Part shown: piece after piece, positions 1 through 64,000 of the stretch | How the letters are laid out: every line of letters begins with the position of its first letter | Position numbering within the stretch: position 1 is the stretch's first letter | NCBI RefSeq assembly: GCF_029961185.1 | Contig: NZ_JASBQQ010000012.1 | Coordinates: 1-64,000 of the forward strand | Reading direction: 5' to 3' | Source of the DNA: Albidovulum aestuarii | GTDB lineage: Bacteria; Pseudomonadota; Alphaproteobacteria; Rhodobacterales; Rhodobacteraceae | Length of the DNA stretch: 64,000 nucleotides | Position numbers and translations under genes: made by a program | Notes under the pieces: model-generated | Database searches by the model: none | Seen by the model: only the letters and a program-made list of their open reading frames with translations | What the model was told of the DNA's origin: nothing

Positions 1-297
1 ACCATAGTCTATTGCTGCTTTGGGCTCAGACCGGCTGATCTCCGTTTCGCAGGGGCCTGGGAGGTTGAAAAATAGCCGCGCCATGCGAAGACGGCCCATA
101 AGCGACATTCGCGACGGGGTTCGACGCCACGGCGCAGCATCCGCGAAGCAGCCGTTAGCGCTTGGTTGCAGCATTTCCGTCGGTCGACCGGCAATATAGC
201 GGACAAGGACGAAGCCGCTGCGCGGCAATGGCTCTTGCGGCTGAGGTATTGAGCGACCTGCGAGGGCGCGATTTCTGTGTCAGATTCGGTGCGGCGC
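1..297. other. Left-edge stretch without a recognised gene
   Basis: This stretch lies downstream of the minus-strand ABC ATPase gene. I see no protein with a recognisable family in either strand. An open frame on the minus strand across 9-449 overlaps the ATPase gene and reads as a low-complexity arginine/serine-rich shadow. No tRNA-like or CRISPR-like structure is visible. Confidence 0.5.
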
Positions 298-1365
298 TTA
301 CAGCCGCACACCATCTGGGCCAAAAAAGTGCAGCCGCCTGGCATCCACGCTGACGGACTGCCAGGCGCCTTCTTCCAGAACCACCTGGCCCGGCGCGCGG
401 ATTTTGACGATCTGTTTGCCGGCGCGTGCATTGACAATTGTGTAGCCACCCAAAGGCTCCACTGTGACGATGCGCACCTTCAAGGACGGGTTACCTTGGG
501 TTTCGCCCAGCCAGATATCCTCGGGGCGCACTCCCAGTGTTCCGACCCCGCCCTTCTGCGTCGTGCCGACAACCGGGATGCGTGTGCCAAGAGCATCGCT
601 TTCAAAATGCAAGGCGTTGTCCGAGAACCTTCCCTTGAAGAAGTTCATCGGGGGCGACCCGATCACCCCAGCGACATCAATCGAGCATGGTTGAGCATAA
701 ACCTCGTCCGGGGTTCCAACCTGGGCGATCCTGCCGCTGATGATGACCGCAACACGATCGGAAATCGCCATCACCTCTTCCTCGTCATGACTGACATAGA
801 CGAAGGTCTGGTTGTTCTCACGTTGCAGACGTTTGAGTTCCACGCGCATTTCCTCGCGCAGGCGGGCATCAAGCGCGGCAATGGGTTCATCCAGCAACAT
901 GGCCCGGCTTTGCGCGGCAAATGCGCGGCCCAATGCGATGCGCTGGCGTTCGCCCCCCGACATCTGCGCCGGGTTCTTGTGCAGGATATGGCTGACATGC
1001 AGCACCTCGGAGACCAAGTCCAGCCGCTCGGATATCTCTGCGTCCGAAGCACCGCGTTCCTTCAGCGGGAAGATGATGTTCTCGCGCCCGGTCATGTGCG
1101 GAAACAGCGCCAGGTTCTGGAACACCATGGAAATGCCGCGCGCCGAAACATCCAGCTCCGCCGCGTCCTTGCCGGCGATTTCGACCTTCCCTTCATCTGG
1201 GCTGAGCAGACCCAGGATCAGCTTAAGGATCGAGGTCTTGCCCGTCGAGGGGGGACCGAAGATCCCGAAGAACTCGCCCTGCCGGACCGACATGCTGATC
1301 GGTCCCAATGTGAATTCCGGGTAGCGTTTGACCGCTTCGGTAATCCTGATCGCTTCCATTCTCAC
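298..1365 (-). CDS. Sugar/polyol-type ABC transporter ATPase (first of two)
   Basis: This 355-residue ATPase should power a CUT1-type (MalK/UgpC/GlpT-like) sugar or polyol importer at the cytoplasmic face of the inner membrane. Walker A is at residues 37-45 (GPPSTGKTS, unusual for the PP and T), followed by the Q-loop (FQNLALFPHM), a canonical-type signature MSGGERQR, Walker B with LLDEP, a D-loop ALDAR and the switch histidine in VSHDEEE. The C-terminal ~120 residues form a TOBE/OB-like regulatory region (GVRPEDIWLG). It is the last gene of the minus-strand operon; its ATG overlaps the stop of the other ATPase gene by four bases. The presence of two different ATPases resembles the rhizobial glycerol importer GlpSTPQV, but the substrate cannot be fixed from sequence. 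Confidence 0.9.
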   Translation of the reverse strand: MRMEAIRITEAVKRYPEFTLGPISMSVRQGEFFGIFGPPSTGKTSILKLILGLLSPDEGKVEIAGKDAAELDVSARGISMVFQNLALFPHMTGRENIIFPLKERGASDAEISERLDLVSEVLHVSHILHKNPAQMSGGERQRIALGRAFAAQSRAMLLDEPIAALDARLREEMRVELKRLQRENNQTFVYVSHDEEEVMAISDRVAVIISGRIAQVGTPDEVYAQPCSIDVAGVIGSPPMNFFKGRFSDNALHFESDALGTRIPVVGTTQKGGVGTLGVRPEDIWLGETQGNPSLKVRIVTVEPLGGYTIVNARAGKQIVKIRAPGQVVLEEGAWQSVSVDARRLHFFGPDGVRL

Positions 1366-2465
1366 GCCCCTCCCAGCCTGCGGCCAGTATCTATGTCAAA
1401 TGCCAGGCTCTTGTCCGAGGGCAGGCAGAACGGCACCTCGTCCCCGACCCGAAGCCGGTCGAGATCGTCGAAGGCTACAAACAGCGTGTCCTGCACCTGA
1501 AGATAAGCCAGACGTTTGGGGCCGACACGTTCCAGAACCTCGACCTTGCCGGTCATGGTGATGTCGTCGCCGCCACGCTTTTCGCCGAAATAAATGTCCT
1601 GCGGGCGCACCCCGAAGGATCCGCCATGCACCGATCCGTCGCAGGTAAAATCCACACGCACCTTGCCCGACAGCGGGATTTCAGCCCCGCCATGCAGCAT
1701 CAACTTCAACGTACCGCGTTCCTCGCGCAATTCACCATCGACAAGGTTCATCCGCGGGCTGCCGACAAAATTGGCGACGAACCGGTTCTGCGGGTCGTTG
1801 TAGATGTCCAGTGGCGCGCCGTATTGCATCAGGCGGCCCCGGTCGATGATGGCGATCTTGTCGGCGAGGCTCATCGCCTCGATCTGGTCATGGGTGACGT
1901 AGATCATCGTCTGGCCAAACTCGTGCTGAAGCACTTTCAGCTCGGCCCGCATATAGGCGCGAAAGCCAGCATCGAGGTTCGAGAGCGGTTCGTCCAAAAG
2001 GAAGATCCGCGGCTCGACAATGGCCGAGCGTCCGATCGCCAGTTTCTGCATCTCGTTCACCGAAAGGCTCGACGCGGGCTGATCGAGGCGATGCGAGATG
2101 CTCATCCGTTCGGCCATCGCCTGCACCCGGCGTTCGATCTCAGGTTTCGGAACCTTCTTGACCTCAAGCCCGTAGGACAGGTTCCTGTAGACGCTCAGAT
2201 GGGTGAAGATCGCGTAATTCTGAAAGACAAAACCGATGTTGCGGTCCTGGATGCGCAGGCCCGACAGGTCCTGTCCGTCAAACAGGATCTGCCCTTCGGT
2301 CGGGTCTTCCAGCCCGGCGATCATGTTCATCGTCGTGGTCTTGCCGCAGCCCGATGGCCCCAGAAGGGCGACGAATTCGCCCTCTTCGATGTCGATGGAC
2401 AGGTCGCGCACGGCAGTGAACTCGCCGAACCGCTTGGTCACGTTTCTGATCTGGATGGATGACAT
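1362..2465 (-). CDS. Sugar/polyol-type ABC transporter ATPase with degenerate signature
   Basis: Second ATPase of the same importer, 367 residues from the ATG at 2465; the ATG 33 bases upstream would lie inside the preceding permease gene, so I prefer the downstream start. Walker A is canonical (GPSGCGKTT), Walker B is FLLDEPLSNLD and the switch histidine is in VTHDQIEA. The ABC signature, normally LSGGQ, reads LSVNEMQK, so both glycines are lost. The Q-loop region also departs from the norm (FQNYAIFTHLS). The C-terminus has the usual MalK-type TOBE region (FGVRPQDIYFG). In a heterodimer with its neighbour this would give one consensus and one degenerate ATP site. The gene follows the permease gene by four bases. 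Confidence 0.88.
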   Translation of the reverse strand: MSSIQIRNVTKRFGEFTAVRDLSIDIEEGEFVALLGPSGCGKTTTMNMIAGLEDPTEGQILFDGQDLSGLRIQDRNIGFVFQNYAIFTHLSVYRNLSYGLEVKKVPKPEIERRVQAMAERMSISHRLDQPASSLSVNEMQKLAIGRSAIVEPRIFLLDEPLSNLDAGFRAYMRAELKVLQHEFGQTMIYVTHDQIEAMSLADKIAIIDRGRLMQYGAPLDIYNDPQNRFVANFVGSPRMNLVDGELREERGTLKLMLHGGAEIPLSGKVRVDFTCDGSVHGGSFGVRPQDIYFGEKRGGDDITMTGKVEVLERVGPKRLAYLQVQDTLFVAFDDLDRLRVGDEVPFCLPSDKSLAFDIDTGRRLGGA

Positions 2466-2469
2466 GGCG

Positions 2470-3408
2470 TTACCCCTGTTTCCTTGCCATATAGGCAAGG
2501 CCCTTGGCGGCGATGACAGAGAGGACGATCAGGATCGTCAGGCCGATTGCGGCCACATAGGACCATTCCAGATCGCCGAAGGTCTGCTTGTAGAGAAAGA
2601 CCGAGATGGTCTCGGTCTGAACGCCCGGACCGCCCTTGGTCATGATGTAAATGAGGTCGAAGATCTTGAAACATTCGACCGTGCGCAGCACCAGCGCGAT
2701 GATGATCACGGTTTTCATCCGCGGCAGGATGATCTTGACGAAGTTCTGCCAGTTCGACCCGCCGAGAAGCCGCGCCGCCAGAAGCTGGTCCGACGGCACG
2801 CCCAGCATGCCCGCGAGCAGGATCAGGAACATCAGCGGCGTCCATTGCCAGATATCGGCAATGATGACCGAGATCATCGCCCGGTTCACGTCGGTCAGCC
2901 ACGAGAAATCCGCCGGAAGCCCCAGATGCGCGTTGACCGGCCCGGTGCCCTGAAAGAGCAGGAAGAACATAAGCCCCACAACCGCCGGCACGATCATCAT
3001 CGGCGTCAGCAGGATCGAATAGAAAAGCTTGCGGCCCGGGAACTGGTCGATGAACAGATAGGCCAGCGCCATGCCCAGAAAGAACTGCGCCGGAACCGCG
3101 ACGATCATGATCAGCGCCGTGCGCCAGAGCGCGCCCCAAAGCCGGGGATCGGTGGCAAGCGTCAGGTAGTTGTCAAACCAGCTGAAGACCTCCCACGCGC
3201 TGTACCAGGGGATGCCTTCCAGCGGCGTCCACCAGGTCACGCTGAGATAGAGCTGCATGAAAAAGGGAAAGATGACGATGAAAAGCAGCAGGAGAAAGGT
3301 CGGCAGGATGAACCAGAACCCCATCTTCTGCCCGTCGCGGGCCACGCCTACCCAATAGCCCTGTGGTCTGATTGTCCGGGTTGCGCCGGTATGTGCTTGA
3401 TCGGTCAT
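2470..3408 (-). CDS. ABC transporter permease, MalF/UgpA-like
   Basis: Inner-membrane permease of 312 residues with six or so hydrophobic segments; the first follows a short cytoplasmic tail (FWFILPTFLLLLFIVIFPFF). The coupling EAA-type loop is near residue 200 (ARLLGGSNWQNFVKIILPRM), where the ATPases dock. The start at 3408 gives an ATGA overlap with the upstream permease stop; the longer open frame to 3576 is a shadow of that neighbour. It is the MalF-like half of a CUT1-type importer with the adjoining MalG-like permease. Confidence 0.9.
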   Translation of the reverse strand: MTDQAHTGATRTIRPQGYWVGVARDGQKMGFWFILPTFLLLLFIVIFPFFMQLYLSVTWWTPLEGIPWYSAWEVFSWFDNYLTLATDPRLWGALWRTALIMIVAVPAQFFLGMALAYLFIDQFPGRKLFYSILLTPMMIVPAVVGLMFFLLFQGTGPVNAHLGLPADFSWLTDVNRAMISVIIADIWQWTPLMFLILLAGMLGVPSDQLLAARLLGGSNWQNFVKIILPRMKTVIIIALVLRTVECFKIFDLIYIMTKGGPGVQTETISVFLYKQTFGDLEWSYVAAIGLTILIVLSVIAAKGLAYMARKQG

Positions 3409-4262
3409 TGTTTGAGTGCTCCGAAGGTCAGGCCGCGTACCAGATGTTTCTGGATCATCAGCCCGAAGACGACAGGGGGGATGGCGGCGATGACGCCGAG
3501 CGCGGCTTTCATGCCGTACATCTGCCCGCCCATGGCCGAGGTCAGCGTCGCCATATAGACCGGCAGCGTGACCCATTCCTTTTGCGTCAGCATCAGCGCC
3601 AGCAGGTAGTCGGACCAGTTCAGAATGAAGACGAAAAGCGCGCAGGTCGCCAGCCCCGGTTTCACGATGGGCAGGGTAATGCGGTAGAAGACCCGCCAGT
3701 AGGAACAGCCTGATACACGGGCTGCATCCTCAATCTCGACCGGGACCTCTTCGAAAAAGGTTTTCATCAACCAGAAGGCAAAGGGCAAAGTCACGATGCC
3801 GTAGATCAGCGACAGACCCCACCAGGTATCGACCGCGCCGATGAAGGCCCACATCACCATGACCGGGATCATCACCGCAAGCGGCGGGAAGAGCCGCAGT
3901 TGCAGGACCGAGAGCGGCAGCGACTGCGCCAGCCCAAAACGCACGACGGCATAGGAGGCGAGCGTGCCCGAAACGACCGCAAGCGCCGTGCCACAGATCG
4001 AGGTGACGAGGCTTGCGATCAGCGGGCCGGTGATGGTGCGGTCAAGGCTGACCACCAGACCTTCGGCATGGCCACGGAAGATGAACTCGAAATTCTGCCA
4101 GGTCGGGTCTTGCGGCAGCCAGGTCAGTCCGGCAACGGTGGTCCATTCCGGATAGGGCTTGAAGGCCATCGTGACCATCCAAAGAAGCGGATACAGCACG
4201 ACCGCGCAGGCCAGAAGGATAAAGAGATATTTCAGCGCCAGAGCGCCCGGTGACGGTTTCAT
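3405..4262 (-). CDS. ABC transporter permease, MalG/UgpE-like
   Basis: Inner-membrane permease of 285 residues, the MalG-like partner of the preceding permease. It has an N-terminal membrane segment (YLFILLACAVVLYPLLWMV) and five further ones. The coupling loop reads EDAARVSGCSYWRVFYRITLPI near residues 177-198, a clear EAA motif. The gene lies 66 bases downstream of the truncated binding-protein gene and overlaps the next permease by ATGA, so the operon order is binding protein, MalG-like, MalF-like, ATPase, ATPase. Confidence 0.9.
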   Translation of the reverse strand: MKPSPGALALKYLFILLACAVVLYPLLWMVTMAFKPYPEWTTVAGLTWLPQDPTWQNFEFIFRGHAEGLVVSLDRTITGPLIASLVTSICGTALAVVSGTLASYAVVRFGLAQSLPLSVLQLRLFPPLAVMIPVMVMWAFIGAVDTWWGLSLIYGIVTLPFAFWLMKTFFEEVPVEIEDAARVSGCSYWRVFYRITLPIVKPGLATCALFVFILNWSDYLLALMLTQKEWVTLPVYMATLTSAMGGQMYGMKAALGVIAAIPPVVFGLMIQKHLVRGLTFGALKQ

Positions 4263-4328
4263 CGCTGTCTCCCTGAGATCGTGGGATGGTCTGGCGGGGC
4301 GGAACCGACCCGCCCCGCCAGAGCCGGG

Positions 4329-5784
4329 TCAGGCCGGATCGACGAGCGTCGGCCAGGTGGCGCGGCTGGCCTGGATCGCCTCGACGATGCCGTTGCGTGC
4401 CTGCCGCTTAATGATCTTCTCCCACTTGCCCTGCGCCGCATCCATGGCGTCGCGCACCGATTTCTGGCCTGTGATCGCGGCCTGCAGCTCTTCGTCCAGC
4501 GCGTTATCCAGCGCGGTCTGGCCGGCGAAGTTGATCGAGGGAACCGATCGGGCGATGGTCGCCGGGATCGTCTCCATCGAATAGGGCTGGTAGCTTTGGG
4601 CCACGAGCGGTTCCTTGAAATTCGCCTGCTGGAACGGGTCGAAGTAGCCACCGGGATTGCCGGCCATCCAGGTATAGGTGCGGGTCGAGCTGAGCCATTG
4701 CAGGAACAGATAGACCGCCTCGGGATGTTTCGACTGCGACGAGATCCACGCGGTGATGCTGTAATAAAGCACCGAGCGGCGGTTGATCTGATCGCCGAAG
4801 CGGCGCCCGACCGGCAGGTGGCTGCCGATCATGCCGGTGGCTTTCGATTTCGGCGTGCCGTCGGGGTTGAACCCGTCACCGAACTTCACAAGGTTGGTGT
4901 AGATCGCTGTGTGCGGGATCTGCAGGTTCCACATGGTGGCGTAGGCTTCGGCCCAGGTGAAGGTCAGCGCGTCCGGCGGGCTCCATTCGAAGGAGCGGAC
5001 ATGCTCCTCGGCGCATTGCAGGCCAAGCTCGCTGTTCAGGTTCGGGCTGCCATCCTCGTTGAAGAAGAAGAAGTTCGGGAAATCCATCGAGGCAAAGCGC
5101 GCATAGAAGGTCGCAAGCCCCCAGAACGGGCTCATCAGGTTGCCGTTGCCGTACATCGGACCGTTGCCGAAATCCTTGCCGGTGAAGAATTTCGAAATGC
5201 GGTCGACCTCTTCCCATGTGTCGGGCGTCTTCAGCTCTGCCCCGGTTTCGGTCAGGAAGGCCTCCTGCACGCGCGGGTCTTCGTAAAGACCCTTGAGGTA
5301 GAACCAGGTCTGATAATCGCCGTCGAGCGAGAAGGAATAGTAATCGCCCGCGTAGGTATAGAGGAGCTTTTCGTTTTCCGGCGTCGTCGTGCCGCGTTCG
5401 GGAGCGCCCCAGTCAGGCTGGTATTTCGCCACGAAGTCGGAGCAGTTGACCGCGCCCCCAGACGACACCAGATCGCCGGTGGAGTTCCACGGGCCGGTAT
5501 AAATGTCGAACGTGCCGCCCCCGGTGGTGACATCCTGCATCACCTTCTTGAAGATGTCCTCGGCCGGGGCGCCGATGATGTCGATCTCGATTCCGGTCTC
5601 ACGCTCCCAGACTTCCTTGGCCGAGGGCGCGCCCTCGGGGAACGGATTGGTGATCTGGCCGATGGCGCCATCGGTCAGAAGCATGGAAATCTTGGCTGGC
5701 GCGTTGCCCGCCGCCTGAAGCGCCTTGATGCCTTCGATCGCCCGGCCTTCGGACATGGTGTTGTTGTACTGGAACCGTTCGGCG
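4329..5784 (-). pseudogene. ABC sugar-binding protein gene, 5' end removed by IS6
   Basis: The frame encodes a family 1 extracellular solute-binding protein (about 485 residues remain) rich in aromatic residues typical of sugar binding (GDYYSFSLDGDYQTWFY, WMAGNPGGYFDPF). It is collinear with its importer. The coding frame is intact, but the N-terminal signal peptide and the first part of the mature protein are missing: at 5785 the sequence passes straight into the inverted repeat of an IS6-family element. An ATG within the IS end could restart translation, but the product would lack an export signal, so I treat the gene as broken. The importer may therefore be non-functional or depend on another binding protein. 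Confidence 0.8.
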
Positions 5785-6599
5785 GGCATTGTCAGAGCAA
5801 CTTGGCTTGAGGCGCGGCAGGGGGCTGGGTAGCGTCCCCGGATGAAGAAACGTGACCCGTTCAAATACTTCAAGACGAGCGAGGAGATCATCCGCCTGGC
5901 GGTGATGCTCTACGTTCGTTTCCCGCTCTCGCTGAGAAATGTCGAGGATCTGCTGCACGAGCGCGGCATCGACGTGAGCCATGAGGCGGTTCGGTTTTGG
6001 TGGCATCGGTTCGGTCCGATGTTCGCTGCCGAGATCCGGAAACGCCGGATCGAGGGCATGAAATCGAGCCACTGGCAATGGCACCTCGACGAGATTTTCG
6101 TGAAGATCAACGGCGAGCGGCACTACCTCTGGCGTGCCATCGATCACGAGGGCGAGGTCCTGGAAAGCTTCGTCACGAAGACCCGGGACAAGAAGGCTGC
6201 CCTGAAATTCCTCAAGAAAACAATGAAGCGGCACGGCCGCACCGATATCTTCGTGACGGACAAGCTTCGGTCCTACGGTGCTGCTTTGAGGGATCTCGGC
6301 GCGGTCGACCGCCAAGAAACGGGACGGTGGATGAACAATCGGGCGGAGAATTCGCACCTGCCATTCCGACGACGGGAACGCGCAATGCTCCGCTTCCGGC
6401 GAATGCGAACGTTGCAGAAGTTCGCCGCCGTCCACGCCTCGGTCTACAACCTCTTCAACACGGAGCGCGGCCTCTCCAGCCGAAACCACTTCAAGGCCTA
6501 CCGCGCCGTCGCTCTCGCCGAGTGGCGTAGTCTTTGCGCAGCATAAGGGGCAGGTCTGCTGTCCTTGTGGAGACTGGTTCGCATTTGTCTGCCAGCACC
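5785..6599 (+). mobile_element. IS6-family insertion sequence, apparently complete
   Basis: An element of about 815 bp around an intact IS6-type transposase. The left end (GGCATTGTCAGAGCAAC at 5785) matches the left end of the decayed copy at 26561 (GGTACTATCAGAGAAAG). The right end (GTCTGCCAGCACC, ending near 6599) is an imperfect inverted repeat of it. The flanking eight bases (GTTCGGCG left, GCCACCAC right) do not match, so no target duplication is seen, consistent with past recombination between copies. The exact right boundary is uncertain by a few bases. Confidence 0.7.
5842..6546 (+). CDS. IS6-family transposase
   Basis: A DDE transposase of 234 residues, the usual length for IS6/IS26-like enzymes. 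It starts with the family-typical stretch FKYFKTSEEIIRLAVMLYVRF, then an N-terminal helix-turn-helix region (SLRNVEDLLHERGIDVSHEAVRFWWHRFG). The catalytic acidic residues are D83 (HLDEIF), D140 (VTDK) and E169 in RAENSH, followed by FRRRERAM. The frame is undamaged, unlike the other three IS6 relics in the window, so this is the only copy that could act in cis or in trans. Confidence 0.95.
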   Translation: MKKRDPFKYFKTSEEIIRLAVMLYVRFPLSLRNVEDLLHERGIDVSHEAVRFWWHRFGPMFAAEIRKRRIEGMKSSHWQWHLDEIFVKINGERHYLWRAIDHEGEVLESFVTKTRDKKAALKFLKKTMKRHGRTDIFVTDKLRSYGAALRDLGAVDRQETGRWMNNRAENSHLPFRRRERAMLRFRRMRTLQKFAAVHASVYNLFNTERGLSSRNHFKAYRAVALAEWRSLCAA

Positions 6600-6707
6600 G
6601 CCACCACATAAGTCATCTATATTGTTCGAAAAAATACCGAATTTTCAGTCGATTCTTCCGTGCATTACGCCTCCATCGCCCATGCAGAGACTCTTGTCAG
6701 AGACGGC

Positions 6708-6883
6708 ATTGTCGTCCAGGCCTCAGTCTACAACCTCTTCAACACGGGCCGCAGCCTTTACAGCCGACACCTCTTAAAGGCCCACCGCGCCGCCGCTCTA
6801 GTCGAGTGGCGCGGTCTTTGCGAGGGGTAAGGGACAGCGTCACTGCCCTTGTGGAGATCAATCGGAAACCGTCCGACAGCCTC
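6708..6883 (+). mobile_element. IS6-family relic, 3' end only
   Basis: This stretch encodes the last ~40 residues of an IS6 transposase in the plus orientation (QASVYNLFNT, then a match to the intact copy's SLCAA tail as GLCEG) and runs through the 3' non-coding end to a degraded inverted repeat (GTCCGACAGCC). It lacks everything upstream of the transposase C-terminus. It lies 14 bases from the end of the formamidase gene and marks the left boundary of the first metabolic module. Confidence 0.7.
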
Positions 6884-6897
6884 CTGCTGCGCGCCGT

Positions 6898-7836
6898 CTA
6901 CTCCAGCACCACCTTCGGGAAATAGAAGCTCACCGTCCAGTTAGGCATGTCCACGATCTCGGAAATCCGCAGGTCGCCCGCAACCGAAGCCAGCATGTAA
7001 GCTTCCACTGCCGACATGCCTGTCTCTCGCGCAACCCTTTCCACCGTTCCGCGGACCGCGTCCTTTGCCGCCTGCATCAGGTCCGGCCCAATTCCCGTCG
7101 TTACCCAGTATCCTTTTTTATCTAGGTGCGAGGTGACAGGTCCGGAGGTTTCGAACCGCGGAAAGGCAAAGTTTGCGCCCTTCAGAAGGCCGATCTCTAT
7201 TTCGACATCCATCGGGCTTTCGATGGCCGTGCCGCAAATCTCGCCATCGCCCTGGGCAGCATGAGTGTCGCCAAGGGACAGGAGCCCGCCCGCAACCTCC
7301 ACCGGCAGGTAGAGCGTGGTTCCCACAGCGTTGTCACGGATGTCGAGGTTGCCACCCACCCGGCGGGGCGGGACAACGCTGTGATGCCCGACTTCGGCGA
7401 GCGCAAGGCCAATGGTACCCACGAACGGCTTGAGTGGCACCCGTCCACCCGGCCCGAAGGCGGCAGGCGTCGCCGCGACTGTATCGTAGTTCCAGATATG
7501 GAGCGCCGGGTCTGGGAAATCCTCGGCGAGAAGACCGAAGCCCGGAATATTCGCCGTCCAGCCCCAACCCGAGGGATTGAACCTGCGGAATGTGATCGCC
7601 ACTGCGTCGCCGGGTTCGGCTCCCTCGACGAAGATCGGACCGGTCACCGGGTTCACCTGCCCAAAGTCGAGAGCCGCCAAGTCGTCGAGCCCGCTCTTGG
7701 GCCCGAGCTGCCCGCCCGAGGCGTCGATGGTCTCGACCGCGATGGTTTCACCCGGTTTCACAGACAGAACCGGCTCGAAGGTGTTGTCCCAACCGAGGTG
7801 GTGGTCATGCTTGTGGATCGTGTGTGTGCAGGTCAT
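6898..7836 (-). CDS. fmdA: Acetamidase/formamidase family amidohydrolase
   Basis: A 312-residue cytoplasmic metal-dependent amidase of the FmdA/AmdA family, which hydrolyses formamide or short amides to ammonia and the acid. Family features visible are the N-terminal HKHDHHLGWDN, GPIFVEGAEPGD, the GDTHAAQGDGEICGTAIE block that carries the conserved histidine and acidic residues, and the C-terminal YMLASVAGDLRISEIVD. The length is near the shorter members of the family. The start codon overlaps the stop of the permease gene upstream (ATGA), so it is the last gene of the importer operon, which suggests that the imported compound yields an amide. Confidence 0.92.
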   Translation of the reverse strand: MTCTHTIHKHDHHLGWDNTFEPVLSVKPGETIAVETIDASGGQLGPKSGLDDLAALDFGQVNPVTGPIFVEGAEPGDAVAITFRRFNPSGWGWTANIPGFGLLAEDFPDPALHIWNYDTVAATPAAFGPGGRVPLKPFVGTIGLALAEVGHHSVVPPRRVGGNLDIRDNAVGTTLYLPVEVAGGLLSLGDTHAAQGDGEICGTAIESPMDVEIEIGLLKGANFAFPRFETSGPVTSHLDKKGYWVTTGIGPDLMQAAKDAVRGTVERVARETGMSAVEAYMLASVAGDLRISEIVDMPNWTVSFYFPKVVLE

Positions 7837-8888
7837 TTGGAAACCTCCGTGGTCTTCTTGCGGCGAAAGACGATATCCTCGATCTCGCGGTTGCCCATGA
7901 GCCCGTGGGGCCGGAACGCCATTACGCCCACGATGACAATGCCGAGAAGCAGACCCGAAAGCCCCAGCATCTCGGGCAGCTTGACGCCGCCGAGCGTGGG
8001 ACCGGTCTCCAGCCAGCGGATGATCTCAAGCCCAAGCGAGATGAGGAGTGTACCGAAGACCGCGCCGGTCACGCTCCGGAGCCCGCCGAGGATCAGCATG
8101 GCGACGGTAAGGAAGACGTAGTTGAAATAGAACGGTCGCGCCGAGATTGTGCCAAGGTAAAAGGCGTAGGCGATACCCGCCGTTGCGAAAAACAGGGTTG
8201 AGACGACCCAGGCGATCATCCGCGCGCGCACGACGTTCACGCCCATAGCCCGCGCGCCCACTTCGTCGTCCGCCACGGCGCGGAGCCTGAGGCCCAGTCG
8301 GCTCTCGCGGAACAGCCGAGCGGCAACGATGGCGAGAATCACGAGCGCGGTTATATGGCCCAGCCCGAAGACGCGGGGAATGCCGAACAGAGCCTGGTTG
8401 CCTTTGAAAATGTCGGTCCGGTGCAGGAAGATGGAATGGACGATCACGAGGATTGCGATGGAAACGATGGTGATCGACACGTTCGTCAATCGCGACATGA
8501 AGAGACCGGTAAGCGCCCCGATGACCCCGGTGATGACAAGTGCGACAAGTGCAGCCGAGAGGGGGTGCATCTCGAAGGCATTGAGGCCCCATGGCGCATC
8601 CGGAAGCGAAAGCGCTTTCACCGCGGCGGGCGTCACGCAGATCGCCGCCGCATAGGCCGCAATGCCCATGAAGGCCGCATGGCTGAAGGTCGCGTAGTTG
8701 CCATTTCCCATGAAGACCTGAAGCCCGACGACGACGATCAGGTTAACGAAAGTCGCGTAAAGAATGCGGGCCTGGTAGCTTTCGCCCCAGAGCGCGTAAG
8801 CGCCCACGATGACAAGAATGAGGACGGCCAGCATGGCCGACCCGATCAGTCCACGCTTTTGGTCGGGGTTTAGAAGCCGACGCGTCAC
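7833..8888 (-). CDS. Branched-chain-type ABC permease, LivM-like
   Basis: A 351-residue inner-membrane permease of the HAAT (LivM/UrtC) family with about nine hydrophobic segments. The typical LivM stretch GNGNYATFSHAAFMGIAAYAAA is near the N-terminal third and the conserved RLGLRLRAVADDEVGARAMGVNVVRARMIAW coupling region near the middle. The last hydrophobic stretch ends in a cytoplasmic tail with FRPHGLMG. It overlaps LivH upstream and the formamidase downstream by four bases each. Confidence 0.9.
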   Translation of the reverse strand: MTRRLLNPDQKRGLIGSAMLAVLILVIVGAYALWGESYQARILYATFVNLIVVVGLQVFMGNGNYATFSHAAFMGIAAYAAAICVTPAAVKALSLPDAPWGLNAFEMHPLSAALVALVITGVIGALTGLFMSRLTNVSITIVSIAILVIVHSIFLHRTDIFKGNQALFGIPRVFGLGHITALVILAIVAARLFRESRLGLRLRAVADDEVGARAMGVNVVRARMIAWVVSTLFFATAGIAYAFYLGTISARPFYFNYVFLTVAMLILGGLRSVTGAVFGTLLISLGLEIIRWLETGPTLGGVKLPEMLGLSGLLLGIVIVGVMAFRPHGLMGNREIEDIVFRRKKTTEVSK

Positions 8889-9781
8889 AGCTTGTCACCC
8901 TTCTCCGTGGCGGGAGTCAGGATGCCGTCGGGCCGCCAGAAGAGAAGCAGCGCCACCACGAGGAACACCGCCGCCTGAGCAAGCCCGCCTGCCGTTTGAG
9001 GAAGGAGAACGAGGACGCCGACTTCGAGGAACCCGAGGATGAACCCACCGAGAACCGCGCCCGGCAGGCTGCCGAACCCGCCGAGAACGCAGGCGATAAA
9101 CGCCGTGAGCACCGGGTCAAAGCCCATGTGCGGGGTCACGCTGCCCCTGCGTGCCATGATGAAGATGCAGGCGAGCCCCGCCAGTAGACCCGAGATTGCG
9201 AAAGCTGTGGCGACCACCCGGTTCGCTCGAATGCCGCAAAGTCGTACCATCTGGAAATCGCGGGAGGCAGCACGCATTGCGATACCGAGGTAACTTCGCT
9301 TCAGGAAGAGCGTCAGGAAGAGGATCGCCGCGATGGTCGTCACCGTCTCATAAATCTGGAGCGAAGAGACGTGGACCGGTCCGATCAGAAGCGTGCGGTC
9401 CAGAAAGATGAACTGCGTGGCCGAGATCGGTCTCGGCGAGCCAAGGAGGAGGTAGAGATTCTGAAGGATGATGCTGACCCCGAAAGCCGTGAGCAGCCCC
9501 GTCGTGATGTCTGCTTTCCGAACCGTCCGGAAAGCGACCCGTTCGAGCAGGAGCGAGACCGACACGCAGGCAATCAGCACCGCGGCCATGAGTACGAGCG
9601 GGTTTCCCGTTACGACAGTGCCCACCACGGCCATCGAGTATCCGCCAAAGGCGATCACCTCACCGTGGGCAAAGTTGACCAGTCCCATGATCGAGAAGAC
9701 GATAGCGAGCCCAACCGCGATCAGGGCGTATTCTGCCCCGAAGGACAGGGCATTCAGAAGCTGTTGTGCCGCGTAGTCCAT
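8885..9781 (-). CDS. Branched-chain-type ABC permease, LivH-like
   Basis: A 298-residue permease of the LivH/UrtB family. It begins with the characteristic QQLLNALSFGAEYALIAVGLAIVFSIMGLVNFAHGE and has the coupling segment YLGIAMRAASRDFQMVRLCGIRANRV near residues 168-193. About eight membrane segments are visible. It should pair with the LivM-like protein to form the channel. Its first codon abuts the stop of the LivF-like ATPase gene. Confidence 0.92.
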   Translation of the reverse strand: MDYAAQQLLNALSFGAEYALIAVGLAIVFSIMGLVNFAHGEVIAFGGYSMAVVGTVVTGNPLVLMAAVLIACVSVSLLLERVAFRTVRKADITTGLLTAFGVSIILQNLYLLLGSPRPISATQFIFLDRTLLIGPVHVSSLQIYETVTTIAAILFLTLFLKRSYLGIAMRAASRDFQMVRLCGIRANRVVATAFAISGLLAGLACIFIMARRGSVTPHMGFDPVLTAFIACVLGGFGSLPGAVLGGFILGFLEVGVLVLLPQTAGGLAQAAVFLVVALLLFWRPDGILTPATEKGDKL

Positions 9782-10485
9782 CAGTCATGCACTCCAGTCA
9801 ATTCACCCATCAGCCCTGATCCGTCCCCGAATTCCCCCGAGGGGCCGTGGCGGGTCACAAGTCCGTTCGCCAATACGTAGACATAATCTGCCACCTCGAT
9901 GGCGGCGCCGGCGTTCTGTTCCACCAGAAGGATCGTCATACCCTCGTGCCGGAGATCCTCGATCAGAGCAAAAACCTGCCCGATGATTTTCGGTGCAAGA
10001 CCCAGCGAGGGTTCGTCGAGAAGAAGGATGCGCGGCTTGCTCAAAAGGGCCCGCGCGATTGTCAGCATCTGCTGTTCGCCACCAGAAAGGGTACCGGCGC
10101 TTTGCGACCGACGTTCGCCAAGGATTGGGAATCGGGACAGCCATTCCTCGATATCGCGCTCAATGCCGCCGTCGGTTCGGGTCGCCGCACCCATGCGCAG
10201 GTTCTCGAAAACCGTGAGGTTCGCGAAGATCCGCCGCCCCTCGGGCGCAATGGAGATGCCGGCGCGGAACCGGTCCTCGATGTCGAGCCCTGCAAGGTCG
10301 CGGCCTTCCAGCCGGATTGTGCCTGTGGCTCGCGCCGTGCCAGTGATCGCGGAAAGCGTCGAGGTCTTGCCTGCACCGTTCGGGCCCAGGAGCGCGACAC
10401 AGGACCCTTCCGGCACCGAAATGTCGATGCCATGCACTGCCTCGATCGGCCCGTGGAAGACTTTCAACCCGCTGATTTCGAGCAC
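9781..10485 (-). CDS. Branched-chain-type ABC ATPase, LivF-like
   Basis: An ATPase of 234 residues, the usual LivF length, when started at the GTG at 10485 (protein begins with LEISGLKVFHGPIEAVHGID after the initiator). The open frame further upstream adds a proline/arginine-rich stretch unlike the family. Walker A is GPNGAGKTS, signature LSGGEQQM, Walker B LLLDEPSLGLAP, and the switch histidine is replaced by the Q of VEQNA, which is normal for LivF. A 70-base gap separates it from the binding-protein gene. Confidence 0.9.
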   Translation of the reverse strand: MLEISGLKVFHGPIEAVHGIDISVPEGSCVALLGPNGAGKTSTLSAITGTARATGTIRLEGRDLAGLDIEDRFRAGISIAPEGRRIFANLTVFENLRMGAATRTDGGIERDIEEWLSRFPILGERRSQSAGTLSGGEQQMLTIARALLSKPRILLLDEPSLGLAPKIIGQVFALIEDLRHEGMTILLVEQNAGAAIEVADYVYVLANGLVTRHGPSGEFGDGSGLMGELTGVHD

Positions 10486-10555
10486 GGAACGACTGCCCCT
10501 GTTACGATTGTGGCGCGCCCCCGGATCGGGCCGGAGGCGCGGAATGTACTGAGAT

Positions 10556-11722
10556 TTACGGCCAGGACGGCACGTTGCCGGGCACTTCAAGGCTCAGGAG
10601 TTTGCGCTCGCCGTTCTCGAACCCGATCACCGGGATCTCGCGCAGCGCGTAGCTGTTGGTGTCCTTGAACGAGATCGATTCCACCGACATGACCGGGATC
10701 GCATCCGCGGCGCGGATCGCGTCGCGCACCGCTGCCGGATCCGTCGAGCCCGCAGCCTCCACGCCGTAAGCAACGATCTTGATCGTATCCGCCCCGAGCG
10801 CGGGGAAGAGGCCGTTCACGGGCATGCCGGTTGCGGCACAGGCGTCCTGGAACTCGGCGATCTTGCTGCCACCCTGAGAGGGCGCGAGCGTGCCGAAGAA
10901 CACCCGGTCGAGAAGCGACACGTCCTCGCCCGCGAGCGCGTCAAGCGAAGGGTCGTCGAAGCCGTCGGACCCCACGACCCATGCGTCGAGCCCCGCTGCG
11001 CGCACCTGGCGGATCAGCACGGCGATGTCGGGCACACCCCAGGAAATGTAGATCGCGTCGGGCGCCGGATCGAGTGCGCGAAGCTCGGCGATCTGCGGGC
11101 TCCAGTCAGTGGTGCCGCCGGTATAGTTCAGCGTCGCCTGCAGCGTGCCTCCGCCTGCCTCGATTACTTGGGCGAACCATTCGGGCGTGCGCGCCGACCA
11201 CGACCCGCCCTCGTCAGAGGTGAAGATCACCACGTTTTTCACGCCTTGCGACAGGGCGTAGTTCGCCGCCGCCGTGGCGGTGTAGGGGTCTGGCGCCACG
11301 TTCGTCAGGAAGTTGTCCACGACACCCGTGTGCATCTCCACCTGGGTGGATTGGGCCTGCACAATGGACACGCCCTGCGCGCCAGCGATCTGGGCCACCG
11401 GGATCATCGTGTCAGAGAAGGGGATCGTTCCGATGGCAACCGGATTGTCGCCGAGGAACCGCTCGACCGCCGAAATGGCAGCCTGGGTGTCGGCACCGGT
11501 ATCCTGCACCATCAGTTCGATCTGGCGACCGCCGATGCCGCCCTCCCGATTGATCATCTCGGCCATGCAGCGCGCGCCGTCTACTTCGTTGTAGGGCGCG
11601 AAATCGCCGGTGAGCGGGACCGCGAAACCGATCTTTACGGTGTCGTCCTGGGCGATTGCGGGCAAGGCTGCCAGTCCAGCGGTCAGCGCGCCCAGTGCGC
11701 ATTGGGTCAGTAAGGTTCTCAT
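10556..11722 (-). CDS. Branched-chain-type ABC periplasmic binding protein, LivK-like
   Basis: A 388-residue periplasmic binding protein of the Peripla_BP_6 family. A Sec signal peptide covers about residues 1-24, with cleavage after PAIA-Q. The mature protein starts TVKIGFAVPLTGDFAPYNEVDGARCMAEMINREGGIGG, the usual start of amide/urea/amino-acid binding proteins, followed by DTGADTQAAISAVERFL. Its ligand cannot be read from sequence; the neighbouring amidohydrolases point to an amide or N-acyl compound. It lies between the LivG-like and LivF-like ATPase genes. Confidence 0.9.
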   Translation of the reverse strand: MRTLLTQCALGALTAGLAALPAIAQDDTVKIGFAVPLTGDFAPYNEVDGARCMAEMINREGGIGGRQIELMVQDTGADTQAAISAVERFLGDNPVAIGTIPFSDTMIPVAQIAGAQGVSIVQAQSTQVEMHTGVVDNFLTNVAPDPYTATAAANYALSQGVKNVVIFTSDEGGSWSARTPEWFAQVIEAGGGTLQATLNYTGGTTDWSPQIAELRALDPAPDAIYISWGVPDIAVLIRQVRAAGLDAWVVGSDGFDDPSLDALAGEDVSLLDRVFFGTLAPSQGGSKIAEFQDACAATGMPVNGLFPALGADTIKIVAYGVEAAGSTDPAAVRDAIRAADAIPVMSVESISFKDTNSYALREIPVIGFENGERKLLSLEVPGNVPSWP

Positions 11723-11739
11723 GTGTTCATCCTTTCCTG

Positions 11740-12453
11740 TCAGACGGTTTCCCCGTGCCCGAGATAGGCCCGGATGACCTCTTCGTTTTTGGTGACGTCC
11801 TGTGGCAGGCCCGAGGCCAAAAGCCTGCCCATGTTCATGACTGTCAGCGTCTCTGACGCCGACATGATGAATTTCAGATCGTGATCGATAAGAAGGATTG
11901 CGCAGGGATGGCGCTCGCGGAGCCAGAGAAGGTTGCGAAACAGTTCTTCCGTCTCCTCGGTGTTCATGCCAGCGGCCGGTTCGTCCAGAAGGAGCACGCG
12001 TGGCCGAAGGGCCAGTGCCCGGATGATTTCAAGCCGTCGCATATGGCCGTAGGACAGTGCGTCTGGCGCAAGACCCAAGACGGGCCCGAGCCCGAAACGG
12101 TCGATGGCATCGTCGATCAGCGAGGGGTCCCAGGCTTCGGCGGCGTGGCTTTCGGCCACCTCGATATTGCGTCGAACCGAGAGGTTTCGAAACAGTCGCA
12201 GGTTCTGAAACGTGCGCGCAATTCCCGACCGGGCCACAGTCTCGGGGGGCATATTCTGGATCTCGCGATCGCCGAGCAGGATCCGGCCCTGCGTGGGTCG
12301 GAGGAACCCCGAGATCAGGTTAATCATCGTGGTCTTACCGGCTCCGTTCGGCCCGATAAGCCCGTGAATCTCGGTGTCGGTGACCGTGAATGACACGTTG
12401 TCCACCGCCTGCACCCCGCCGAAGCTTTTTGAGACACCTTCGACGCGCAGCAT
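11740..12453 (-). CDS. Branched-chain-type ABC ATPase, LivG-like
   Basis: A 237-residue ATPase of the LivG/UrtD type. Walker A is GPNGAGKTT, the Q-loop is IARTFQNLRLF, the signature reads LSYGHMRRLEI (the LSYG form normal for LivG), Walker B is LLLDEPAAGMN and the switch histidine is in LIDHDLKF. It begins one base into the stop of the glutamine-synthetase-like gene, so the enzyme and importer are translated as one unit. Confidence 0.92.
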   Translation of the reverse strand: MLRVEGVSKSFGGVQAVDNVSFTVTDTEIHGLIGPNGAGKTTMINLISGFLRPTQGRILLGDREIQNMPPETVARSGIARTFQNLRLFRNLSVRRNIEVAESHAAEAWDPSLIDDAIDRFGLGPVLGLAPDALSYGHMRRLEIIRALALRPRVLLLDEPAAGMNTEETEELFRNLLWLRERHPCAILLIDHDLKFIMSASETLTVMNMGRLLASGLPQDVTKNEEVIRAYLGHGETV

Positions 12454-13769
12454 CAGTAGACCTCACCGTAGCGGGCACATTTCTGCGCCGTGTCGAGGCC
12501 TTCGAGGCACTTCAACTCCGATCGCTTGTGATCGGAGTAGACCTTTACGAAATCCGCGCCGAACCAGTCGCGCACTGCGTCCGACGACTCGAACCGCTCA
12601 AGCGCCTCGGCAAGCGACTGTGGCAGACGGATCATGCCTGCCGCGTGCAGCCGATCCTCGGGCCATAACGACAGATCGTCCTCGGTGACGGCCGGGGGTT
12701 CGATCGCATTGCGAAGACCCGCCGCGCCAGCCAGTACCAATGCTGCCAACGCCAAATGCGGACTGGCGGCAGCATCGCAGGCGCGGACCTCGAAGTTGAA
12801 CTGTTGCGCAACCTTCGCGGGGTCGAGGCTGCTCACGGGGCAGATGCGCACCGCCGCCTCGCGATCTCGGAAACCGAGATTGTTGAAGGCCGCGCTCCAG
12901 CGATGGGGCGTCAGGCGCAGATAGCTGATCTCGGACGGACAAAGGATCGCGATGATCTGGTCCAGATGCGCGAGGATACCACCGATGAAATGCCGGGCCG
13001 CCTTGCTCAGCCCATGCGGATCCTTTGCATCGTGCGTTGCGGGGTGGCCCGCCGCGTCGCGAAGGCTGAGGTGGATGTGCACACCGTTGCCCACGTCCAC
13101 TGGGTCGAGGATCGGGGCAAAGCTCGACGCATGGCCGAAGCGGTGAGTGATGTCGCGCACCAGCATCCTGAGCAGTGCTGCGTGGTCCGCTGGCGCCACG
13201 CCCATCGCCGGCGCACAGGTCACCTCGAACTGCCGCGCACCGTATTCCTTCATGAACGTGTCGGGCCCCATTCCGGCGTGGCGCATTGCGGCGATCAACG
13301 CTTCGGCCCAGCCCTGTGCGCCGCGGAACCCGCGGAACGAATATGAATCGCCCGGCACTGGCACCAAATCCCGAAGCATAAACTCGTGCTCGAAGGCGCC
13401 TAATATCTCAAGTCCGGCTTCGTCGCGCAGCGTGGTCAGAGCGCGCCTCAGGTGCGATCGCGTGCAGAAACCCCATGGCTCGCCCTCAAGCGTGAGGATA
13501 TCGCCGAGCATCAGGTCAAGCGCGGGCGCGGTGTCATCGGCCTCCAGTAGCACTCGGGCATTTGGATCGGGGACGAGGGCCAGATCACCCAGTGCGCCGA
13601 ACGGGGTTTCGGCGATGGCGTTAAAGCAGTTGATCTGTACGTTGGTTGGGGTCCATCCCACGCCCTTCCGCATCCGCGCATCACGCTCTGAAGCCGGGAA
13701 TGCCTTGCCACGCAGAAGCCCCGCAAGATCGGTCGTCCCCACGAACACAAGCTTTCCATCTTCGCTCAT
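12453..13769 (-). CDS. Glutamine-synthetase-like ligase (GlnA3/PuuA type)
   Basis: A protein of 438 residues from the ATG at 13769, which overlaps the RpiR stop as ATGA; the longer frame to 13811 is not needed. It belongs to the glutamine synthetase superfamily, whose non-GlnA members join glutamate to amines (PuuA, IpuC). Catalytic-domain signs are AFEHEFML (metal-binding glutamate), QFEVTCAPA, GNGVHIHLSL (the GS histidine) and the arginine-rich FRDREAAVRICPV. No adenylylation-site tyrosine motif of housekeeping GlnA is evident near the C-terminus. Its place within an importer-amidase operon suggests gamma-glutamylation of an imported amine or the reverse, not ammonia assimilation. This role is inference. 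Confidence 0.85.
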   Translation of the reverse strand: MSEDGKLVFVGTTDLAGLLRGKAFPASERDARMRKGVGWTPTNVQINCFNAIAETPFGALGDLALVPDPNARVLLEADDTAPALDLMLGDILTLEGEPWGFCTRSHLRRALTTLRDEAGLEILGAFEHEFMLRDLVPVPGDSYSFRGFRGAQGWAEALIAAMRHAGMGPDTFMKEYGARQFEVTCAPAMGVAPADHAALLRMLVRDITHRFGHASSFAPILDPVDVGNGVHIHLSLRDAAGHPATHDAKDPHGLSKAARHFIGGILAHLDQIIAILCPSEISYLRLTPHRWSAAFNNLGFRDREAAVRICPVSSLDPAKVAQQFNFEVRACDAAASPHLALAALVLAGAAGLRNAIEPPAVTEDDLSLWPEDRLHAAGMIRLPQSLAEALERFESSDAVRDWFGADFVKVYSDHKRSELKCLEGLDTAQKCARYGEVY

Positions 13770-14638
13770 GCGCTTTCTCCGTTCCGGGCGCGGCCTCTCA
13801 GCACATCCCATGCCTCTATCCGTGTCCGCGTTGCTTCCCAGTCCTTCTCAGCCAGGGGTACGAGCAGCGCCTCTACAAGAACGAATGCAGGCACGTAGCT
13901 GTCCCAAAGTGTGCCGGAGTCGATTGGAACAGTGATCAATTCCGTCGCCCCTTTTGCGGCAGGCGTTATCCAGGGATCGGTTATGACAATGGTCTGTGCC
14001 TTGCGCGAACGGGCGGCAGCGGCAAACTCGGCCAGCTTCGCGTCGTAGCGGCGGAAGTCAAACAGAACGACCGGGTCCCGGGGCTTCATGCGCAACAGGT
14101 ATTCAGGCCAGGCCTCCGGGTCGGGCGGCACGTGAAATACGTCTGCCCGGATCTGCCGCAGATGGCGCAGGAAGAACTCGGCGATGGCGTCGCTCATGCG
14201 TCCACCCAGCATGAAAACGCGGCGCTTCGGGTCGCCCAGCATCGCGCAGATCCGGTCGAACTGGTCCGTTGGCATACGCTGGGCAAGATCGCGGCTCAGT
14301 GCGACCGCGCGCTCCACGTAATCGGTAAGCGGGGCAGGTACAGACGTGGTGCGCGTCTGGTGCAGTTCGATCGGAGAGGACTGCGAATCCCTCAGTTCAT
14401 TCAGCAGGCTTTGCTGAAAATCCTGAAAGCCCCGATAGCCCAGCTTGTTCACGAACCGCGAGATCGATGGGGCCGAGACGTTGGCACGTTCCGCTAAGTC
14501 CTGGATCGGCCCCAGAGCTGCGAATGGATAATCAGCAAGTATGACCGAACGAAGTTGCCGCTCGCTCGGGGTGAGGCTACCCGAGCTGGCGTCCATCGCT
14601 TCTCGCACGCGCAAGGTATCGGTGGTTGCAGCAGTCAT
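13766..14638 (-). CDS. RpiR/MurR-family transcriptional regulator
   Basis: A 290-residue regulator with an N-terminal HTH_6 domain (residues ~20-90; LAERANVSAPSISRFVNKLGYRGFQDFQ) and a C-terminal SIS domain (~125-265; VFMLGGRMSDAIAEFFLRHL). SIS domains of this family usually bind phosphosugars, but many Rhodobacterales members sit in amine and amide catabolic operons. It is the first gene of the eight-gene minus-strand operon and is divergent from the deformylase-like gene, so it probably controls both units and itself. Confidence 0.9.
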   Translation of the reverse strand: MTAATTDTLRVREAMDASSGSLTPSERQLRSVILADYPFAALGPIQDLAERANVSAPSISRFVNKLGYRGFQDFQQSLLNELRDSQSSPIELHQTRTTSVPAPLTDYVERAVALSRDLAQRMPTDQFDRICAMLGDPKRRVFMLGGRMSDAIAEFFLRHLRQIRADVFHVPPDPEAWPEYLLRMKPRDPVVLFDFRRYDAKLAEFAAAARSRKAQTIVITDPWITPAAKGATELITVPIDSGTLWDSYVPAFVLVEALLVPLAEKDWEATRTRIEAWDVLRGRARNGESA

Positions 14639-14758
14639 GTTCGCGAGCGTAAGGCTGATGAAAATTGCATGTCAACTCTTGCCAAACGGCAGCGATTGAT
14701 TTTCTTCTTTCAGAATGCCATTGGGGTGCATGTCGCCCGACAAACAGGCGGAGACAGT
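14639..14758. promoter_or_regulatory. Divergent promoter region of the amide module
   Basis: The 120 bases between the divergent rpiR-type gene and the deformylase-like gene must carry both promoters. A direct repeat GCATGTC occurs at 14667-14673 and 14728-14734. Half-sites of the TGAAA/TTTCA type known from RpiR operators occur (ATGAAAAT near 14658 and TTCTTTCA near 14705). No perfect palindrome is seen, so the operator is not assigned. The ribosome site for the plus-strand gene is GGAGA at 14750. Confidence 0.4.
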
Positions 14759-15535
14759 ATGCAGGAGATGGATCGGATAGCTGCGAGGCTTCTTGACCCC
14801 GGGGTGGATCCCGCTCCGGTAGAATATGTCGCCGCGACCGCACGACCGGACCTGCTGTTCGTCTGCGAACATGCCGGACGCCTGATTCCCCGTTCGCTGG
14901 GCGATCTCGGACTCGCTCCGGGTGAAATCGACAGGCATATTGCGTGGGATATCGGCGCCGAGGGCGTCGCGCGGCGACTGGCCGCCGCTCTTGGGGCCGG
15001 ATTGATCCTCCAGCGCTACAGTCGTCTAGTGATCGACTGCAATAGACCGCCGCTCGGCATGCAGTCGGTCCCGGAGACAAGCGACGGGGCAGAGGTTCCC
15101 GGCAACCAGAATCTCTCGAACGAGGACGGCGCCGCGCGGGTGGCCGAGATCTTCCGCCCCTTCGCGGAGGCCTGCGAGGCAGCCATCTCAGACCGTCGGA
15201 TACGGGGCGCATATTCGATCCACAGCTTTACGCCCTGCATGAACGGATTCGCGCGACCATGGCACATTGGCTTTTGTTTTAGGCAGGCGAACAGCGGAGG
15301 CGATCTGGCTAGGCGTTTCGGCGCGGCACATCCAAACTTGACCGTTGCTGAGAACCAACCCTACCAGATTGACGACGAGACCGACTGGTTCATTCCGCGC
15401 GTCGCAGAGCCCCACGGCATTGCCCACGCCCTGATCGAGATCCGCAACGACCAGATCGCCGACGAGGCGGGCCAAACCCTCTGGGCCGGCAGGCTGGCCG
15501 CCCTGTTCCAGACCCGTAAGGAGACAGACCTGTGA
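14759..15535 (+). CDS. N-formylglutamate amidohydrolase family protein
   Basis: A protein of 258 residues from the ATG at 14759, chosen because it follows GGAGA with five bases between; upstream frame belongs to the promoter region and the regulator. It belongs to the FGase family (HutG type, zinc amidohydrolase), which releases formate from N-formylglutamate. Family signs are LLFVCEHAGRLIP near residue 35, HIAWDIGAEGVARRLA, SRLVIDCNRPP and IHSFTPCMNG. It probably acts with the isochorismatase-like enzyme downstream, which it overlaps by four bases. Whether the substrate is N-formylglutamate or a related N-acyl amino acid is open. Confidence 0.88.
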   Translation: MQEMDRIAARLLDPGVDPAPVEYVAATARPDLLFVCEHAGRLIPRSLGDLGLAPGEIDRHIAWDIGAEGVARRLAAALGAGLILQRYSRLVIDCNRPPLGMQSVPETSDGAEVPGNQNLSNEDGAARVAEIFRPFAEACEAAISDRRIRGAYSIHSFTPCMNGFARPWHIGFCFRQANSGGDLARRFGAAHPNLTVAENQPYQIDDETDWFIPRVAEPHGIAHALIEIRNDQIADEAGQTLWAGRLAALFQTRKETDL

Positions 15536-16188
15536 CGACCATCAACCCCGCGACCCTGACCAGAGAAGTGCCGCTTGTTCCCGGGCAATCCGCCCTTCTG
15601 GTCGTCGACGTGCAGAACTTCAGCGCCAAGCGTCAGGGAGCAGAGTTTGGCCATCTCCCGGATGCCGAGTTCCGGGAAAAGTACGGCGCGTTTTTTGATC
15701 GGATCTGGTCCGAGACAATCCCCAACATCCGCCGCCTTCAGGACGCTTGCCGGGCGGCGGGCGTGGAGGTCATGTTCACAACGATCGAAAGCCTGACGCT
15801 GGACGGTCGTGACCGTTCATTGGACTACAAGATCACCGGCTTCAACGTGCCCAAGGGTTCATGGGACGGCAAGGTGGTGGACGAGATTGCACCCGTGGGA
15901 GACGAGATCGTATTACCGAAATCGTCGTCCTCGGTCTTCGTCTCGACCCATATCGACTACGTGCTGCGAAACCTCGGGGTGCGGCAACTGGTTATCACCG
16001 GGCTCGTAACCGACCAGTGCGTCGAAAGCGCGATCCGTGACGCCTGCGACCTGGGCTATCTGGTCACCCAGGTCACGGACGCCTGCATGACCTATACCGA
16101 GGCCCGGCAGACTGCGTCGATCAACGCCATCAAGGGCTATTGCCGTCAGCTGACGACTGATGCGCTTTGCGCTGAACTGATCGGTTAA
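15532..16188 (+). CDS. Isochorismatase-fold amidohydrolase
   Basis: A 218-residue hydrolase of the isochorismatase/cysteine hydrolase family (nicotinamidase, biuret hydrolase, RutB). The catalytic triad is visible as D26 (LLVVDVQN), K130 (VLPKSSSSVF) and C163 (GLVTDQCVESAIRDACDLGY), so it should be an active amidase. The GTG start overlaps the previous stop as GTGA. The family makes ammonia from small amides such as ureidoacrylate, biuret or nicotinamide. With the formamidase and deformylase-like protein in the same module, sequential amide cleavage is likely, but the substrate is unknown. Confidence 0.9.
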   Translation: MTTINPATLTREVPLVPGQSALLVVDVQNFSAKRQGAEFGHLPDAEFREKYGAFFDRIWSETIPNIRRLQDACRAAGVEVMFTTIESLTLDGRDRSLDYKITGFNVPKGSWDGKVVDEIAPVGDEIVLPKSSSSVFVSTHIDYVLRNLGVRQLVITGLVTDQCVESAIRDACDLGYLVTQVTDACMTYTEARQTASINAIKGYCRQLTTDALCAELIG

Positions 16189-16199
16189 GAGGCGTGTTT

Positions 16200-16427
16200 G
16201 CTCGGCATAAGGGGCAGTGCGAGCGCGTCGGAGAACGGGCGATGCCGCGGTTCTGCCGGGTGCGAAGTTTTCAGAAATTCGCGACCGTTCACGCCTCAGT
16301 CCACAATCATTTCAACAAGGAGCGCCGCCTCTGATCACGATAGAAATTCGGGCTGAACCGCGCGGCCACGTTCACCGACAGCGTCACTGTCCTTGCAGAG
16401 ATGGATTCGAATCCGTCTGACAAAACC
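16200..16427 (+). mobile_element. IS6-family relic between the two metabolic modules
   Basis: Translating from about 16224 gives GERAMPRFCRV and then FQKFATVHASVHNHFNKERRL before a stop, which matches the C-terminal part of the IS6 transposase at 5842-6546. The end GTCTGACAAAACC at 16427 is an inverted repeat of the IS6 left end. Just before it, ATAAGGGGCAG (near 16207) repeats the sequence after the intact transposase's stop, so the relic seems to be a mosaic of more than one copy. It lies 12 bases after the isochorismatase-like gene and about 60 before the aldehyde dehydrogenase stop. It has the same orientation as the other copies. Confidence 0.68.
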
Positions 16428-16484
16428 GCGTGCGTTAGCATTTTTGTTGGCAGGCGCGTTGCGCGAATGGTCGAAGGCCTGACA

Positions 16485-17993
16485 TCAGCCCAGCGGGCGG
16501 CCGCCGCCATCGAGAAACCAGTCGTCGGGATAGGGATACCACCAGTCCTGAACCGTCGGCTTGTGGTCGATGATGACCATCTTCGTGCGACGGAATGCGT
16601 CGAGCCCCTGCCGTCCGAGTTCGCGTCCGAGGCCCGAGGCCTTCCAGCCACCGAAAGGCAGCGCGTCGTTGTCGATGAGCGGGTTGTTTACCCAGACCAT
16701 CCCAGCCTCCAGCCGTTCGGCCGCTTCCATCGCCTCATTTAAGTTGGTGGTGAAAACAGAGGCGCCCAGTCCGAAGGGGGAGGCATTGGCGCGCGCGACT
16801 GCGTCGTTGAAGTCGGGGACGCGGACCACGGCGGCAACGGGGCCAAAACACTCGGATTGTAGAAGCGCCATATCTTCTGTGCAGCCGGTAAGTATGGTCG
16901 GTTCGTAGAACCAGCCCCGGTTCTGATCGGGCGGCACGCGTCCGCCGGTGACGACCTCCGCACCTTTCGCGATTGCGTCTTCAACAAGCGCCGCCACCCG
17001 GTCGCGCGCGGCCTCGGAAACGAGCGGTCCGATCTCGGATTTCATCAGGCCATTGCCGACCCGCAATGTGCGCGTCTTTTCAGCAAAAGCCTCGACGAAA
17101 GCGTCATGCACGGCATCGACCACGTAAAACCGCTCAGCCGAAGTGCAGACCTGACCTGAGAGGTGGAAAGCAGCCGTCACGGCACCTGCCGCCGCGATGT
17201 CTATCGGGGCGCTCTCGCAGACGATCATCGGATCGCTGCCGCCCGCCTCGATCACCGCAGGCTTCATCGCCGCTGCCGCCGCCATCCCCACGGCCTTGCC
17301 CGCCGCGACGGAGCCGGTAAAGGCGACTGCATGTGTGCGGGGCGAGGCGATGAGCTTTTCGGCCAGCGCCGCGCCGCCCGGCAGGCAGGCGACGAGGCCT
17401 ACGGGCAATCCCCGGAAGCACTTCATGAATTCCAGCGTCGAGAGTGTCGTCGCCGGCGCGGGTTTCACGATGCAGCCGTTCCCGGCGGCGAGTGAGGCGG
17501 CAACCGTCCAGCACATGAGCAGGACAGGGAAGTTGAACGGCATGATATGGACCGACACGCCGAGCGGTTCATATCGCGCATACTGGAACGATCCCGCTTG
17601 CGTTGTGCCAGCGACCTTTCCCGCCTCGTCCCGCGCCATTTCGGCATAGTAGCGGAAGATCGGCGCGCAGTTCGCAATCTCGCCGATGGCCTCCGGATAA
17701 GACTTACCCATCTCGCGGCTCATCAGGATCGCGGCGCGCTGGTGGTCGGTTGCTTCGATCACATTGGCCAGATCGTGCAGGACCTTTGCGCGCGACTTTG
17801 CATCCATCCGCTTCCACTTGGCCTGTGCCGCGGAAACCGCGTCGAGTACTGCTGCCGTCTCGCTCTCGTCGGCCTCGGTTATCTGGCCCACGACGCCCAG
17901 CGTTGCGGGGTCGATGACATCGCGTGGTGCGCCTGCCATCGGCCGAAAACCGGGGGTGACGAAGCAGGCGGGGTGGGCGGGATCGAAGTCCAT
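16485..17993 (-). CDS. NAD(P)-dependent aldehyde dehydrogenase
   Basis: A 502-residue aldehyde dehydrogenase, full length for the superfamily. The oxyanion asparagine N154 (PFNFP), the general base E249 (VIEAGGSDP, where most relatives read ELGGKNP) and the nucleophile C283 (SGQVCTSAERFYV) are all present. The cofactor-binding FTGSVAAGKAVG is near residue 225. It resembles the succinate-semialdehyde / aminoaldehyde group more than methylmalonate-semialdehyde enzymes. It is the last gene of a nine-gene operon with a polyamine-type importer, three cupins and a glycosyltransferase, so an aminoaldehyde or sugar-derived aldehyde is the likely substrate. That assignment is inference. Confidence 0.93.
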   Translation of the reverse strand: MDFDPAHPACFVTPGFRPMAGAPRDVIDPATLGVVGQITEADESETAAVLDAVSAAQAKWKRMDAKSRAKVLHDLANVIEATDHQRAAILMSREMGKSYPEAIGEIANCAPIFRYYAEMARDEAGKVAGTTQAGSFQYARYEPLGVSVHIMPFNFPVLLMCWTVAASLAAGNGCIVKPAPATTLSTLEFMKCFRGLPVGLVACLPGGAALAEKLIASPRTHAVAFTGSVAAGKAVGMAAAAAMKPAVIEAGGSDPMIVCESAPIDIAAAGAVTAAFHLSGQVCTSAERFYVVDAVHDAFVEAFAEKTRTLRVGNGLMKSEIGPLVSEAARDRVAALVEDAIAKGAEVVTGGRVPPDQNRGWFYEPTILTGCTEDMALLQSECFGPVAAVVRVPDFNDAVARANASPFGLGASVFTTNLNEAMEAAERLEAGMVWVNNPLIDNDALPFGGWKASGLGRELGRQGLDAFRRTKMVIIDHKPTVQDWWYPYPDDWFLDGGGRPLG

Positions 17994-18000
17994 TCTGGCC

Positions 18001-18348
18001 TCAGCGGATCATGTAGACCTTCTTGATGGTCTCGTGGACGGTACAGATGCCCTTCCAGTCCTGCGGGAAGAACGCGGCGGTATCGGGCGTGATCTCGATG
18101 ACTTCGCCGTTTTCATGCACATAGGTGCTGCGGCCTTCGAGGAAGTGGCAAAACTCGTCCTTCGTCACATGACAGAACCACTTGCCCGGCGTACAGATCC
18201 AGAGGCCGCATTCGCTCGACCCGTCGGGGTTGCGCGAGATGAGCCGGCCCGAGACCCGCGATTCCCCCTCGATCATCGTTGGGATGACGCCCCAGTCGAC
18301 GAGGTCGGTCTGGTCCAGCGGATTGCGCATCAAAGGTGTGGTGGTCAT
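18001..18348 (-). CDS. Cupin_3 (DUF861/EutQ-like) protein, copy 1
   Basis: A 115-residue single-domain cupin of the DUF861 group. It shares with the next two genes the pattern WG....IEG...SG, CGLW.CTPGKW, DEFC.F..GR..Y, G..IEITP and FP..W.G...VHET. The HxH metal motif of classical cupins is absent; the nearest residues are CHVTKDEFCHF. Family members include the metal-independent EutQ acetate-kinase-like proteins and ureidoglycine aminohydrolase-like enzymes, so a function cannot be assigned. It lies seven bases from the aldehyde dehydrogenase start and seven from copy 2. Confidence 0.85.
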   Translation of the reverse strand: MTTTPLMRNPLDQTDLVDWGVIPTMIEGESRVSGRLISRNPDGSSECGLWICTPGKWFCHVTKDEFCHFLEGRSTYVHENGEVIEITPDTAAFFPQDWKGICTVHETIKKVYMIR

Positions 18349-18355
18349 GGTGCTC

Positions 18356-18697
18356 CTAGCGGCTCATGAAAGCCTTGGTGGCGGTTTCGGTGACGATGCA
18401 GAGGCCGGTCCAGCCGGCGGGGAAGAAGACCATCGCGCCCGGGGCGATGGGGATCTCCTGCCCGTCGTCCGCGACATACATGCCGCGCCCCGCGACGAAA
18501 TAGCAGAACTCGTCTGCGGGGATGGTGACGCGCCGCTTGCCGGGTGTGCAGGACCAGAGGCCGCATTCGCTCGACCCGTCCGGGTTGGCATGCATCACCT
18601 TGCCCGAAAGGTGCGGCGCGCCTTCGATCACGTTCTTGCTCGGCCCCCAGTCGTCGAGCGTGACTTTGGCCGCGTCGGGCCAGTTGGGCGTTGTCAT
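18356..18697 (-). CDS. Cupin_3 (DUF861/EutQ-like) protein, copy 2
   Basis: A 113-residue cupin from the ATG at 18697, which overlaps the stop of copy 3 as ATGA; the upstream ATG at 18757 lies inside copy 3. It is clearly paralogous to copy 1 (NPDGSSECGLW.CTPGK is shared word for word over most positions). The central motif is TIPADEFCYFVAGRG, again without HxH. It probably forms a homo- or hetero-oligomer with its neighbours; the role is unknown. Confidence 0.85.
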   Translation of the reverse strand: MTTPNWPDAAKVTLDDWGPSKNVIEGAPHLSGKVMHANPDGSSECGLWSCTPGKRRVTIPADEFCYFVAGRGMYVADDGQEIPIAPGAMVFFPAGWTGLCIVTETATKAFMSR

Positions 18698-19059
18698 TCG
18701 TTGGCCTCGCGATCCGAAAGGTAATAAGTGTTGCGCATGGTTTCGTGCACCTCGCACTCCCCCGTCCAGCCGGAGGGGAACATCACGGCGGTGCCTGGCG
18801 TGACCTCGATCACCTCGCCCGCATCGGAGCGGTAGGTGGCGCGGCCCGCGACGAAATTGCAGAACTCGTCCCGCGGTATGGAGAGCCTCCAGCGCCCCGT
18901 GGTGCAGACCCAGATGCCGATTTCGGGGCGGTTCCCCGGCCCCTTGTGGACGAGCTTGCCAGACGAATGCGACGCACCCGCGATCGCGTCAGGCTGGGCA
19001 CCCCAGTCGACGAGGTCGACCCGAGTGGATGCGTCATGAAGGTGCGGCGCCGAACTCAC
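18694..19059 (-). CDS. Cupin_3 (DUF861/EutQ-like) protein, copy 3
   Basis: A 121-residue cupin when started at the GTG at 19059, which overlaps the glycosyltransferase stop as GTGA; the longer frame to 19314 is a shadow of that gene. It is the most diverged of the three copies: GPGNRPEIGIWVCTTGRW replaces the NPDGSSECGLW block. DEFCNFVAGRATY and GTAVMFPSGWTGECEVHET keep the family pattern. Three tandem single-domain paralogues in one operon suggest either different substrates or a hetero-oligomer. Confidence 0.83.
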   Translation of the reverse strand: MSSAPHLHDASTRVDLVDWGAQPDAIAGASHSSGKLVHKGPGNRPEIGIWVCTTGRWRLSIPRDEFCNFVAGRATYRSDAGEVIEVTPGTAVMFPSGWTGECEVHETMRNTYYLSDREANE

Positions 19060-20333
19060 TTCGCGAGCCCTTCGAGGAGCTTCGCAGCCTTGGCCGGACC
19101 GCTTTGTCCCTGCATGTGCTTCGACGTCGCGGCAAGCTTCGCAGCCATCGCCTTGTCGGTCAGGCAGGTCTCGATCTTCGCCAGAAGCTCCGCATCTGTC
19201 CAGTCGTAGCGCGGCATCTTGAAGCCGTGGCCGGTCTCCTGCACGCGTGTCGCGTTGTCGTGTCCATCCCAGACATAGGGCATGATGATCGCGGGTTTGC
19301 CGAAGTAGAGGCATTCGGTGAACGAGTTGTTGCCGCCATGGTGGATGACCGCGTCGACCTGTGGGATGACCGAAGGCTGCGGGAACCAGCCCGCCACATG
19401 CACGTTGCCGGGCAGATCGGAATATTCGGTGGCATAGTCGCCGATGTTCACGAGCGCCCGGTACGGCGACTTCGCCAGCGCCGCGATGATCCGCTTCAGA
19501 AGGTCGGTGTCGCCCGCACCGAGCGAGCCGAACGAAACGTAGAGAAGCGGGCCGTCGTTGTTCTTGGCAAATGTCGGAACCTCATAGGGTTCCTCTTTCC
19601 GGACGCAGCCTTCGAGATACTGGAACCGCTGCGGGTCGAGCGGTTCCTTGCGATGGAACTTCACCGGCTCGGGGTAGAGGAGGAGGTTCATGTAGGGCGA
19701 GGCTTCGAAGAACTGCCCGATCGGATAGGCATCCTCACCGCATTCGGCGAGGAATGCGTTGAAGTCGTCGTGGATCGGCTTGATCACGCTGTTGAATTTG
19801 TTTCTGAACGCCTCGTGGCAGGCCGTGTCGTTCTCCCCGCAACCCGATAGGTGCGGTGGGATCCCTTCCTCCTCAATCTCGTTTTCCGAGCAGGAGATGA
19901 CGCGCACCCAGGGCACGCCGTATTGCTTGATCGCCGGGAAGAGGATCACGTTGTCAACGGCGATGACGTCCGGCTTCACCTTGGCCAGAACGCCCGGCAG
20001 GTCTTTCTGCGCCCATTTCGCGCTGTCGACGATCGCTTCCCAGCAATCCTTCACGTAGTTGTCGATCTGATCGATCGGTGCCTTGCGGAAGTTCGGGATG
20101 TGGCCGTTGATGAAATCCTCCCAGAACTTCGCCATCTGCTCGGGCGGCATCGGTTCGGACAAGGCCACGGGATGCGCCTCGAACCCGTAGCCCTGATAGA
20201 CCTCGACGAAACCGGGATCGGACAGGAAAACCGCCTTGTGGCCAAGCGCCTCGACCGCTTGCGCGATGCCGACGGAGTTCAGTGCCGGGCCAAAGGCGGC
20301 TTCGGGGAAGAAGGCGAAGGTTTTCTGGGCCAT
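19056..20333 (-). CDS. UGT-like (GT1, GT-B fold) glycosyltransferase, operon copy
   Basis: A 425-residue soluble glycosyltransferase of the GT1 / UDP-glucuronosyltransferase-like group (MGT family). The N-terminal acceptor domain begins FAFFPEAAFGPALNSVGIAQA and the C-terminal donor-binding domain carries the UGT pattern IHHGGNNSFTECLYFGKPAIIMPYVWDGHDN near residues 330-360. The linker LLYVSFGSLGAGDTDLL is typical. There is no signal peptide. The gene is 15 bases from the ABC ATPase upstream and overlaps cupin copy 3, so it belongs to the uptake-catabolic operon. A cytoplasmic glycosyltransferase in such a setting is unusual. It is a paralogue of the protein at 25218-26540. Confidence 0.88.
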   Translation of the reverse strand: MAQKTFAFFPEAAFGPALNSVGIAQAVEALGHKAVFLSDPGFVEVYQGYGFEAHPVALSEPMPPEQMAKFWEDFINGHIPNFRKAPIDQIDNYVKDCWEAIVDSAKWAQKDLPGVLAKVKPDVIAVDNVILFPAIKQYGVPWVRVISCSENEIEEEGIPPHLSGCGENDTACHEAFRNKFNSVIKPIHDDFNAFLAECGEDAYPIGQFFEASPYMNLLLYPEPVKFHRKEPLDPQRFQYLEGCVRKEEPYEVPTFAKNNDGPLLYVSFGSLGAGDTDLLKRIIAALAKSPYRALVNIGDYATEYSDLPGNVHVAGWFPQPSVIPQVDAVIHHGGNNSFTECLYFGKPAIIMPYVWDGHDNATRVQETGHGFKMPRYDWTDAELLAKIETCLTDKAMAAKLAATSKHMQGQSGPAKAAKLLEGLAK

Positions 20334-20348
20334 GATTGTCTCCCTGTT

Positions 20349-21332
20349 CTAATCGTTGAATTGGCGTGTATCGGCCTCGTTCCAGCCGAGCGTGACGGTA
20401 TCGCCCTCGGCCACGGGACGCCGGTCGGCAGCGTTGGCGGTCAGGCGGACGAGAAGCGGCTTTGGCGACAGCGGGGTTGCGACGTGAAGCTGGAGGTCGA
20501 GCCCGTGATAGGCGCGTGCCGTCACGCGGCCCTCGACCGTGCGGTCGGCCCGGTCGGGGAAGAGGTGGATGCGCTCGGGCCGGATGGCCAGCGTGCGGCC
20601 ACCTTCTTCGATGAAGTTCATCACGCCGATGAAGTCGGCGGCGAAGCGGTTCGCGGGATGTTCGTAGACCTCGTGCGGGGTGCCGCATTGCAACAGCCGC
20701 CCGTCCTTCAGGATCGCCACGCGGTCGGCCATGACCAGCGCCTCTTCCTGGTCGTGGGTCACAACGATGAAGGTGATGCCGACCTCGTGCTGGAGCCGCT
20801 TGAGTTCCAGTTGCATCGCCGCCCGCAGCTTCTTGTCGAGCGCGCCCAAGGGTTCGTCGAGCAGCAGAAGCCGTGGCCGTTTCACCAGGGCCCGGGCCAG
20901 CGCCACGCGCTGCCGCTGGCCGCCCGACAACTGGTCAGGCTTGCGTTTCGCCATCGGCGAAAGCTCGGTGATTTCCATGATCTCGCCCACGCGCGCGCCG
21001 ATTTCCGACCGGGGCAGGTGCTCCATTTCCAGCCCGTAGGCGATGTTCCCCTCGACCGTCATATGCGGGAAGAGCGCATAGCTCTGGAACATCAGGTTCA
21101 CCGGCCGCCGGTTCGGCGGCATCCGGGAGATGTCGGCGCCGTCGAGGCGGATCGCGCCCGCATCCGGCGTCTCGAACCCCGCGAGCATTCTCAGCAGTGT
21201 GGTCTTGCCCGAGCCCGATGCGCCGAGAAGCGCGAAGAACTCGTTTTCCACGATCTCAAGCGAGAGCCTGTCGACCGCCGTCACGGCGCCGAAGCGTCTG
21301 GTCACGCCATCAATGGACAGAAGCGCGGTCAC
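20349..21332 (-). CDS. Polyamine-type ABC transporter ATPase (PotA-like)
   Basis: A 327-residue ATPase of the MOI/POPT (polyamine, opine, phosphonate) family. Walker A GASGSGKTT, Q-loop FQSYALFPHMTVEGNIAYGLEM, signature LSGGQRQR, Walker B LLLDEPLGALDKKLR and switch histidine VTHDQEEA are all canonical. The C-terminal TOBE_2 domain is short (RPERIHLFP). It is translationally coupled to the permease upstream (ATGA) and should energise the two PotB/PotC-like permeases. Confidence 0.93.
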   Translation of the reverse strand: MTALLSIDGVTRRFGAVTAVDRLSLEIVENEFFALLGASGSGKTTLLRMLAGFETPDAGAIRLDGADISRMPPNRRPVNLMFQSYALFPHMTVEGNIAYGLEMEHLPRSEIGARVGEIMEITELSPMAKRKPDQLSGGQRQRVALARALVKRPRLLLLDEPLGALDKKLRAAMQLELKRLQHEVGITFIVVTHDQEEALVMADRVAILKDGRLLQCGTPHEVYEHPANRFAADFIGVMNFIEEGGRTLAIRPERIHLFPDRADRTVEGRVTARAYHGLDLQLHVATPLSPKPLLVRLTANAADRRPVAEGDTVTLGWNEADTRQFND

Positions 21333-22123
21333 GGCGCGATCACCCCCTTGTTAAGCCGTTGCGACAGGGTCAATGCGGTGACCGAAACGATCATCACCAA
21401 TGTTGCCAGCGCATTGATCTCGGGCGTCACGCCGAAGCGGATCATCGCAAAGATCTGCATCGGTAGGGTGGTGGAGGCGCGCCCTGCCCCTGCGGTGAAG
21501 AAGGCGATGATGAATTCGTCGACCGATAGCGTGAAGGCCAGAAGCGCGCCCGCGATCACGGCGGGCAGGATCAGCGGCAGCGTCACCCGGCGGAAGGTGG
21601 TGAGGGCAGAGGCGCCAAGGTCGGCAGAGGCCTCGGTCACCGACCAGTCGAAACTTTTCAACCGCGCCCGGACGACGGCGGAGACGAAGGCAAGGTTGAA
21701 GACGACATGGGAAAGGATGATCGTGTGCAGCCCCATCGGCACTTTCAGAAGCGAGAAGAAGCTCAGAAGCGCGATGGCGAGTACGATGTCGGGAATGATC
21801 ATCGGCGCGAAGACCAGCGCCTCCAAGGCGCGGCCCTTTCGCCGCCGGGTTTCGATCCCAAGCGCGAGCAGCGTGCCGAGAACCACCGCGATGGCTGTCG
21901 AGATCATCGCGACTATCAGCGTGTTGAGAGCGGCCGAGAGGATGTCGCGGTTCGCCATCAATGCGCCGTACCACTTGACCGAAAACCCGGTCCAGGCGGT
22001 CGGCAACCCGCCCTCGTTGAAGCTGAGCGCGACGAGGGTCGCAATGGGGATGTAAAGGAAAGCAAAGACCGCGAAGAGCACAACGGTCAGACTGCGGCGA
22101 GTAGCGGGCGAACGGTCAGCCAT
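21329..22123 (-). CDS. Polyamine-type ABC permease (PotC-like)
   Basis: A 264-residue inner-membrane permease with six hydrophobic segments. The coupling loop reads EASADLGASALTTFRRVTLPLILP (residues ~170-193), a good EAA motif. SVDEFIIAFFTAG is typical of PotC. The start overlaps the end of the PotB-like gene by eight bases. Confidence 0.92.
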   Translation of the reverse strand: MADRSPATRRSLTVVLFAVFAFLYIPIATLVALSFNEGGLPTAWTGFSVKWYGALMANRDILSAALNTLIVAMISTAIAVVLGTLLALGIETRRRKGRALEALVFAPMIIPDIVLAIALLSFFSLLKVPMGLHTIILSHVVFNLAFVSAVVRARLKSFDWSVTEASADLGASALTTFRRVTLPLILPAVIAGALLAFTLSVDEFIIAFFTAGAGRASTTLPMQIFAMIRFGVTPEINALATLVMIVSVTALTLSQRLNKGVIAP

Positions 22124-23030
22124 CGGTGCCCTCCCGCCTTTCGCCCGCGCCCTTCTCGGCGGCGATCGCCTGAATCGTCAGAAGCCCCATCATGATCGCG
22201 ATCAGCACCATCGAGATCGCCGCCCCGAAGGGCCAGTCGTTCGCGGTCAGGAACTGCGCGTAGATCAAGTTGCCCATCATCTGGAACCGCCCGCCGCCGA
22301 GAAGGGCGGGGGTGATGAAATTGCCGATGGACAGGACGAAGACGAAGACAGCGCCCGCTGCGATCCCCGGAACGGTCATCGGCAGGATCACGCGGCGGAA
22401 CGTGGTAAAGGCCGAGGCGCCGAGATCGCGCGACGCCTCGGCAAGTTCCGGGTTCAGCCGTGCAAGCGGCGCGTAGCAGGCGAGGATCACGAAAGGCAGG
22501 TAGTTGTAGACGAGCCCGGTGATCACCGCCCCTTCGGTATAGAGCATCGAGGGCGGCTCGCCCTCGTAACCCAGCATCCGCAAGCCTTGGGTAATCAGTC
22601 CCTCGCGGTTCAGCAGAACGATCCAGGCATAGGTGCGGATCAGGTAGTTCGACCAGAAGGGTAGGACGGCCAGGAAGAGGAGAAGCGGCTGTCGGTGACG
22701 CGGTGCGGCGGCGATGGCATAGGCGGCGGCATAGCCGATGACGACCGCGATCAGGGTCGCAAGACCCGCGATCCGCGCCGATGTCAGGAAGATCCCGGCA
22801 TAGAGCGGATCGACGATCAGCGCGAAGTTTTCGAGTGTGAAGGTATACTCGATCCCGCCGTAAAGTCCGCGCCGGAAAAAGCCGAGCGCGAGGATCAGCC
22901 CGCAGGGAACAACCATCAATGCCGTCAGCCACATAAGGGCCGGCGCCATCAGGAGGGTCGAGCGGGTATTCGGGCTCTGCACGCGACGGGTCTTTTCCGG
23001 GAAACGGTGCGGGGCCAAATGGCCCCGCAT
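22116..23030 (-). CDS. Polyamine-type ABC permease (PotB-like)
   Basis: A permease of 304 residues from the ATG at 23030, six bases after the binding-protein stop; a GTG at 22982 would give 288 residues and start closer to the first membrane segment. The coupling loop EASRDLGASAFTTFRRVILPMTVPG and LSIGNFITPALLGG are PotB hallmarks. The ATG lies at the foot of a strong hairpin (23008-23029), which may either limit translation of the permeases or mark the true 5' boundary; I cannot decide between the two starts. Confidence 0.88.
   Translation of the reverse strand: MRGHLAPHRFPEKTRRVQSPNTRSTLLMAPALMWLTALMVVPCGLILALGFFRRGLYGGIEYTFTLENFALIVDPLYAGIFLTSARIAGLATLIAVVIGYAAAYAIAAAPRHRQPLLLFLAVLPFWSNYLIRTYAWIVLLNREGLITQGLRMLGYEGEPPSMLYTEGAVITGLVYNYLPFVILACYAPLARLNPELAEASRDLGASAFTTFRRVILPMTVPGIAAGAVFVFVLSIGNFITPALLGGGRFQMMGNLIYAQFLTANDWPFGAAISMVLIAIMMGLLTIQAIAAEKGAGERREGTDG
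23008..23029 (-). promoter_or_regulatory. GC-rich hairpin at the binding protein-permease junction
   Basis: A perfect nine-base-pair stem (TGCGGGGCC / GGCCCCGCA, loop AAAT) sits just after the binding-protein stop and at the start of the permease gene. There is no U run, so it is not a full terminator. Hairpins at this place are common in ABC operons and protect the binding-protein mRNA or reduce downstream expression. Confidence 0.6.
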
Positions 23031-23036
23031 CTCAGA

Positions 23037-24086
23037 TCACTGCGCGGCCTTGATCGCGCTGACGGCCTTGGCATAGGCGCGGCTCGCATCGCCCACGTCT
23101 CGAAGCTGTTCCAGCGCGACGAGATCGGCCGGTGCCATGCCCATATTGGGATAGGTCGCGGCCATGTCCGCTGAAAGGCTCTCCATCGCCGGCTTGTTAG
23201 GCACCTTGTAAAGGATGTTCTCGGCCGCCCAGGCGTGGTTCTTGGCGTCGAGGATGTAGTTGATGAACTTGAACGCGCCGTCCTTGTTCTCGGAAGCCTT
23301 CATCACCACCATCGTGTCGACCCAGAGGTCCGAACCTTCTGACGGGATCATGAACTTGATGTCCGGGTTTTCGGCGATGCCGTAGTTGCACCAGCCATCC
23401 CACGCATGAACCAGGGTTGCCTCGCCCGAGACGAGCTTGGAGTAGAAGGTCGTGTCGTCGAAGGCGAGCATCGTCTTCTTCGCCTCGATCAGTTCGGCCT
23501 CGACTTCGTCAAGCTTTGCCTGGTCGGTCTCGTTGACCGAGTAACCCTTGGCAAGGAACCCCGCCGCCAAAAGCCAGCGGTCGGTGCCGAGCAGCGTGAC
23601 CTTGCCCGCCTGTGCCTCGGCGGGATGCAGCAGATCGTGCCACGATGCCGGCTCGGGCGAGACGAGATCGGAGCGGTAGCACAGCCCTGTCGTGCCCCAG
23701 GCGTAGGGCACCGAGAAGGTGTTGCCCGGATCGTGCGGCAGGGCCGCCGCCTCAGCGTAAAGGTTGGCGAGGTTCGGGACCTTGGCGGCGTCGATCGGTT
23801 CCAGCAGGTCGAGATTGTTCAGCACCTCGGCAAAGGGCGACGAGACGAAGACCACGTCATAGCCCTGTCCGCCAGAGGCGATGAGCTTGCCCATGATCTC
23901 TTCATTCGTCGCATGGACGACCATCTCGGCCGCCTCGCCGCTCTCGGTGGCGAAATTCGCCACGGCGTCGGGGGCCATGTAGCCATCCCAGTTGGAGATG
24001 ACGAGTTCTGCGGCAGCAGGGCCGGCGGCGACAAGGCCGGCCGCAAGCGTTGCAGCGATGCGCAACGGGGCAGGGGACTGTGGCAT
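23037..24086 (-). CDS. Polyamine-type periplasmic binding protein (PotD-like)
   Basis: A 349-residue binding protein from the ATG at 24086, chosen for the upstream AGAGGAA ribosome site and the start of a Sec signal peptide (MPQSPAPLRIAATLAAGLVAAGPAAA, cut before ELVISNWDGYM). The mature start VISNWDGYMAPD and the pattern GYDVVFVSSPF and VPYAWGTTGLCYR are typical of spermidine/putrescine-type binding proteins. It is the first gene of the operon. The real ligand may be a larger amine or an amino-sugar, given the glycosyltransferases; this is inference. Confidence 0.9.
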   Translation of the reverse strand: MPQSPAPLRIAATLAAGLVAAGPAAAELVISNWDGYMAPDAVANFATESGEAAEMVVHATNEEIMGKLIASGGQGYDVVFVSSPFAEVLNNLDLLEPIDAAKVPNLANLYAEAAALPHDPGNTFSVPYAWGTTGLCYRSDLVSPEPASWHDLLHPAEAQAGKVTLLGTDRWLLAAGFLAKGYSVNETDQAKLDEVEAELIEAKKTMLAFDDTTFYSKLVSGEATLVHAWDGWCNYGIAENPDIKFMIPSEGSDLWVDTMVVMKASENKDGAFKFINYILDAKNHAWAAENILYKVPNKPAMESLSADMAATYPNMGMAPADLVALEQLRDVGDASRAYAKAVSAIKAAQ

Positions 24087-24188
24087 ATCGGTTCCTCTTC
24101 TGTTGGTCGTCCGTTGGGATGTGCCGGTTTTATTTTGGTATTTCGGCCCATTGATGGGCAGCGTTGTGGCCCCCACCTTGACCAAACA

Positions 24189-24210
24189 GTATTATTACGC
24201 GAAAAAATAC
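24189..24210. promoter_or_regulatory. Candidate GntR operator palindrome
   Basis: The 22-base sequence from 24189 to 24210 (GTATTATTACGCG plus AAAAAATAC) matches its own reverse complement at 18 of 22 positions. It lies midway between the divergent PotD-like gene (start 24086) and the GntR gene (start 24265), in the most AT-rich part of that interval. It is the natural place for a GntR dimer to control both units. Confidence 0.55.
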
Positions 24211-24264
24211 GTCAATAGTCATTTGCGCCGAGGGCGTGCGCCCCCGGCGTCAGAACCCAGAACC

Positions 24265-25221
24265 ATGACACAACGAGACAAGAAATCGGCAACACGCCGG
24301 CCACGCCAGAACCACCTGGACCTCGCGCGGCGCATTCTCGACCTCGCCCGCGACCGTGGGTTCGGTCCGGGCGCGCATCTGCCGGAACAGTTGATTGCGA
24401 CGCAGTGCAACGTCTCGCGCACGCCGGTCCGGGCGGCGCTGAAACTCTTGGCCGATCAGGGGCTTGCGGTGCACGAGGCCGATGCCGGCTATCGCCTATC
24501 GGGCGATTTCACCCCGAGCTCCGCCTTCTCCGAACCGCTGCCCGATGCCGAGGAAGGTGCGCTCGCCCAGCGGATTATCCGGGACCGCTCGGCGCGGCGG
24601 CTTGACGAGACGATTACGGTGGGCGAGGTGATGCGCCGCTACGGGGCCGAGCGCCGGACGGTGCTGAAGGCACTTGGCACATTGGCCGAGGACGGGCTGT
24701 TGACGCGCGCGCCGGGCCAGTCCTGGGTTTTTGCCAGCCTGCCCGACAGTCCCGAATCGCAGGCCGACAGTTTCGAGTATCGCCTGCTTCTGGAGCCCGC
24801 CGCGTTGACCGCTCCGGGCTTCCGGTTGGACGAGGACCGGTCCGCCGCGCTGCGCCGGGCGATGGTGGCGTTCCTCGCCGAACCCGACGACCGGCTCGAC
24901 CCGCGCGCGTTCCAGCGGCTCGACACGGATTTCCACCTGCTGATCGCGCGCGGCGCCGCGAACCGCTTCGTTGCCGAGGCGCTTCTTGCGCATCACCGTC
25001 TGCGCGAACTGCCCGGCGCCACCGTGCGTGGAAACGTCGTCCGGCTTCGGCAGGCCATGCAGGAACATCTCGGCATTCTCGACCATCTCGAAAGTGGTCA
25101 GCTTGCCGTCGCCGCCGACTTGCTGCGGGTCCATCTGCGGCTGTCGCGCAGCCAGCGCCCGCAGGCCGCCAACCGCGGCGCGCCGCCTCTCTTCGGCATG
25201 AACGTGCCACCCGGAAGATGA
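24265..25221 (+). CDS. GntR-family regulator with two winged-helix domains and an FCD domain
   Basis: A 318-residue regulator from the ATG at 24265; the open frame further upstream crosses the promoter and the divergent signal peptide. Residues ~17-75 form a GntR winged helix (LPEQLIATQCNVSRTPVRAALKLLADQGLAV). Residues ~97-152 form a second one (ETITVGEVMRRYGAERRTVLKALGTLAEDGLL). The rest is an FCD ligand domain (LDTDFHLLIARGAANRF, QEHLGILDHLESGQ). Most FCD regulators have one winged helix and ~230 residues, so this form is longer than usual. It overlaps the second glycosyltransferase gene by ATGA. Confidence 0.88.
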   Translation: MTQRDKKSATRRPRQNHLDLARRILDLARDRGFGPGAHLPEQLIATQCNVSRTPVRAALKLLADQGLAVHEADAGYRLSGDFTPSSAFSEPLPDAEEGALAQRIIRDRSARRLDETITVGEVMRRYGAERRTVLKALGTLAEDGLLTRAPGQSWVFASLPDSPESQADSFEYRLLLEPAALTAPGFRLDEDRSAALRRAMVAFLAEPDDRLDPRAFQRLDTDFHLLIARGAANRFVAEALLAHHRLRELPGATVRGNVVRLRQAMQEHLGILDHLESGQLAVAADLLRVHLRLSRSQRPQAANRGAPPLFGMNVPPGR

Positions 25222-26540
25222 ACGGCACCCCCACCATCGCCTTCTTTCCTGAGGCAAGTTTCGGCGCCGCTCTCAACTGCGTCGGCATCGCCCGCGCGCT
25301 GAAGGAACGCGGTGCGCGGCCGGTCTTCATCTGTCATGCGGGGTTTTCCGGCGTCTTCGCGGAATACGGGTTTCAGGAATATCACCTGCCACTGGCCGGT
25401 GCTCCGGTGCCGGAAACCTACTGGCAGGATTTCATCAGCCGCCACCAGCCCCATTTCAATCTCGATCCGGCCGACCAGATCGAAACCTATGTCGCCCCGA
25501 CATGGGAGGCGATCGTGGAGACGGCCAAACAGGCCGAGGCGCCGCTCTTCGCCCTGCTGCAAAGACTGAGGCCCGATGCAGTCGTTCTCGACAATGTCGT
25601 GATGTTTCCCGCGATCCTGCGCGCGGGCTGCCCGTGGGTGAGGGTCATCTCCTGCGCCGAAACCGAGTTGCCGGACCCGAATGTACCGCCCTACCTGTCG
25701 GGTCTTCCGGGCGATGACCGCACCCAATGGCAGGCTTTCGCCGACCGCTACAACGCCGCAGTCGGACCGGTCCATGCCCGGTTCAACAGGTTCCGGTCCC
25801 GACACGGGCTGCCACCGCTGGATGCGGGCCAGTTCCTCGAACCCTCGCCCTGGCACAATCTGCTGCTGGCGCCCTCGATCCTGCGTCATGACCGCGAGGT
25901 CGGGCTGGACCCGGCCCGTTTCACGTTCCTCGAAGGCTGCGTCCGGCAGGAAGCACCGTACAACGTTCCGGAATTCGCGACCGGCGAGGGGCCGCTGGTC
26001 TATGTCTCTTTCGGCAGTCTCGGTGCGCTGGATACCGCTCTGATCAAGCGGCTGATCGCCGTCTTTGCCGAGTTTCCCGCCCGTTTCCTGATCAATGTCG
26101 GCGCGTTCCGGGAGGCCTATCGCGCTGTGCCCGACAATGTGATCCTCGATCAGTGGTTCCCGCAGCCGAGCGTCGTGGCCAAGGCGGATCTCTTCATCCA
26201 CCACGGCGGTAATAACAGCTTCTGCGAGGCTCTGTATTGCGGTGTTCCGTCGCTGATCATGCCCTATTGCTGGGACGGGCACGACAACGCCCGCCGCGCG
26301 GTCGAAACCGGAACAGGCAGGTGGCTCCATCGCGCCCATTGGACGCCGGAGGAACTGGCGGTGGCGATGCGATCGGCACTTGAAGATGCAAAGATGCGCG
26401 ACAGGCTGGCGGCCAATGCCGGCCGCATGGTCCCCGCAAACGGCGTCGATCTGGCGGCAGAGCGGATAATTGCGGTTGCACGCCCGTCAGAGAAACGCGC
26501 CTTGAGGCAAGGATGGGCGCCGCATAGCCTTAGCGAGTGA
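25218..26540 (+). CDS. UGT-like (GT1, GT-B fold) glycosyltransferase, regulator-linked copy
   Basis: A 440-residue paralogue of the glycosyltransferase at 19056-20333. The two align along their full length: IAFFPEASFGAALNCVGIA, VVLDNVVMFPAILRAGCPWVRVISCAE, LVYVSFGSLGALDTALIKR and FIHHGGNNSFCEALYCGVPSLIM all have counterparts. The UGT donor-site pattern and the DGHDN motif are intact. Its start overlaps the GntR stop, so regulator and enzyme are co-expressed. It ends 20 bases before an IS6 relic, and its last ~25 residues (from about RPSEKRALRQG) have no counterpart in the other copy. Confidence 0.88.
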   Translation: MNGTPTIAFFPEASFGAALNCVGIARALKERGARPVFICHAGFSGVFAEYGFQEYHLPLAGAPVPETYWQDFISRHQPHFNLDPADQIETYVAPTWEAIVETAKQAEAPLFALLQRLRPDAVVLDNVVMFPAILRAGCPWVRVISCAETELPDPNVPPYLSGLPGDDRTQWQAFADRYNAAVGPVHARFNRFRSRHGLPPLDAGQFLEPSPWHNLLLAPSILRHDREVGLDPARFTFLEGCVRQEAPYNVPEFATGEGPLVYVSFGSLGALDTALIKRLIAVFAEFPARFLINVGAFREAYRAVPDNVILDQWFPQPSVVAKADLFIHHGGNNSFCEALYCGVPSLIMPYCWDGHDNARRAVETGTGRWLHRAHWTPEELAVAMRSALEDAKMRDRLAANAGRMVPANGVDLAAERIIAVARPSEKRALRQGWAPHSLSE

Positions 26541-26560
26541 CACAGCCGGCTGCTTCAAAT

Positions 26561-27289
26561 GGTACTATCAGAGAAAGTTGGCCTGAGACGGTGCGAGGTG
26601 GTGGCTAGCCTTTGGACGTGACCAAACGCTCCCACTGCAAATACTTCACGTTTTCGCCTGAGATCATTCGCCCAGCGGTGATGCTCTAAGTAAGATTTCC
26701 GCTTTCCGTTAGTAAGGTTGAGGACCTGCTGCACGAGCTTGGCATCGACATCAGGCACGAAAATGCGTGCTTCTGGTGGTATCGGTTCGACCCGATGCTT
26801 GCTGCGGAGTTCCGGAAGCGGTGTGTTGCGGGCATGAAATAGAGCCGCTGGAAATGGTACCTCGATGAGATGCTCATGAAGATAAACGGTGAACGGCACT
26901 ACTTCTGGCGGGCCGTGGATCATGAAGGCGAGGTGTTAGAAAGCTTCGTCACGAAGACCCGAAACAAGGAAGTCACTCTGAAATTCCCAAGAAAACCAAT
27001 GTGCAAGCATGGCAGGCCGGATGTGATCGTGACTGACCGGCCCCGGCTTTAGGGCGCGGCCCTTAAAGAGATCAGCGCCGTCGAAAGACAGGAAGCCGGC
27101 CGTTGTCTCAACAATCGCGCAGAGAACTCCCAACTCGTGTTCCGACGACGTTAAAGCGCGATGCATCGTTTTCGGCGCATGCGACTTTGCAGAAGTTCGC
27201 CGCCGTGCACGCATCCGTCTGCAACCGCTTCAACCAAGAACGTAACCTCGCCCAAACCAATTGCGTTGCACATGCGCTCTGAAGGGGTG
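26561..27289 (+). mobile_element. Decayed IS6-family element, right boundary of the island
   Basis: A nearly full-length but decayed IS6 copy. The left end GGTACTATCAGAGAAAGTTGGCCTGAG matches the intact element's left end over about 30 bases with few changes. The transposase remnant starts near 26618 (KYFTFSPEIIRPAVML) and runs to about 27250. In-frame stops occur after AVML, after AGMK, after RPRL and before AMHRF, with a frame change near the C-terminus. The right end is a weak inverted repeat (CTCTGAAGGGGTGC, near 27289). It is in the same orientation as the other copies. Confidence 0.8.
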
Positions 27290-27472
27290 CTGTGTTCGCA
27301 TTGCTACCGAGATCAGCGGCCTTTGGGGGATGTGAACATGCGGTCGTGCTTCGTGTGATGTCAGTCAATGCACACCAATTGCACAATCCAACGGACGAGA
27401 GCAAACAGACGAATCTGATGCGTTGCCCGATTTCCGGCTGCACGGTCCCGCCTGTCGGTCTACAAATTGGTC

Positions 27473-28528
27473 ATGTTGTTTGAGCCGTCAGAAAGTGAAC
27501 TCTACGCCGCACTCATTGCGTCAGATGAGAGCTATGACGGTCACGTCTTCGTCGGTGTTACGTCGACCGGTATCTTTTGCCGACTGACCTGCCCGGCGCG
27601 AAAACCGAAGCGCGAAAATTGCCGGTTCTTCCAAAACGCTGCGGAATGCCTTGCCGCCGGGTTTCGACCCTGCAAGCGGTGTCACCCGATGAGGCCCGCC
27701 GCAGAAGCAGACCCGATCATCCGCGACCTGTTGGCGGCGATGGAGGAACGTGCGGATCATCGCTGGAGTGAGGCGGATATCGTTGGGATGGGACATGACC
27801 CCTCGACCGTCCGACGCGCGTTCAAGCGGCAGTATGGGATAACATTCCTTGAGATGGCGCGCCTTGATCGGCTGCGCCGGGGGTTTCACGTCCTGAACGC
27901 AGGCGGACGGATCATTGATGCGCAACTGGAAGCGGGCTTCTCATCACCTTCGGCCTTTCGCGAGGCCTTCGCGCGACTGATCGGAGAGGCGCCGGGACGG
28001 CTTTCAGCCAAGCCAACTCTGCGGGCCGACTGGGTGGATACGCCGTTGGGCGCCATGATCGCAGTCGCGGACCAACACGCGTTGCACCTTCTAGAATTTG
28101 TCGACCGCAAAGCCCTTCCTTCTGAGTTGAAGCGGCTAACAATCGCTGCTCGCGGATCGCTGGGCATCGACAGAACACCGATCCATGACCTCGTGTCCAA
28201 CGAACTGGCCGCGTTCTTTGCAGGGCGTTCGGCGCAATTTACCGCGCCACTTGTTTTTCACGGCAGCGCATTCACACGTTCGGTCTGGCAAGAATTGCAA
28301 CGGATAAAGCCCGGCGAAACCCGGAGCTACGGCGACGTCGCAAGGGCAATCGGCAGGCCCGAGGCCGTCCGAGCGGTCGCCCGCGCAAACGGTGCCAACC
28401 AGATCGCGCTGATCGTGCCCTGTCATCGGGTCGTCGGTGCGGATGGCAGCCTGACCGGTTATGGTGGCGGGCTGTGGCGAAAGCAGAAACTGATCGATAT
28501 CGAAGTAGCTTTTGCAGGCCGCGATTAA
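27473..28528 (+). CDS. ada: Bifunctional Ada: methylphosphotriester-responsive activator / O6-methylguanine-DNA methyltransferase
   Basis: A protein of 351 residues from the ATG at 27473; a TTG two codons upstream is an alternative. In order it has the Ada zinc domain with four cysteines (residues 36, 40, 67 and 70; FCRLTCPAR and RPCKRCHP), an AraC-like helix-turn-helix region (~95-180) and the C-terminal methyltransferase domain with the active-site IVPCHRVVG. It should repair alkylated DNA and activate its own regulon. No good ribosome site precedes it. It lies just to the right of the IS6 relic and ends the island. Confidence 0.93.
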   Translation: MLFEPSESELYAALIASDESYDGHVFVGVTSTGIFCRLTCPARKPKRENCRFFQNAAECLAAGFRPCKRCHPMRPAAEADPIIRDLLAAMEERADHRWSEADIVGMGHDPSTVRRAFKRQYGITFLEMARLDRLRRGFHVLNAGGRIIDAQLEAGFSSPSAFREAFARLIGEAPGRLSAKPTLRADWVDTPLGAMIAVADQHALHLLEFVDRKALPSELKRLTIAARGSLGIDRTPIHDLVSNELAAFFAGRSAQFTAPLVFHGSAFTRSVWQELQRIKPGETRSYGDVARAIGRPEAVRAVARANGANQIALIVPCHRVVGADGSLTGYGGGLWRKQKLIDIEVAFAGRD

Positions 28529-28668
28529 ACCGCTTTCCACTGGACTTGAAAGTCTGCGCCGGGGAACGTCGCCTGTTCATAGGCGGTTAATGGCTGACGT
28601 CTTGATACAGGTCAGGGGCCGACGAGGCCAACTGGTGTAAAATCAAAAGATGGTTATTGGAGGCTTCT

Positions 28669-28932
28669 ATGAAAAAGTTAACGCTTAGTCTGCCGATCAT
28701 GCTCGCCCTCGCGGCATGCCAGACCGCCGAACAACGCGCCGTCGGCACAGGCGCGCTTGCGGGTGCGGCGATCGGTGCGGCTGTTGCCGATGACGACGAC
28801 CGCTTGGAGGGCGCCATCGTCGGTGGTGCAGCCGGCGCGCTTGTGGGCACACTGATTGGACAGGCCCAGAAACCGGGCGACTGTGTCTATGAGGATGCCT
28901 ATGGACGCCGTTATGTCGCGGCCTGCCCGTAA
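28669..28932 (+). CDS. Small glycine-zipper lipoprotein
   Basis: An 87-residue protein from the ATG at 28669, set by GGAGG at 28659-28663. A lipoprotein signal peptide ends at LALAAC (lipid-modified C17). It is followed by a glycine-zipper of the YmgG/17-kDa-antigen type (GALAGAAIGAAVA, then GGAAGALVGTLIG) and a short C-terminal domain with two cysteines (GDCVYEDAYGRRYVAACP). It is probably an outer-membrane or periplasmic lipoprotein of unknown function. It converges with the GST gene, which ends three bases away. Confidence 0.85.
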   Translation: MKKLTLSLPIMLALAACQTAEQRAVGTGALAGAAIGAAVADDDDRLEGAIVGGAAGALVGTLIGQAQKPGDCVYEDAYGRRYVAACP

Positions 28933-28935
28933 ACG

Positions 28936-29532
28936 TCAGCGTGCCATGGCCCGCTGATAGGCGGGCCGTGCGCGCATTCGGGTGAGATATTCGGTCAGCC
29001 GGTGCTCAGTGATCGGGAAACGTGCCGACAAAGCCCAGTTTCCACAATGAGTTAGGATGATATCAGGCACCGTCATCATCTCACCCATCACGAATGGGCC
29101 TTCGCCCATGCGTTGCATCAGTGTTTTCTGGCTTCGCTCGAACTCCCAGCGCAGCGTGTTTTTGATTGCGGCGTGGCGCAATTCCTCGGGCAAGACGAAG
29201 CTGTGCCGAGCGGCCATCCAGAGGTTAGCGTCGAACTCATCCAGCAGGAACTGAGTGAGGCTGTCTTGCCGTGCCCGGGCAAGTGTCCCGGCGGGATGAG
29301 TCAGCTTCCCGTGTTTGTCGGCGAGATACTGAATGATCGCCGTGGAATCAGTAATAGGCGTGCCTTCGTCGATCAAGACCGGCACCTTTCCTGCGGGATT
29401 GAACTGGGACACTCCTTCGGACCGTGGCGGTGCCGGGACATGTTCGTAGGTCAATCCCAGTTCTTCCAGCATCCACAAAACCCGTGCCGCGCGGCTTTGA
29501 ACTGTTCCAACAACGGTATACATGCGGTTCAT
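28936..29532 (-). CDS. Glutathione S-transferase family protein
   Basis: A 198-residue cytosolic GST. The N-terminal thioredoxin-fold domain (residues 1-78) has VQSRAARVLWMLEELGLTYEHV and the glutathione-binding NPAGKVPVLIDEGTPITDSTAIIQYLADKHG. The C-terminal domain is all-helical with FVMGEMMTVPDIILTHCGNWA. An ATG three codons inside (MYTVVG) could be the true start. Its substrate is not known. Confidence 0.9.
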   Translation of the reverse strand: MNRMYTVVGTVQSRAARVLWMLEELGLTYEHVPAPPRSEGVSQFNPAGKVPVLIDEGTPITDSTAIIQYLADKHGKLTHPAGTLARARQDSLTQFLLDEFDANLWMAARHSFVLPEELRHAAIKNTLRWEFERSQKTLMQRMGEGPFVMGEMMTVPDIILTHCGNWALSARFPITEHRLTEYLTRMRARPAYQRAMAR

Positions 29533-29584
29533 TCTCCCCGAGATAGGCCGATGGAGCCACGCGCCGACGGAAGGTGCAAGAGGC

Positions 29585-30607
29585 CTAACGGCGGTTCAGC
29601 ATGGCCAGCCGGATCAAAGCGCGCTCCATCACCGCCATGGCCGGCGCGCGGGAGGTGGACCGAAGCGTCAGATCGGTATCGGTCAACAGCCCGATTGCGG
29701 TTTCCAGCCGGTGCATCCCCCAGTTCTGCGCCTGCCGCAGCATCCGTTCGCGGCGTGGGCCGAAGACCGGCGGTCGCATGCGGGCGATGCCCTCGGCTGC
29801 ACCGCCGGGGGCGGAGGCGGCGACATGCAGGGTGCGGAAATGGCGCATCGCGGCGATGGAAAGGGTCACGGGGTTCACGCCCTGCCCCTCAAGCCGCCGC
29901 ATCAACGGGCCGATATCGCCCGCCCGCGCCTCGGCGGCGGCATGCAGGATATCGTCCACTTCCGCCTCGATCGTCACCGGCGCGCAGGCGGCGACATCGG
30001 CGGGTGTCAGCGGCGTCGTATCGCCGAACTTGTAAAGCGCCACCTTCTCCACCGTCTGTCGGAAATCGCCGGGGTCAAGGTCGCGGGCGAGCGCCAGAAG
30101 ATCCTTCATCGCCTCGCGCCCGATGTCCTTGAGCCCGGCCCTGTCCAGCACGGTCTCGATCTCCTCCCGGCTCGGCGGGTTGTCATAGATGCCCGCCGCA
30201 TAGGCGTTCGGGTGATCCTCGAAGGCTTTTTTCAGTGCTGACGACTTGTTCAGGGATCCGGCGGTCACGACCAGCATCGCGTCGCCATTGTGCCAGTCGG
30301 CCAGAGCGGATTTCAGAACCGGGGCGAGACCGTCCGTCGCATCCTCGATGAACGCGACCCGCGGGCCGGAAAAGAACCCCTGTGCCTTCAGCGCATCGGC
30401 GACCAGTGCGGGGTCCTTGCGCAAGTCGCTTCCCGAAATGCGGGTCAGGCGCATCTCGGCCTCGCCTTCGGGGCCAATCAAAGCCGCGATGACCTCCTGA
30501 CGTTTTATGGCAACCCGCATCGCATCAGCACCGAAGATCAGAAGGCCGGCGCGATTGGGTTCGGGCTGCGCGAAAAACCGGGTCGCTGCGGCGCCGGACA
30601 GTTTCAC
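29585..30607 (-). CDS. holA: DNA polymerase III subunit delta
   Basis: A 340-residue subunit of the clamp loader that opens the beta clamp. I start it at the GTG at 30607, which overlaps the lptE stop as GTGA and gives the family-typical [31 protein letters not shown]; another GTG lies four codons upstream. LVVTAGSLNKSSALKKAFEDH, DFRQTVEKVALY and the C-terminal domain with MRHFRTLHVAASAPGG are characteristic. It follows lptE and leuS in one minus-strand operon, as in many alphaproteobacteria. Confidence 0.92.
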   Translation of the reverse strand: MKLSGAAATRFFAQPEPNRAGLLIFGADAMRVAIKRQEVIAALIGPEGEAEMRLTRISGSDLRKDPALVADALKAQGFFSGPRVAFIEDATDGLAPVLKSALADWHNGDAMLVVTAGSLNKSSALKKAFEDHPNAYAAGIYDNPPSREEIETVLDRAGLKDIGREAMKDLLALARDLDPGDFRQTVEKVALYKFGDTTPLTPADVAACAPVTIEAEVDDILHAAAEARAGDIGPLMRRLEGQGVNPVTLSIAAMRHFRTLHVAASAPGGAAEGIARMRPPVFGPRRERMLRQAQNWGMHRLETAIGLLTDTDLTLRSTSRAPAMAVMERALIRLAMLNRR

Positions 30608-31101
30608 GGCCGGTTCCACTCCGCCGATGTGGCGATGAGTTGGGTGACGATTTTGTCGGCGAGAATGCGCATGAGCCTTGTCCGGGCGTCGGATTCGGAG
30701 GCTGCGGCGGCGACCGAGGTGCCAAAGGCCGAATAGGCGGTGAAGGAGGACACCTTGCCCGAACTCAGGGCCTCGCCTGTCCCTGCGTGGTGGAGCGTAT
30801 AGGCTACCTTGCCAATCACCTGATAGCGGTTGATGCGGCTGTCCTGCGCGATGGCCTGGCCTTCGACCTCGACTTCGACCCGGTAAGACAGCCGGAAGGC
30901 GGCCGCGGCCGGCCGCCCCAACCGTTCCTCAAGCCGCTCGACAAGGTCGAAACCGTCCTTGTTTTCAGGGGCATCAACCGTCACTCGGTCCAGAAGGCCC
31001 GAGGCCTGACCGCCCGGTCCATAGGCCGGCGCAAAGCCACAGGCGGCCAGCGGCAGGGCTGCGGCCAGCATCAGAAAGGTTCTGCGGTCAGATGACGACA
31101 T
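30604..31101 (-). CDS. lptE: LPS-assembly lipoprotein LptE
   Basis: A 165-residue outer-membrane lipoprotein, the plug partner of LptD in lipopolysaccharide insertion. The ATG at 31101 starts a lipoprotein signal peptide ending at LPLAAC, followed by [19 protein letters not shown], the usual start of alphaproteobacterial Lpt[26 protein letters not shown] and the [11 protein letters not shown] tail fit the family. The gene overlaps the end of leuS by 14 bases and holA by four. Confidence 0.88.
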
Positions 31102-33712
31102 TGACGATGCGCCCCGGCACGACGATGAGCTTTTTCGGCGCGCCGCCATTCAGCGCCCGGATCACAGCTTCGTCGGCCAGCACGATCTTTTCAACCTCGG
31201 ATGCGGCCATATCCTTCGGAACGCTGATTTCCGCGCGGCGCTTGCCGTTGATCTGGATCGGCAGGGTGACGGTGTCGTCAACCAGCATCGCCGGATCTGC
31301 CTTGGGCCAGGGCGCTTGCGCGATCAGCCCCTCACCCCCCTGATGGGCCCAGATATCCTCGGCCAGATGCGGGGTCATCGGCGACATGAGCTGGGCGAGC
31401 ACCATGATCGCCTGCCGCTGGACCTGCTTGGAGGCGTCGGATTTCTGGACCGCATTGGCGAATTCGTACAGTTTCGCGATGGCCTTGTTAAAGGCGAAGC
31501 CCTCGATCATCTGCGTGACGTCATTCACCGCCCGGTGCATGGCGCGGGCCAGATCCTCGTCGCCCGTGCCCGGCTTGCCCTCGGGCAGCGCGGCGATCCG
31601 GTCGCAGAGCGTCCAGACCCGATTCAGGTGCTTCTGCGCCGCCTCCGCCCCGGCGGCTGTCCACTCCACGTCGCGTTCCGGAGGGCTGTCGGACATAACG
31701 AACCACCGCGCGGTATCGGCGCCGTAACGGGCGATGATGTCCATCGGGTCGACGACGTTCTTTTTCGACTTCGACATCTTGGCAGACGGTATGATCTCAA
31801 TCCGGTTAGCTGGATCACTTGCGAATTCAACGGCTTCTTCGTCCGTCATCGCATCGAAATTGTCAGGTCTTAGAACTGCTACGTCCTCACCATAGAGATT
31901 GAGGCGATAAACATGTTCCGGCAGATGATAAACAGGTCGGCCGTTCGCGTCGCGAGTCTGGTAGATCTCATGCGTCACCATCCCTTGGGTGAAGAGCGCA
32001 TTGAACGGCTCGATCGCCTTCTTCGGCAGGTGGCCGCAGATATGCATCGCCCGGGCGAAGAAGCGGGAATAGAGAAGGTGCAGGATCGCGTGCTCGATCC
32101 CGCCGATATACTGGTCCACATTCATCCAGTACTCGGCATCCTCGGCCACGGTTGGCGTCTTCGCGTGCGGCGCGGTGAAGCGGGCGAAATACCAGGACGA
32201 ATCGACGAAGGTGTCCATCGTATCGGTCTCGCGCTTTGCCGGGGCTCCGCATTTCGGGCAGGCGCAGTCGCGCCATGTCGGGTGGCGGTCCAACGGATTG
32301 CCCGGCTGGTCGAAGCTGACATCATAGGGCAGTTCGACGGGCAGGTTTTCCTTTTTCTCGGCCACCACGCCGCACGTTTCGCAATGCACGACCGGAATCG
32401 GGCAGCCCCAGTAGCGCTGCCGGCTGACGCCCCAGTCACGCAGGCGGTAATTGGTGACGCCCCGGCCCACACCCTTGCCTTCGCAAAACGCGATGGCGGC
32501 ATCGACGGCGGCCTCACCGGTCTGAACGTCATCGCCCGCAAAGCCGCGCACGTAACGGACGCGTTCGGATTTCATGGGCACATAGGCCTCGGTCAGCGCC
32601 GCTTCCTCCGCGCCCTCGGCCACGAAGACCGGCGGGATCGGCAGGCCATATTTAGTCGCGAAATCGAAGTCGCGCTGGTCGTGCGCAGGACAGCCAAAGA
32701 TCGCACCGGTGCCGTAATCCATGAGAATGAAGTTGGCGATATAGACTGGCAATTCCCACGCTTCGTCAAAGGGATGGCGAACACGGATTCCGGTATCCAA
32801 CCCCTTTTTCTCGGCCTTCTCCAAGGCCTCTTCCGACGTGCCGATGCGGCGGCATTCGGCGACAAACTCCGCGATCTTCTTGTCGTGCCGTTCCAGATGC
32901 TTGGCCAGCGGATGGTCGGGCGAGATTGCGGCGAAACTCGCCCCCATCAGCGTGTCGGGCCGGGTCGTATAGACCTCCAGCCGGTCGAAGCCCTCGGGCG
33001 CATCCACGGTAGAGAACGCGAATTGCAGACCGCGCGACTTGCCGATCCAGTTGGCCTGCATCAGCCGCACCTTCTCGGGCCAGTCCTTCAGCCCGTCGAT
33101 GGCGTCCAGCAACTCGCCCGAGAAATCCGAGATGCGGAAGAACCATTGCGTCAGTTCGCGCCGCTCCACCTCGGCGCCCGACCGCCAGCCCTTGCCGTCG
33201 ATCACCTGTTCGTTCGCCAGAACGGTCATGTCGACCGGGTCCCAATTCACCACAGCGTTCTTGCGGTAAACCAACCCTTTTTCCATGAAATCGATGAACA
33301 TCGACTGCTGCTGGCCGTAATATTCGGGGTCGCAGGTGGCGAATTCGCGGGACCAGTCGATGGACAGGCCCAGCGGTTTCATCTGGTCGCGCATTTGCGC
33401 GATATTGCCATAGGTCCAGTCCTTCGGGTGGCCGCCCCGCTCCATCGCCGCGTTCTCGGCGGGCATGCCGAAGGCGTCCCAGCCCATCGGGTGCAGGACT
33501 GAATAGCCGCAGGAGGATTTGTAGCGCGCCACGACGTCGCCCATCGTGTAATTGCGCACATGGCCGATATGGATGCGGCCCGACGGATAGGGAAACATCT
33601 CCAGCACGTAATATTTCGGCCTGGCCGGATCGCGCCACGCGGTGAAGCATCCGGCCTCGTCCCAGGCCTTCTGCCATTTCGGTTCGATCTGGGCGGGGTC
33701 GTAACGCGACAT
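31088..33712 (-). CDS. leuS: Leucyl-tRNA synthetase
   Basis: A class I aminoacyl-tRNA synthetase of 874 residues that charges tRNA-Leu. The HIGH motif is near residue 49 ([20 protein letters not shown]) and KMSKS near residue 644 ([14 protein letters not shown]). Between them is the CP1 editing domain ([13 protein letters not shown]) and a zinc ribbon with CETCG and CACPKCG. It is the first gene of the leuS-lptE-holA operon. An extra ATG lies one codon upstream. Confidence 0.97.
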
Positions 33713-33814
33713 CATCTATCCTCGGCGCTTGGTCCGCGCCGGTTATACAAGCGCCGTGGGCAAGGTCCAGAGTTTCCCTCTGTCCTTGAACGTGTTCAGG
33801 CGTAGGAAATGGCC

Positions 33815-34408
33815 TTAAAGCTTGCTGTCCTGAATACGCAACTGCCGCGCCCGGGTCAGGATCGCATCCTCAACCGCACGCTGGGTCGCGGGATCCACGG
33901 GACCTAACTGCGTTGCCAGCGCCACTTTCAGCGAGCGCGCGTCGAGTGCGGGGTCCTGCACATAAATCGTCGCGCGATAGGCCCGTCCGCCGCCGGGTGG
34001 CGTGCCGTAGCCGGTGACAATCACGCCCGAGAAGGGGTCGACCGTCTGGATCGGCAGGAAATCAAGAATTTCGAGCGAAGCCTGCCAGAGGTAAGAGTTA
34101 ACCTCGACCGTATTGTTCGGATCCGTATTGCTCCTGAACAGGTCAAAAAGCTTTTTACGCTTCTGGTTCGCACGCGCGCTTTCCGTGCGCGATTTTGACT
34201 TGATGGCAAGGCCTTCATTGACGCCGCGCTGTTGATCGGCAGCAGACTGCCGCCGGGCCAGGCGGGCCTCGGCTTCTTCGGGGGTGATTGTCTTCGGCGC
34301 AGTGCGGCGGAAGAGGCCGCTGTCGCCGGAAGCGATTCCATTGCAGGCGCCAAGGCTGACAATCAGCCCCGTCAGAATCGCCCCGCGCATGATGTTGAGG
34401 ACCTTCAT
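33815..34408 (-). CDS. DUF3576 domain lipoprotein
   Basis: A 197-residue protein from the ATG at 34408, which begins a lipoprotein signal peptide (IMRGAILTGLIVSLGAC). The conserved alphaproteobacterial DUF3576 region follows, with KKLFDLFRSNTDPNNTVEVNSYLWQASLEILDFLP and DPFSGVIVTGYGTPPGG. It typically lies next to leuS in Rhodobacterales and has no assigned function; a cell-envelope role is likely from the lipobox. It is about 100 bases upstream of leuS. Confidence 0.87.
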   Translation of the reverse strand: MKVLNIMRGAILTGLIVSLGACNGIASGDSGLFRRTAPKTITPEEAEARLARRQSAADQQRGVNEGLAIKSKSRTESARANQKRKKLFDLFRSNTDPNNTVEVNSYLWQASLEILDFLPIQTVDPFSGVIVTGYGTPPGGGRAYRATIYVQDPALDARSLKVALATQLGPVDPATQRAVEDAILTRARQLRIQDSKL

Positions 34409-34664
34409 GACCCACCCCGCGACTGCCGTTTCACGCTGTCTAACCGAGCCACTGGGCGTGAACAAGGCTTTTCAGGTCAGGGGTTTCGCCGGGAATCGGC
34501 CCGTGCTGCCGGGAACTGTGGCAAGTCTGCACCATCATCGACGAGTCTTCCCCGCCCTCAGGTCCTTTCCGTTGCATTGCGGGGGCGCAGGGCGGAAATA
34601 GAAGCATACCCAATTCGGATTCCCCTGAGTTGGGCCTACCTTATGATCAACGAGGGAATACGAA

Positions 34665-35759
34665 ATGAAAAAGATCCTTCTCGCATCCACCGCGATCGTC
34701 GGCTTCGCCGGCGCCGCGTCGGCTGCTGAAATCACCCTGTCGGGCTACGCAGAAGTCGGTATCGCCGGCGGCGAAGCCGTTGAAACCCAGTTCCACAACG
34801 ACTGGCAGGTCAACTTCAACTTCTCCGGCTCGACCGACAACGGCCTCGAGTTCGGTGGTAAAGTCCAGATCGAAGAAAGCAACAGCCCGTATTCGATCAA
34901 CGGTGGCCTCCGCATCGACGACGAAGCTTTCTGGGTTTCCGGCGCGTTCGGCAAGGTGACGCTGGGTGAAACCGACGGCGCCTTCGACTGGGCCCTCTCG
35001 GAAATCTACACCGGCACCGGCCTTCAGGACGATCACTCGACTCACGCTGGTGCGTACTGGTTCACCGGCCTCGATGGCGGCTACGACAACCAGATCGCGC
35101 GCTACGAGTACTCGTTCGGTGACTTCGCCGTCGCAGTCTCGGCCGAAATGGACGATGGCCGCACGTCGGGCTTCTCCACCAGCACCGTTACCGCCACCAC
35201 CAGCGGCGGTGCCACCTTCAACACGACCATCATCACCCCAACGTCTGGCTTCACCTCTGGCCGTGCGACCGGTGATACCACTTGGTCGATCGGTGGTAAG
35301 TGGTCGGGCAACATGTCTGGCGTCGATCTCGGCGTTGGCATCGGTTACCAGGACAACGGCACCAACTCCGTTTGGGGTCTGAGCGGTTCGGCCGGATTCT
35401 CCAACGGCTTCTCGGTTGCGCTCGGCTATGCTGACCTCGACGGGACCGGCGATGCCGTGACCGGCGACGGCGTCAACCCTGCGGTCGACAGCTGGTGGGG
35501 CATCGGCGTTGCTTACACGCCGGCAACCATGAGCGCGCTGACGATCGGCGTGAACTACGGTGTCTACGAAGCGGCGACCGCTGGTGACGACGATCCGTCG
35601 GGCTGGGGTATCGTTGCGAACTACGACCTCGGCGGCGGCGCTGTTGCCATGGCTTCGTATGGTGCCAGCAGCGGCTCCGACAGCACCGGTGCCGACTACG
35701 GCAGCGGCAACGGCAATGGCACCGAGACCTTCTCGATTGGCCTTGGCCTGTCGTTCTGA
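34665..35759 (+). CDS. Outer-membrane porin (Porin_4 / Rhodobacter porin type)
   Basis: A 364-residue trimeric-type porin. The signal peptide is residues 1-20 (MKKILLASTAIVGFAGAASA), followed by AEITLSGYAEVGIAGG. The eyelet and beta-strand pattern is acidic and glycine-rich, and the protein ends in phenylalanine (GLGLSF), the classical BamA recognition end. Codon use is strongly biased toward C/G-ending codons and it has a strong terminator, both signs of high expression. It is a single-gene unit. Confidence 0.93.
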   Translation: MKKILLASTAIVGFAGAASAAEITLSGYAEVGIAGGEAVETQFHNDWQVNFNFSGSTDNGLEFGGKVQIEESNSPYSINGGLRIDDEAFWVSGAFGKVTLGETDGAFDWALSEIYTGTGLQDDHSTHAGAYWFTGLDGGYDNQIARYEYSFGDFAVAVSAEMDDGRTSGFSTSTVTATTSGGATFNTTIITPTSGFTSGRATGDTTWSIGGKWSGNMSGVDLGVGIGYQDNGTNSVWGLSGSAGFSNGFSVALGYADLDGTGDAVTGDGVNPAVDSWWGIGVAYTPATMSALTIGVNYGVYEAATAGDDDPSGWGIVANYDLGGGAVAMASYGASSGSDSTGADYGSGNGNGTETFSIGLGLSF

Positions 35760-35782
35760 TCGAACGAACCAGAACTTCGGAG

Positions 35783-35808
35783 AGAGCGGGCCTTGCGCCC
35801 GCTCTTTT
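35783..35808 (+). terminator. Rho-independent terminator of the porin gene
   Basis: A nine-base-pair stem AGAGCGGGC / GCCCGCTCT with a five-base loop is followed at once by TTTT. It lies 24 bases after the porin stop. Confidence 0.9.
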
Positions 35809-35896
35809 CATTTTGACCAGCGTCCTAAACTCGACTTCCCCGTGAACCCGGGATAAGGTCCGCCGCATTGCGGAACAGCCCCAGGTGAGGTCGACA

Positions 35897-38059
35897 GTGC
35901 TGACAGCCGAAGAGATCCAAAAAACATATGCAACAGCGCTGAAGCACCAGAATGCCAAGAACTTTGATGAGGCACTGAAGATTTATGGCAGATTGCTGAA
36001 AAGCAATCCCAATATCGCGGAAGCTCACTACCAGATCGGACGCATTCTTTGTCAGACAGACGCAGCGCGCTCGGCATTGAAGCATCTTCGTAAAGCCACG
36101 GAGTTGCGACCGAAGGAGCAGGCCGTCTGGCATGCTCTGGCGACTGCCGTGGCGCTTGGGGGTGATCGCAAAACCGAAGAGGAGTTTCTGTCCGCACTCA
36201 AGACTGCCCCGGTTTCCACGGAGTTCCGAATTGGCCTGCAAGACCGCTTCGGTGCACGCCGCTCGAGTACGTCGCCGGCGATGGGCGGGGTTAAGCCATC
36301 CGATATCGATCGCATGGTCGCGGCCATGAACTCGGGTAAATATGCGGAGGCAGAAAGACTGGCGTCAACCGTAGCGCAAAAGTTCCCGAAATCCGCGATC
36401 GCCCGCAACATCCTCGGCGCAGCACAAATGTGTCAGCGCAAGATCCGTGAGGCAGAATCAAATTTCCGCACTGCGATAAACTTGGACCCGGGATATGCCG
36501 AAGCGCACGACAATCTCGGGCGCTTGTACATGGAATCCGAACGTTTTGAGGACGCTGCAGCATCATTCCGAACCGCGGTTGGGATTGCTCCCGGCATGTT
36601 CAATGCGCTGATCGCTCTCGCCAGTGCACAAACGCGGCTTGGACGCCCCGCGGCTGCATTACCTTTGTTGGAGCGGGCGATCGATATAAACCGGACGTCG
36701 CCGGATCCACACCGTGCTCTCGGCAACGCCCTTGTCCGATTGAACAAACATGATGAGGCCGTGAAAGCATTCGAGAAGGCGATCGAATTGTGGAACGGCA
36801 CGATTCCGGAAGATCTGATCGCATTGCTCGGAACGGCTCAGGCGCGAGCCGGAAAAGATGATGAGGCTCTTGCGAATTTTAACCTCGCGCTATCAAAAAA
36901 CCAGGACTCGCCAATTGCGGTCACGGGCAAAGCACAGCTTCTGCAAACACTCGGGCAATTCGACGAATCACGAGACTTGTTCATCCGTGCCTTCGATCTC
37001 GATCCCAATAACGGCGAAAACTATCGGCAGTTCTCTGCATCCTACAAGGCAAAGGCCGGCGACCCGTTCGTCGAAAGGATGAAAGCTAAGTACGACGATC
37101 CGCGACTTGCCGACATGGACCGCATGAACATTGGTTTCGCGATAGCCAAGTTGCTCGAGGACACGAAGGACTACACCCATGTCTTCAAATACCTGAACGA
37201 CGCAAACGCCTTAATGTGCAAGGTGTATCCCTACGATATTGCCAAGCGACTAAGGGATGTTGAACTGGTGAAAAAATCGTTTGACGACTTCGATTGGAAG
37301 TCAGTGAAACTTGACGGCACAACGGATTTCGCCCCTATCTTCGTAACCGGGATGCCGCGCTCCGGCACAACACTGATCGAACAGATCATCTCCAGCCACT
37401 CAACGGTCACGGGGGCAGGCGAGGTTGGCGAAGCCGCAAGAACCGCGCATAATCTGATTATTCGCCGGGGCAGGAACCGCCACATCAGCGAAGTACCTAA
37501 TGAGGATTTGGTCAAGCTCGGTTTTGATTTCGAAGCCTTAATCCGTGATCGGTTTCCTGACAGCGGTAGGATCACGGACAAGTCGATTCAAAGCTACATG
37601 AGCTTGGGTATATTGAAGCTCGCGATGCCGAATGCGAGATTTGTTGTTGTGCGGCGTGATCCACGCGACAATCTTCTGTCGATGTATAAGAACAAGTTCC
37701 CGGACAACACACACCTGTACGCCTATGACCAGCGCGATCTCGCGACCTATTACAGTACCTTCGTCGAAATGATCGACTTCTGGCGCGAGCGGGTGCCGGA
37801 TTGGTTCTATGAGGTTCAGTATGAGGAACTTGTCGCCAATCCTGAGGAAGAGACGCGCAAGCTGATCGCGGCCTGTGGGCTTGAATGGGAAGACGCCTGT
37901 CTCAACTTCCATGAAAACAAGCGCAAGATTGAAACCTTGTCGGTCTATCAGGCGCGTCAGCCGATCTCAAAGGCTTCCGTGGCGCTCTGGCAGCGCTATG
38001 AGAAGGATCTCAAGCCGATGCTCGACGCGTTGAAGGAAGGCGGGCATGTCCCTGGCTGA
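35897..38059 (+). CDS. TPR-repeat sulfotransferase fusion protein
   Basis: A protein of 720 residues from the GTG at 35897 (preceded by GAGG); a GTG at 35885 is an alternative. Residues ~1-390 are tetratricopeptide repeats (AEAHYQIGRIL, AEAHDNLGRLYMESERFEDAAASFRTAV, DPHRALGNALVRLNKHDEAVKAFEKAI). Residues ~470-715 are a Sulfotransfer_3 domain with the PAPS 5'-phosphosulfate loop TGMPRSGTTLIEQIISSH and the 3'-phosphate site VVRRDPRDNLLSMYKNKF. Such fusions are widespread in marine alphaproteobacteria and sulfate unknown proteins or glycans. It overlaps yggS by 14 bases. Confidence 0.88.
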   Translation: MLTAEEIQKTYATALKHQNAKNFDEALKIYGRLLKSNPNIAEAHYQIGRILCQTDAARSALKHLRKATELRPKEQAVWHALATAVALGGDRKTEEEFLSALKTAPVSTEFRIGLQDRFGARRSSTSPAMGGVKPSDIDRMVAAMNSGKYAEAERLASTVAQKFPKSAIARNILGAAQMCQRKIREAESNFRTAINLDPGYAEAHDNLGRLYMESERFEDAAASFRTAVGIAPGMFNALIALASAQTRLGRPAAALPLLERAIDINRTSPDPHRALGNALVRLNKHDEAVKAFEKAIELWNGTIPEDLIALLGTAQARAGKDDEALANFNLALSKNQDSPIAVTGKAQLLQTLGQFDESRDLFIRAFDLDPNNGENYRQFSASYKAKAGDPFVERMKAKYDDPRLADMDRMNIGFAIAKLLEDTKDYTHVFKYLNDANALMCKVYPYDIAKRLRDVELVKKSFDDFDWKSVKLDGTTDFAPIFVTGMPRSGTTLIEQIISSHSTVTGAGEVGEAARTAHNLIIRRGRNRHISEVPNEDLVKLGFDFEALIRDRFPDSGRITDKSIQSYMSLGILKLAMPNARFVVVRRDPRDNLLSMYKNKFPDNTHLYAYDQRDLATYYSTFVEMIDFWRERVPDWFYEVQYEELVANPEEETRKLIAACGLEWEDACLNFHENKRKIETLSVYQARQPISKASVALWQRYEKDLKPMLDALKEGGHVPG

Positions 38060-38699
38060 TATCGTCGGGCGGCTGAACGCTGCCGAACGTGCGGCGGGGC
38101 GGGCGGAAGGCTCCGTCACGCTTATCGCTGTGTCCAAGGTGCAGCCGCTTGAGCGGGTTGAGGCGGTTCTGGAGGCCGGGCACCGGGTCTTTGGCGAGAA
38201 CTACGTGCAGGAGGCGGCGGGCAAGTGGCCGACATTGAAGGAGCGTTTCGCCGGAGTGTCGGTTCACATGATCGGGCCCTTGCAGACCAACAAGGCAAAA
38301 GCCGCCGTCGAACTGTTCGACGCGATCCACACGCTGGACAGACCGTCGCTGGCCCAGAAACTCGCACGTCTTGCGGACGCCCGCGGCACCTGTCCTGAGC
38401 TTTTCATTCAGGTCAATACCGGGTCCGAGCCGCAGAAGGCCGGCGTCTTGCCCGGTGATGTGGACGGGTTCATCGTCGATTGCCGTGGCCTTGGCCTGCC
38501 GCTCTCGGGTCTGATGTGCATTCCGCCGGAAGACGCCGACAGCACGCCCCATTTCGCGATGCTGGCCGACATGGCCGAACGGAACGGTCTTGCCGGCCTG
38601 TCCATGGGGATGAGCGCCGATTTCGAGGCGGCCGTTGCGGCGGGCGCCACACATGTACGCGTCGGATCGGCCATATTCGGTGCCCGCGACTATCACTGA
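38046..38699 (+). CDS. yggS: Pyridoxal-phosphate homeostasis protein YggS/PLPBP
   Basis: A 217-residue PLP-binding protein that buffers cytosolic pyridoxal phosphate. The PLP lysine is K31 in LIAVSKVQP, and FGENYVQEAAGKW, HMIGPLQTNKAK, ELFIQVNTGSEPQKAG and GLSMGMSADFEAAVAAGATHVRVGSAIFG are all family-defining. The first 14 bases lie inside the sulfotransferase gene, so translation is coupled. Confidence 0.95.
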   Translation: MSLADIVGRLNAAERAAGRAEGSVTLIAVSKVQPLERVEAVLEAGHRVFGENYVQEAAGKWPTLKERFAGVSVHMIGPLQTNKAKAAVELFDAIHTLDRPSLAQKLARLADARGTCPELFIQVNTGSEPQKAGVLPGDVDGFIVDCRGLGLPLSGLMCIPPEDADSTPHFAMLADMAERNGLAGLSMGMSADFEAAVAAGATHVRVGSAIFGARDYH

Positions 38700-38717
38700 C
38701 CACGACGGCGTCGCCAG

Positions 38718-39377
38718 TCAGGCGTCGTGTTGTTGGTCCAACCCATATCCACCGAACTTGGCAAGGACGTCCGCGATCTGGCTGTCACTGAGAAGCGGCG
38801 GCTCGGTGCCGGTTGCAAGGCAGGCATGATACTGCCGCGCCAGCGTCTCGACCTCGACCATGCGCCACATGGCTGTGGCCAGCGACGAGCCGACAACGAT
38901 CACACCGTGATGCTGCAAAAGGCAGGCCGTGCGATCCTCAAGCGCGGTCAGCGCATGGGCCGAGAGTTCCGCCGAACCGAAGAGAGCGTAGGGCGCGCAG
39001 CGGATGTCCGAACCGCCGCATACTGCGACCATGTAGTGCAGCGGAGGGATCTTTTTCCCAAGGATCGCGAGCGTCGTGCAATAGGTTGGATGGGCGTGGA
39101 CAACGGCATTCACATCGGGACGGTTGGCCAGAATATCGCGATGAAAGCGCCACTCGCTTGACGGGCGGTTCCGGCCCTGCGGCGTACCGTCCGGGGCGAG
39201 AAAGACGATATCCTCAGGTTCAAGCCTGTCATAGGGCATGCTTGTGGGCGTGATCAGAAGACCGTCGCCATGTCTGACCGAGATATTGCCGGACGTACCC
39301 TGATTGATCCCGGTGTGGTTCATCTCCAGGCAGCTTGATATGATGGTCGCGCGCTTTTGATATTCCTCGCTGTCCAT
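38718..39377 (-). CDS. Class II aldolase/adducin family protein (FucA-like)
   Basis: A 219-residue zinc aldolase of the L-fuculose-phosphate aldolase group from the ATG at 39377, preceded by AAGAGGTG; the upstream frame is not conserved. Visible motifs are GTSGNISVR (phosphate loop), PSSEWRFHRD (catalytic glutamate), VHAHPTYCTTLA and LLQHHGVIVVG (zinc histidines). It would cleave a sugar or threonate-type phosphate. It converges with yggS. Confidence 0.9.
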   Translation of the reverse strand: MDSEEYQKRATIISSCLEMNHTGINQGTSGNISVRHGDGLLITPTSMPYDRLEPEDIVFLAPDGTPQGRNRPSSEWRFHRDILANRPDVNAVVHAHPTYCTTLAILGKKIPPLHYMVAVCGGSDIRCAPYALFGSAELSAHALTALEDRTACLLQHHGVIVVGSSLATAMWRMVEVETLARQYHACLATGTEPPLLSDSQIADVLAKFGGYGLDQQHDA

Positions 39378-39537
39378 CGTCACCTCTTGGTTCCTGACCA
39401 TAGCACCTTCACCCGGACGGTAAGCCGGGTACGTTCCGATTGATATCCCACAATAGGGACAGTTTCGCTCATTGTTGCGTGTGGTGGTGGGGTGGTCCTG
39501 ATAGCATGGTGCCGAGGCAGTCGAGGACAAGCAGCGT

Positions 39538-40911
39538 ATGCAGCGCGACGGGACAATCACAAGCGGCATGTGGTTCGGAATTTTCTGTGCCTATTTCGCG
39601 GTTCAGGCCGTCTTGCGTATCTCGGTTCTGGGCCCATCGCTGGAGCTGGACGAAGCCGAGGCGTTTTGGTTTTCCCGGGATCTTGCGTCGGGCTATGGCG
39701 CTCAACCGCCTCTCTACTTCTGGCTTCAGTGGATCACCTTTGAAATTTTGGGTCCTTCGGTCGTTGGTCTGACGGTTCTGAAAAACCTCATTCTGGCTGC
39801 GACCTCGATGGCGGTTTTCGCGGTGTTTCGCCCCTTCGGCCCCCCCGCCATCGCCGGGGCGGCGGCCCTGTCACTCGGGCTGTTACCCGAAATTTCGTGG
39901 GAGGCGCAGCGCGCCCTGACGCATTCGGCGCTGGTGCTTCTCATGTCCGCTTTGACGCTGATCGCCGTCCGGCGCGTAATGAAGGACGGTCGTTGGGCGA
40001 GTTACGTTCTGCTCGGCCTGACGCTCGGGTTCGGCATGTTGTCCAAGCACAATTACCATCTTCTGTGGATCGCAATCCTTCTGGCGGTTGTAACCGATCG
40101 CGAGTTTCGGGCGGCGATGAACTGGCCGCGCCTTTTACTATCCGCCGCGATCGCGGTCCTGATTGTACTTCCCTATATTTACTGGGTGATTGGTCATCCG
40201 GAGCGCGCCACGGGGAGCGTGCAGAAGCTCGGCTTGACCGATCTTGGGTTTTTCAGCGCGCGCCTGCAGGGGATCGCGGATCTGGCTGGCATGCTCGTTG
40301 GGTTTTTCGCACTGGCCATCCTCTGGCTGGCGCCCGCCGTCATCCTGAAGCGCAAACAAATACGCTTGGGGCATTCCGACCATGCCCGATATCTCAGCCG
40401 CGTAGTCGTCAGTGGCTTTATCGTCGTGCTGCTGTTGGTCGTTGTAGGTGGCGTCACGAATATCCGGGGCCGCTGGATCATGCCGCTCCTGTGGCCGTCG
40501 GTTCCGCTGGTTATTGTCTCCCTCTGGCCGTTGCTCTCGACGCGTGGTCGACAATACCTGACCTTTAGTTTCGCCGTGTTGTGGTTGGCAGTGATGGCCG
40601 CCCTGACAATGGTGACAAGTTATCGCGACGCTGAGTTCAGAACGGCCTATGCCCAGCTCCCCGAAGATCTGCCGATCATCTGCGCGCAAACCTGGGTGCT
40701 CGGCAATCTCGCTGTGATCGCGCCGGATCGGCCCGTTTACATGGTCTCGGATGATGGCATTCCGACCGGAAAGGTCATTCTAATCGCGCCGGTGGGTGGC
40801 ATGGATCAGTTTGCCCGCGATCTCGGCCACGCATCGGGCGTTACCGTGGCGCCGCTGGACCTCGGCCCCGCCAATCTGCGTCGCGCTTTCGAATACGCGG
40901 TCGTGGATTAG
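39538..40911 (+). CDS. Membrane glycosyltransferase, GT39/ArnT-like
   Basis: A 457-residue polytopic protein with about ten hydrophobic segments. The N-terminal LELDEAEAFWFSRDLASGYGAQPPLYFWLQ is the acidic-pair plus PPLYFW pattern of the PMT_2/ArnT family, which transfers sugars from polyprenyl-phosphate on the outer face of the inner membrane. SKHNYHLLW and YIYWVIGHPERATGS also fit. It stands alone between the aldolase and the IalB-like gene, so its acceptor (lipid A or a protein) is unknown. Confidence 0.85.
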   Translation: MQRDGTITSGMWFGIFCAYFAVQAVLRISVLGPSLELDEAEAFWFSRDLASGYGAQPPLYFWLQWITFEILGPSVVGLTVLKNLILAATSMAVFAVFRPFGPPAIAGAAALSLGLLPEISWEAQRALTHSALVLLMSALTLIAVRRVMKDGRWASYVLLGLTLGFGMLSKHNYHLLWIAILLAVVTDREFRAAMNWPRLLLSAAIAVLIVLPYIYWVIGHPERATGSVQKLGLTDLGFFSARLQGIADLAGMLVGFFALAILWLAPAVILKRKQIRLGHSDHARYLSRVVVSGFIVVLLLVVVGGVTNIRGRWIMPLLWPSVPLVIVSLWPLLSTRGRQYLTFSFAVLWLAVMAALTMVTSYRDAEFRTAYAQLPEDLPIICAQTWVLGNLAVIAPDRPVYMVSDDGIPTGKVILIAPVGGMDQFARDLGHASGVTVAPLDLGPANLRRAFEYAVVD

Positions 40912-40953
40912 ATTCCCAGAGGCGGTTTCCCGGTTGATTAACTGGTGACGCGC

Positions 40954-41487
40954 TCAGCCCGCGCAGCGTTTCTCGGCCTGATCCAGCGCCGAGCTGACAC
41001 CGATGAGGGAGAACGTGTCCTGCGTCTGCGTACCGCGCGACGAACGGGCGGTAAGGACAGCCGATGCGCCAGCCTTCAGCGCGGCTACGATCTTGGCGTC
41101 CTCGTCTGGCGAGCCCGACCATGCCCATTCCGGGCTGTCGGTAAAGGTCGAGAGTTCGAACTTTGTGCCGCCGATATCGACAGAAACTGTTGAGCCCTCG
41201 GCAAACGGATACCCGCCGGTGAAGGAAAGCTCGACCGGATTTCCGGGACGATATGTCACGAAGAGCAGGATATCGCCGCGGCGCACCGAAACCGGGCTGC
41301 CGTCCTTCGTGTTGAGCGTTTCGGTCGGTGCCGAAACCGCCCAGCATTCTTTGGGATTCTCGTCGACGAAGACGCTCCATGCGGTTTCCGCCGCAACGCG
41401 GTTGGCGGAAACCTGGGCCTGCGCGGCAGGTGCCAGTGCCAGTGTTAAAAGAACCGCGCCCGTGGCGCGCAGCATCGGTGAATTCAT
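40954..41487 (-). CDS. Secreted IalB-like (invasion-associated locus B family) protein
   Basis: A 177-residue exported protein from the ATG at 41487, with a signal peptide (AVLLTLALAPAAQA) and a mature domain of the IalB type: VFVDENPKECWAVSAPTET, GDILLFVTYRPGNPVELSFTGGYPFAEGSTVSVDIG and a C-terminal cysteine (EKRCAG) likely paired with the first one. The family is common in non-pathogenic Rhodobacterales, where its job is unknown. It converges with the GT39-like gene. Confidence 0.8.
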   Translation of the reverse strand: MNSPMLRATGAVLLTLALAPAAQAQVSANRVAAETAWSVFVDENPKECWAVSAPTETLNTKDGSPVSVRRGDILLFVTYRPGNPVELSFTGGYPFAEGSTVSVDIGGTKFELSTFTDSPEWAWSGSPDEDAKIVAALKAGASAVLTARSSRGTQTQDTFSLIGVSSALDQAEKRCAG

Positions 41488-41647
41488 CTCCGCAGCCTCC
41501 TGCTGGTGCCTCTCACGGGGTCCGCCGTTCTGCCTTCGCGGCGTTTTCCAATGGCAGGGCATCCGTCAACTCGATATGGACGTCTTAGCCCAAATACAAA
41601 GGGCTGGGAAAGCCCCGGTGGCATAAAATCGCGCAAGGGTGAGGAAG

Positions 41648-42643
41648 ATGGCTGCGGTTCCGATGGTCGAGCTTTGGCGCGGCGGTATTCTGGAAAGCAT
41701 GCATTCCGGGCATGCCGTGATCTGCGATGACAAAGGTGGGATCGTCGAGGCGTGGGGAGACCCTGAAGCCGTCATCTTTCCGCGGTCTTCCTGCAAGATG
41801 GTCCAGGCTCTGCCGTTGATCGAAAGCGGCGCGGCAGCGGCATATGGCTTGAGTGACGCCCAACTCGCGCTTGCCTGCGCCAGCCACAATGGCGCGGCGA
41901 TTCATACCGGTCCGGTGGCGCGTTGGCTGGCCGATCTTGGGCTGGGCGAAGCCGACCTGCGCTGCGGGCCGCAGATGCCCGATGACGGCGATGCACGCAA
42001 GAAACTGATCTGCACCGACAAAAAACCCTGCCAGCTGCATAACAACTGTTCGGGGAAACACACGGGCTTTCTGACACTGAACAAGCACCTGAAGGGTGGT
42101 CCCGAATATATCGACCCGGATCATCCGGTGCAGCGCACTGTGCGTGCGGCATTCGAGGAGGTCACGGATCTGCTGTCACCCGGCTTCGGCATCGATGGCT
42201 GTTCCGCACCGAATTTTGCGACGACGATGCACGGGCTCGCCCGCGCGATGGCGTTCTTCGCCACAGCTTATAGCCGGAATGGCCTGCGGGACCGGGCGGC
42301 CACGCGGCTCGTTGGCGCGATGCAGGCCTATCCCGAACTGGTCGCAGGTGAGCGGCGCGCCTGCACCAATCTGATGCGGGCGATGGGGGGACGTGTTGCG
42401 GTAAAGACCGGGGCCGAGGCGATGTTTACCGCAATCCTTCCCGACCAAAAGCGCGGCATCGCGGTTAAGATCATGGATGGCGCCGACCGCGCATCTGAGG
42501 CCGCGATCACCGCTTTGCTGATCCGTGCCGGTGCGCTCGACCGCAACCATCCGATCGTCGACCGCTATCTGACTGGCCCAATTCTCAATCGTCGAAGGAT
42601 TGCCGCCGCCGAGATAAGGCTCGCCCCCGAATTCACGGGCTGA
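41648..42643 (+). CDS. L-asparaginase, Rhizobium etli AnsA type
   Basis: A 331-residue asparaginase of the Asparaginase_II family, which is unrelated to the E. coli enzymes and releases ammonia from asparagine. Conserved catalytic blocks are FPRSSCKMVQALPL (Ser-Lys), NNCSGKHTGFL and GIDGCSAPNFATTMHGLARAMA. I prefer the ATG at 41648, which follows GTGAGGA; the GTG three codons upstream is the alternative. It is a single-gene unit. Confidence 0.92.
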   Translation: MAAVPMVELWRGGILESMHSGHAVICDDKGGIVEAWGDPEAVIFPRSSCKMVQALPLIESGAAAAYGLSDAQLALACASHNGAAIHTGPVARWLADLGLGEADLRCGPQMPDDGDARKKLICTDKKPCQLHNNCSGKHTGFLTLNKHLKGGPEYIDPDHPVQRTVRAAFEEVTDLLSPGFGIDGCSAPNFATTMHGLARAMAFFATAYSRNGLRDRAATRLVGAMQAYPELVAGERRACTNLMRAMGGRVAVKTGAEAMFTAILPDQKRGIAVKIMDGADRASEAAITALLIRAGALDRNHPIVDRYLTGPILNRRRIAAAEIRLAPEFTG

Positions 42644-42704
42644 GACTGGCAGTGCAGCATAACGTGCCTCGGGGATCTGACCCGCCTGTGCGCACTCGTT
42701 CAGA

Positions 42705-43577
42705 TCAGGCGAGATCGTTGACCGCGTAACCCTGAATATAGAGAAGGGCGGTCAGGTCGCCGTGATTGATGCGGATATCGCATTGTGCCGCGACGGATGG
42801 TTTGGCGTGCAGCGCCACCCCGGCCCCGGCAAGCGATAGCATGCCAAGATCGTTGGCGCCGTCCCCAACCGCCATCACTGCGTCGTGGGTGATGCCCAGC
42901 CGAGCGGAGATTTCCTTCAGCGCCGCAACTTTGGCCTCTCGGCCCACAATGGGGCGTCCGACGTCCCCGGTCAGGCGGCCACCTTCGGTCAGAAGCGTAT
43001 TGGCTCGGTTTTCGTCAAAACCGAGATGGGCTGCGACGGCAGAGGTAAACGCCGTGAACCCGCCCGAGACCAAAGCCGCATAACCGCCATTGGCCTTCAT
43101 CGTCCCGATCAGCTCGCGCCCACCCGGCGTATAGGTGATCCGCTCGGCCAGAACCTGCCCGATGACGTCTTCGGGCAGACCCTTGAGAAGTCCGACACGT
43201 TCCAAAAGCGCACCTTCAAAGTCCAGTTCGCCATTCATCGCCCGTGCGGTAATATCGGCGACCCGGGCGCCGACGCCGGCCATATCGGCCAGTTCGTCGA
43301 TGCATTCCTGCCCGATCATGGTCGAATCCATATCTGCCAGCAGCATATGCTTCCGCCGCCCCTCGGCCTGCTGCAACACCAGATCGACACCGATCCCCTG
43401 CAAGCCCTGCCATACCTCCCAGCGGTTCGCGGGGACCTCTGCCACGGCGAACTCCGCCGCGATGCCGGGATTGAGCCAGACCGCCCCACCCCCGCCCCAG
43501 GCGTCGCGCAGCGACTCGACTGTTGTACGGTCAAGATCGGCCCGTTCGGGGTTGGCCAATAGGGTGGCGATGTACAT
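42705..43577 (-). CDS. serB: Phosphoserine phosphatase
   Basis: A 290-residue HAD-family phosphatase for the last step of serine synthesis. The nucleophile block DMDSTMIGQE is at residues 82-91, with motif II in LVSGGFTAFTS and motif III/IV in REAKVAALKE and VGDGANDLGML. An N-terminal ~75-residue domain precedes it, as in E. coli SerB. It is divergent from serC-serA, so all three serine genes lie together. Confidence 0.95.
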   Translation of the reverse strand: MYIATLLANPERADLDRTTVESLRDAWGGGGAVWLNPGIAAEFAVAEVPANRWEVWQGLQGIGVDLVLQQAEGRRKHMLLADMDSTMIGQECIDELADMAGVGARVADITARAMNGELDFEGALLERVGLLKGLPEDVIGQVLAERITYTPGGRELIGTMKANGGYAALVSGGFTAFTSAVAAHLGFDENRANTLLTEGGRLTGDVGRPIVGREAKVAALKEISARLGITHDAVMAVGDGANDLGMLSLAGAGVALHAKPSVAAQCDIRINHGDLTALLYIQGYAVNDLA

Positions 43578-43663
43578 GGCAGGTTTCCGATAGTGGACTG
43601 TTGGCGTCGGTTTTAGTCACTCAAGCGCCGCACTAGACCACTTTTCCCGCTTGTGCCAGCCCT

Positions 43664-43730
43664 CGCGCCGCTCTATCGCTGGCGGCGGGACACCCCTCCC
43701 CAACGAGGGGCGCTTATCTGGAAGGATAGC
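43664..43730 (+). promoter_or_regulatory. serC-type leader RNA (two hairpins ending at the start codon)
   Basis: Directly before serC the transcript can form a stem CGCCGC/GCGGCG (43666-43687), a six-pair stem CCCCTC/GAGGGG (43693-43710) and a short stem TTATC/GGATA that includes the ribosome site GGAAGGAT. This matches my recollection of the alphaproteobacterial serC motif described upstream of serC, whose last hairpin covers the ribosome site. Its ligand or signal is not known. The assignment rests on pattern and position only. Confidence 0.55.
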
Positions 43731-44888
43731 ATGACAGACCTTACGATCCCGGCCGCGCGGCCGGTCAATCCGCGCTTCTCTTCGGGCCCCTGCACGAAGA
43801 TTCCCGGTTTCTCCCTTGATATGCTCGGCGATGCGCCCTTGGGCCGTTCGCATCGTGCTGCCGTGGGCAAGGCCAAGCTGGCCGAGGCCATCGACCTGAC
43901 CCGCGAGGTGCTGGGCGTGCCCGCCGATTATCGCATCGGCATCGTACCCGCCTCGGATACCGGGGCCGTCGAGATGGCACTCTGGTCGCTTCTGGGCGCA
44001 AGGCCGGTCGAGATGCTGGCCTGGGAATCGTTTGGCGACGGCTGGGTTACCGATGTGGTCAAGCAGTTGAAGCTGGACGCCGTGGTGAAGAAAGCCCCGT
44101 ATGGCGAGATCGTCGATTTCACGACGGTCGATTTCGACCGCGATGTGGTCTTCACCTGGAACGGCACGACCTCGGGCGTGCGGCTGCCGAACGGCGATGC
44201 GATCCCGGCGGAGCGTCAGGGCCTCACCATCTGCGACGCAACCTCTGCCGCCTTCGCGATGGATCTGCCTTTCGAGAAACTCGATGTGGTGACGTTCAGC
44301 TGGCAGAAAGTGCTGGGAGGCGAAGGCGCGCATGGCGTGCTGATCCTCAGCCCCCGCGCCGTCGAGCGGCTGGAAAGCTACACCCCCGCCTGGCCCCTGC
44401 CGAAGATCTTCCGCCTGACCAAGGGCGGTAAACTGATCGAGGGCATCTTCAAGGGCGAGACGATCAATACGCCGTCGATGCTGTGTGTGGAGGATTACCT
44501 TGTCGCGCTGAAATGGGCGCAGTCGATCGGTGGTCGCAAAGCGCTGATCGCGCGGGCCGATGCCAATGCGAAAGCGGTGCGCGACTTTATCGCTGACAAG
44601 GACTGGATCGCCGATCTGGCAGCCGATCCGGCGACGGCATCCACGACGAGCGTCTGCCTCAAGTTCACCGATCAGCGCATCGCCGATGGTGCGACTTTCG
44701 CCAAGGCAGTCGCGAAACGGCTGGAAGCGGAAGGCGTGGCGCTCGACGCCGGGGCCTATCGCGACGCGCCCCCGGGCCTTCGCATCTGGTGCGGCTCGAC
44801 GGTGGAAACCTCGGACATTCAGGCGCTCATGCCCTGGATTGAATGGGCCTTCCAGACCGAGATCGCCGCGCAATCTGTCGCGGCCTGA
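43731..44888 (+). CDS. serC: Phosphoserine aminotransferase
   Basis: A 385-residue class V aminotransferase that makes phosphoserine from 3-phosphohydroxypyruvate. The ATG at 43731 follows GAAGGAT; longer frames run into the leader. [15 protein letters not shown] at the start and [19 protein letters not shown] (PLP lysine) are typical of the alphaproteobacterial form, which is distinct from E. coli SerC. It is followed by serA after 80 bases. Confidence 0.95.
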
Positions 44889-44905
44889 CCCCCATCGAAT
44901 TGTGA

Positions 44906-44923
44906 CCCCCGCGCAAGCGGGGG
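44906..44923. repeat. Intergenic palindrome between serC and serA
   Basis: A perfect seven-base-pair hairpin CCCCCGC / GCGGGGG with a GCAA loop. No U run follows, and it lies inside the serC-serA operon, so it is more likely an mRNA-stabilising or repetitive intergenic palindrome than a terminator. Confidence 0.55.
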
Positions 44924-44968
44924 CCTTCCACCGATACCCGCCGATGCGGGCATGACAGGACAGCTAAA

Positions 44969-46564
44969 ATGGCACCGAAAGTACTCGTTTCCGACAAGCT
45001 CAGCGAAACCGCCGTGCAGATCTTCCGCGACCGGGGGATCGAGGTGGATTTCGACCCCAATCTCGGCAAGGACAAGGATCGCCTGCTGGAGGTGATCGGC
45101 CAATATGACGGCCTTGCGATCCGCTCGGCGACCAAGGTCACCGAAAAGATCCTCGCTGCCGCCGGCAATCTGAAGGTCATCGGCCGCGCCGGGATCGGGG
45201 TCGACAATGTCGACATCCCCGCCGCCTCGAAAAAGGGCGTGATCGTTATGAACACGCCTTTCGGCAACTCGGTCACCACCGCCGAACATGCCATCGCGAT
45301 GATGTTCGCGGTCGCGCGGCAACTGCCGGAGGCCAGCACCTCCACCCATGACGGCAAGTGGGAAAAGAACCGCTTCATGGGGGTGGAGCTGTTCAACAAG
45401 ACGCTGGGCGTGATCGGTGCGGGCAATATCGGCGGCATCGTCTGCGACCGGGCGCTGGGCCTGCATATGAAGGTCGTGGCCTATGACCCGTTCCTGAGCG
45501 AGGAGCGCGCCAAGGCGATGGGCGTGACCAAGGTCGAGCTGGACGAACTGCTGGCGCGCGCTGATTTCATCACGCTGCACGTGCCCCTGACCGACAAGAC
45601 CCGCAACATCCTGTCGAAGGACAACATCGCCAAAACCAAAAAGGGCGTGCGCATCATCAACTGCGCGCGGGGCGGACTGGTTGATGAGGCGGCTCTGGCC
45701 GAGGCGCTGAAAGCGGGCCATGTCGCGGGCGCGGCCTTCGACGTGTTTGAGACCGAACCGGCAACGGCCAGCCCGCTCTTCCATCTTCCCAATGTCGTCG
45801 TCACCCCGCATCTGGGGGCAGCCACAACCGAGGCGCAGGAAAACGTCGCCCTTCAGGTGGCCGAGCAGATGTCGGACTACCTTCTGACCGGGGCGGTGCA
45901 GAACGCGCTCAACATGCCCTCGGTCACGGCCGAGGAAGCCGCCGTCATGGGGCCGTGGCTGAAGCTTGCCCAGCATCTCGGCGCCTTCGCGGGCCAGATG
46001 ACGGATGAGCCGGTGAAGGCGATCAACATCCTTTACGACGGTACCGTCGCCAAGATGAACCTAGAGGCACTGAATTGCGGTGCCATCGCGGGCATCATGA
46101 AAGCCACGAACCCGGACGTGAACATGGTCTCTGCCCCGATCATCGCCAAGGAAAGGGGTGTAAAAATCTCCACAACGCATCAGGAAAAGGGTGGGGTCTT
46201 TGACGGTTACATGAAGCTGACCGTGGTGACGGACAAGCGCGAACGCTCCATCGCGGGCACCGTCTTCAGCGACGGCAAGCCGCGTTTCATCCAGATCAAG
46301 GGCATCAACATCGACGCCGAGATCGGGGCGCATATGCTCTATACGACGAACGAGGATGTGCCGGGCATCATCGGGACGCTGGGCCACACGCTTGGCGACG
46401 CCGGTGTGAACATTGCGAACTTTACCCTTGGTCGTGCAGGGCAGGGTGGCGATGCCATCGCGCTTCTCTATCTCGATGAAGCGCCGAAGGCGGAGGTGCT
46501 GCGCGCGCTTGAGGCCACCGGCAAGTTCAGCCAGGTCAAACCGCTGGTGTTCGACGTAGCGTGA
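44969..46564 (+). CDS. serA: D-3-phosphoglycerate dehydrogenase
   Basis: A 531-residue dehydrogenase, the long type with substrate, nucleotide-binding, ASB and ACT domains, for the first step of serine synthesis. The Rossmann motif is GVIGAGNIGGIV, the catalytic arginine is in NCARGGLVDE, the glutamate in FDVFETEP and the histidine in TPHLGAATTEAQ. The C-terminal ACT domain (TTNEDVPGIIGTLGHTLGDAGVNIANFTLGR) usually gives serine feedback control. Confidence 0.97.
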   Translation: MAPKVLVSDKLSETAVQIFRDRGIEVDFDPNLGKDKDRLLEVIGQYDGLAIRSATKVTEKILAAAGNLKVIGRAGIGVDNVDIPAASKKGVIVMNTPFGNSVTTAEHAIAMMFAVARQLPEASTSTHDGKWEKNRFMGVELFNKTLGVIGAGNIGGIVCDRALGLHMKVVAYDPFLSEERAKAMGVTKVELDELLARADFITLHVPLTDKTRNILSKDNIAKTKKGVRIINCARGGLVDEAALAEALKAGHVAGAAFDVFETEPATASPLFHLPNVVVTPHLGAATTEAQENVALQVAEQMSDYLLTGAVQNALNMPSVTAEEAAVMGPWLKLAQHLGAFAGQMTDEPVKAINILYDGTVAKMNLEALNCGAIAGIMKATNPDVNMVSAPIIAKERGVKISTTHQEKGGVFDGYMKLTVVTDKRERSIAGTVFSDGKPRFIQIKGINIDAEIGAHMLYTTNEDVPGIIGTLGHTLGDAGVNIANFTLGRAGQGGDAIALLYLDEAPKAEVLRALEATGKFSQVKPLVFDVA

Positions 46565-46573
46565 CAACTGCCG

Positions 46574-46598
46574 TTCGGGGCCGCGATCCGGCCCCGAA
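46574..46598 (+). terminator. Hairpin after serA
   Basis: A nine-base-pair stem TTCGGGGCC / GGCCCCGAA with a seven-base loop starts nine bases after the serA stop. No T run follows, so termination is likely but not certain. Confidence 0.55.
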
Positions 46599-46658
46599 TG
46601 ATCCGCTGGGGCCATGCGGAAATGGACAGCCGCGGCCGTCCGGCTTATGACCGGAACC

Positions 46659-47078
46659 ATGCTGCGCATCAGTGAGGATATCGTTCTGGCTGACTGGGAA
46701 CTGACCGAGAGCTTCTCGCGCTCTTCCGGGCCCGGCGGGCAGAACGTGAACAAGGTCGAGACCGCAGTTGAGCTGAGATTCGAGGCAGAGCGCAGCCCCA
46801 ATCTGACCGACGCGGTGAAGAAACGGCTGAAACGTCTCGCCGGGCGGCGTTGGACATTGGACGGCGCGATTGTAATTCGCGCGGAAGAAACCCGCAGCCA
46901 GGCCCGCAACCGCGAGATTGCGCGTGAGCGTCTTGCCGAACTGGTGCGTGCGGCACTGGTTGCACCCAAAAGGCGGATCGCGACAAAGCCGACATTGGGA
47001 AGCCAGCGGAGGCGGCTTGCGGCGAAGACGGCGCGGGGTCAGGTGAAGGCGCTGCGCGGCAAGATCGATGACGAATAA
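46659..47078 (+). CDS. arfB: Alternative ribosome-rescue factor ArfB (YaeJ/ICT1)
   Basis: A 139-residue peptidyl-tRNA hydrolase that frees stalled ribosomes. The GGQ catalytic loop is in SRSSGPGGQNVNKVETAVELRF, and the basic C-terminal tail (KPTLGSQRRRLAAKTARGQVKALRGK) enters the empty mRNA channel. The ATG at 46659 gives the family-typical start; an ATG at 46647 is an alternative. Confidence 0.93.
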   Translation: MLRISEDIVLADWELTESFSRSSGPGGQNVNKVETAVELRFEAERSPNLTDAVKKRLKRLAGRRWTLDGAIVIRAEETRSQARNREIARERLAELVRAALVAPKRRIATKPTLGSQRRRLAAKTARGQVKALRGKIDDE

Positions 47079-47198
47079 GTAGTTTCCGGAGGGGTTTGTA
47101 AATCAAAGCCCGCCAAATCTCGTGAGAATGCTTGCGGTTTGGCGGAATAGCGCTGACAACCATCATGACCGGAGTGAATTGGGACAAATACGTTTGAG

Positions 47199-48617
47199 AT
47201 GCTGAAGAAAGCCCTCATGCTCGTTTCGGGCAATGCCTTCGGGTCGGCGCTTCTTCTTTTGCGCAATCTGATCGTCGCGCGCCTGATCAGCCCCGAGGAC
47301 TACGGTATTGCCGCGACGTTTGCGATTTCCATGTCTCTGGTCGAGATGCTCTCTTATCTCGGTCTCAACCAGATGATTGTCGTCGACAAGGATGGCGACG
47401 ATGAACACATGCAAAACGCGTTGCAGGGCTTCCAGCTTTTGCGCGGAATATTTTCCAGTATGGTCCTGTTCCTGATCGCCGTGCCCTATGCGCGGTTTAT
47501 GGATATCGAACACGTCGCATGGGCCTATCAGGTTATCGCGTTCATTCCGTTGATCAGCGGGCTTCAGCACTACGACATGCACCGCCTGAAGCGGCATCTG
47601 AAGTTCGGCCCGTCCGTCATCGCGCAGGCCGTTCCGCCGCTTGTTTCGGTGCTTGCGCTATGGCCGCTGGCGCTGATCTACGACGACTACAGGATCATGC
47701 TTGTGGCACTGCTGGTGCAGGCAGTGGCAATGGTTGTCTTGTCGCACCTTACGGCTGAACGGCGCTATCGCCTTCTGTTCGATTTCGCGATCATGCGCAG
47801 TGCGACGATATTCGGCTGGCCTCTTCTTCTGAACGGCATACTACTGTTCGGCGTTTTCAACGGCGAAAGGCTGATCGTTGGCCGGGAGCTCGGGATGGGT
47901 CAGCTTGCGATCTTTTCCATGGCCATGACACTGACACTGACGCCGACGCTGGTGCTTGCCGGGGCTTGCCAGTCGCTGTTTTTGCCACAACTTTCTGGCG
48001 CTCTCGATAAACCGGGGTCGTTCCGTTGGCTTGGTGTTGCCTCGATCGAGGCAGGGCTTGCCATTGGTCTTCTGTTGATTCTGGGCGTTGTCCTTTTGGG
48101 CGGGCCGCTGGTCCATCTGCTGCTCGGGGACAAATACCTGCCGATCCTGAATATCCTGGTTCCGATTGCGGTCGTTCAGGCGATCCGAGTGATGAAATCG
48201 GGCAGTTCGACGGTGGCTCTGGCCAAGAAGATGTCCGGCAACTCGGCAATATCGAACCTGTTCCGCGTCATCTCGTTGCCGCTGTCCTGGGTCGCACTGA
48301 TCCAGACGGGAGAGGTCATGACGGTGATTTATATCGCCATGGCTGCCGAGGTTTTGGGATACCTCGTTTCAGTCTATCTGGTCGTAAAGCGGACGGAACT
48401 GACTTTGCCGCCGCTGATCGTCCCGTCCGTAGTGGCGGCCCTCACCTGTATCGCCGCACTTGTGAGCGACTGGAACTATCCGCCACAGCCGCATCTCGGC
48501 CTACAATTGCAGCACGGGTCGCTCTGGCTGGTCGTCGCATGTGGGCTCACCTCTCTGGCACTGATGTCCAATCTGCGTGGCTACCTGATACGGACCCTGC
48601 TTCGCCGCGAGCGGTAA
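47199..48617 (+). CDS. Polysaccharide flippase / oligosaccharide translocase (Wzx-like)
   Basis: A 472-residue protein with about twelve hydrophobic segments of the PST/MATE-like flippase group. The start MLKKALMLVSGNAFGSALLLLRNLIVARLISPEDYGIAATF is typical of Wzx/AmsL-type proteins. It would move lipid-linked sugar repeats across the inner membrane for the exopolysaccharide made by the genes to the right. It lies 120 bases downstream of arfB and converges with the acyltransferase gene. Confidence 0.88.
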   Translation: MLKKALMLVSGNAFGSALLLLRNLIVARLISPEDYGIAATFAISMSLVEMLSYLGLNQMIVVDKDGDDEHMQNALQGFQLLRGIFSSMVLFLIAVPYARFMDIEHVAWAYQVIAFIPLISGLQHYDMHRLKRHLKFGPSVIAQAVPPLVSVLALWPLALIYDDYRIMLVALLVQAVAMVVLSHLTAERRYRLLFDFAIMRSATIFGWPLLLNGILLFGVFNGERLIVGRELGMGQLAIFSMAMTLTLTPTLVLAGACQSLFLPQLSGALDKPGSFRWLGVASIEAGLAIGLLLILGVVLLGGPLVHLLLGDKYLPILNILVPIAVVQAIRVMKSGSSTVALAKKMSGNSAISNLFRVISLPLSWVALIQTGEVMTVIYIAMAAEVLGYLVSVYLVVKRTELTLPPLIVPSVVAALTCIAALVSDWNYPPQPHLGLQLQHGSLWLVVACGLTSLALMSNLRGYLIRTLLRRER

Positions 48618-48635
48618 GCTCGCCAGAGAAAGCGG

Positions 48636-49217
48636 TTAGTGGCCCGTGTCGGCTTCGTGAATCTGCCGCTGCCCGACGACTTTTGCAGGATTGCCAGCCA
48701 CGATTGCACAGGCCGGAACGTCCTTTCGCACCACCGCGCCCGCGCCGATGATGGCGTAATCGCCGATGGTCACACCTGCGAGTACAACAGCACCATAACC
48801 CAGCCACACGTCCCGCCCGATCGTGATGTCGGCCTCATCCATTGCCTGTTCGGTGACCGGGCTGCCGTCGTTGTAACGATAGGTTGCGGCGGTAATCATG
48901 ACGGACGGCGCAATCAGGACATCCTCGCCAATTACGACACGGCCCTTGCCGGGACCGGCCCAGATGCTGGTATTGGCGCCGATGGTCACGCCGTGCCCCA
49001 GCGTGATGTTGCGGCCGTTGGCGAAACTCGCTGTCGGGCTGATGCGTTGGGTTCCAATGCGTTGCGTCTGCCGCAACTCGGCGACGTGTGTGTAGTTATA
49101 GTAGTTCAGAACCTTCAGGCCGTGTGCATAGGCGCGCGGATCGAGAACCGAACGAAGCAGTCGCAGAAACCGCTGGAAACGGGTGGTTTTGGGCTTGGCG
49201 GTCTTTCCACTCGTCAT
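48636..49217 (-). CDS. Left-handed beta-helix acyltransferase (WcaF/LacA-like)
   Basis: A 193-residue acetyl-CoA-dependent O-acetyltransferase from the ATG at 49217, preceded by AAAGGAA. Hexapeptide repeats run from [18 protein letters not shown] to [33 protein letters not shown], followed by the family end [10 protein letters not shown]. It probably decorates the polysaccharide. It converges with the flippase gene. Confidence 0.88.
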
Positions 49218-49277
49218 TGTATTCCTTTCTCGCTGCCCGGCCCGAAAGGTAAGCCGTGGCACCGTGTGGTCAATGCC

Positions 49278-49919
49278 TCACCGTCTGAACGCGGTTGCAG
49301 CAAAGACCCAACCGGTGATGAAGCCGCCCATATGGGTTTCCCAAGCGAGTTGACCGTTGAGCGCCCACCAAAGCAAGAGATTGATGGCCAGAAGCAATAG
49401 CAGCGCCCGCAATATCGGCCGGAGTGGCAAACCCGACCGCGTGCGACGGACATAACCGTTTGCCAAATAGGCACCGGCCAGACCAAAGAGCGCGCCGGAC
49501 GCGCCGATCATGGGCACATCTGCTGGTCCGAGCAGGCCAAAACCCAAGCCGCCGCCGAGCTGCGAAAGGGTGTAGAGAAGAAAAAACCTCCGTGCTCCGT
49601 ATCGGACCCACAGGTCCGGGGCGAGTGTGAGCAAGGCCATCACGTTCAGGGCAAGATGCCACAGCCCCGCATGCAGGAACCCATAGGTCACGAACATGAC
49701 CACGGCCTGACCGCGATAATTCGGCAGCCAGTCATCCAGTAGCCCGGCCCAGAATCCGCCGTACTGAAAAGCGTTCAACCGCGTGTAGGCGCTACCCCAC
49801 AGGCCAAGATCGGCGCCGGTCAGCAGCAGTTCAGGGACGACGATGACTACGGCCAGAATCCACACGCCGACGGGAACCCGAATGGCGGGACCGCGCGGCG
49901 GCTGGGTCTTGCGATTCAT
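49278..49919 (-). CDS. Rhomboid-family intramembrane serine protease
   Basis: A 213-residue protein with six or seven membrane segments. Rhomboid motifs are HLALNVMAL, the nucleophile serine in GASGALFGLAGAY and the catalytic histidine in WETHMGGFITGW. The protein lies 42 bases downstream of the exosortase gene on the same strand, so it may process membrane substrates of the same locus, but it may also be an unrelated neighbour. Confidence 0.88.
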   Translation of the reverse strand: MNRKTQPPRGPAIRVPVGVWILAVVIVVPELLLTGADLGLWGSAYTRLNAFQYGGFWAGLLDDWLPNYRGQAVVMFVTYGFLHAGLWHLALNVMALLTLAPDLWVRYGARRFFLLYTLSQLGGGLGFGLLGPADVPMIGASGALFGLAGAYLANGYVRRTRSGLPLRPILRALLLLLAINLLLWWALNGQLAWETHMGGFITGWVFAATAFRR

Positions 49920-49961
49920 GCGTCTGGTCCTGCATCGGTCAAGGGCTCGGGTCCCGCGCAG

Positions 49962-51560
49962 TCAGAACGGCACGAAGCGGGGAAGGGTTGTCAGGCTTTC
50001 GCGCATGAAGCCAAGCAGGCGTTCCTCCGCCTGGCTTTCGCTCTCGTTTCCGCCAATCGGGGTGACAAAGCGCACGAGCGCGCCATCCGTGCGACCAAGG
50101 GTCAGGCTGTCGTTCAGGACGCTGAGCTTGGCCCGGACATCGTTCGATACCCGCTTACCGCGGCCTTCGAACCAGTAATAGACGATTTGGCGCGCCAGCC
50201 CCTTCTGGATGACCGCCCGCACGGCGGTAAAGCGGCCATATCCGGCCTCGGTCATATCCACCGGCACTTCCTCAAAGGAATAGACCTCCCAGCCGCCGGT
50301 TGGCAGGCAGACCTCGGGTGAATGGATGCCCTGTCCTTCGGTCTGTTTTGAATAGTAGGCGACAAACATGTTGACCATGTCGCCGCCGGGCCGCTGATAG
50401 AACGCGTTCAGGTAGTCGTCAGCGCCCAGCACACCGGCAATGTCGGATTCCAATGCCACCGTATAGCTTTGCCAGTCGTTGATCTGGCGCGGGAATAGCA
50501 CAAGCGGGTCGCGTGCGACGGGGGTCGCGGGCGGGGCGGGTAGCGTGTTCCAGGCAAGTGACGCCGCACCGGTTAGAAGGACAGCAAGCAGAAGTCCCGC
50601 CGAGTACCGGATTGCAAAGATACGGGCGAATATTCCGCCGAACCCTTGGAAATCCAGGTCGATCGCATCCGCAAGCGGCATCGGATTGGGCGTCAGGCGT
50701 TGCAGGCCAATGGCCATCAGGAAGAGGATGCCGATGCAGAGGATGAAGATGACCCAGCCCTCAAAGAAATGCAGGAACCCTTCGGCCTGTTCGATTCCGT
50801 AGCGGTCGACGAGAACTCCGATCACGCCAATGCGGAATGAGTTCATCAGCACCGTCAGCGGGGCTGCAGAAAGCAGCAGCACGAGTTTGTGCCAGAGTGG
50901 CCCCCGATAGAGGATCGCAAAAAGATATGAAAAGCTGAGGATCGGGAAAAGGTAACGTAAGCCCGAACAGGCCTCGGCGACCTGGAGCTTGTAAACGCCC
51001 AGATCGATTACATTGCCTTCCAGATAGACCGCGACGCCCATCAGGCTCACGAACCAGACGCCGATTGCCGAAGACACCCATTGCAGGAAGATCGTGAGTT
51101 TCCAGTAGAGGATTTGTGGAAGCGGCAGCATGAAGACGAGATGCACGACCGGAAGCTGGTGCCGTCGCCCGCGATCCCAGCCGAAGACCGTCAGGACCAC
51201 GCCGCCGACCCAGATAATCAGCGCATAGGTCACGATATCGGGGACCCGCATCAGATTCCCCAAGGTCGCAACCACAAGTCCAAGCACGATCACCAGAACG
51301 CCAGGCCAACGGACCACAGGCCCATCGACCGTTTTCGGCATCCGGCGCAACTCGCGCAGGAAAAGGTAGAGTGAGACCAGCGGAATGATCGGCCCATGGC
51401 TGTACTCAGCCGTGGACCAGGCTTCGGCAAGAGAGACGAATCCGATCCAGAAGATTGGCACCGATACCGCGAGGAGCAGCGCAAAGAGTGTGAAACCAAC
51501 CGGGTTCACACTCAGGCTATCGGTCCCAAATGATCTGTCCGGGCGGGTTGAATGCGTCAT
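49962..51560 (-). CDS. xrtD: Exosortase XrtD fused to an EpsI-like domain
   Basis: A 532-residue inner-membrane transpeptidase-like enzyme. Residues ~20-290 form the exosortase core with about eight membrane segments and the catalytic Cys-Arg-His: C198 ([11 protein letters not shown]), R243 ([11 protein letters not shown]) and H264 (FLHFFEGW). Residues ~320-532 form an EpsI-type domain ([22 protein letters not shown]). This fusion is typical of the VPLPA-CTERM-specific exosortase D of Rhodobacterales. A matching VPLPA-CTERM protein is encoded at 60929-61588. Confidence 0.93.
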
Positions 51561-51705
51561 GTCCTGTCTCGGCTACAATAGTCTGCAACCTAAGCGAAAT
51601 TTTGCGGCGATACGACAGGATTCAGAATTGGCCCGGTCACCTTGGCGTCAACCGGTCCCATGGTGAACGGGACGGCGACGACTCTCCGCCACCATCCCGA
51701 TTGGA

Positions 51706-53130
51706 TCATGGTCGGAAACTGAAATTCCTGTCGAGGCTAAGGAAAACCGAATTGGACGTCGCATCGCCGGCCGTGTCATCCGTCTTGCGACGCCAGGTGA
51801 CGCCACCGGTCATGTTCCAGTCCTGCGTCAGCGCCCTCGAATAGGCTGCGCTGAGTGTCGCACGGGTTCTGGTGGGTATACCGCTTAGGGCATCGGCGCT
51901 TTCGGTGCGACCGTAGTTCATCGACAGATTGAGGCTGGAGACCGCATCGATCTGGTAGCCATAGCCAACCGTAAGGCGCGTATCGAGGATCTCCTCGTCG
52001 ATGTTGTTGGTTGATACGTCCCGCTTGAGCGCGACGGTGATATTGCTCGATTTCAGTGTGTGGTCATACGTGACCGCCGCATTGTAATCGGTATTGCCCT
52101 GCGGTGTACGGGTCAGGCCAAGTGAGGCCGACAGGTTCCCGTTTGGCAGTTGCAGATCGCGTCCGAAGCGCAATGAGGTGCGTGTACCGTTCTGGTTCAG
52201 GCTGGAGTCGAGTGCGGCGAAGATCGATCCGCGCGACAAAGTTTTTGACAGTTTCAAAGACCCGTTGGTACCGCTGCGGTTGCTGCTCCCGCCGGTCGTG
52301 TCGGTATCGACGTCTGTCCACCCAATCTGCGCGTCGAGAACAAGGACAGGATTGATGTCTTGTGTCAGGCCGACGGAATAGTCGACTGTCTCGCGTTCGG
52401 TCTGAACCGAGTCATCCGCTTCATACCGGGTAAGGCCGGCATTAAATCTGAGTGTTGTGACGGGCGACAGCTTGGCTGTTGCGGTCGCGTTGATCCGGTC
52501 GGTCCTGGTGTCGAAAAGGCGCGGGTTGACGATGACGAGACCCGAATACTCCTGTTCGTCGTGCGACATGCCGAAGCTGAAACCCAAAGGTGCGTTCAGG
52601 CCCGTCTCGTACCGGACCGCAGCGTTGCGGGTGGTCCTGGTACCACCGTCTGTGTCGAGTTCGGGCGCGCCGGGGTTGATCAGGCTGTTAGTGGCGTTGA
52701 ACGCTTCCTCTTCCTGTTCGACTGCAAACGGGTCCAGAAACTCGCGATCGACGCTCCGGTAGTTGCCGGACACCGTGAGGCGGCTGTTCGAATTCTCGAT
52801 CTTGTACCTCAGGCGCAGATTGGGATCTTCGAATCCCGATATTGTCCGTCCGGGAATGTCCGCGTAACGGAATATGCCTGAGCCGTTCAGCCGGAACTGC
52901 TGCGTTCCGGTAGTGCTGCTGAGACCAAAGGTCAGCTTGTTGTCAAAGATCGTCGACGTACCGGTAGAGCCGGGGCGCAACGTGAAATTATCATCAACCG
53001 TCAGTCGCGAATTAACGCCGATATCCACCTGCAAACCACCGGCAGCGCCCCCTTGCTGAGAGAGCGCCGCGGTTGGAAGAATGGTAGTCAGCGCCGCGAT
53101 TACCGCGATCTTAGTTCTGCTCGTGCCCAC
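51706..53130 (-). CDS. Outer-membrane beta-barrel protein of the exopolysaccharide locus
   Basis: A 474-residue exported protein with a signal peptide (IAVIAALTTILPTAALS) and a repeated amphipathic beta-strand pattern with many Thr/Ser/Asn residues. It ends SLDRNFSFRP. It resembles the EpsL / PEP-CTERM-system outer-membrane barrel group in length, context and strand pattern. It may form the outer-membrane passage for the polysaccharide. The identification relies on context more than on a sharp motif. Confidence 0.75.
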   Translation of the reverse strand: MGTSRTKIAVIAALTTILPTAALSQQGGAAGGLQVDIGVNSRLTVDDNFTLRPGSTGTSTIFDNKLTFGLSSTTGTQQFRLNGSGIFRYADIPGRTISGFEDPNLRLRYKIENSNSRLTVSGNYRSVDREFLDPFAVEQEEEAFNATNSLINPGAPELDTDGGTRTTRNAAVRYETGLNAPLGFSFGMSHDEQEYSGLVIVNPRLFDTRTDRINATATAKLSPVTTLRFNAGLTRYEADDSVQTERETVDYSVGLTQDINPVLVLDAQIGWTDVDTDTTGGSSNRSGTNGSLKLSKTLSRGSIFAALDSSLNQNGTRTSLRFGRDLQLPNGNLSASLGLTRTPQGNTDYNAAVTYDHTLKSSNITVALKRDVSTNNIDEEILDTRLTVGYGYQIDAVSSLNLSMNYGRTESADALSGIPTRTRATLSAAYSRALTQDWNMTGGVTWRRKTDDTAGDATSNSVFLSLDRNFSFRP

Positions 53131-53157
53131 CGCATCTGCCTTTTTATCGTTCGAACG

Positions 53158-53793
53158 TCATTCGAATAACCGTCTTTCCGGGATCACGATCACGTCGCCT
53201 TCACGCAGGACGATCACCGGCGATTTCGCGCCCGATTGAACGGCTTTGTAGTTGTAGCGATAGACTGTCTCGGTTCCGGTCTTGCGATCAGCGCGGCGCA
53301 GTTGGATGCGCTTGGTGGCCGCAAATTTGGTCATACCGCCGCTTTCCGCGAGAAATTGCAGCAACGTCGTGCCTGTTTCAACGTCCATACGACCGGGCGT
53401 GTTAACCTCACCGACTGCATAGACGGCAATCGTCCCGTAGGGCCGGACTTGCGATGCCGCCGCCTGGGCGGCCGCATTGTTGACGGCATTCGTGACTGGG
53501 TTCAGCTGTCCAACGGTCAGAAATATCGTCGGGGGCGCGGCGAAGTTCGGTGCAAGCGCCCCTGCGATCGTGCTGCGCATGGTGTCAAGGCTTCGTCCGG
53601 AGGCCTTTACGGTTCCGACCAGCGGAAGGCTAACAGTGCCATCCGGCAGGACAAGAAGGCTTCTGTTCAGACTTGGGTCTTCAAGAACTTCCATCTGAAG
53701 TACGTCGCCGGACTGAATGCGATACCCGCTTTGCGCGAACGCAGCCGGAACAACAAGAACGGCCAGGATAAAGCCGAGCAACATTCTGAACAT
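53158..53793 (-). CDS. Wza-like polysaccharide export protein (Poly_export and SLBB)
   Basis: A 211-residue periplasmic or outer-membrane protein from the ATG at 53793, which starts a signal peptide (FILAVLVVPAAFA). GYRIQSGDVLQMEVLEDPSLNRSLLVLPDGTVSLPLVGTV is the Poly_export domain, and VYAVGEVNTPGRMDVETGTTLLQFLAESGG is an SLBB domain. It has no lipobox cysteine and is shorter than Wza, as in EpsE-like export proteins of exosortase loci. It lies 28 bases upstream of the barrel gene. Confidence 0.88.
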   Translation of the reverse strand: MFRMLLGFILAVLVVPAAFAQSGYRIQSGDVLQMEVLEDPSLNRSLLVLPDGTVSLPLVGTVKASGRSLDTMRSTIAGALAPNFAAPPTIFLTVGQLNPVTNAVNNAAAQAAASQVRPYGTIAVYAVGEVNTPGRMDVETGTTLLQFLAESGGMTKFAATKRIQLRRADRKTGTETVYRYNYKAVQSGAKSPVIVLREGDVIVIPERRLFE

Positions 53794-53930
53794 CTTGACA
53801 CCCAATAATTCCCCGATTCCATTCAAGTTTACGGCTGATCGGTTATGAATCAAACTGTTAACTTGGAAATCCGGACCGGCGTCGCCCATGAGCGACGCGA
53901 AGAGTGCCCGTCGGGCAACAATCCTGCCTG

Positions 53931-56381
53931 CTAATTCCCGACTGTCACGCCATCGGCTTCAAGTCGTTGAACCTGCTGACGGGCCTTTTCGCCGACAGGG
54001 CTTTTTTGATCCGCGTCGACGAGTTCAAGCACTTTGTGAAAGCGCGCGAGTGCGTCGGGCGCGCGGCCGGTTGCGTCGTAGACCATGGCAAGATGGTACT
54101 GAACTGCCGGGTCGTCAGGCAGCGCGGCGGCGGCTTTTTCCAGATCCGCAAGCGCCGCATCGTGGTCGCCGCGCAGGAATGCAATCCAACCGTAGGTATC
54201 CTGATAGGCCGGAACTGTGCTGTCGCGCAGGCGGCGGGCGATCACCTCCGCCCTCTGGATGTTGTCGGGGTCGGAATAATGGTTTGACAGCAGGCTGGCG
54301 AGGTTATTGGCGATGATCGGATTGGCGCTGTTATCCTTGTACATTTCCTCGTAGACCGCGATGGCAGCGGGAATGTCGCCCTGCCTCTCAAGCAGGCCCG
54401 CTTTCGCCCATTTTAGGTCGCCAGATTCAGGCGAAACCTCTAGCGCCTCGGCGACAAGTTTTGAGGCCTCATTCAGGCGGTCATCATCAGACGCGATAAT
54501 CCGGATGAGCGAGATCCATGCTGGCAACAGCTGCTGGTCGGCATCGACCAGATCGCGGAGGATTGCCTCTGCACCCGCTGCATCTCCGGTCAGCGTCCTC
54601 ACTGAGGCGTCGATGAAACGAAGGTTCCTGTTATCCGGCTCAGACTCCAAAAGCTTGCTGGAATAGGCTCTAGCCTTCTCGTTCTCGCCGTTGTCGAGAT
54701 GGGTTCTCAGAATGGCAATGCGTGCAGGCAGGCCTCCGCTGCCGTCTTCGACCAGTTTTTCCAGATACGAGACCGCTTTGTCGGTATCCTCCTGGCCCGT
54801 GACGACCGCTGTTTGTATGTTTTGTGCAGCCAATTTGGCTTCGCGGGATTCCAGCGACATCAGGGCATTGGCGACCGCGGTCGCACGCGGGTAGTCCTGA
54901 ACACGCAAATACACCTCACCCAGAGCCGTCAGAAGATTCATACTGCCGGGCGACAGGCGCAATGCGTCGATGAGAACACCTTCGGCTGGAAGAAGCTTGC
55001 CCTCGTTTGCCAGAAACTGAGCATAACGCAGGGATTCGTCAGGTGCCCGGTTGGCTACCTCGACCGCCCGTGAAAGGCTTTCGCGCACCAGATCACGGTT
55101 TCCGTCGCGCTCATAGGCTTGCGCCATCAAGGTCAGGATGGCCGCGTCGCGCGGATTTTCGTCGACTGCCTTACGAAGTATTGCGATTGCGTCCCCGACA
55201 GCATCGTCAAGGATGAGCCACCCGGCCTTGAGTTTCAGTGCTTCAACCTCGCCGGCATCGTCGGCCAGGACCTCGTCGACAAGTTTATGTGCGCCATCCG
55301 CGTCGCCGGTGATCAGCAGCATCTTCGCCAGCCCGATCTTTGTGCGTCGGGTTTCGACGGAGGGCGATGCAGTTGTCAGAATCTCCCGCATTGCTGCGAT
55401 TGCCTCGTCCCGCCGCCCGAGGTCGAAGATGAATGCAGCATGGGTCGCACGATATGCCGGTGCGGCATTGTCGCCAACGATGATCTTTTCTAGTTCCGCC
55501 ACCGCAGCAGGCTGTCCGCGCTGCTCAGCAAGGAACTGAACGAGATTTAAGACACGTTCCTGATCGGGGCTGGCCGGATCGATGCGGCTGCGCAGGAATT
55601 CTTCTGCCTTGTCCAACTCCTGGCGAGAGGAAAACCAGCGGACGAGAGTCGTCGCCATTTCCGGCGCGTTCGGAAAACGTGCGACAAGGCCACGCAGCTC
55701 AGCCTCTACCCCGGCGTCGTCGCCGACCGCCGCCAGTGCCTGCAATCGCTGCGCCCTCAACGGTCGGTCATCCGGCGCGACTTCGAGGGCAAGGTCAATT
55801 TCCTCAAGTGCGTCCTGATAATCCTGTGCCCGCATCAGGTCGTCGATGACGACACGCCGCAACAGCAGGTTGTCCGGTATGGTCTTGCGCAGGTCCCGCG
55901 CTTCGGCCGCTGCCTTGATCAATACCGAGACGTTATTGTCGACGATGGCGCGTCCGTAATCCGCCGCGATCCGGATCGCCGTTAACTCAGCGTCGCCCGG
56001 CGCCTTTTCCAGTGCCTTCGCCGAGAATCGGGCTGCAGTTTCCCAGTCATTGCCTTCGGCCGCGATCTCGGCAAGCGCTCGGGCTGTATCCATATCCTCG
56101 GGCTGCTGTTCGATGAGTCGAAGATACTGCGAAAACGCCTGACGCAGATTGCCACGGCCCCGTTCGACCTCCGCATAGGTACGGCGTGCTTCGGTGTGGT
56201 TGCCGTTCAGGTCAAAAACATTGCGAAACTCGACTAGGGCGCGGTCCACATCACCAGCCTGAAGATAGGCAAGACCCGACTGGTAGTGCTTTTCTGCGCG
56301 TTCTTCAGAAGAATCACATGCCGCCAGAACCGTGAGTCCGGCAGTCAGAGTTAGAACGGCAATTGTCTTGGAAAGACCCAT
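53931..56381 (-). CDS. PrsT-like TPR-repeat lipoprotein
   Basis: An 816-residue lipoprotein from the ATG at 56381 (after AAGG), with the lipobox VLAAC at residue 22. Nearly the whole mature protein is tetratricopeptide repeats (for example HYQSGLAYLQAGDVDRALVEFRNVFDLNGNHTEARRTYAEV). This matches the long PEP-CTERM-system TPR lipoprotein PrsT that accompanies exosortases and exopolysaccharide genes. An in-frame ATG 13 codons upstream is less likely because it moves the signal peptide away from the N-terminus. Confidence 0.87.
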   Translation of the reverse strand: MGLSKTIAVLTLTAGLTVLAACDSSEERAEKHYQSGLAYLQAGDVDRALVEFRNVFDLNGNHTEARRTYAEVERGRGNLRQAFSQYLRLIEQQPEDMDTARALAEIAAEGNDWETAARFSAKALEKAPGDAELTAIRIAADYGRAIVDNNVSVLIKAAAEARDLRKTIPDNLLLRRVVIDDLMRAQDYQDALEEIDLALEVAPDDRPLRAQRLQALAAVGDDAGVEAELRGLVARFPNAPEMATTLVRWFSSRQELDKAEEFLRSRIDPASPDQERVLNLVQFLAEQRGQPAAVAELEKIIVGDNAAPAYRATHAAFIFDLGRRDEAIAAMREILTTASPSVETRRTKIGLAKMLLITGDADGAHKLVDEVLADDAGEVEALKLKAGWLILDDAVGDAIAILRKAVDENPRDAAILTLMAQAYERDGNRDLVRESLSRAVEVANRAPDESLRYAQFLANEGKLLPAEGVLIDALRLSPGSMNLLTALGEVYLRVQDYPRATAVANALMSLESREAKLAAQNIQTAVVTGQEDTDKAVSYLEKLVEDGSGGLPARIAILRTHLDNGENEKARAYSSKLLESEPDNRNLRFIDASVRTLTGDAAGAEAILRDLVDADQQLLPAWISLIRIIASDDDRLNEASKLVAEALEVSPESGDLKWAKAGLLERQGDIPAAIAVYEEMYKDNSANPIIANNLASLLSNHYSDPDNIQRAEVIARRLRDSTVPAYQDTYGWIAFLRGDHDAALADLEKAAAALPDDPAVQYHLAMVYDATGRAPDALARFHKVLELVDADQKSPVGEKARQQVQRLEADGVTVGN

Positions 56382-56440
56382 TAGCAGACCTTGTTGGATG
56401 GTTTTACGCCATGTCGTCACAAACGTGTGAAACGGTCAAA

Positions 56441-57142
56441 TCAATACCCCGTTCCCTTGATCACCACGCGGACGGTCGCAAGAAGCAGTCTTATATCAGT
56501 CATGAAGGAAAGTTCCTGATCGTATGCCGTGTCAAATGCCACGCGCTGCGAAAACTCACTTTCGTTGCGTATGGATACCTGCCACGGACCAGTGATGCCG
56601 GGCCTGAGAGAGTAGTATGCGGTTCCGGAATAAAGTGACCGCTGACTGGGCATCATCGGGCGTGGCCCGACCAAAGACATGTCGCCGATCAGAACATTCC
56701 ACAGTTGCGGCAATTCATCCATCGAGGTCTTTCGCAGCAACTTGCCGATCCGGGTGATGCGGGGGTCCGATTTGAGTTTCTGCGTGGAGTTCCATTCGAG
56801 CCGCGCTTCGGCGTTCTTCGAAAGGTATTCTTCCAGCATGCGCTCGGCATCAGGAACCATCGTACGCAGTTTCAGCATACGGAATGTCCGCCCGCCGCGT
56901 CCGACGCGTTCGTTCCAGTAGAAGGGTGACGAGCCATCCAGCGCAACGGCGATCGACAGGATGAACACCACGGGCACGACGACAACACCGGACAACAGTA
57001 CTGCCAGGACGTCTACGGCACGCTTGAAAACATTGCGATACAGACCAGATTGCCGCCGAATATTCACAGAGCCCGCCGATGCGCCCGACATCCCGATTTC
57101 ATCAGAAAGGTCATTAATCTGAAGCGTCATGTGTGCGATCAC
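56441..57142 (-). CDS. Initiating sugar phosphotransferase (exopolysaccharide)
   Basis: A 233-residue polyprenyl-phosphate sugar-1-phosphate transferase of the bacterial sugar transferase family. It has one N-terminal membrane segment (VDVLAVLLSGVVVVPVVFILSIAVAL) and the catalytic core ERVGRGGRTFRMLKLRTMVPDAE, LPQLWNVLIGDMSLVGPRPMMP and GITGPWQVS. It loads the first sugar on the lipid carrier for the polysaccharide. It is first in the minus-strand series toward xrtD. An internal ATG at residue 5 is possible. Confidence 0.92.
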   Translation of the reverse strand: MIAHMTLQINDLSDEIGMSGASAGSVNIRRQSGLYRNVFKRAVDVLAVLLSGVVVVPVVFILSIAVALDGSSPFYWNERVGRGGRTFRMLKLRTMVPDAERMLEEYLSKNAEARLEWNSTQKLKSDPRITRIGKLLRKTSMDELPQLWNVLIGDMSLVGPRPMMPSQRSLYSGTAYYSLRPGITGPWQVSIRNESEFSQRVAFDTAYDQELSFMTDIRLLLATVRVVIKGTGY

Positions 57143-57591
57143 ACCGAATAGGCACCAATGCGCGGCTACATACAGCCGCCCGAACGTTCACTACCACGAT
57201 TCCCGCCCACCTAGGTCAGGGCGCACAAGTCTTAGCATCTTTGGACCGGGCGCGGAATCAACAATTGGGAAACCAAGGCAGATTCGTTGCTCAAGACCTC
57301 TAGACAAGGGTTTCGGTCGTGGAGCGACGATCGTGGCTGGCCGAACCGTTTCCGGGACGTTTACAGTGGTCGTCCGTGTCGTGATTGTGCGCCGCCATGG
57401 CAGGCTGGAAGCAGATGTGCGAGACTTCGAATCGAACTGCGTATACTGGGAAAGTCGGAACTGAATGAGGCAGCGCCATTAAGTCGCCGAACTTGTATGA
57501 TCCATCCGTCATGGTTTACCCGTTGGCGGTGGCTATCATAGCTGGATCAGGCGGGATACGTGCACACTGTATTGAGTGAGATGGATTTCGG
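57143..57591. promoter_or_regulatory. Divergent intergenic region of the exopolysaccharide locus
   Basis: These 449 bases separate the minus-strand (sugar transferase to xrtD) and plus-strand (ATPase, Wzz, kinase) units and must contain both promoters. I see no convincing gene, terminator or palindrome. Short open frames here lack ribosome sites and family similarity. Confidence 0.5.
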
Positions 57592-58476
57592 ATGAACAAG
57601 GTCGTGGAGACCGATACGAACGACAGTGTTGGCTTTTACATGGAATTCTATGGGTTCCGCGAACGCCCGTTCACGCTCGTTCCGGATCCTGACTTCCTGT
57701 TCTGGTCGGCCCAGCACCGGCGTGCTTACTCGGTCCTGGAATTCGGGATCCTGAGCCGTGCGCCGATTACGCTTGTTACCGGCGGGGTCGGTTGCGGAAA
57801 AACCACGCTGTTGCGTGAGTTGCTGCGTCAGTTTGGATCGAGGGTGACGGTCGGTCTCATCTCGAATGCGCAAGGCGGCCGGGGAGAGTTGATTCAATGG
57901 GTGCTTAACTCGCTCGACATTCCGTTCAACGCTGACGCGGGCTATGTTCCGCTTTTCCAGAAGCTTCAGGACTATCTGATCGAGGAATATGCCTCTGGTC
58001 GGCGTGTGGTTCTGATCTTTGACGAGGCCCAGAACCTGTCGGCGGAAAGCCTTGAAGAATTGCGGATGCTGACCAATATCAATTCGGGCAAGGATGAAGT
58101 GATCCAGCTTGTTCTGGTCGGTCAACCCGAGTTGCGGGACATGGTGCTTCACCCGTCGCTGCGGCAACTCGCGCAGCGCATCGCGGCAAGCTTTCATCTG
58201 CTGCCGCTCGACGAACCGTCGGTGATGGAGCTTATTTCGCACCGGCTGAAGGCGGCAGGTGGCAGCGGCGAGGAGATAACGCCCCAGGCTGCGCGGGTGA
58301 TATACAAGGTAACCCATGGTGTTCCGCGCTTGGTCAACCAGCTTTGTGACATGGCGTTGCTCTATGGCTGGAGCATGGATAACCCCCGTGTCGACGAGGG
58401 CGTGGTTCAATCGGTGATCGACGACGGTGTGTTCTTTGCGGCGCAGATCGCGGCGGAGGAAGAGAAGCATAAATGA
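57592..58476 (+). CDS. ExeA/GspA-like AAA ATPase of the exopolysaccharide locus
   Basis: A 294-residue ATPase of the type found with exosortase / PEP-CTERM polysaccharide loci. It begins FYGFRERPFTLVPDPDFLFWSAQHRRAY, followed by Walker A GGVGCGKTT near residue 66, Walker B VVLIFDEAQNLS, sensor LVLVGQPEL and THGVPRLVNQLCDMAL. No membrane segment is visible, unlike ExeA of type II secretion. It overlaps the Wzz-like gene by four bases, so the two probably act together. Confidence 0.9.
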   Translation: MNKVVETDTNDSVGFYMEFYGFRERPFTLVPDPDFLFWSAQHRRAYSVLEFGILSRAPITLVTGGVGCGKTTLLRELLRQFGSRVTVGLISNAQGGRGELIQWVLNSLDIPFNADAGYVPLFQKLQDYLIEEYASGRRVVLIFDEAQNLSAESLEELRMLTNINSGKDEVIQLVLVGQPELRDMVLHPSLRQLAQRIAASFHLLPLDEPSVMELISHRLKAAGGSGEEITPQAARVIYKVTHGVPRLVNQLCDMALLYGWSMDNPRVDEGVVQSVIDDGVFFAAQIAAEEEKHK

Positions 58477-60005
58477 ATCTGGACCTGTCATTCTATTTCG
58501 CGGTCTTCCTGAGACGGCTGCACTACTTCATCATCATATTTGCACTCGTTTCGACGGCGGCGATCGCCGCTGCGTTCCTGCTGCCCGCAGTCTATTCCGC
58601 GAACTCCATCCTCTTGGTCGAGGCGTCTTCGATCCCGGGCGCTCTCTCTGCGCCAACGGTGCAGGCGCAGGCATTGGAGAAGCTTCAGACAATCGAAAAA
58701 TACCTCATGACCCGGACCAATCTTCTGAGGATTGCTCAGGACCTTAAAGTATTTCGGGATATGGATAAAATGTCTCCCGACGACATCGTTCAGGCGATGC
58801 GCGGCGCGACCCAGATCAACAAGAATGCGGGCCGTGGTCAGGCAACGATCATGGGTATTTCCTTTGAGGCCGAAACCGCAGAAGCGGCTGCGGGGGTTGT
58901 CAATGAATATGTCACTCTCATACTTCAAGCCGATCTTGAGGTGCGCACGGGCAAGGCCGAGGACACCGTAGAATTCTTCCGTCAAGAAGTGGCGCGACTG
59001 TCCGGAGAACTCGACATCCAGAGTGCCAAGATCCTCGATTTTCAGAACAAGAATTCGGATGCATTGCCCAATACGCTCAACTACAGGCTTAATCAGCAGC
59101 AGATCCTGCAGACGCGTCTTGCTAATGCCGAACGCAATATTGCTTCGTTGAAAGATCAAAAGGCCCGGATGATCGCGATCTTTGAATCGACCGGTCAGAT
59201 CAGCGGGGCGACAGCAAACCAGACACCTGAGCAGCGGCAACTCGATCAGCTCCGGACCCAGCTGAACGGGATGTTGGCGGTGTTCACCGAAACCAATCCG
59301 AAAGTCGTACTGATCAAGCAGCAAATTGCTCAGCTTGAGGAAATCGTGAAATCGCAACTTCCCTCTGATCCTACGGGCAACCCCGCGGCAACGCTTCTGG
59401 ATGTACAGCTTGCCGATTTGGATACGCAGATCGACATTCTGGAGGAAGAGCGGATCAAGTTGATCGATGAGCTTGAGGCCCTCAAGACATCAATTGACCG
59501 GACGCCCGCCAACCAGATTGCCTTGGACGCGTTGCAGCGCGATTACAGCAACATTCAGCAGCAATATAACTCGGCCGTCGGCAAGCTGGCGGCAGCATCC
59601 GCAGGCGAACAGATCGAGGTCAGATCAAAAGGTGAGCGCATTTCGGTCGTCGAGCCGGCGACGATTCCAGGTAAGCCTTCTCGTCCCAATCGCGTCATGA
59701 TCGCGGGCGGTGGCATCGTAGCGGGCGCATTCCTGGGCGCAGCTTTGATTGTTCTGATTGAGGTTCTGAACCGCGCAGTCAGAAGACCGACGGATCTGGT
59801 TCGGACGTTTGGCATCATGCCGATCGCAACGATTCCATATATGCGGACTCCGAGCGAAACGATGATGCGCCGCACTGCATTCGTGACAATTCTTCTGGTG
59901 GCAATTCTTGGAATTCCGGCCATGGTCTACGCGGTGCACGTTTATTACGCACCGCTCGATATCATTGTCGGAAAAATTGTCTCCAAGTTCGGCATTCGGT
60001 TGTGA
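58473..60005 (+). CDS. Chain-length determinant / GumC-like protein (Wzz family)
   Basis: A 510-residue inner-membrane polysaccharide co-polymerase. A membrane segment near the N-terminus (HYFIIIFALVSTAAIAAAFLLP) and one near the C-terminus flank a long periplasmic coiled-coil (LDIQSAKILDFQNKN to LANAERNIASLKDQKARM). The G-rich domain before the second segment reads EPATIPGKPSRPNR. A third hydrophobic segment near the end (FVTILLVAILGIPAMVYAV) is typical of the EpsF-like branch. It is followed by its cognate kinase-like protein. Confidence 0.92.
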   Translation: MNLDLSFYFAVFLRRLHYFIIIFALVSTAAIAAAFLLPAVYSANSILLVEASSIPGALSAPTVQAQALEKLQTIEKYLMTRTNLLRIAQDLKVFRDMDKMSPDDIVQAMRGATQINKNAGRGQATIMGISFEAETAEAAAGVVNEYVTLILQADLEVRTGKAEDTVEFFRQEVARLSGELDIQSAKILDFQNKNSDALPNTLNYRLNQQQILQTRLANAERNIASLKDQKARMIAIFESTGQISGATANQTPEQRQLDQLRTQLNGMLAVFTETNPKVVLIKQQIAQLEEIVKSQLPSDPTGNPAATLLDVQLADLDTQIDILEEERIKLIDELEALKTSIDRTPANQIALDALQRDYSNIQQQYNSAVGKLAAASAGEQIEVRSKGERISVVEPATIPGKPSRPNRVMIAGGGIVAGAFLGAALIVLIEVLNRAVRRPTDLVRTFGIMPIATIPYMRTPSETMMRRTAFVTILLVAILGIPAMVYAVHVYYAPLDIIVGKIVSKFGIRL

Positions 60006-60035
60006 ACGGTCGGAAGGGCAAAGGTAAAGCGAAGT

Positions 60036-60857
60036 ATGGAAAAACTCGAAGCAGCATTGGCCAAAGCCCGCGAGATGCGCAAGAGCACGGGTGGAACGCT
60101 GCAGAGCCAGCACGCCCCGGTTACTCCTAAGGCCATTCCGGTCGGCGACTGGTCCAGTCTGCCGGAAGTCAAGTTGACGCCGGCGCGGATGCAACGCAAC
60201 AGGATCACTGCAGTCCTGGGTGGCAAGAACGCGACGCCGTATGACATGCTTCGCTCGAGAACAATCCGCCTTATGCGAGAGAAGGACTGGAACCGACTTG
60301 CGGTGACATCGCCTGGGGCGGCTTGCGGGAAGACGACTGTCTCATTCAATCTTGCGCTCAGTCTGTCGCGACAGAAAGATCTTCGCGTTATGCTGTTTGA
60401 CCTCGATCTGCGGCGACCGGCACTCCACAGAGTATCCGGGCTGGTGCCGCCTCATTCGTTTCACGAGGTCCTTGATGGTCGGGTTTCATTCGAAGAACAG
60501 GCGGTTCGCATAGGCGAGAATCTCATTCTGGCGATGAACGCAACCGCATGCCGAAATCCGGCCGAGTTGTTGCAGGCGAGCCGGACAGGCGAGATCCTTG
60601 ATGAAATTGAACGCACCTGGCATCCGGATGTAATGTTGTTCGACATGTCTCCTATGCTCGCAAGTGACGACAATGTCGGGTTCCTTGGGAATGTGGATTG
60701 TGCGTTGCTGATCGCGGCGGCCGAGCGGACTACGCTTCCAAACATTGATATCTGCGAGAAAGAGCTTGCGCAGTTGACGAATGTTCTGGGCATTGTTCTC
60801 AACAAATGCCGGTATGCCGACAAGTTGGTCGGATACAGCTACGATTCATACTCATAA
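60036..60857 (+). CDS. CpsD/CapB-like BY-kinase (polysaccharide co-regulator)
   Basis: A 273-residue cytoplasmic P-loop protein of the bacterial tyrosine kinase family. Walker A is SPGAACGKTT, Walker A' is MLFDLDLRRP and Walker B is VMLFDMSPML. A short C-terminal tyrosine cluster (GYSYDSYS) could be the autophosphorylation site. With the preceding Wzz-like protein it would control polymer length. A strong terminator follows. Confidence 0.9.
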   Translation: MEKLEAALAKAREMRKSTGGTLQSQHAPVTPKAIPVGDWSSLPEVKLTPARMQRNRITAVLGGKNATPYDMLRSRTIRLMREKDWNRLAVTSPGAACGKTTVSFNLALSLSRQKDLRVMLFDLDLRRPALHRVSGLVPPHSFHEVLDGRVSFEEQAVRIGENLILAMNATACRNPAELLQASRTGEILDEIERTWHPDVMLFDMSPMLASDDNVGFLGNVDCALLIAAAERTTLPNIDICEKELAQLTNVLGIVLNKCRYADKLVGYSYDSYS

Positions 60858-60883
60858 ACACGTTCACAGCAGGTCAAAACTAA

Positions 60884-60908
60884 AAAGGCCGGGCAGTGCC
60901 CGGCCTTT
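60884..60908. terminator. Bidirectional terminator between the kinase and VPLPA-CTERM genes
   Basis: An eleven-base-pair stem AAAGGCCGGGC / GCCCGGCCTTT with an AGT loop, flanked by A-rich sequence on the left and T-rich on the right, so it can serve both converging transcripts. Confidence 0.88.
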
Positions 60909-60928
60909 CGGATACTGTAGATGCCTTC

Positions 60929-61588
60929 TTAAGCTGCCTTGCGCCGACGACGTACAGCAGCCAGCCCGCCAAGGCCGCCCAGAAGCAGGAGGCCAGCGGC
61001 AGGAAGCGGCACCGGTGCCACGAAACCGATACCCGCCAACGCACCGTCGGCGAAACCGAGGTTGTCGTTGCTGCTGAGAACGGTGAAGAAAATTTCGGTT
61101 ACAGCGATCGCAGCGAAGGACGCGCCGACGAAGCCAGCAGCACCAGAGCCGGCAATATCATTCGCATAGAGCGAAATGATGGGATAGCCGCCATTGATCG
61201 ATGCTACACCGATTTCCTGAGAGGAGCCGTCCGAAGCTTGGAACAAGTCCAGGAAATAGATCGCATTCACCATCACAGGCGCGCTGAAAGTTACGCGGAT
61301 CCATTCGAACTCATTCGAATTCACCGTCGTAATCTCATCATCATGCATGCCAACGCCGTAGCCGTCAGTTTGGAATGACAGCCCACTACCTGACGGGGCA
61401 GAATTCCCATCGAACGCCTGAGTGTTGTTCAAATAGCCGCTCGCGTCCATGGTCCAGCTGACCGAACCGTTCAGGATCGTACCGGACGTGCCGGTCCCGG
61501 CATTCGTAAAGTCAATAACATTCGCATCTGCCGCAGAGGCGCCTACCATGAGAGCCAAGCCTGCAAGAGCGCTAGTGCACCAGTTCAT
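60929..61588 (-). CDS. VPLPA-CTERM sorting-domain protein
   Basis: A 219-residue exported protein from the ATG at 61588 (after AAGGAAA). The signal peptide is about residues 1-22 (ALAGLALMVGASAADA). The mature part is beta-rich with no catalytic motif. The C-terminus is a textbook VPLPA-CTERM tail: VPLPAAGLLLLGGLGGLAAV then RRRRKAA. Such tails are cut by XrtD, encoded about 10 kb away at 49962-51560. The protein is likely a surface or matrix component of the polysaccharide. Confidence 0.93.
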   Translation of the reverse strand: MNWCTSALAGLALMVGASAADANVIDFTNAGTGTSGTILNGSVSWTMDASGYLNNTQAFDGNSAPSGSGLSFQTDGYGVGMHDDEITTVNSNEFEWIRVTFSAPVMVNAIYFLDLFQASDGSSQEIGVASINGGYPIISLYANDIAGSGAAGFVGASFAAIAVTEIFFTVLSSNDNLGFADGALAGIGFVAPVPLPAAGLLLLGGLGGLAAVRRRRKAA

Positions 61589-61975
61589 GCTCAATTTCCT
61601 TCCACCCCTGTGACGCAGAACTGCGGCACGTGATTTCCCACACCCTTGATACCACATTTGACGCTGCTTGTAACATCAAAAAGCCACAATTGATTTACTT
61701 TCCCGGCAACCGCCGCGCAGCTCAACCTATGGAAGAGTATCTTTGCAATCCAGAAACTTAATGCCAGAAAGATGCTTATTGTTTCCGTATTGAGAGCTAA
61801 TGGTCTGGAGGATCGGGAAACAGTTTCGAAGGCAAAGCAGATACCGTTTCCAGGCCGCCAACTCTGCGATGACTGCTGATGTACGAGCGTGCCCCTGCCG
61901 GATGGCGCGGACAGCCTAACACTGGACAAATCCGACGCTCTGGGCGAATCGTGACGTACTTGAACTTGAAAGGTC
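61589..61975. promoter_or_regulatory. Intergenic region upstream of the VPLPA-CTERM gene
   Basis: These 387 bases lie between divergent genes and are less GC-rich than the surroundings. They should carry the promoter of the VPLPA-CTERM gene and of the GT2 gene. A 142-codon minus-strand frame here has no family similarity and overlaps the GT2 start, so I do not call it. No hairpin or palindrome stands out. Confidence 0.45.
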
Positions 61976-62845
61976 ATGAACCTGAATATTGCGGTCATAA
62001 TCCCACACTTCAATGACACGGCACGTCTCAGACGGTGTTTGGGAGCACTTGTTCAGAACGATCTTTCTGACATTGATATTCTGGTCGTCGATAACGGATC
62101 GACCGAGTCGCTCGATCCGGTCAAAGACGAGTTCCCAACAGTTCGCTTCGTATCCGAGCCCCGGAAGGGCGCCGCGTCGGCCCGCAATCGCGGTGTCAAC
62201 GAAACCAAAGCCGATATCCTTGCATTTCTTGACGCCGATTGCATACCCGCACCGGGTTGGCTGGCTGCGGTCAAAGCAACTTCTGGCAGGTCCGACATAA
62301 TTGGTGGCGCGATAGATGTATTCGACGAAACGCCTCCGCCTCGAACCGGTGCGCAGGCTTTCGAAACAGTGTTTGCGTTCAACTATCGTTACTATATTGA
62401 AAAAAAAAGATTTTCTGTGACGGCCAATCTTGTTGCTGAGCGTCGTGTCTTTGAGGCAGTCGGTCCATTTATCGACGGTGTGTCGGAAGACGAGGAATGG
62501 TGTTGGCGTGCGGGACAAAGAGGATTTCGGATCATTGTGGATGAAGACATGCGTGTCTTGCATCCGACGCGCTCAGACTGGAATGCGCTAAAGCGCAAGT
62601 GGCATCGCCTGACCCGCGAGATGTTCGAGTTGCACCGCGCAAGGAAGGGACCAAGCGCCCGCTTCACATGGGCGCTTCGGGCGTTAGCCATGCCCGCTAG
62701 CGCGGTTGTCCACCTGCCTCGACTATTTCTCAGCCCAAAACTTGCAACTGCCGGAGACAGGTTCCGCGGTGGAGCTACCCTCATACGACTGCGCCTGTTG
62801 CGCGCGGTTTGGATGCTGCGGCAGGCATGCGGGCTTGCGATCTGA
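61976..62845 (+). CDS. Family 2 glycosyltransferase
   Basis: A 289-residue GT-A fold glycosyltransferase. IAVIIPHFNDTARLRRCLGALVQND is the N-terminal nucleotide-binding start, DILVVDNGSTE the next strand, and ILAFLDADCIPAPGWL carries the DxD metal motif. EDEEWCWRAGQRGF is the acceptor-side ED motif. It probably adds a sugar to the exopolysaccharide repeat. Confidence 0.93.
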   Translation: MNLNIAVIIPHFNDTARLRRCLGALVQNDLSDIDILVVDNGSTESLDPVKDEFPTVRFVSEPRKGAASARNRGVNETKADILAFLDADCIPAPGWLAAVKATSGRSDIIGGAIDVFDETPPPRTGAQAFETVFAFNYRYYIEKKRFSVTANLVAERRVFEAVGPFIDGVSEDEEWCWRAGQRGFRIIVDEDMRVLHPTRSDWNALKRKWHRLTREMFELHRARKGPSARFTWALRALAMPASAVVHLPRLFLSPKLATAGDRFRGGATLIRLRLLRAVWMLRQACGLAI

Positions 62846-62855
62846 CAAAGAAAAA

Positions 62856-62879
62856 CCCGCCCGATGGTTGTCGGGCGGG
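62856..62879 (-). terminator. Terminator of the converging beta-helix gene
   Basis: A nine-base-pair stem CCCGCCCGA / TCGGGCGGG with a six-base loop; on the minus strand it is followed by a run of T residues. It lies between two convergent genes. Confidence 0.85.
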
Positions 62880-62900
62880 GATTCTGGTTTCGGCAAAGTG

Positions 62901-64000
62901 TCAGAAGTTTTCGTATGCGCCTGCATCGGGTGCTTTGCCCAATGGGCGTGACGTGCCGACAATGTCGTCAGACGGTGCGTAATGCGAATTGCCGGCATCG
63001 ACACCCTGTGACGTAGACTTGAGCTTGAAATTCTGAGCGGCGAACGACACGAACTCGTTGGCAGCATTGCTCACGATCAGATTGTTCGTGCCCAGAATGT
63101 TGCGGCTGGGATCGGAAGTGACGTGATAGTTGTTCGCCATGTTGTTGGCGACCGTTACGTTCTGCGGCGGCGTTCCGTTCTTGTGGTTCGAAATCTTGAT
63201 CCAAGGCCGCTTACCGGCGACGCCGCTCGGATGAACAACGGTATTGTTGGCAACGATCGTATTCAATGCCCCGGCGACCGTTAGCCCATGATAGTTGGAA
63301 ACAGCTATGACGTTGTTTCGGATGATTGCACGGTCATACATTCCGTCAAACATCGCGATACCCTGCAGCGTGCACTTGATCGGACTCGTCGACGACGCAA
63401 CCCATTCGAAAATCTTGTTGTCCTCGATTGTCAGGTCGCTGAGCGTGCCCGAGCCAGGCCCATTCGGTCCAAGCGAGAACGCCTGGAAGCCATCAGAGTG
63501 GTTGCCGTCGATCTGCACACAGTTCTGCACTTTGTTTCGACGCACGATGGAATTGTTGCCATTCGAGCGCATTCCGTCACCGGCAAAGCCATCGACAATG
63601 TTCTGCTCCATAAGCGAATTCGTCGCGCTGTTGTCGATGCCGTGATAGATGCCTGTGACACGGTTGCGCGCAATCGTCACCCGGTCACCAGCAATAAGCA
63701 TGCCGTTGCGCCTGTTGTTGCCCCAGTCGGTGGCAGACCATTGAAGGTAATCACCAGCCGAGGATACAGACCTGACATCAAGGTCGGCAAAGGCGAGATC
63801 GGAGGAGTCCGAATAGCTCCGGATCATCGCACCGGTTCCGGCGTTAGCCGAAGTGGCCCAGACTTTGAGACCCTGGATTACGAAATTCTTCGAATCCCGG
63901 ATCATGATAGAATTGACATGTGCGACTTCACCCGGCGCGGGCGCAATGACAACCGGGGCAGAAAACTTCTGTCCGACGATTGCCAACCGGCCATGGTAGC
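62901..64000 (-). CDS. Parallel beta-helix protein, 5' part beyond the window
   Basis: At least 365 residues of a right-handed parallel beta-helix protein; the frame stays open to the window edge, so the N-terminus and any signal peptide lie outside. Repeated short strands with asparagine ladders are visible (NSIVRRNKVQNC, DLTIEDNKIFEW, RAIIRNNVIAVSN, NTIVANNTVVH, NVTVANNMANNY). This fold is shared by polysaccharide lyases, epimerases and NosD/PbH1 proteins. The C-terminus (PLGKAPDAGAYENF) is a common end of such proteins. No sorting tail is present. It could trim or modify the exopolysaccharide. Confidence 0.8.
   Translation of the reverse strand, partial: YHGRLAIVGQKFSAPVVIAPAPGEVAHVNSIMIRDSKNFVIQGLKVWATSANAGTGAMIRSYSDSSDLAFADLDVRSVSSAGDYLQWSATDWGNNRRNGMLIAGDRVTIARNRVTGIYHGIDNSATNSLMEQNIVDGFAGDGMRSNGNNSIVRRNKVQNCVQIDGNHSDGFQAFSLGPNGPGSGTLSDLTIEDNKIFEWVASSTSPIKCTLQGIAMFDGMYDRAIIRNNVIAVSNYHGLTVAGALNTIVANNTVVHPSGVAGKRPWIKISNHKNGTPPQNVTVANNMANNYHVTSDPSRNILGTNNLIVSNAANEFVSFAAQNFKLKSTSQGVDAGNSHYAPSDDIVGTSRPLGKAPDAGAYENF

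Follow-up and report, generated by a model that had tools for sequence, protein, structure and literature searches.

What does an importer of the polyamine type do in one operon with a glycosyltransferase, three cupins and an aldehyde dehydrogenase? This combination lies in a stretch of 64,000 nucleotides (the window) from Albidovulum aestuarii, where an initial annotation had placed 11 genes, all of which were recovered at the same coordinates and in the same order. Nine form a tightly packed run on the minus strand. Genes for a PotD-like solute-binding protein (23037..24086), PotB-like (22116..23030) and PotC-like (21329..22123) permeases, both assigned by profile matches, and a PotA-like ABC ATPase (20349..21332) come first, followed by the GT1/GT-B-fold glycosyltransferase GT-A (19056..20333), cupin 1 (18694..19059), cupin 2 (18356..18697), cupin 3 (18001..18348) and an aldehyde dehydrogenase (ALDH, 16485..17993; PF00171). 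The gaps measure 6, 15, 7 and 7 bases, with overlaps of 4-8 bases at the remaining four junctions; the earlier description of overlaps or gaps under 20 bases was thus accurate. The GTG start of cupin 1 overlaps the end of GT-A. The PotD-like gene begins with ATG, a longer ORF reaching 24185 being a TTG extension of that frame. Divergent from this operon, on the plus strand, are a GntR-family regulator with an FCD domain (24265..25221, profile match) and the GT-A paralogue GT-B (25218..26540), whose genes overlap by 4 bases.

In a scan covering named genomes of bacteria and archaea, at least 584 stretches proved to encode relatives of these glycosyltransferases (GTs). The locus sample leans towards close relatives because only the best 80 of these entered it. 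GT-A was present in 102 loci, of which 84 were judged and 18 were left out for short flanks. Cupin 3 follows GT-A in 84/84 loci and ALDH in 83/84 (at most 6 kb downstream; 8.3 kb away in the remaining locus), whilst PotD, PotB, PotC and PotA all lie ahead of it in 82/84. GntR and GT-B are both present in 77/84 loci and both absent in the other 7, placing the two GT1 paralogues in one conserved unit. Cupin 1 was found in 79/84 loci and cupin 2, an optional paralogue, in 24/84. Three second-copy loci (L036/L051, L037/L057 and L038/L073) are counted in these totals, as they are in the totals of 92 and 181 below; without them the counts are 81/81 for cupin 3, 80/81 for ALDH, 79/81 for PotD-B-C-A and 74/81 for GntR with GT-B. 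These conserved counts argue against a chance neighbourhood. Co-occurrence of the genes elsewhere, on which the earlier interpretation hinged, was thus borne out, the layout recurring in Rhodobacterales, Rhizobiales and another proteobacterial class. The GT-cupin-ALDH core was also found in two haloarchaea, and the cluster is shared by numerous soil-dwelling and marine bacteria and by some halophilic archaea. Among the plasmid matches listed, a GT of at least 58% identity and a cupin 3 of at least 57% occur in precisely the same 11 records; all GT matches of at least 60% are among those listed, and 83 of 143 lower-ranked ones lie outside them. The 11-gene set is one conserved, mobile-looking unit. 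No description of it was found in the open literature searched (one broader query was judged from its top matches only), in keeping with the earlier statement that no described pathway with this combination was known. Nor is a glycosyltransferase mentioned in the accessible portion of PMC7901475.

The divergent promoter region contains the palindrome GTATTATTACGCGAAAAAATAC (24189..24210), which is likely the GntR operator. With up to 3 mismatches allowed, the genome holds a single match to it. In a set of 87 loci, with second copies removed, the exact pattern lies in the PotD-GntR gap of 60, and 3 copies were found elsewhere in the same loci (1.75 Mb).

IS6-type transposase remnants bracket the cluster on the plus strand, as found by tblastn with the window's own IS240-domain transposase. 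One lies just past the ALDH stop (16233..16397, 53% over 55 aa) and the other just past GT-B (26618..27261, 66% over 189 aa, continuing in another frame).

The genes at 12.4-16.2 kb (GS-like, RpiR, FGase, isochorismatase) were considered as members of the unit and rejected, because no other cluster was seen to have RpiR or isochorismatase next to it, FGase was found in one genome only, and an IS remnant intervenes. GS-like genes do recur near other clusters in different positions, adjoining 21/84 divergently and 5/84 downstream. In the window the GS-like gene lies 2.7 kb past the end of the operon, beyond opposite-strand genes.

The description of the transporter as a polyamine-type importer holds for its family and is weakened by the pocket. 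A binding protein, two permeases and an ATPase share one operon, and the ATPase passes the potA subfamily cut-off (TIGR01187, 364.8 bits against 355.6), which places the system in the family of the E. coli PotABCD spermidine importer. However, residues E36, Y85, D168, E171, D257 and Q327 of E. coli PotD, which contact the ligand, are replaced in the window's protein with the exception of D257. By a single pairwise HMMER alignment with E. coli PotD, the acids E36, D168, E171 and D257 read G, T, W and D in 92/92 orthologues, such that three of the four spermidine-binding acids are invariantly replaced. Polyamine import was therefore rejected as the default, and from the pocket sequence the cargo is probably not a polyamine. 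Five aromatic residues are kept in this pocket, with Trp at position 171, a composition that would suit a sugar; that it could accommodate an aminosugar is a point against the reading we favour below.

GT-A and GT-B are 48% identical. PF06722, PF00201 and PF04101 score above their cut-offs in them, the GT-B structural fold is matched, and the C-terminal nucleotide-sugar site is present with H332 and E340 invariant, as is Asp127, in both paralogues. Neither carries the N-terminal catalytic His of ordinary GT1 enzymes. The corresponding alignment column holds His in 3/3 ordinary GT1 controls, Pro in 94/94 GT-A sequences (Pro16 in the window; two of the 96 rows are gapped at this position) and Ala or Ser in 85/85 GT-B sequences (Ala 83, Ser 2; Ala16 in the window). 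Phe14 was rejected as the position of the lost His, since alignment with ordinary GT1 proteins puts the column at 16. Moreover, the donor-site Gln of ordinary GT1 is replaced by Gly in 181/181 GT-A and GT-B sequences; the donor motif of the window's GT-A reads WDGHDN instead of DQ, with Asp127 kept. No named subfamily fits, the macrolide-type model MGT TIGR01426 giving 113-114 bits against a cut-off of 260, and antibiotic-pathway GTs are among the weak NCBIfam matches. Judged by their sequences, both GTs belong to the GT1 type and retain an intact UDP site, whereas the catalytic base and donor contact have changed. A chemical parallel, and only that, comes from human UGT1A4 and UGT2B10, in which the His base is lost (to Pro or Leu) and N-glucuronidation of amines is favoured, although these are membrane enzymes using UDP-glucuronate.

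With the His missing from both GTs, each might be a non-catalytic ligand binder, or GT-B might make a glycosylated signal for GntR whilst GT-A works in the pathway. The overlap of the GntR and GT-B genes, their joint presence (77 loci) or absence (7), and the longer tree branches of the GT-B rows would suit a signalling role. However, GntR and GT-B may travel together merely as an operon, and neither paralogue shows any variation at the UDP-site residues or Asp127, which is unexpected for dead enzymes. We regard either variant as improbable.

The best sequence matches among solved structures are the spider-mite enzymes UGT203A2 and UGT202A2 (PDB 7lvy/7mco and 6pnt/8sfy; 7e-52). They are also the best fold matches (TM 0.89-0.90 for UGT203A2; other GTs reach at most 0.73 by query length among the 50 matches listed). 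A lone Streptomyces relative (35%) is nearer to UGT203A2 than the window's GT-A is (29%). Detoxification is a classic function of GT1 enzymes, and these mite proteins serve in it too, which lends something to the suggestion in the initial annotation of trapping or detoxification, by which GT-A and GT-B would glycosylate a harmful amine or aldehyde whilst the other operon genes catabolise what they can. However, the mite UGTs have His at the GH position, which is taken by Pro, Ala or Ser in the bacterial family, and the bacterial GTs are located in an import operon, GT-A being tied to the importer in 82/84 loci. Detoxification also leaves the changed catalytic residues and the sugar activation described next unexplained, and we consider it quite unlikely.

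Hexosamine-type kinases and other sugar-activating enzymes take two unrelated forms, located within the cluster or next to it. Firstly, an AmgK-like kinase lies between cupin 3 and ALDH in 14/84 loci by tblastn, three of which were added later; the ORF-based count was 9, some kinases being hidden by antisense ORFs. In the 11 loci for which spacing is given, the kinase overlaps cupin 3 by 4 bases in 7, and is separated from it by 4 bases in 3 loci and by 28 in the last. Five of the 14 also encode a GlmU-N-like protein (5/84 loci in all), and one of the 84 loci an aldose epimerase. Secondly, a ROK kinase and a mutase with Arch_GlmM as best match adjoin the haloarchaeal core in 2/2 cases, both scoring below their own model cut-offs. 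The remaining 70/84 loci, the window included, contain no operon kinase, which counts against the favoured reading. All 12 genomes examined that have an operon kinase hold another copy elsewhere, and 5/5 examined without one hold a kinase copy (E 1e-20). Twelve operon kinases and one further copy (L166, a row labelled housekeeping) form a single clade with support of 100/99. The one operon kinase scored misses the AmgK NCBIfam equivalog cut-off (207 against 500 bits), which no copy in the 17 genomes searched passes, housekeeping copies included. Kinase and GT are only weakly associated across family genomes (2/12 GT genomes against 5/283 others, P = 0.03), and the kinase sits in mixed contexts in the five non-GT genomes that have it. 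In AmgK/MurU cell-wall sugar salvage there is a known counterpart, in that the relatives' operon kinase matches the AmgK family and their GlmU-N-like protein would likewise make UDP-sugar (one of each tested). In contrast to that route, the operon kinases form a clade separate from the housekeeping copies, the uridylyltransferase matches GlmU best, and the window's operon has neither protein. Together with the kept UDP site, these enzymes support the sugar transfer proposed in the initial annotation. They would also serve an importer of an aminosugar or glycosylated amine, with GTs that work in the reverse direction or trim off the sugar and with the AmgK-like, ROK/GlmM-like and GlmU-N-like proteins using what is released, a scheme for which the aromatic pocket with Trp171 and few polyamine acids is also apt. 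However, a free-sugar kinase would be superfluous if the GT transfers the sugar to UDP, no glycoside hydrolase was found among the genes identified, and GS-like and FAD-oxidase neighbours suggest an amine. We think this scheme unlikely.

The three cupins match the Cupin_3/DUF861 (EutQ-like) Pfam profile at 59.4, 56.5 and 47.4 bits (cut-off 23.5). Cupin 3 is the best conserved; its metal ligands possibly lie within the motifs CHVTxDEFCH and VHET. Of the His/His/Glu/His ligand set of metal-dependent cupin enzymes, one motif-1 His, the Glu and a motif-2 His can be read in its sequence, with fewer in cupins 1 and 2. Its AlphaFold model (pLDDT 96.5) has uncharacterised DUF861 proteins (3bcw, 3es4) as closest folds. 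PpnP, which cleaves N-glycosidic bonds, and EutQ are fold neighbours (TM 0.60/0.71 for PpnP and 0.62-0.66 for EutQ by query length) with identity to cupin 3 of only 10-20%. For ALDH the nearest named classes are BADH, aminobutyraldehyde DH and SSADH, and enzymes of the BADH and SSADH types are among its best solved relatives. Named substrates were rejected, since each class match listed fell far short of its cut-off. A biosynthetic role, in which the imported compound is turned into a cell-surface or secondary metabolite by the GTs with the help of ALDH and the cupins, would find some encouragement in the antibiotic-pathway matches of the GTs, but the 11 genes include no synthase, acyltransferase or exporter, and the importer and ALDH are of types usual in catabolism. 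We hold it to be very improbable.

In the Puu pathway, polyamines are catabolised by gamma-glutamylation, with glutamate as a temporary tag. Import, temporary tagging of an amine, oxidation and an aldehyde dehydrogenase would be common to that route and to the one we propose. However, of PuuA, PuuB, PuuC and PuuD the window's operon has an ALDH only, lacking PuuA, PuuB and PuuD, and the proposed tag is a sugar. FAD oxidases and GS-like ligases lie near some clusters, with a flavin amine oxidase once. Glutamine synthetase models score best on the GS-like neighbours, ahead of the gamma-glutamylputrescine model, which counts against the favoured reading.

Taken together, our tentative reading, held at less than even confidence, is that an imported amine-like compound is catabolised via a temporary sugar conjugate and the sugar recycled. 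The importer would bring a small amine-like compound into the cell, where GT-A may move a hexosamine-type sugar onto a nitrogen nucleophile able to react without a His base. UDP-GlcNAc would be the first-choice donor, the identity of the sugar being suggested by neighbouring genes and one motif. Next, the tagged compound might undergo oxidation, for which some clusters have an FAD oxidase in the vicinity, and ALDH would convert the aldehyde to an acid. Sugar release may be assisted by the cupins, cupin 3 above all, and the freed sugar would be phosphorylated and returned to UDP-sugar. Since the sugar is apparently recycled, the conjugate would be transient rather than stored or exported. GntR probably controls both operons from the palindrome between them. 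Counting against this reading, the window's operon contains no oxidase, aminotransferase or glycosidase, so that two steps lack an assigned enzyme in it. The earlier interpretation is thus supported in part: the conserved unit and sugar transfer find support, whilst the label of a polyamine-type importer is weakened beyond the family level by the replaced PotD acids. A fuller version is doubtful: here the His-less GT1 N-glycosylates with a hexosamine donor, oxidation takes place while the compound is tagged, a cupin frees it by breaking the N-glycosidic bond, and re-activation of the sugar falls to a dedicated AmgK-like kinase and GlmU-N-like uridylyltransferase in some lineages and to a ROK kinase and GlmM-like mutase in archaea.

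The native role of the bacterial GT family also bears on the origin of the spider-mite UGTs, as these are its closest solved relatives; they are regarded as bacterial acquisitions in the accessible portions of PMC8010143 and PMC4652392. In the five annotated plasmid records with the cluster that were examined, its GTs are labelled plain glycosyltransferase and the adjoining transporter genes 'spermidine/putrescine' or simply ABC transporter, and if our reading is true such labels mislead. Bacteria would then have GT1 chemistry without the His base, and a sugar could act as a temporary catabolic tag, as glutamate does in the Puu pathway. Attaching a sugar before breakdown would be an unfamiliar way to degrade amine-like compounds.

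The initial annotation placed eleven genes between 16485 and 26540, and their positions, order, strands and spacing were confirmed on the sequence, the PotD-like gene (23037-24086, minus strand) starting at the ATG at 24086 and not at an upstream TTG. The main operon encodes a PotDBCA importer, a GT1-type glycosyltransferase (GT-A, 19056-20333, minus strand), three Cupin_3 proteins and an aldehyde dehydrogenase (ALDH, 16485-17993, minus strand). The divergent operon encodes a GntR/FCD regulator and a second glycosyltransferase (GT-B, 25218-26540, plus strand; 48% identical to GT-A), with a 4-base overlap.

That these genes form one system, as first proposed, agrees with their distribution: wherever the glycosyltransferase was present, the gene set was constant. 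A scan of named genomes confirmed at least 584 relatives; the best 80 of these, plasmid records and further genomes gave 102 loci, 84 with enough flank to be judged. GT-A is followed by cupin3 (18001-18348, minus strand, in the window) in 84/84 loci and by ALDH in 83/84 (8.3 kb away in the remaining one), with PotD, PotB, PotC and PotA upstream in 82/84. GT-B and GntR were both found in the same 77 loci, cupin1 in 79 and cupin2 in 24. The seven loci without GT-B (L033, L145, L039, L042, L045, L114 and L143) also lack GntR, and in five of them cupin1 was below the threshold used. Removing three second copies of a genome leaves cupin3 in 81/81, ALDH in 80/81, PotD in 79/81, GT-B with GntR in 74/81 and cupin1 in 76/81. 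As the best 80 loci are close relatives, shared descent accounts for part of this co-occurrence, and distant loci are the stronger test. Three genomes from a different class of the phylum, with GT-A at 66% identity, keep the full layout, whilst one genome of the window's class (GT-A 59%) retains the importer, glycosyltransferase, two cupins and ALDH. In two haloarchaea (58-59% identity) the order of glycosyltransferase, cupin and ALDH is unchanged, and ABC genes of polyamine type are found separately, no more than 12 kb away. Therefore, the minimal core is GT-A, cupin3 and ALDH. Among the matches listed from 72,556 plasmid records (for the glycosyltransferase, the 60 best-ranked of 143), 11 records have a glycosyltransferase at 58% identity or higher, and the same 11, with no others, have a cupin3 at 57% or higher.

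Within the window's own family the glycosyltransferase is patchy (12 of 295 genomes, the window's included), and it is absent from a second genome of the genus. Remnants of IS6-type transposases lie just beyond ALDH (16233-16397) and just beyond GT-B (26618-27261), resembling the window's own DDE_Tnp_IS240 protein (open reading frame of 234 aa, 5842-6546). Together with the related clusters on plasmids, these remnants fit the patchy distribution, and the cluster may have been mobilised as one piece. The divergent promoter region contains a 22-bp palindrome (24189-24210), a likely GntR operator, which has a single match genome-wide when up to 3 mismatches are allowed. Of 87 loci, 60 have the exact pattern, which was derived from these same intergenic regions, between PotD and GntR and 27 do not; 3 copies lie outside the gap in the 1.75 Mb of these loci. 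Three loci (L038, L085 and L101) have an extra match about 400 bases outside the intergenic region in the direction of gntR, which may be a second operator within this gene.

PotA scores above the potA subfamily cut-off, and the PotD-like protein can be aligned with E. coli PotD along its length. Of the residues that we take, from the PotD structure, to contact spermidine, W34, Y37, S83, W229, W255, D257 and Y293 are kept. E36 is replaced by Gly, Y85 by Pro, D168 by Thr, E171 by Trp (168 and 171 being placed by one pairwise alignment) and Q327 by Leu; moreover, Asp replaces S211 and, in most sequences, T35. Across 92 orthologues only three of these positions vary: 35 (83 Asp), 255 (91 Trp) and 327 (90 Leu, 2 Met). 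The replacements suggest that the cargo is probably neither spermidine nor putrescine; candidates are compact or aromatic amines, quaternary amines and aminosugars.

In 21 of 84 loci (20 labelled Mesorhizobium) GS-like genes are located past GT-B, and in five, including the window, they are downstream. Two such proteins of relatives scored best against glutamine synthetase models, with the gamma-glutamylputrescine synthetase model next, and the latter was the best match of the window's protein. FAD-dependent DAO-family oxidases occur within 9 kb in 13/84 loci, a flavin amine oxidase is divergent from the operon in one, and a second BADH-like ALDH (18/84) and a saccharopine-dehydrogenase-like protein (19/84) are found mostly in Rhizobiales. 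A separate amine- or amide-type cluster at 12453-16188 (GS-like ligase, RpiR, N-formylglutamate amidohydrolase-like protein, isochorismatase-like hydrolase) adjoins a branched-chain-type ABC importer and an acetamidase/formamidase at 6898-7836.

Both glycosyltransferases were aligned with three ordinary GT1 proteins, all of which carry the N-terminal His that we take to be the catalytic base. At this column GT-A has Pro in all 94 sequences with a residue there, and the 85 GT-B sequences have Ala (83) or Ser (2). Asp127, at the place of the partner Asp, is invariant (95/95 GT-A, 85/85 GT-B), the donor-site Gln is replaced by Gly (96/96 and 85/85), and H332 and E340 are invariant in both. Thus the nucleotide site is kept, whilst every member examined differs from ordinary GT1 proteins in the base and in one sugar contact. 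The human UGTs UGT1A4 and UGT2B10 likewise lack the His, and prefer amines. An acceptor nitrogen would fit, as it depends less on a base. A tree of 29 glycosyltransferases places GT-B in one clade (100/100) with long branches and gives weak support (53/79) to the joint grouping of GT-A. The top fold matches of the GT-A AlphaFold model (mean pLDDT 92.3) were to spider-mite UGT203A2 (TM 0.89-0.90), followed by spider-mite UGT202A2 (0.80-0.85 by query length), with the remaining glycosyltransferases among the 50 matches listed at or below 0.73 by query length; sequence searches agree on spider-mite UGTs. Two lone Streptomyces relatives (L034 and L035) are 36-37% identical to GT-A. UGT203A2 shares 35% identity with the one compared, against 29-30% with the cluster enzymes; this relative also has Pro at the His column, and UGT203A2 has His.

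Cupin3 is strikingly conserved (CTPGKWxCHVTxDEFCHFLEG ... TVHET), with fewer possible ligands in cupin1 and cupin2. The nearest fold neighbours of its predicted model (pLDDT 96.5) are uncharacterised DUF861 structures, then EutQ and PpnP nucleoside phosphorylases. Since PpnP cleaves N-glycosidic bonds, fold similarity makes it possible that the cupin releases a sugar.

If the glycosyltransferase uses a UDP-sugar and this sugar is later detached, sugar-activating neighbours would be expected. An AmgK-like kinase gene lies between cupin3 and ALDH in 14 of 84 loci, from Rhodobacterales, Rhizobiales and three genomes of another class; where coordinates were available (n=11), there is a 4-base overlap with cupin3 in 7 cases, a 4-base distance in 3 and a 28-base distance in 1. 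An extra copy is present elsewhere in 12/12 examined genomes with an operon copy, and 5/5 without one also carry a copy (E 1e-20 or better). Among 30 kinases placed in a tree, those from operons (12) form one clade (100/99) apart from 17 of the 18 others; the eighteenth comes from a genome that has the operon as well, where it is an additional copy. Besides the kinase, five of these 14 loci encode a separate protein resembling the uridylyltransferase domain of GlmU, and one an aldose 1-epimerase. Both haloarchaeal loci instead have a ROK kinase (best match glucokinase) and a mutase (best match Arch_GlmM, phosphoglucosamine mutase). The kinases, AmgK-like and ROK, and the mutases score under their equivalog cut-offs. 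These unrelated bacterial and haloarchaeal sets would do the same job, converting free hexose or hexosamine to sugar-1-phosphate for UDP-sugar synthesis. However, 70 of 84 loci lack the operon kinase, and the link between kinase and glycosyltransferase is weak (2/12 family genomes with the latter against 5/283 without, P = 0.03), both of which count against sugar recycling. The surroundings of the five kinases without a glycosyltransferase are mixed; one of them, an operon-type AmgK-like kinase at locus L187 (8322-9326) in a genome of the same family, adjoins GlmU- and GlmS-like genes, the latter named by reading of the sequence. The strongest rival, that the sugar is already on the compound when imported, appears unlikely to us.

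From the gene set, residues and neighbours, which are direct observations, we infer an acceptor, a donor, an order of steps and a role for the cupin. Our preferred scheme, held tentatively, is that a compound would be imported, a hexosamine-type sugar transferred to its nitrogen, the product oxidised and passed to ALDH, and the sugar released and recycled. Every protein family of the cluster is already known, and among the open-access papers that our searches listed we found no description of the combination. On the preferred scheme, the cluster would be a variation on the temporary tagging already familiar from amine catabolism.
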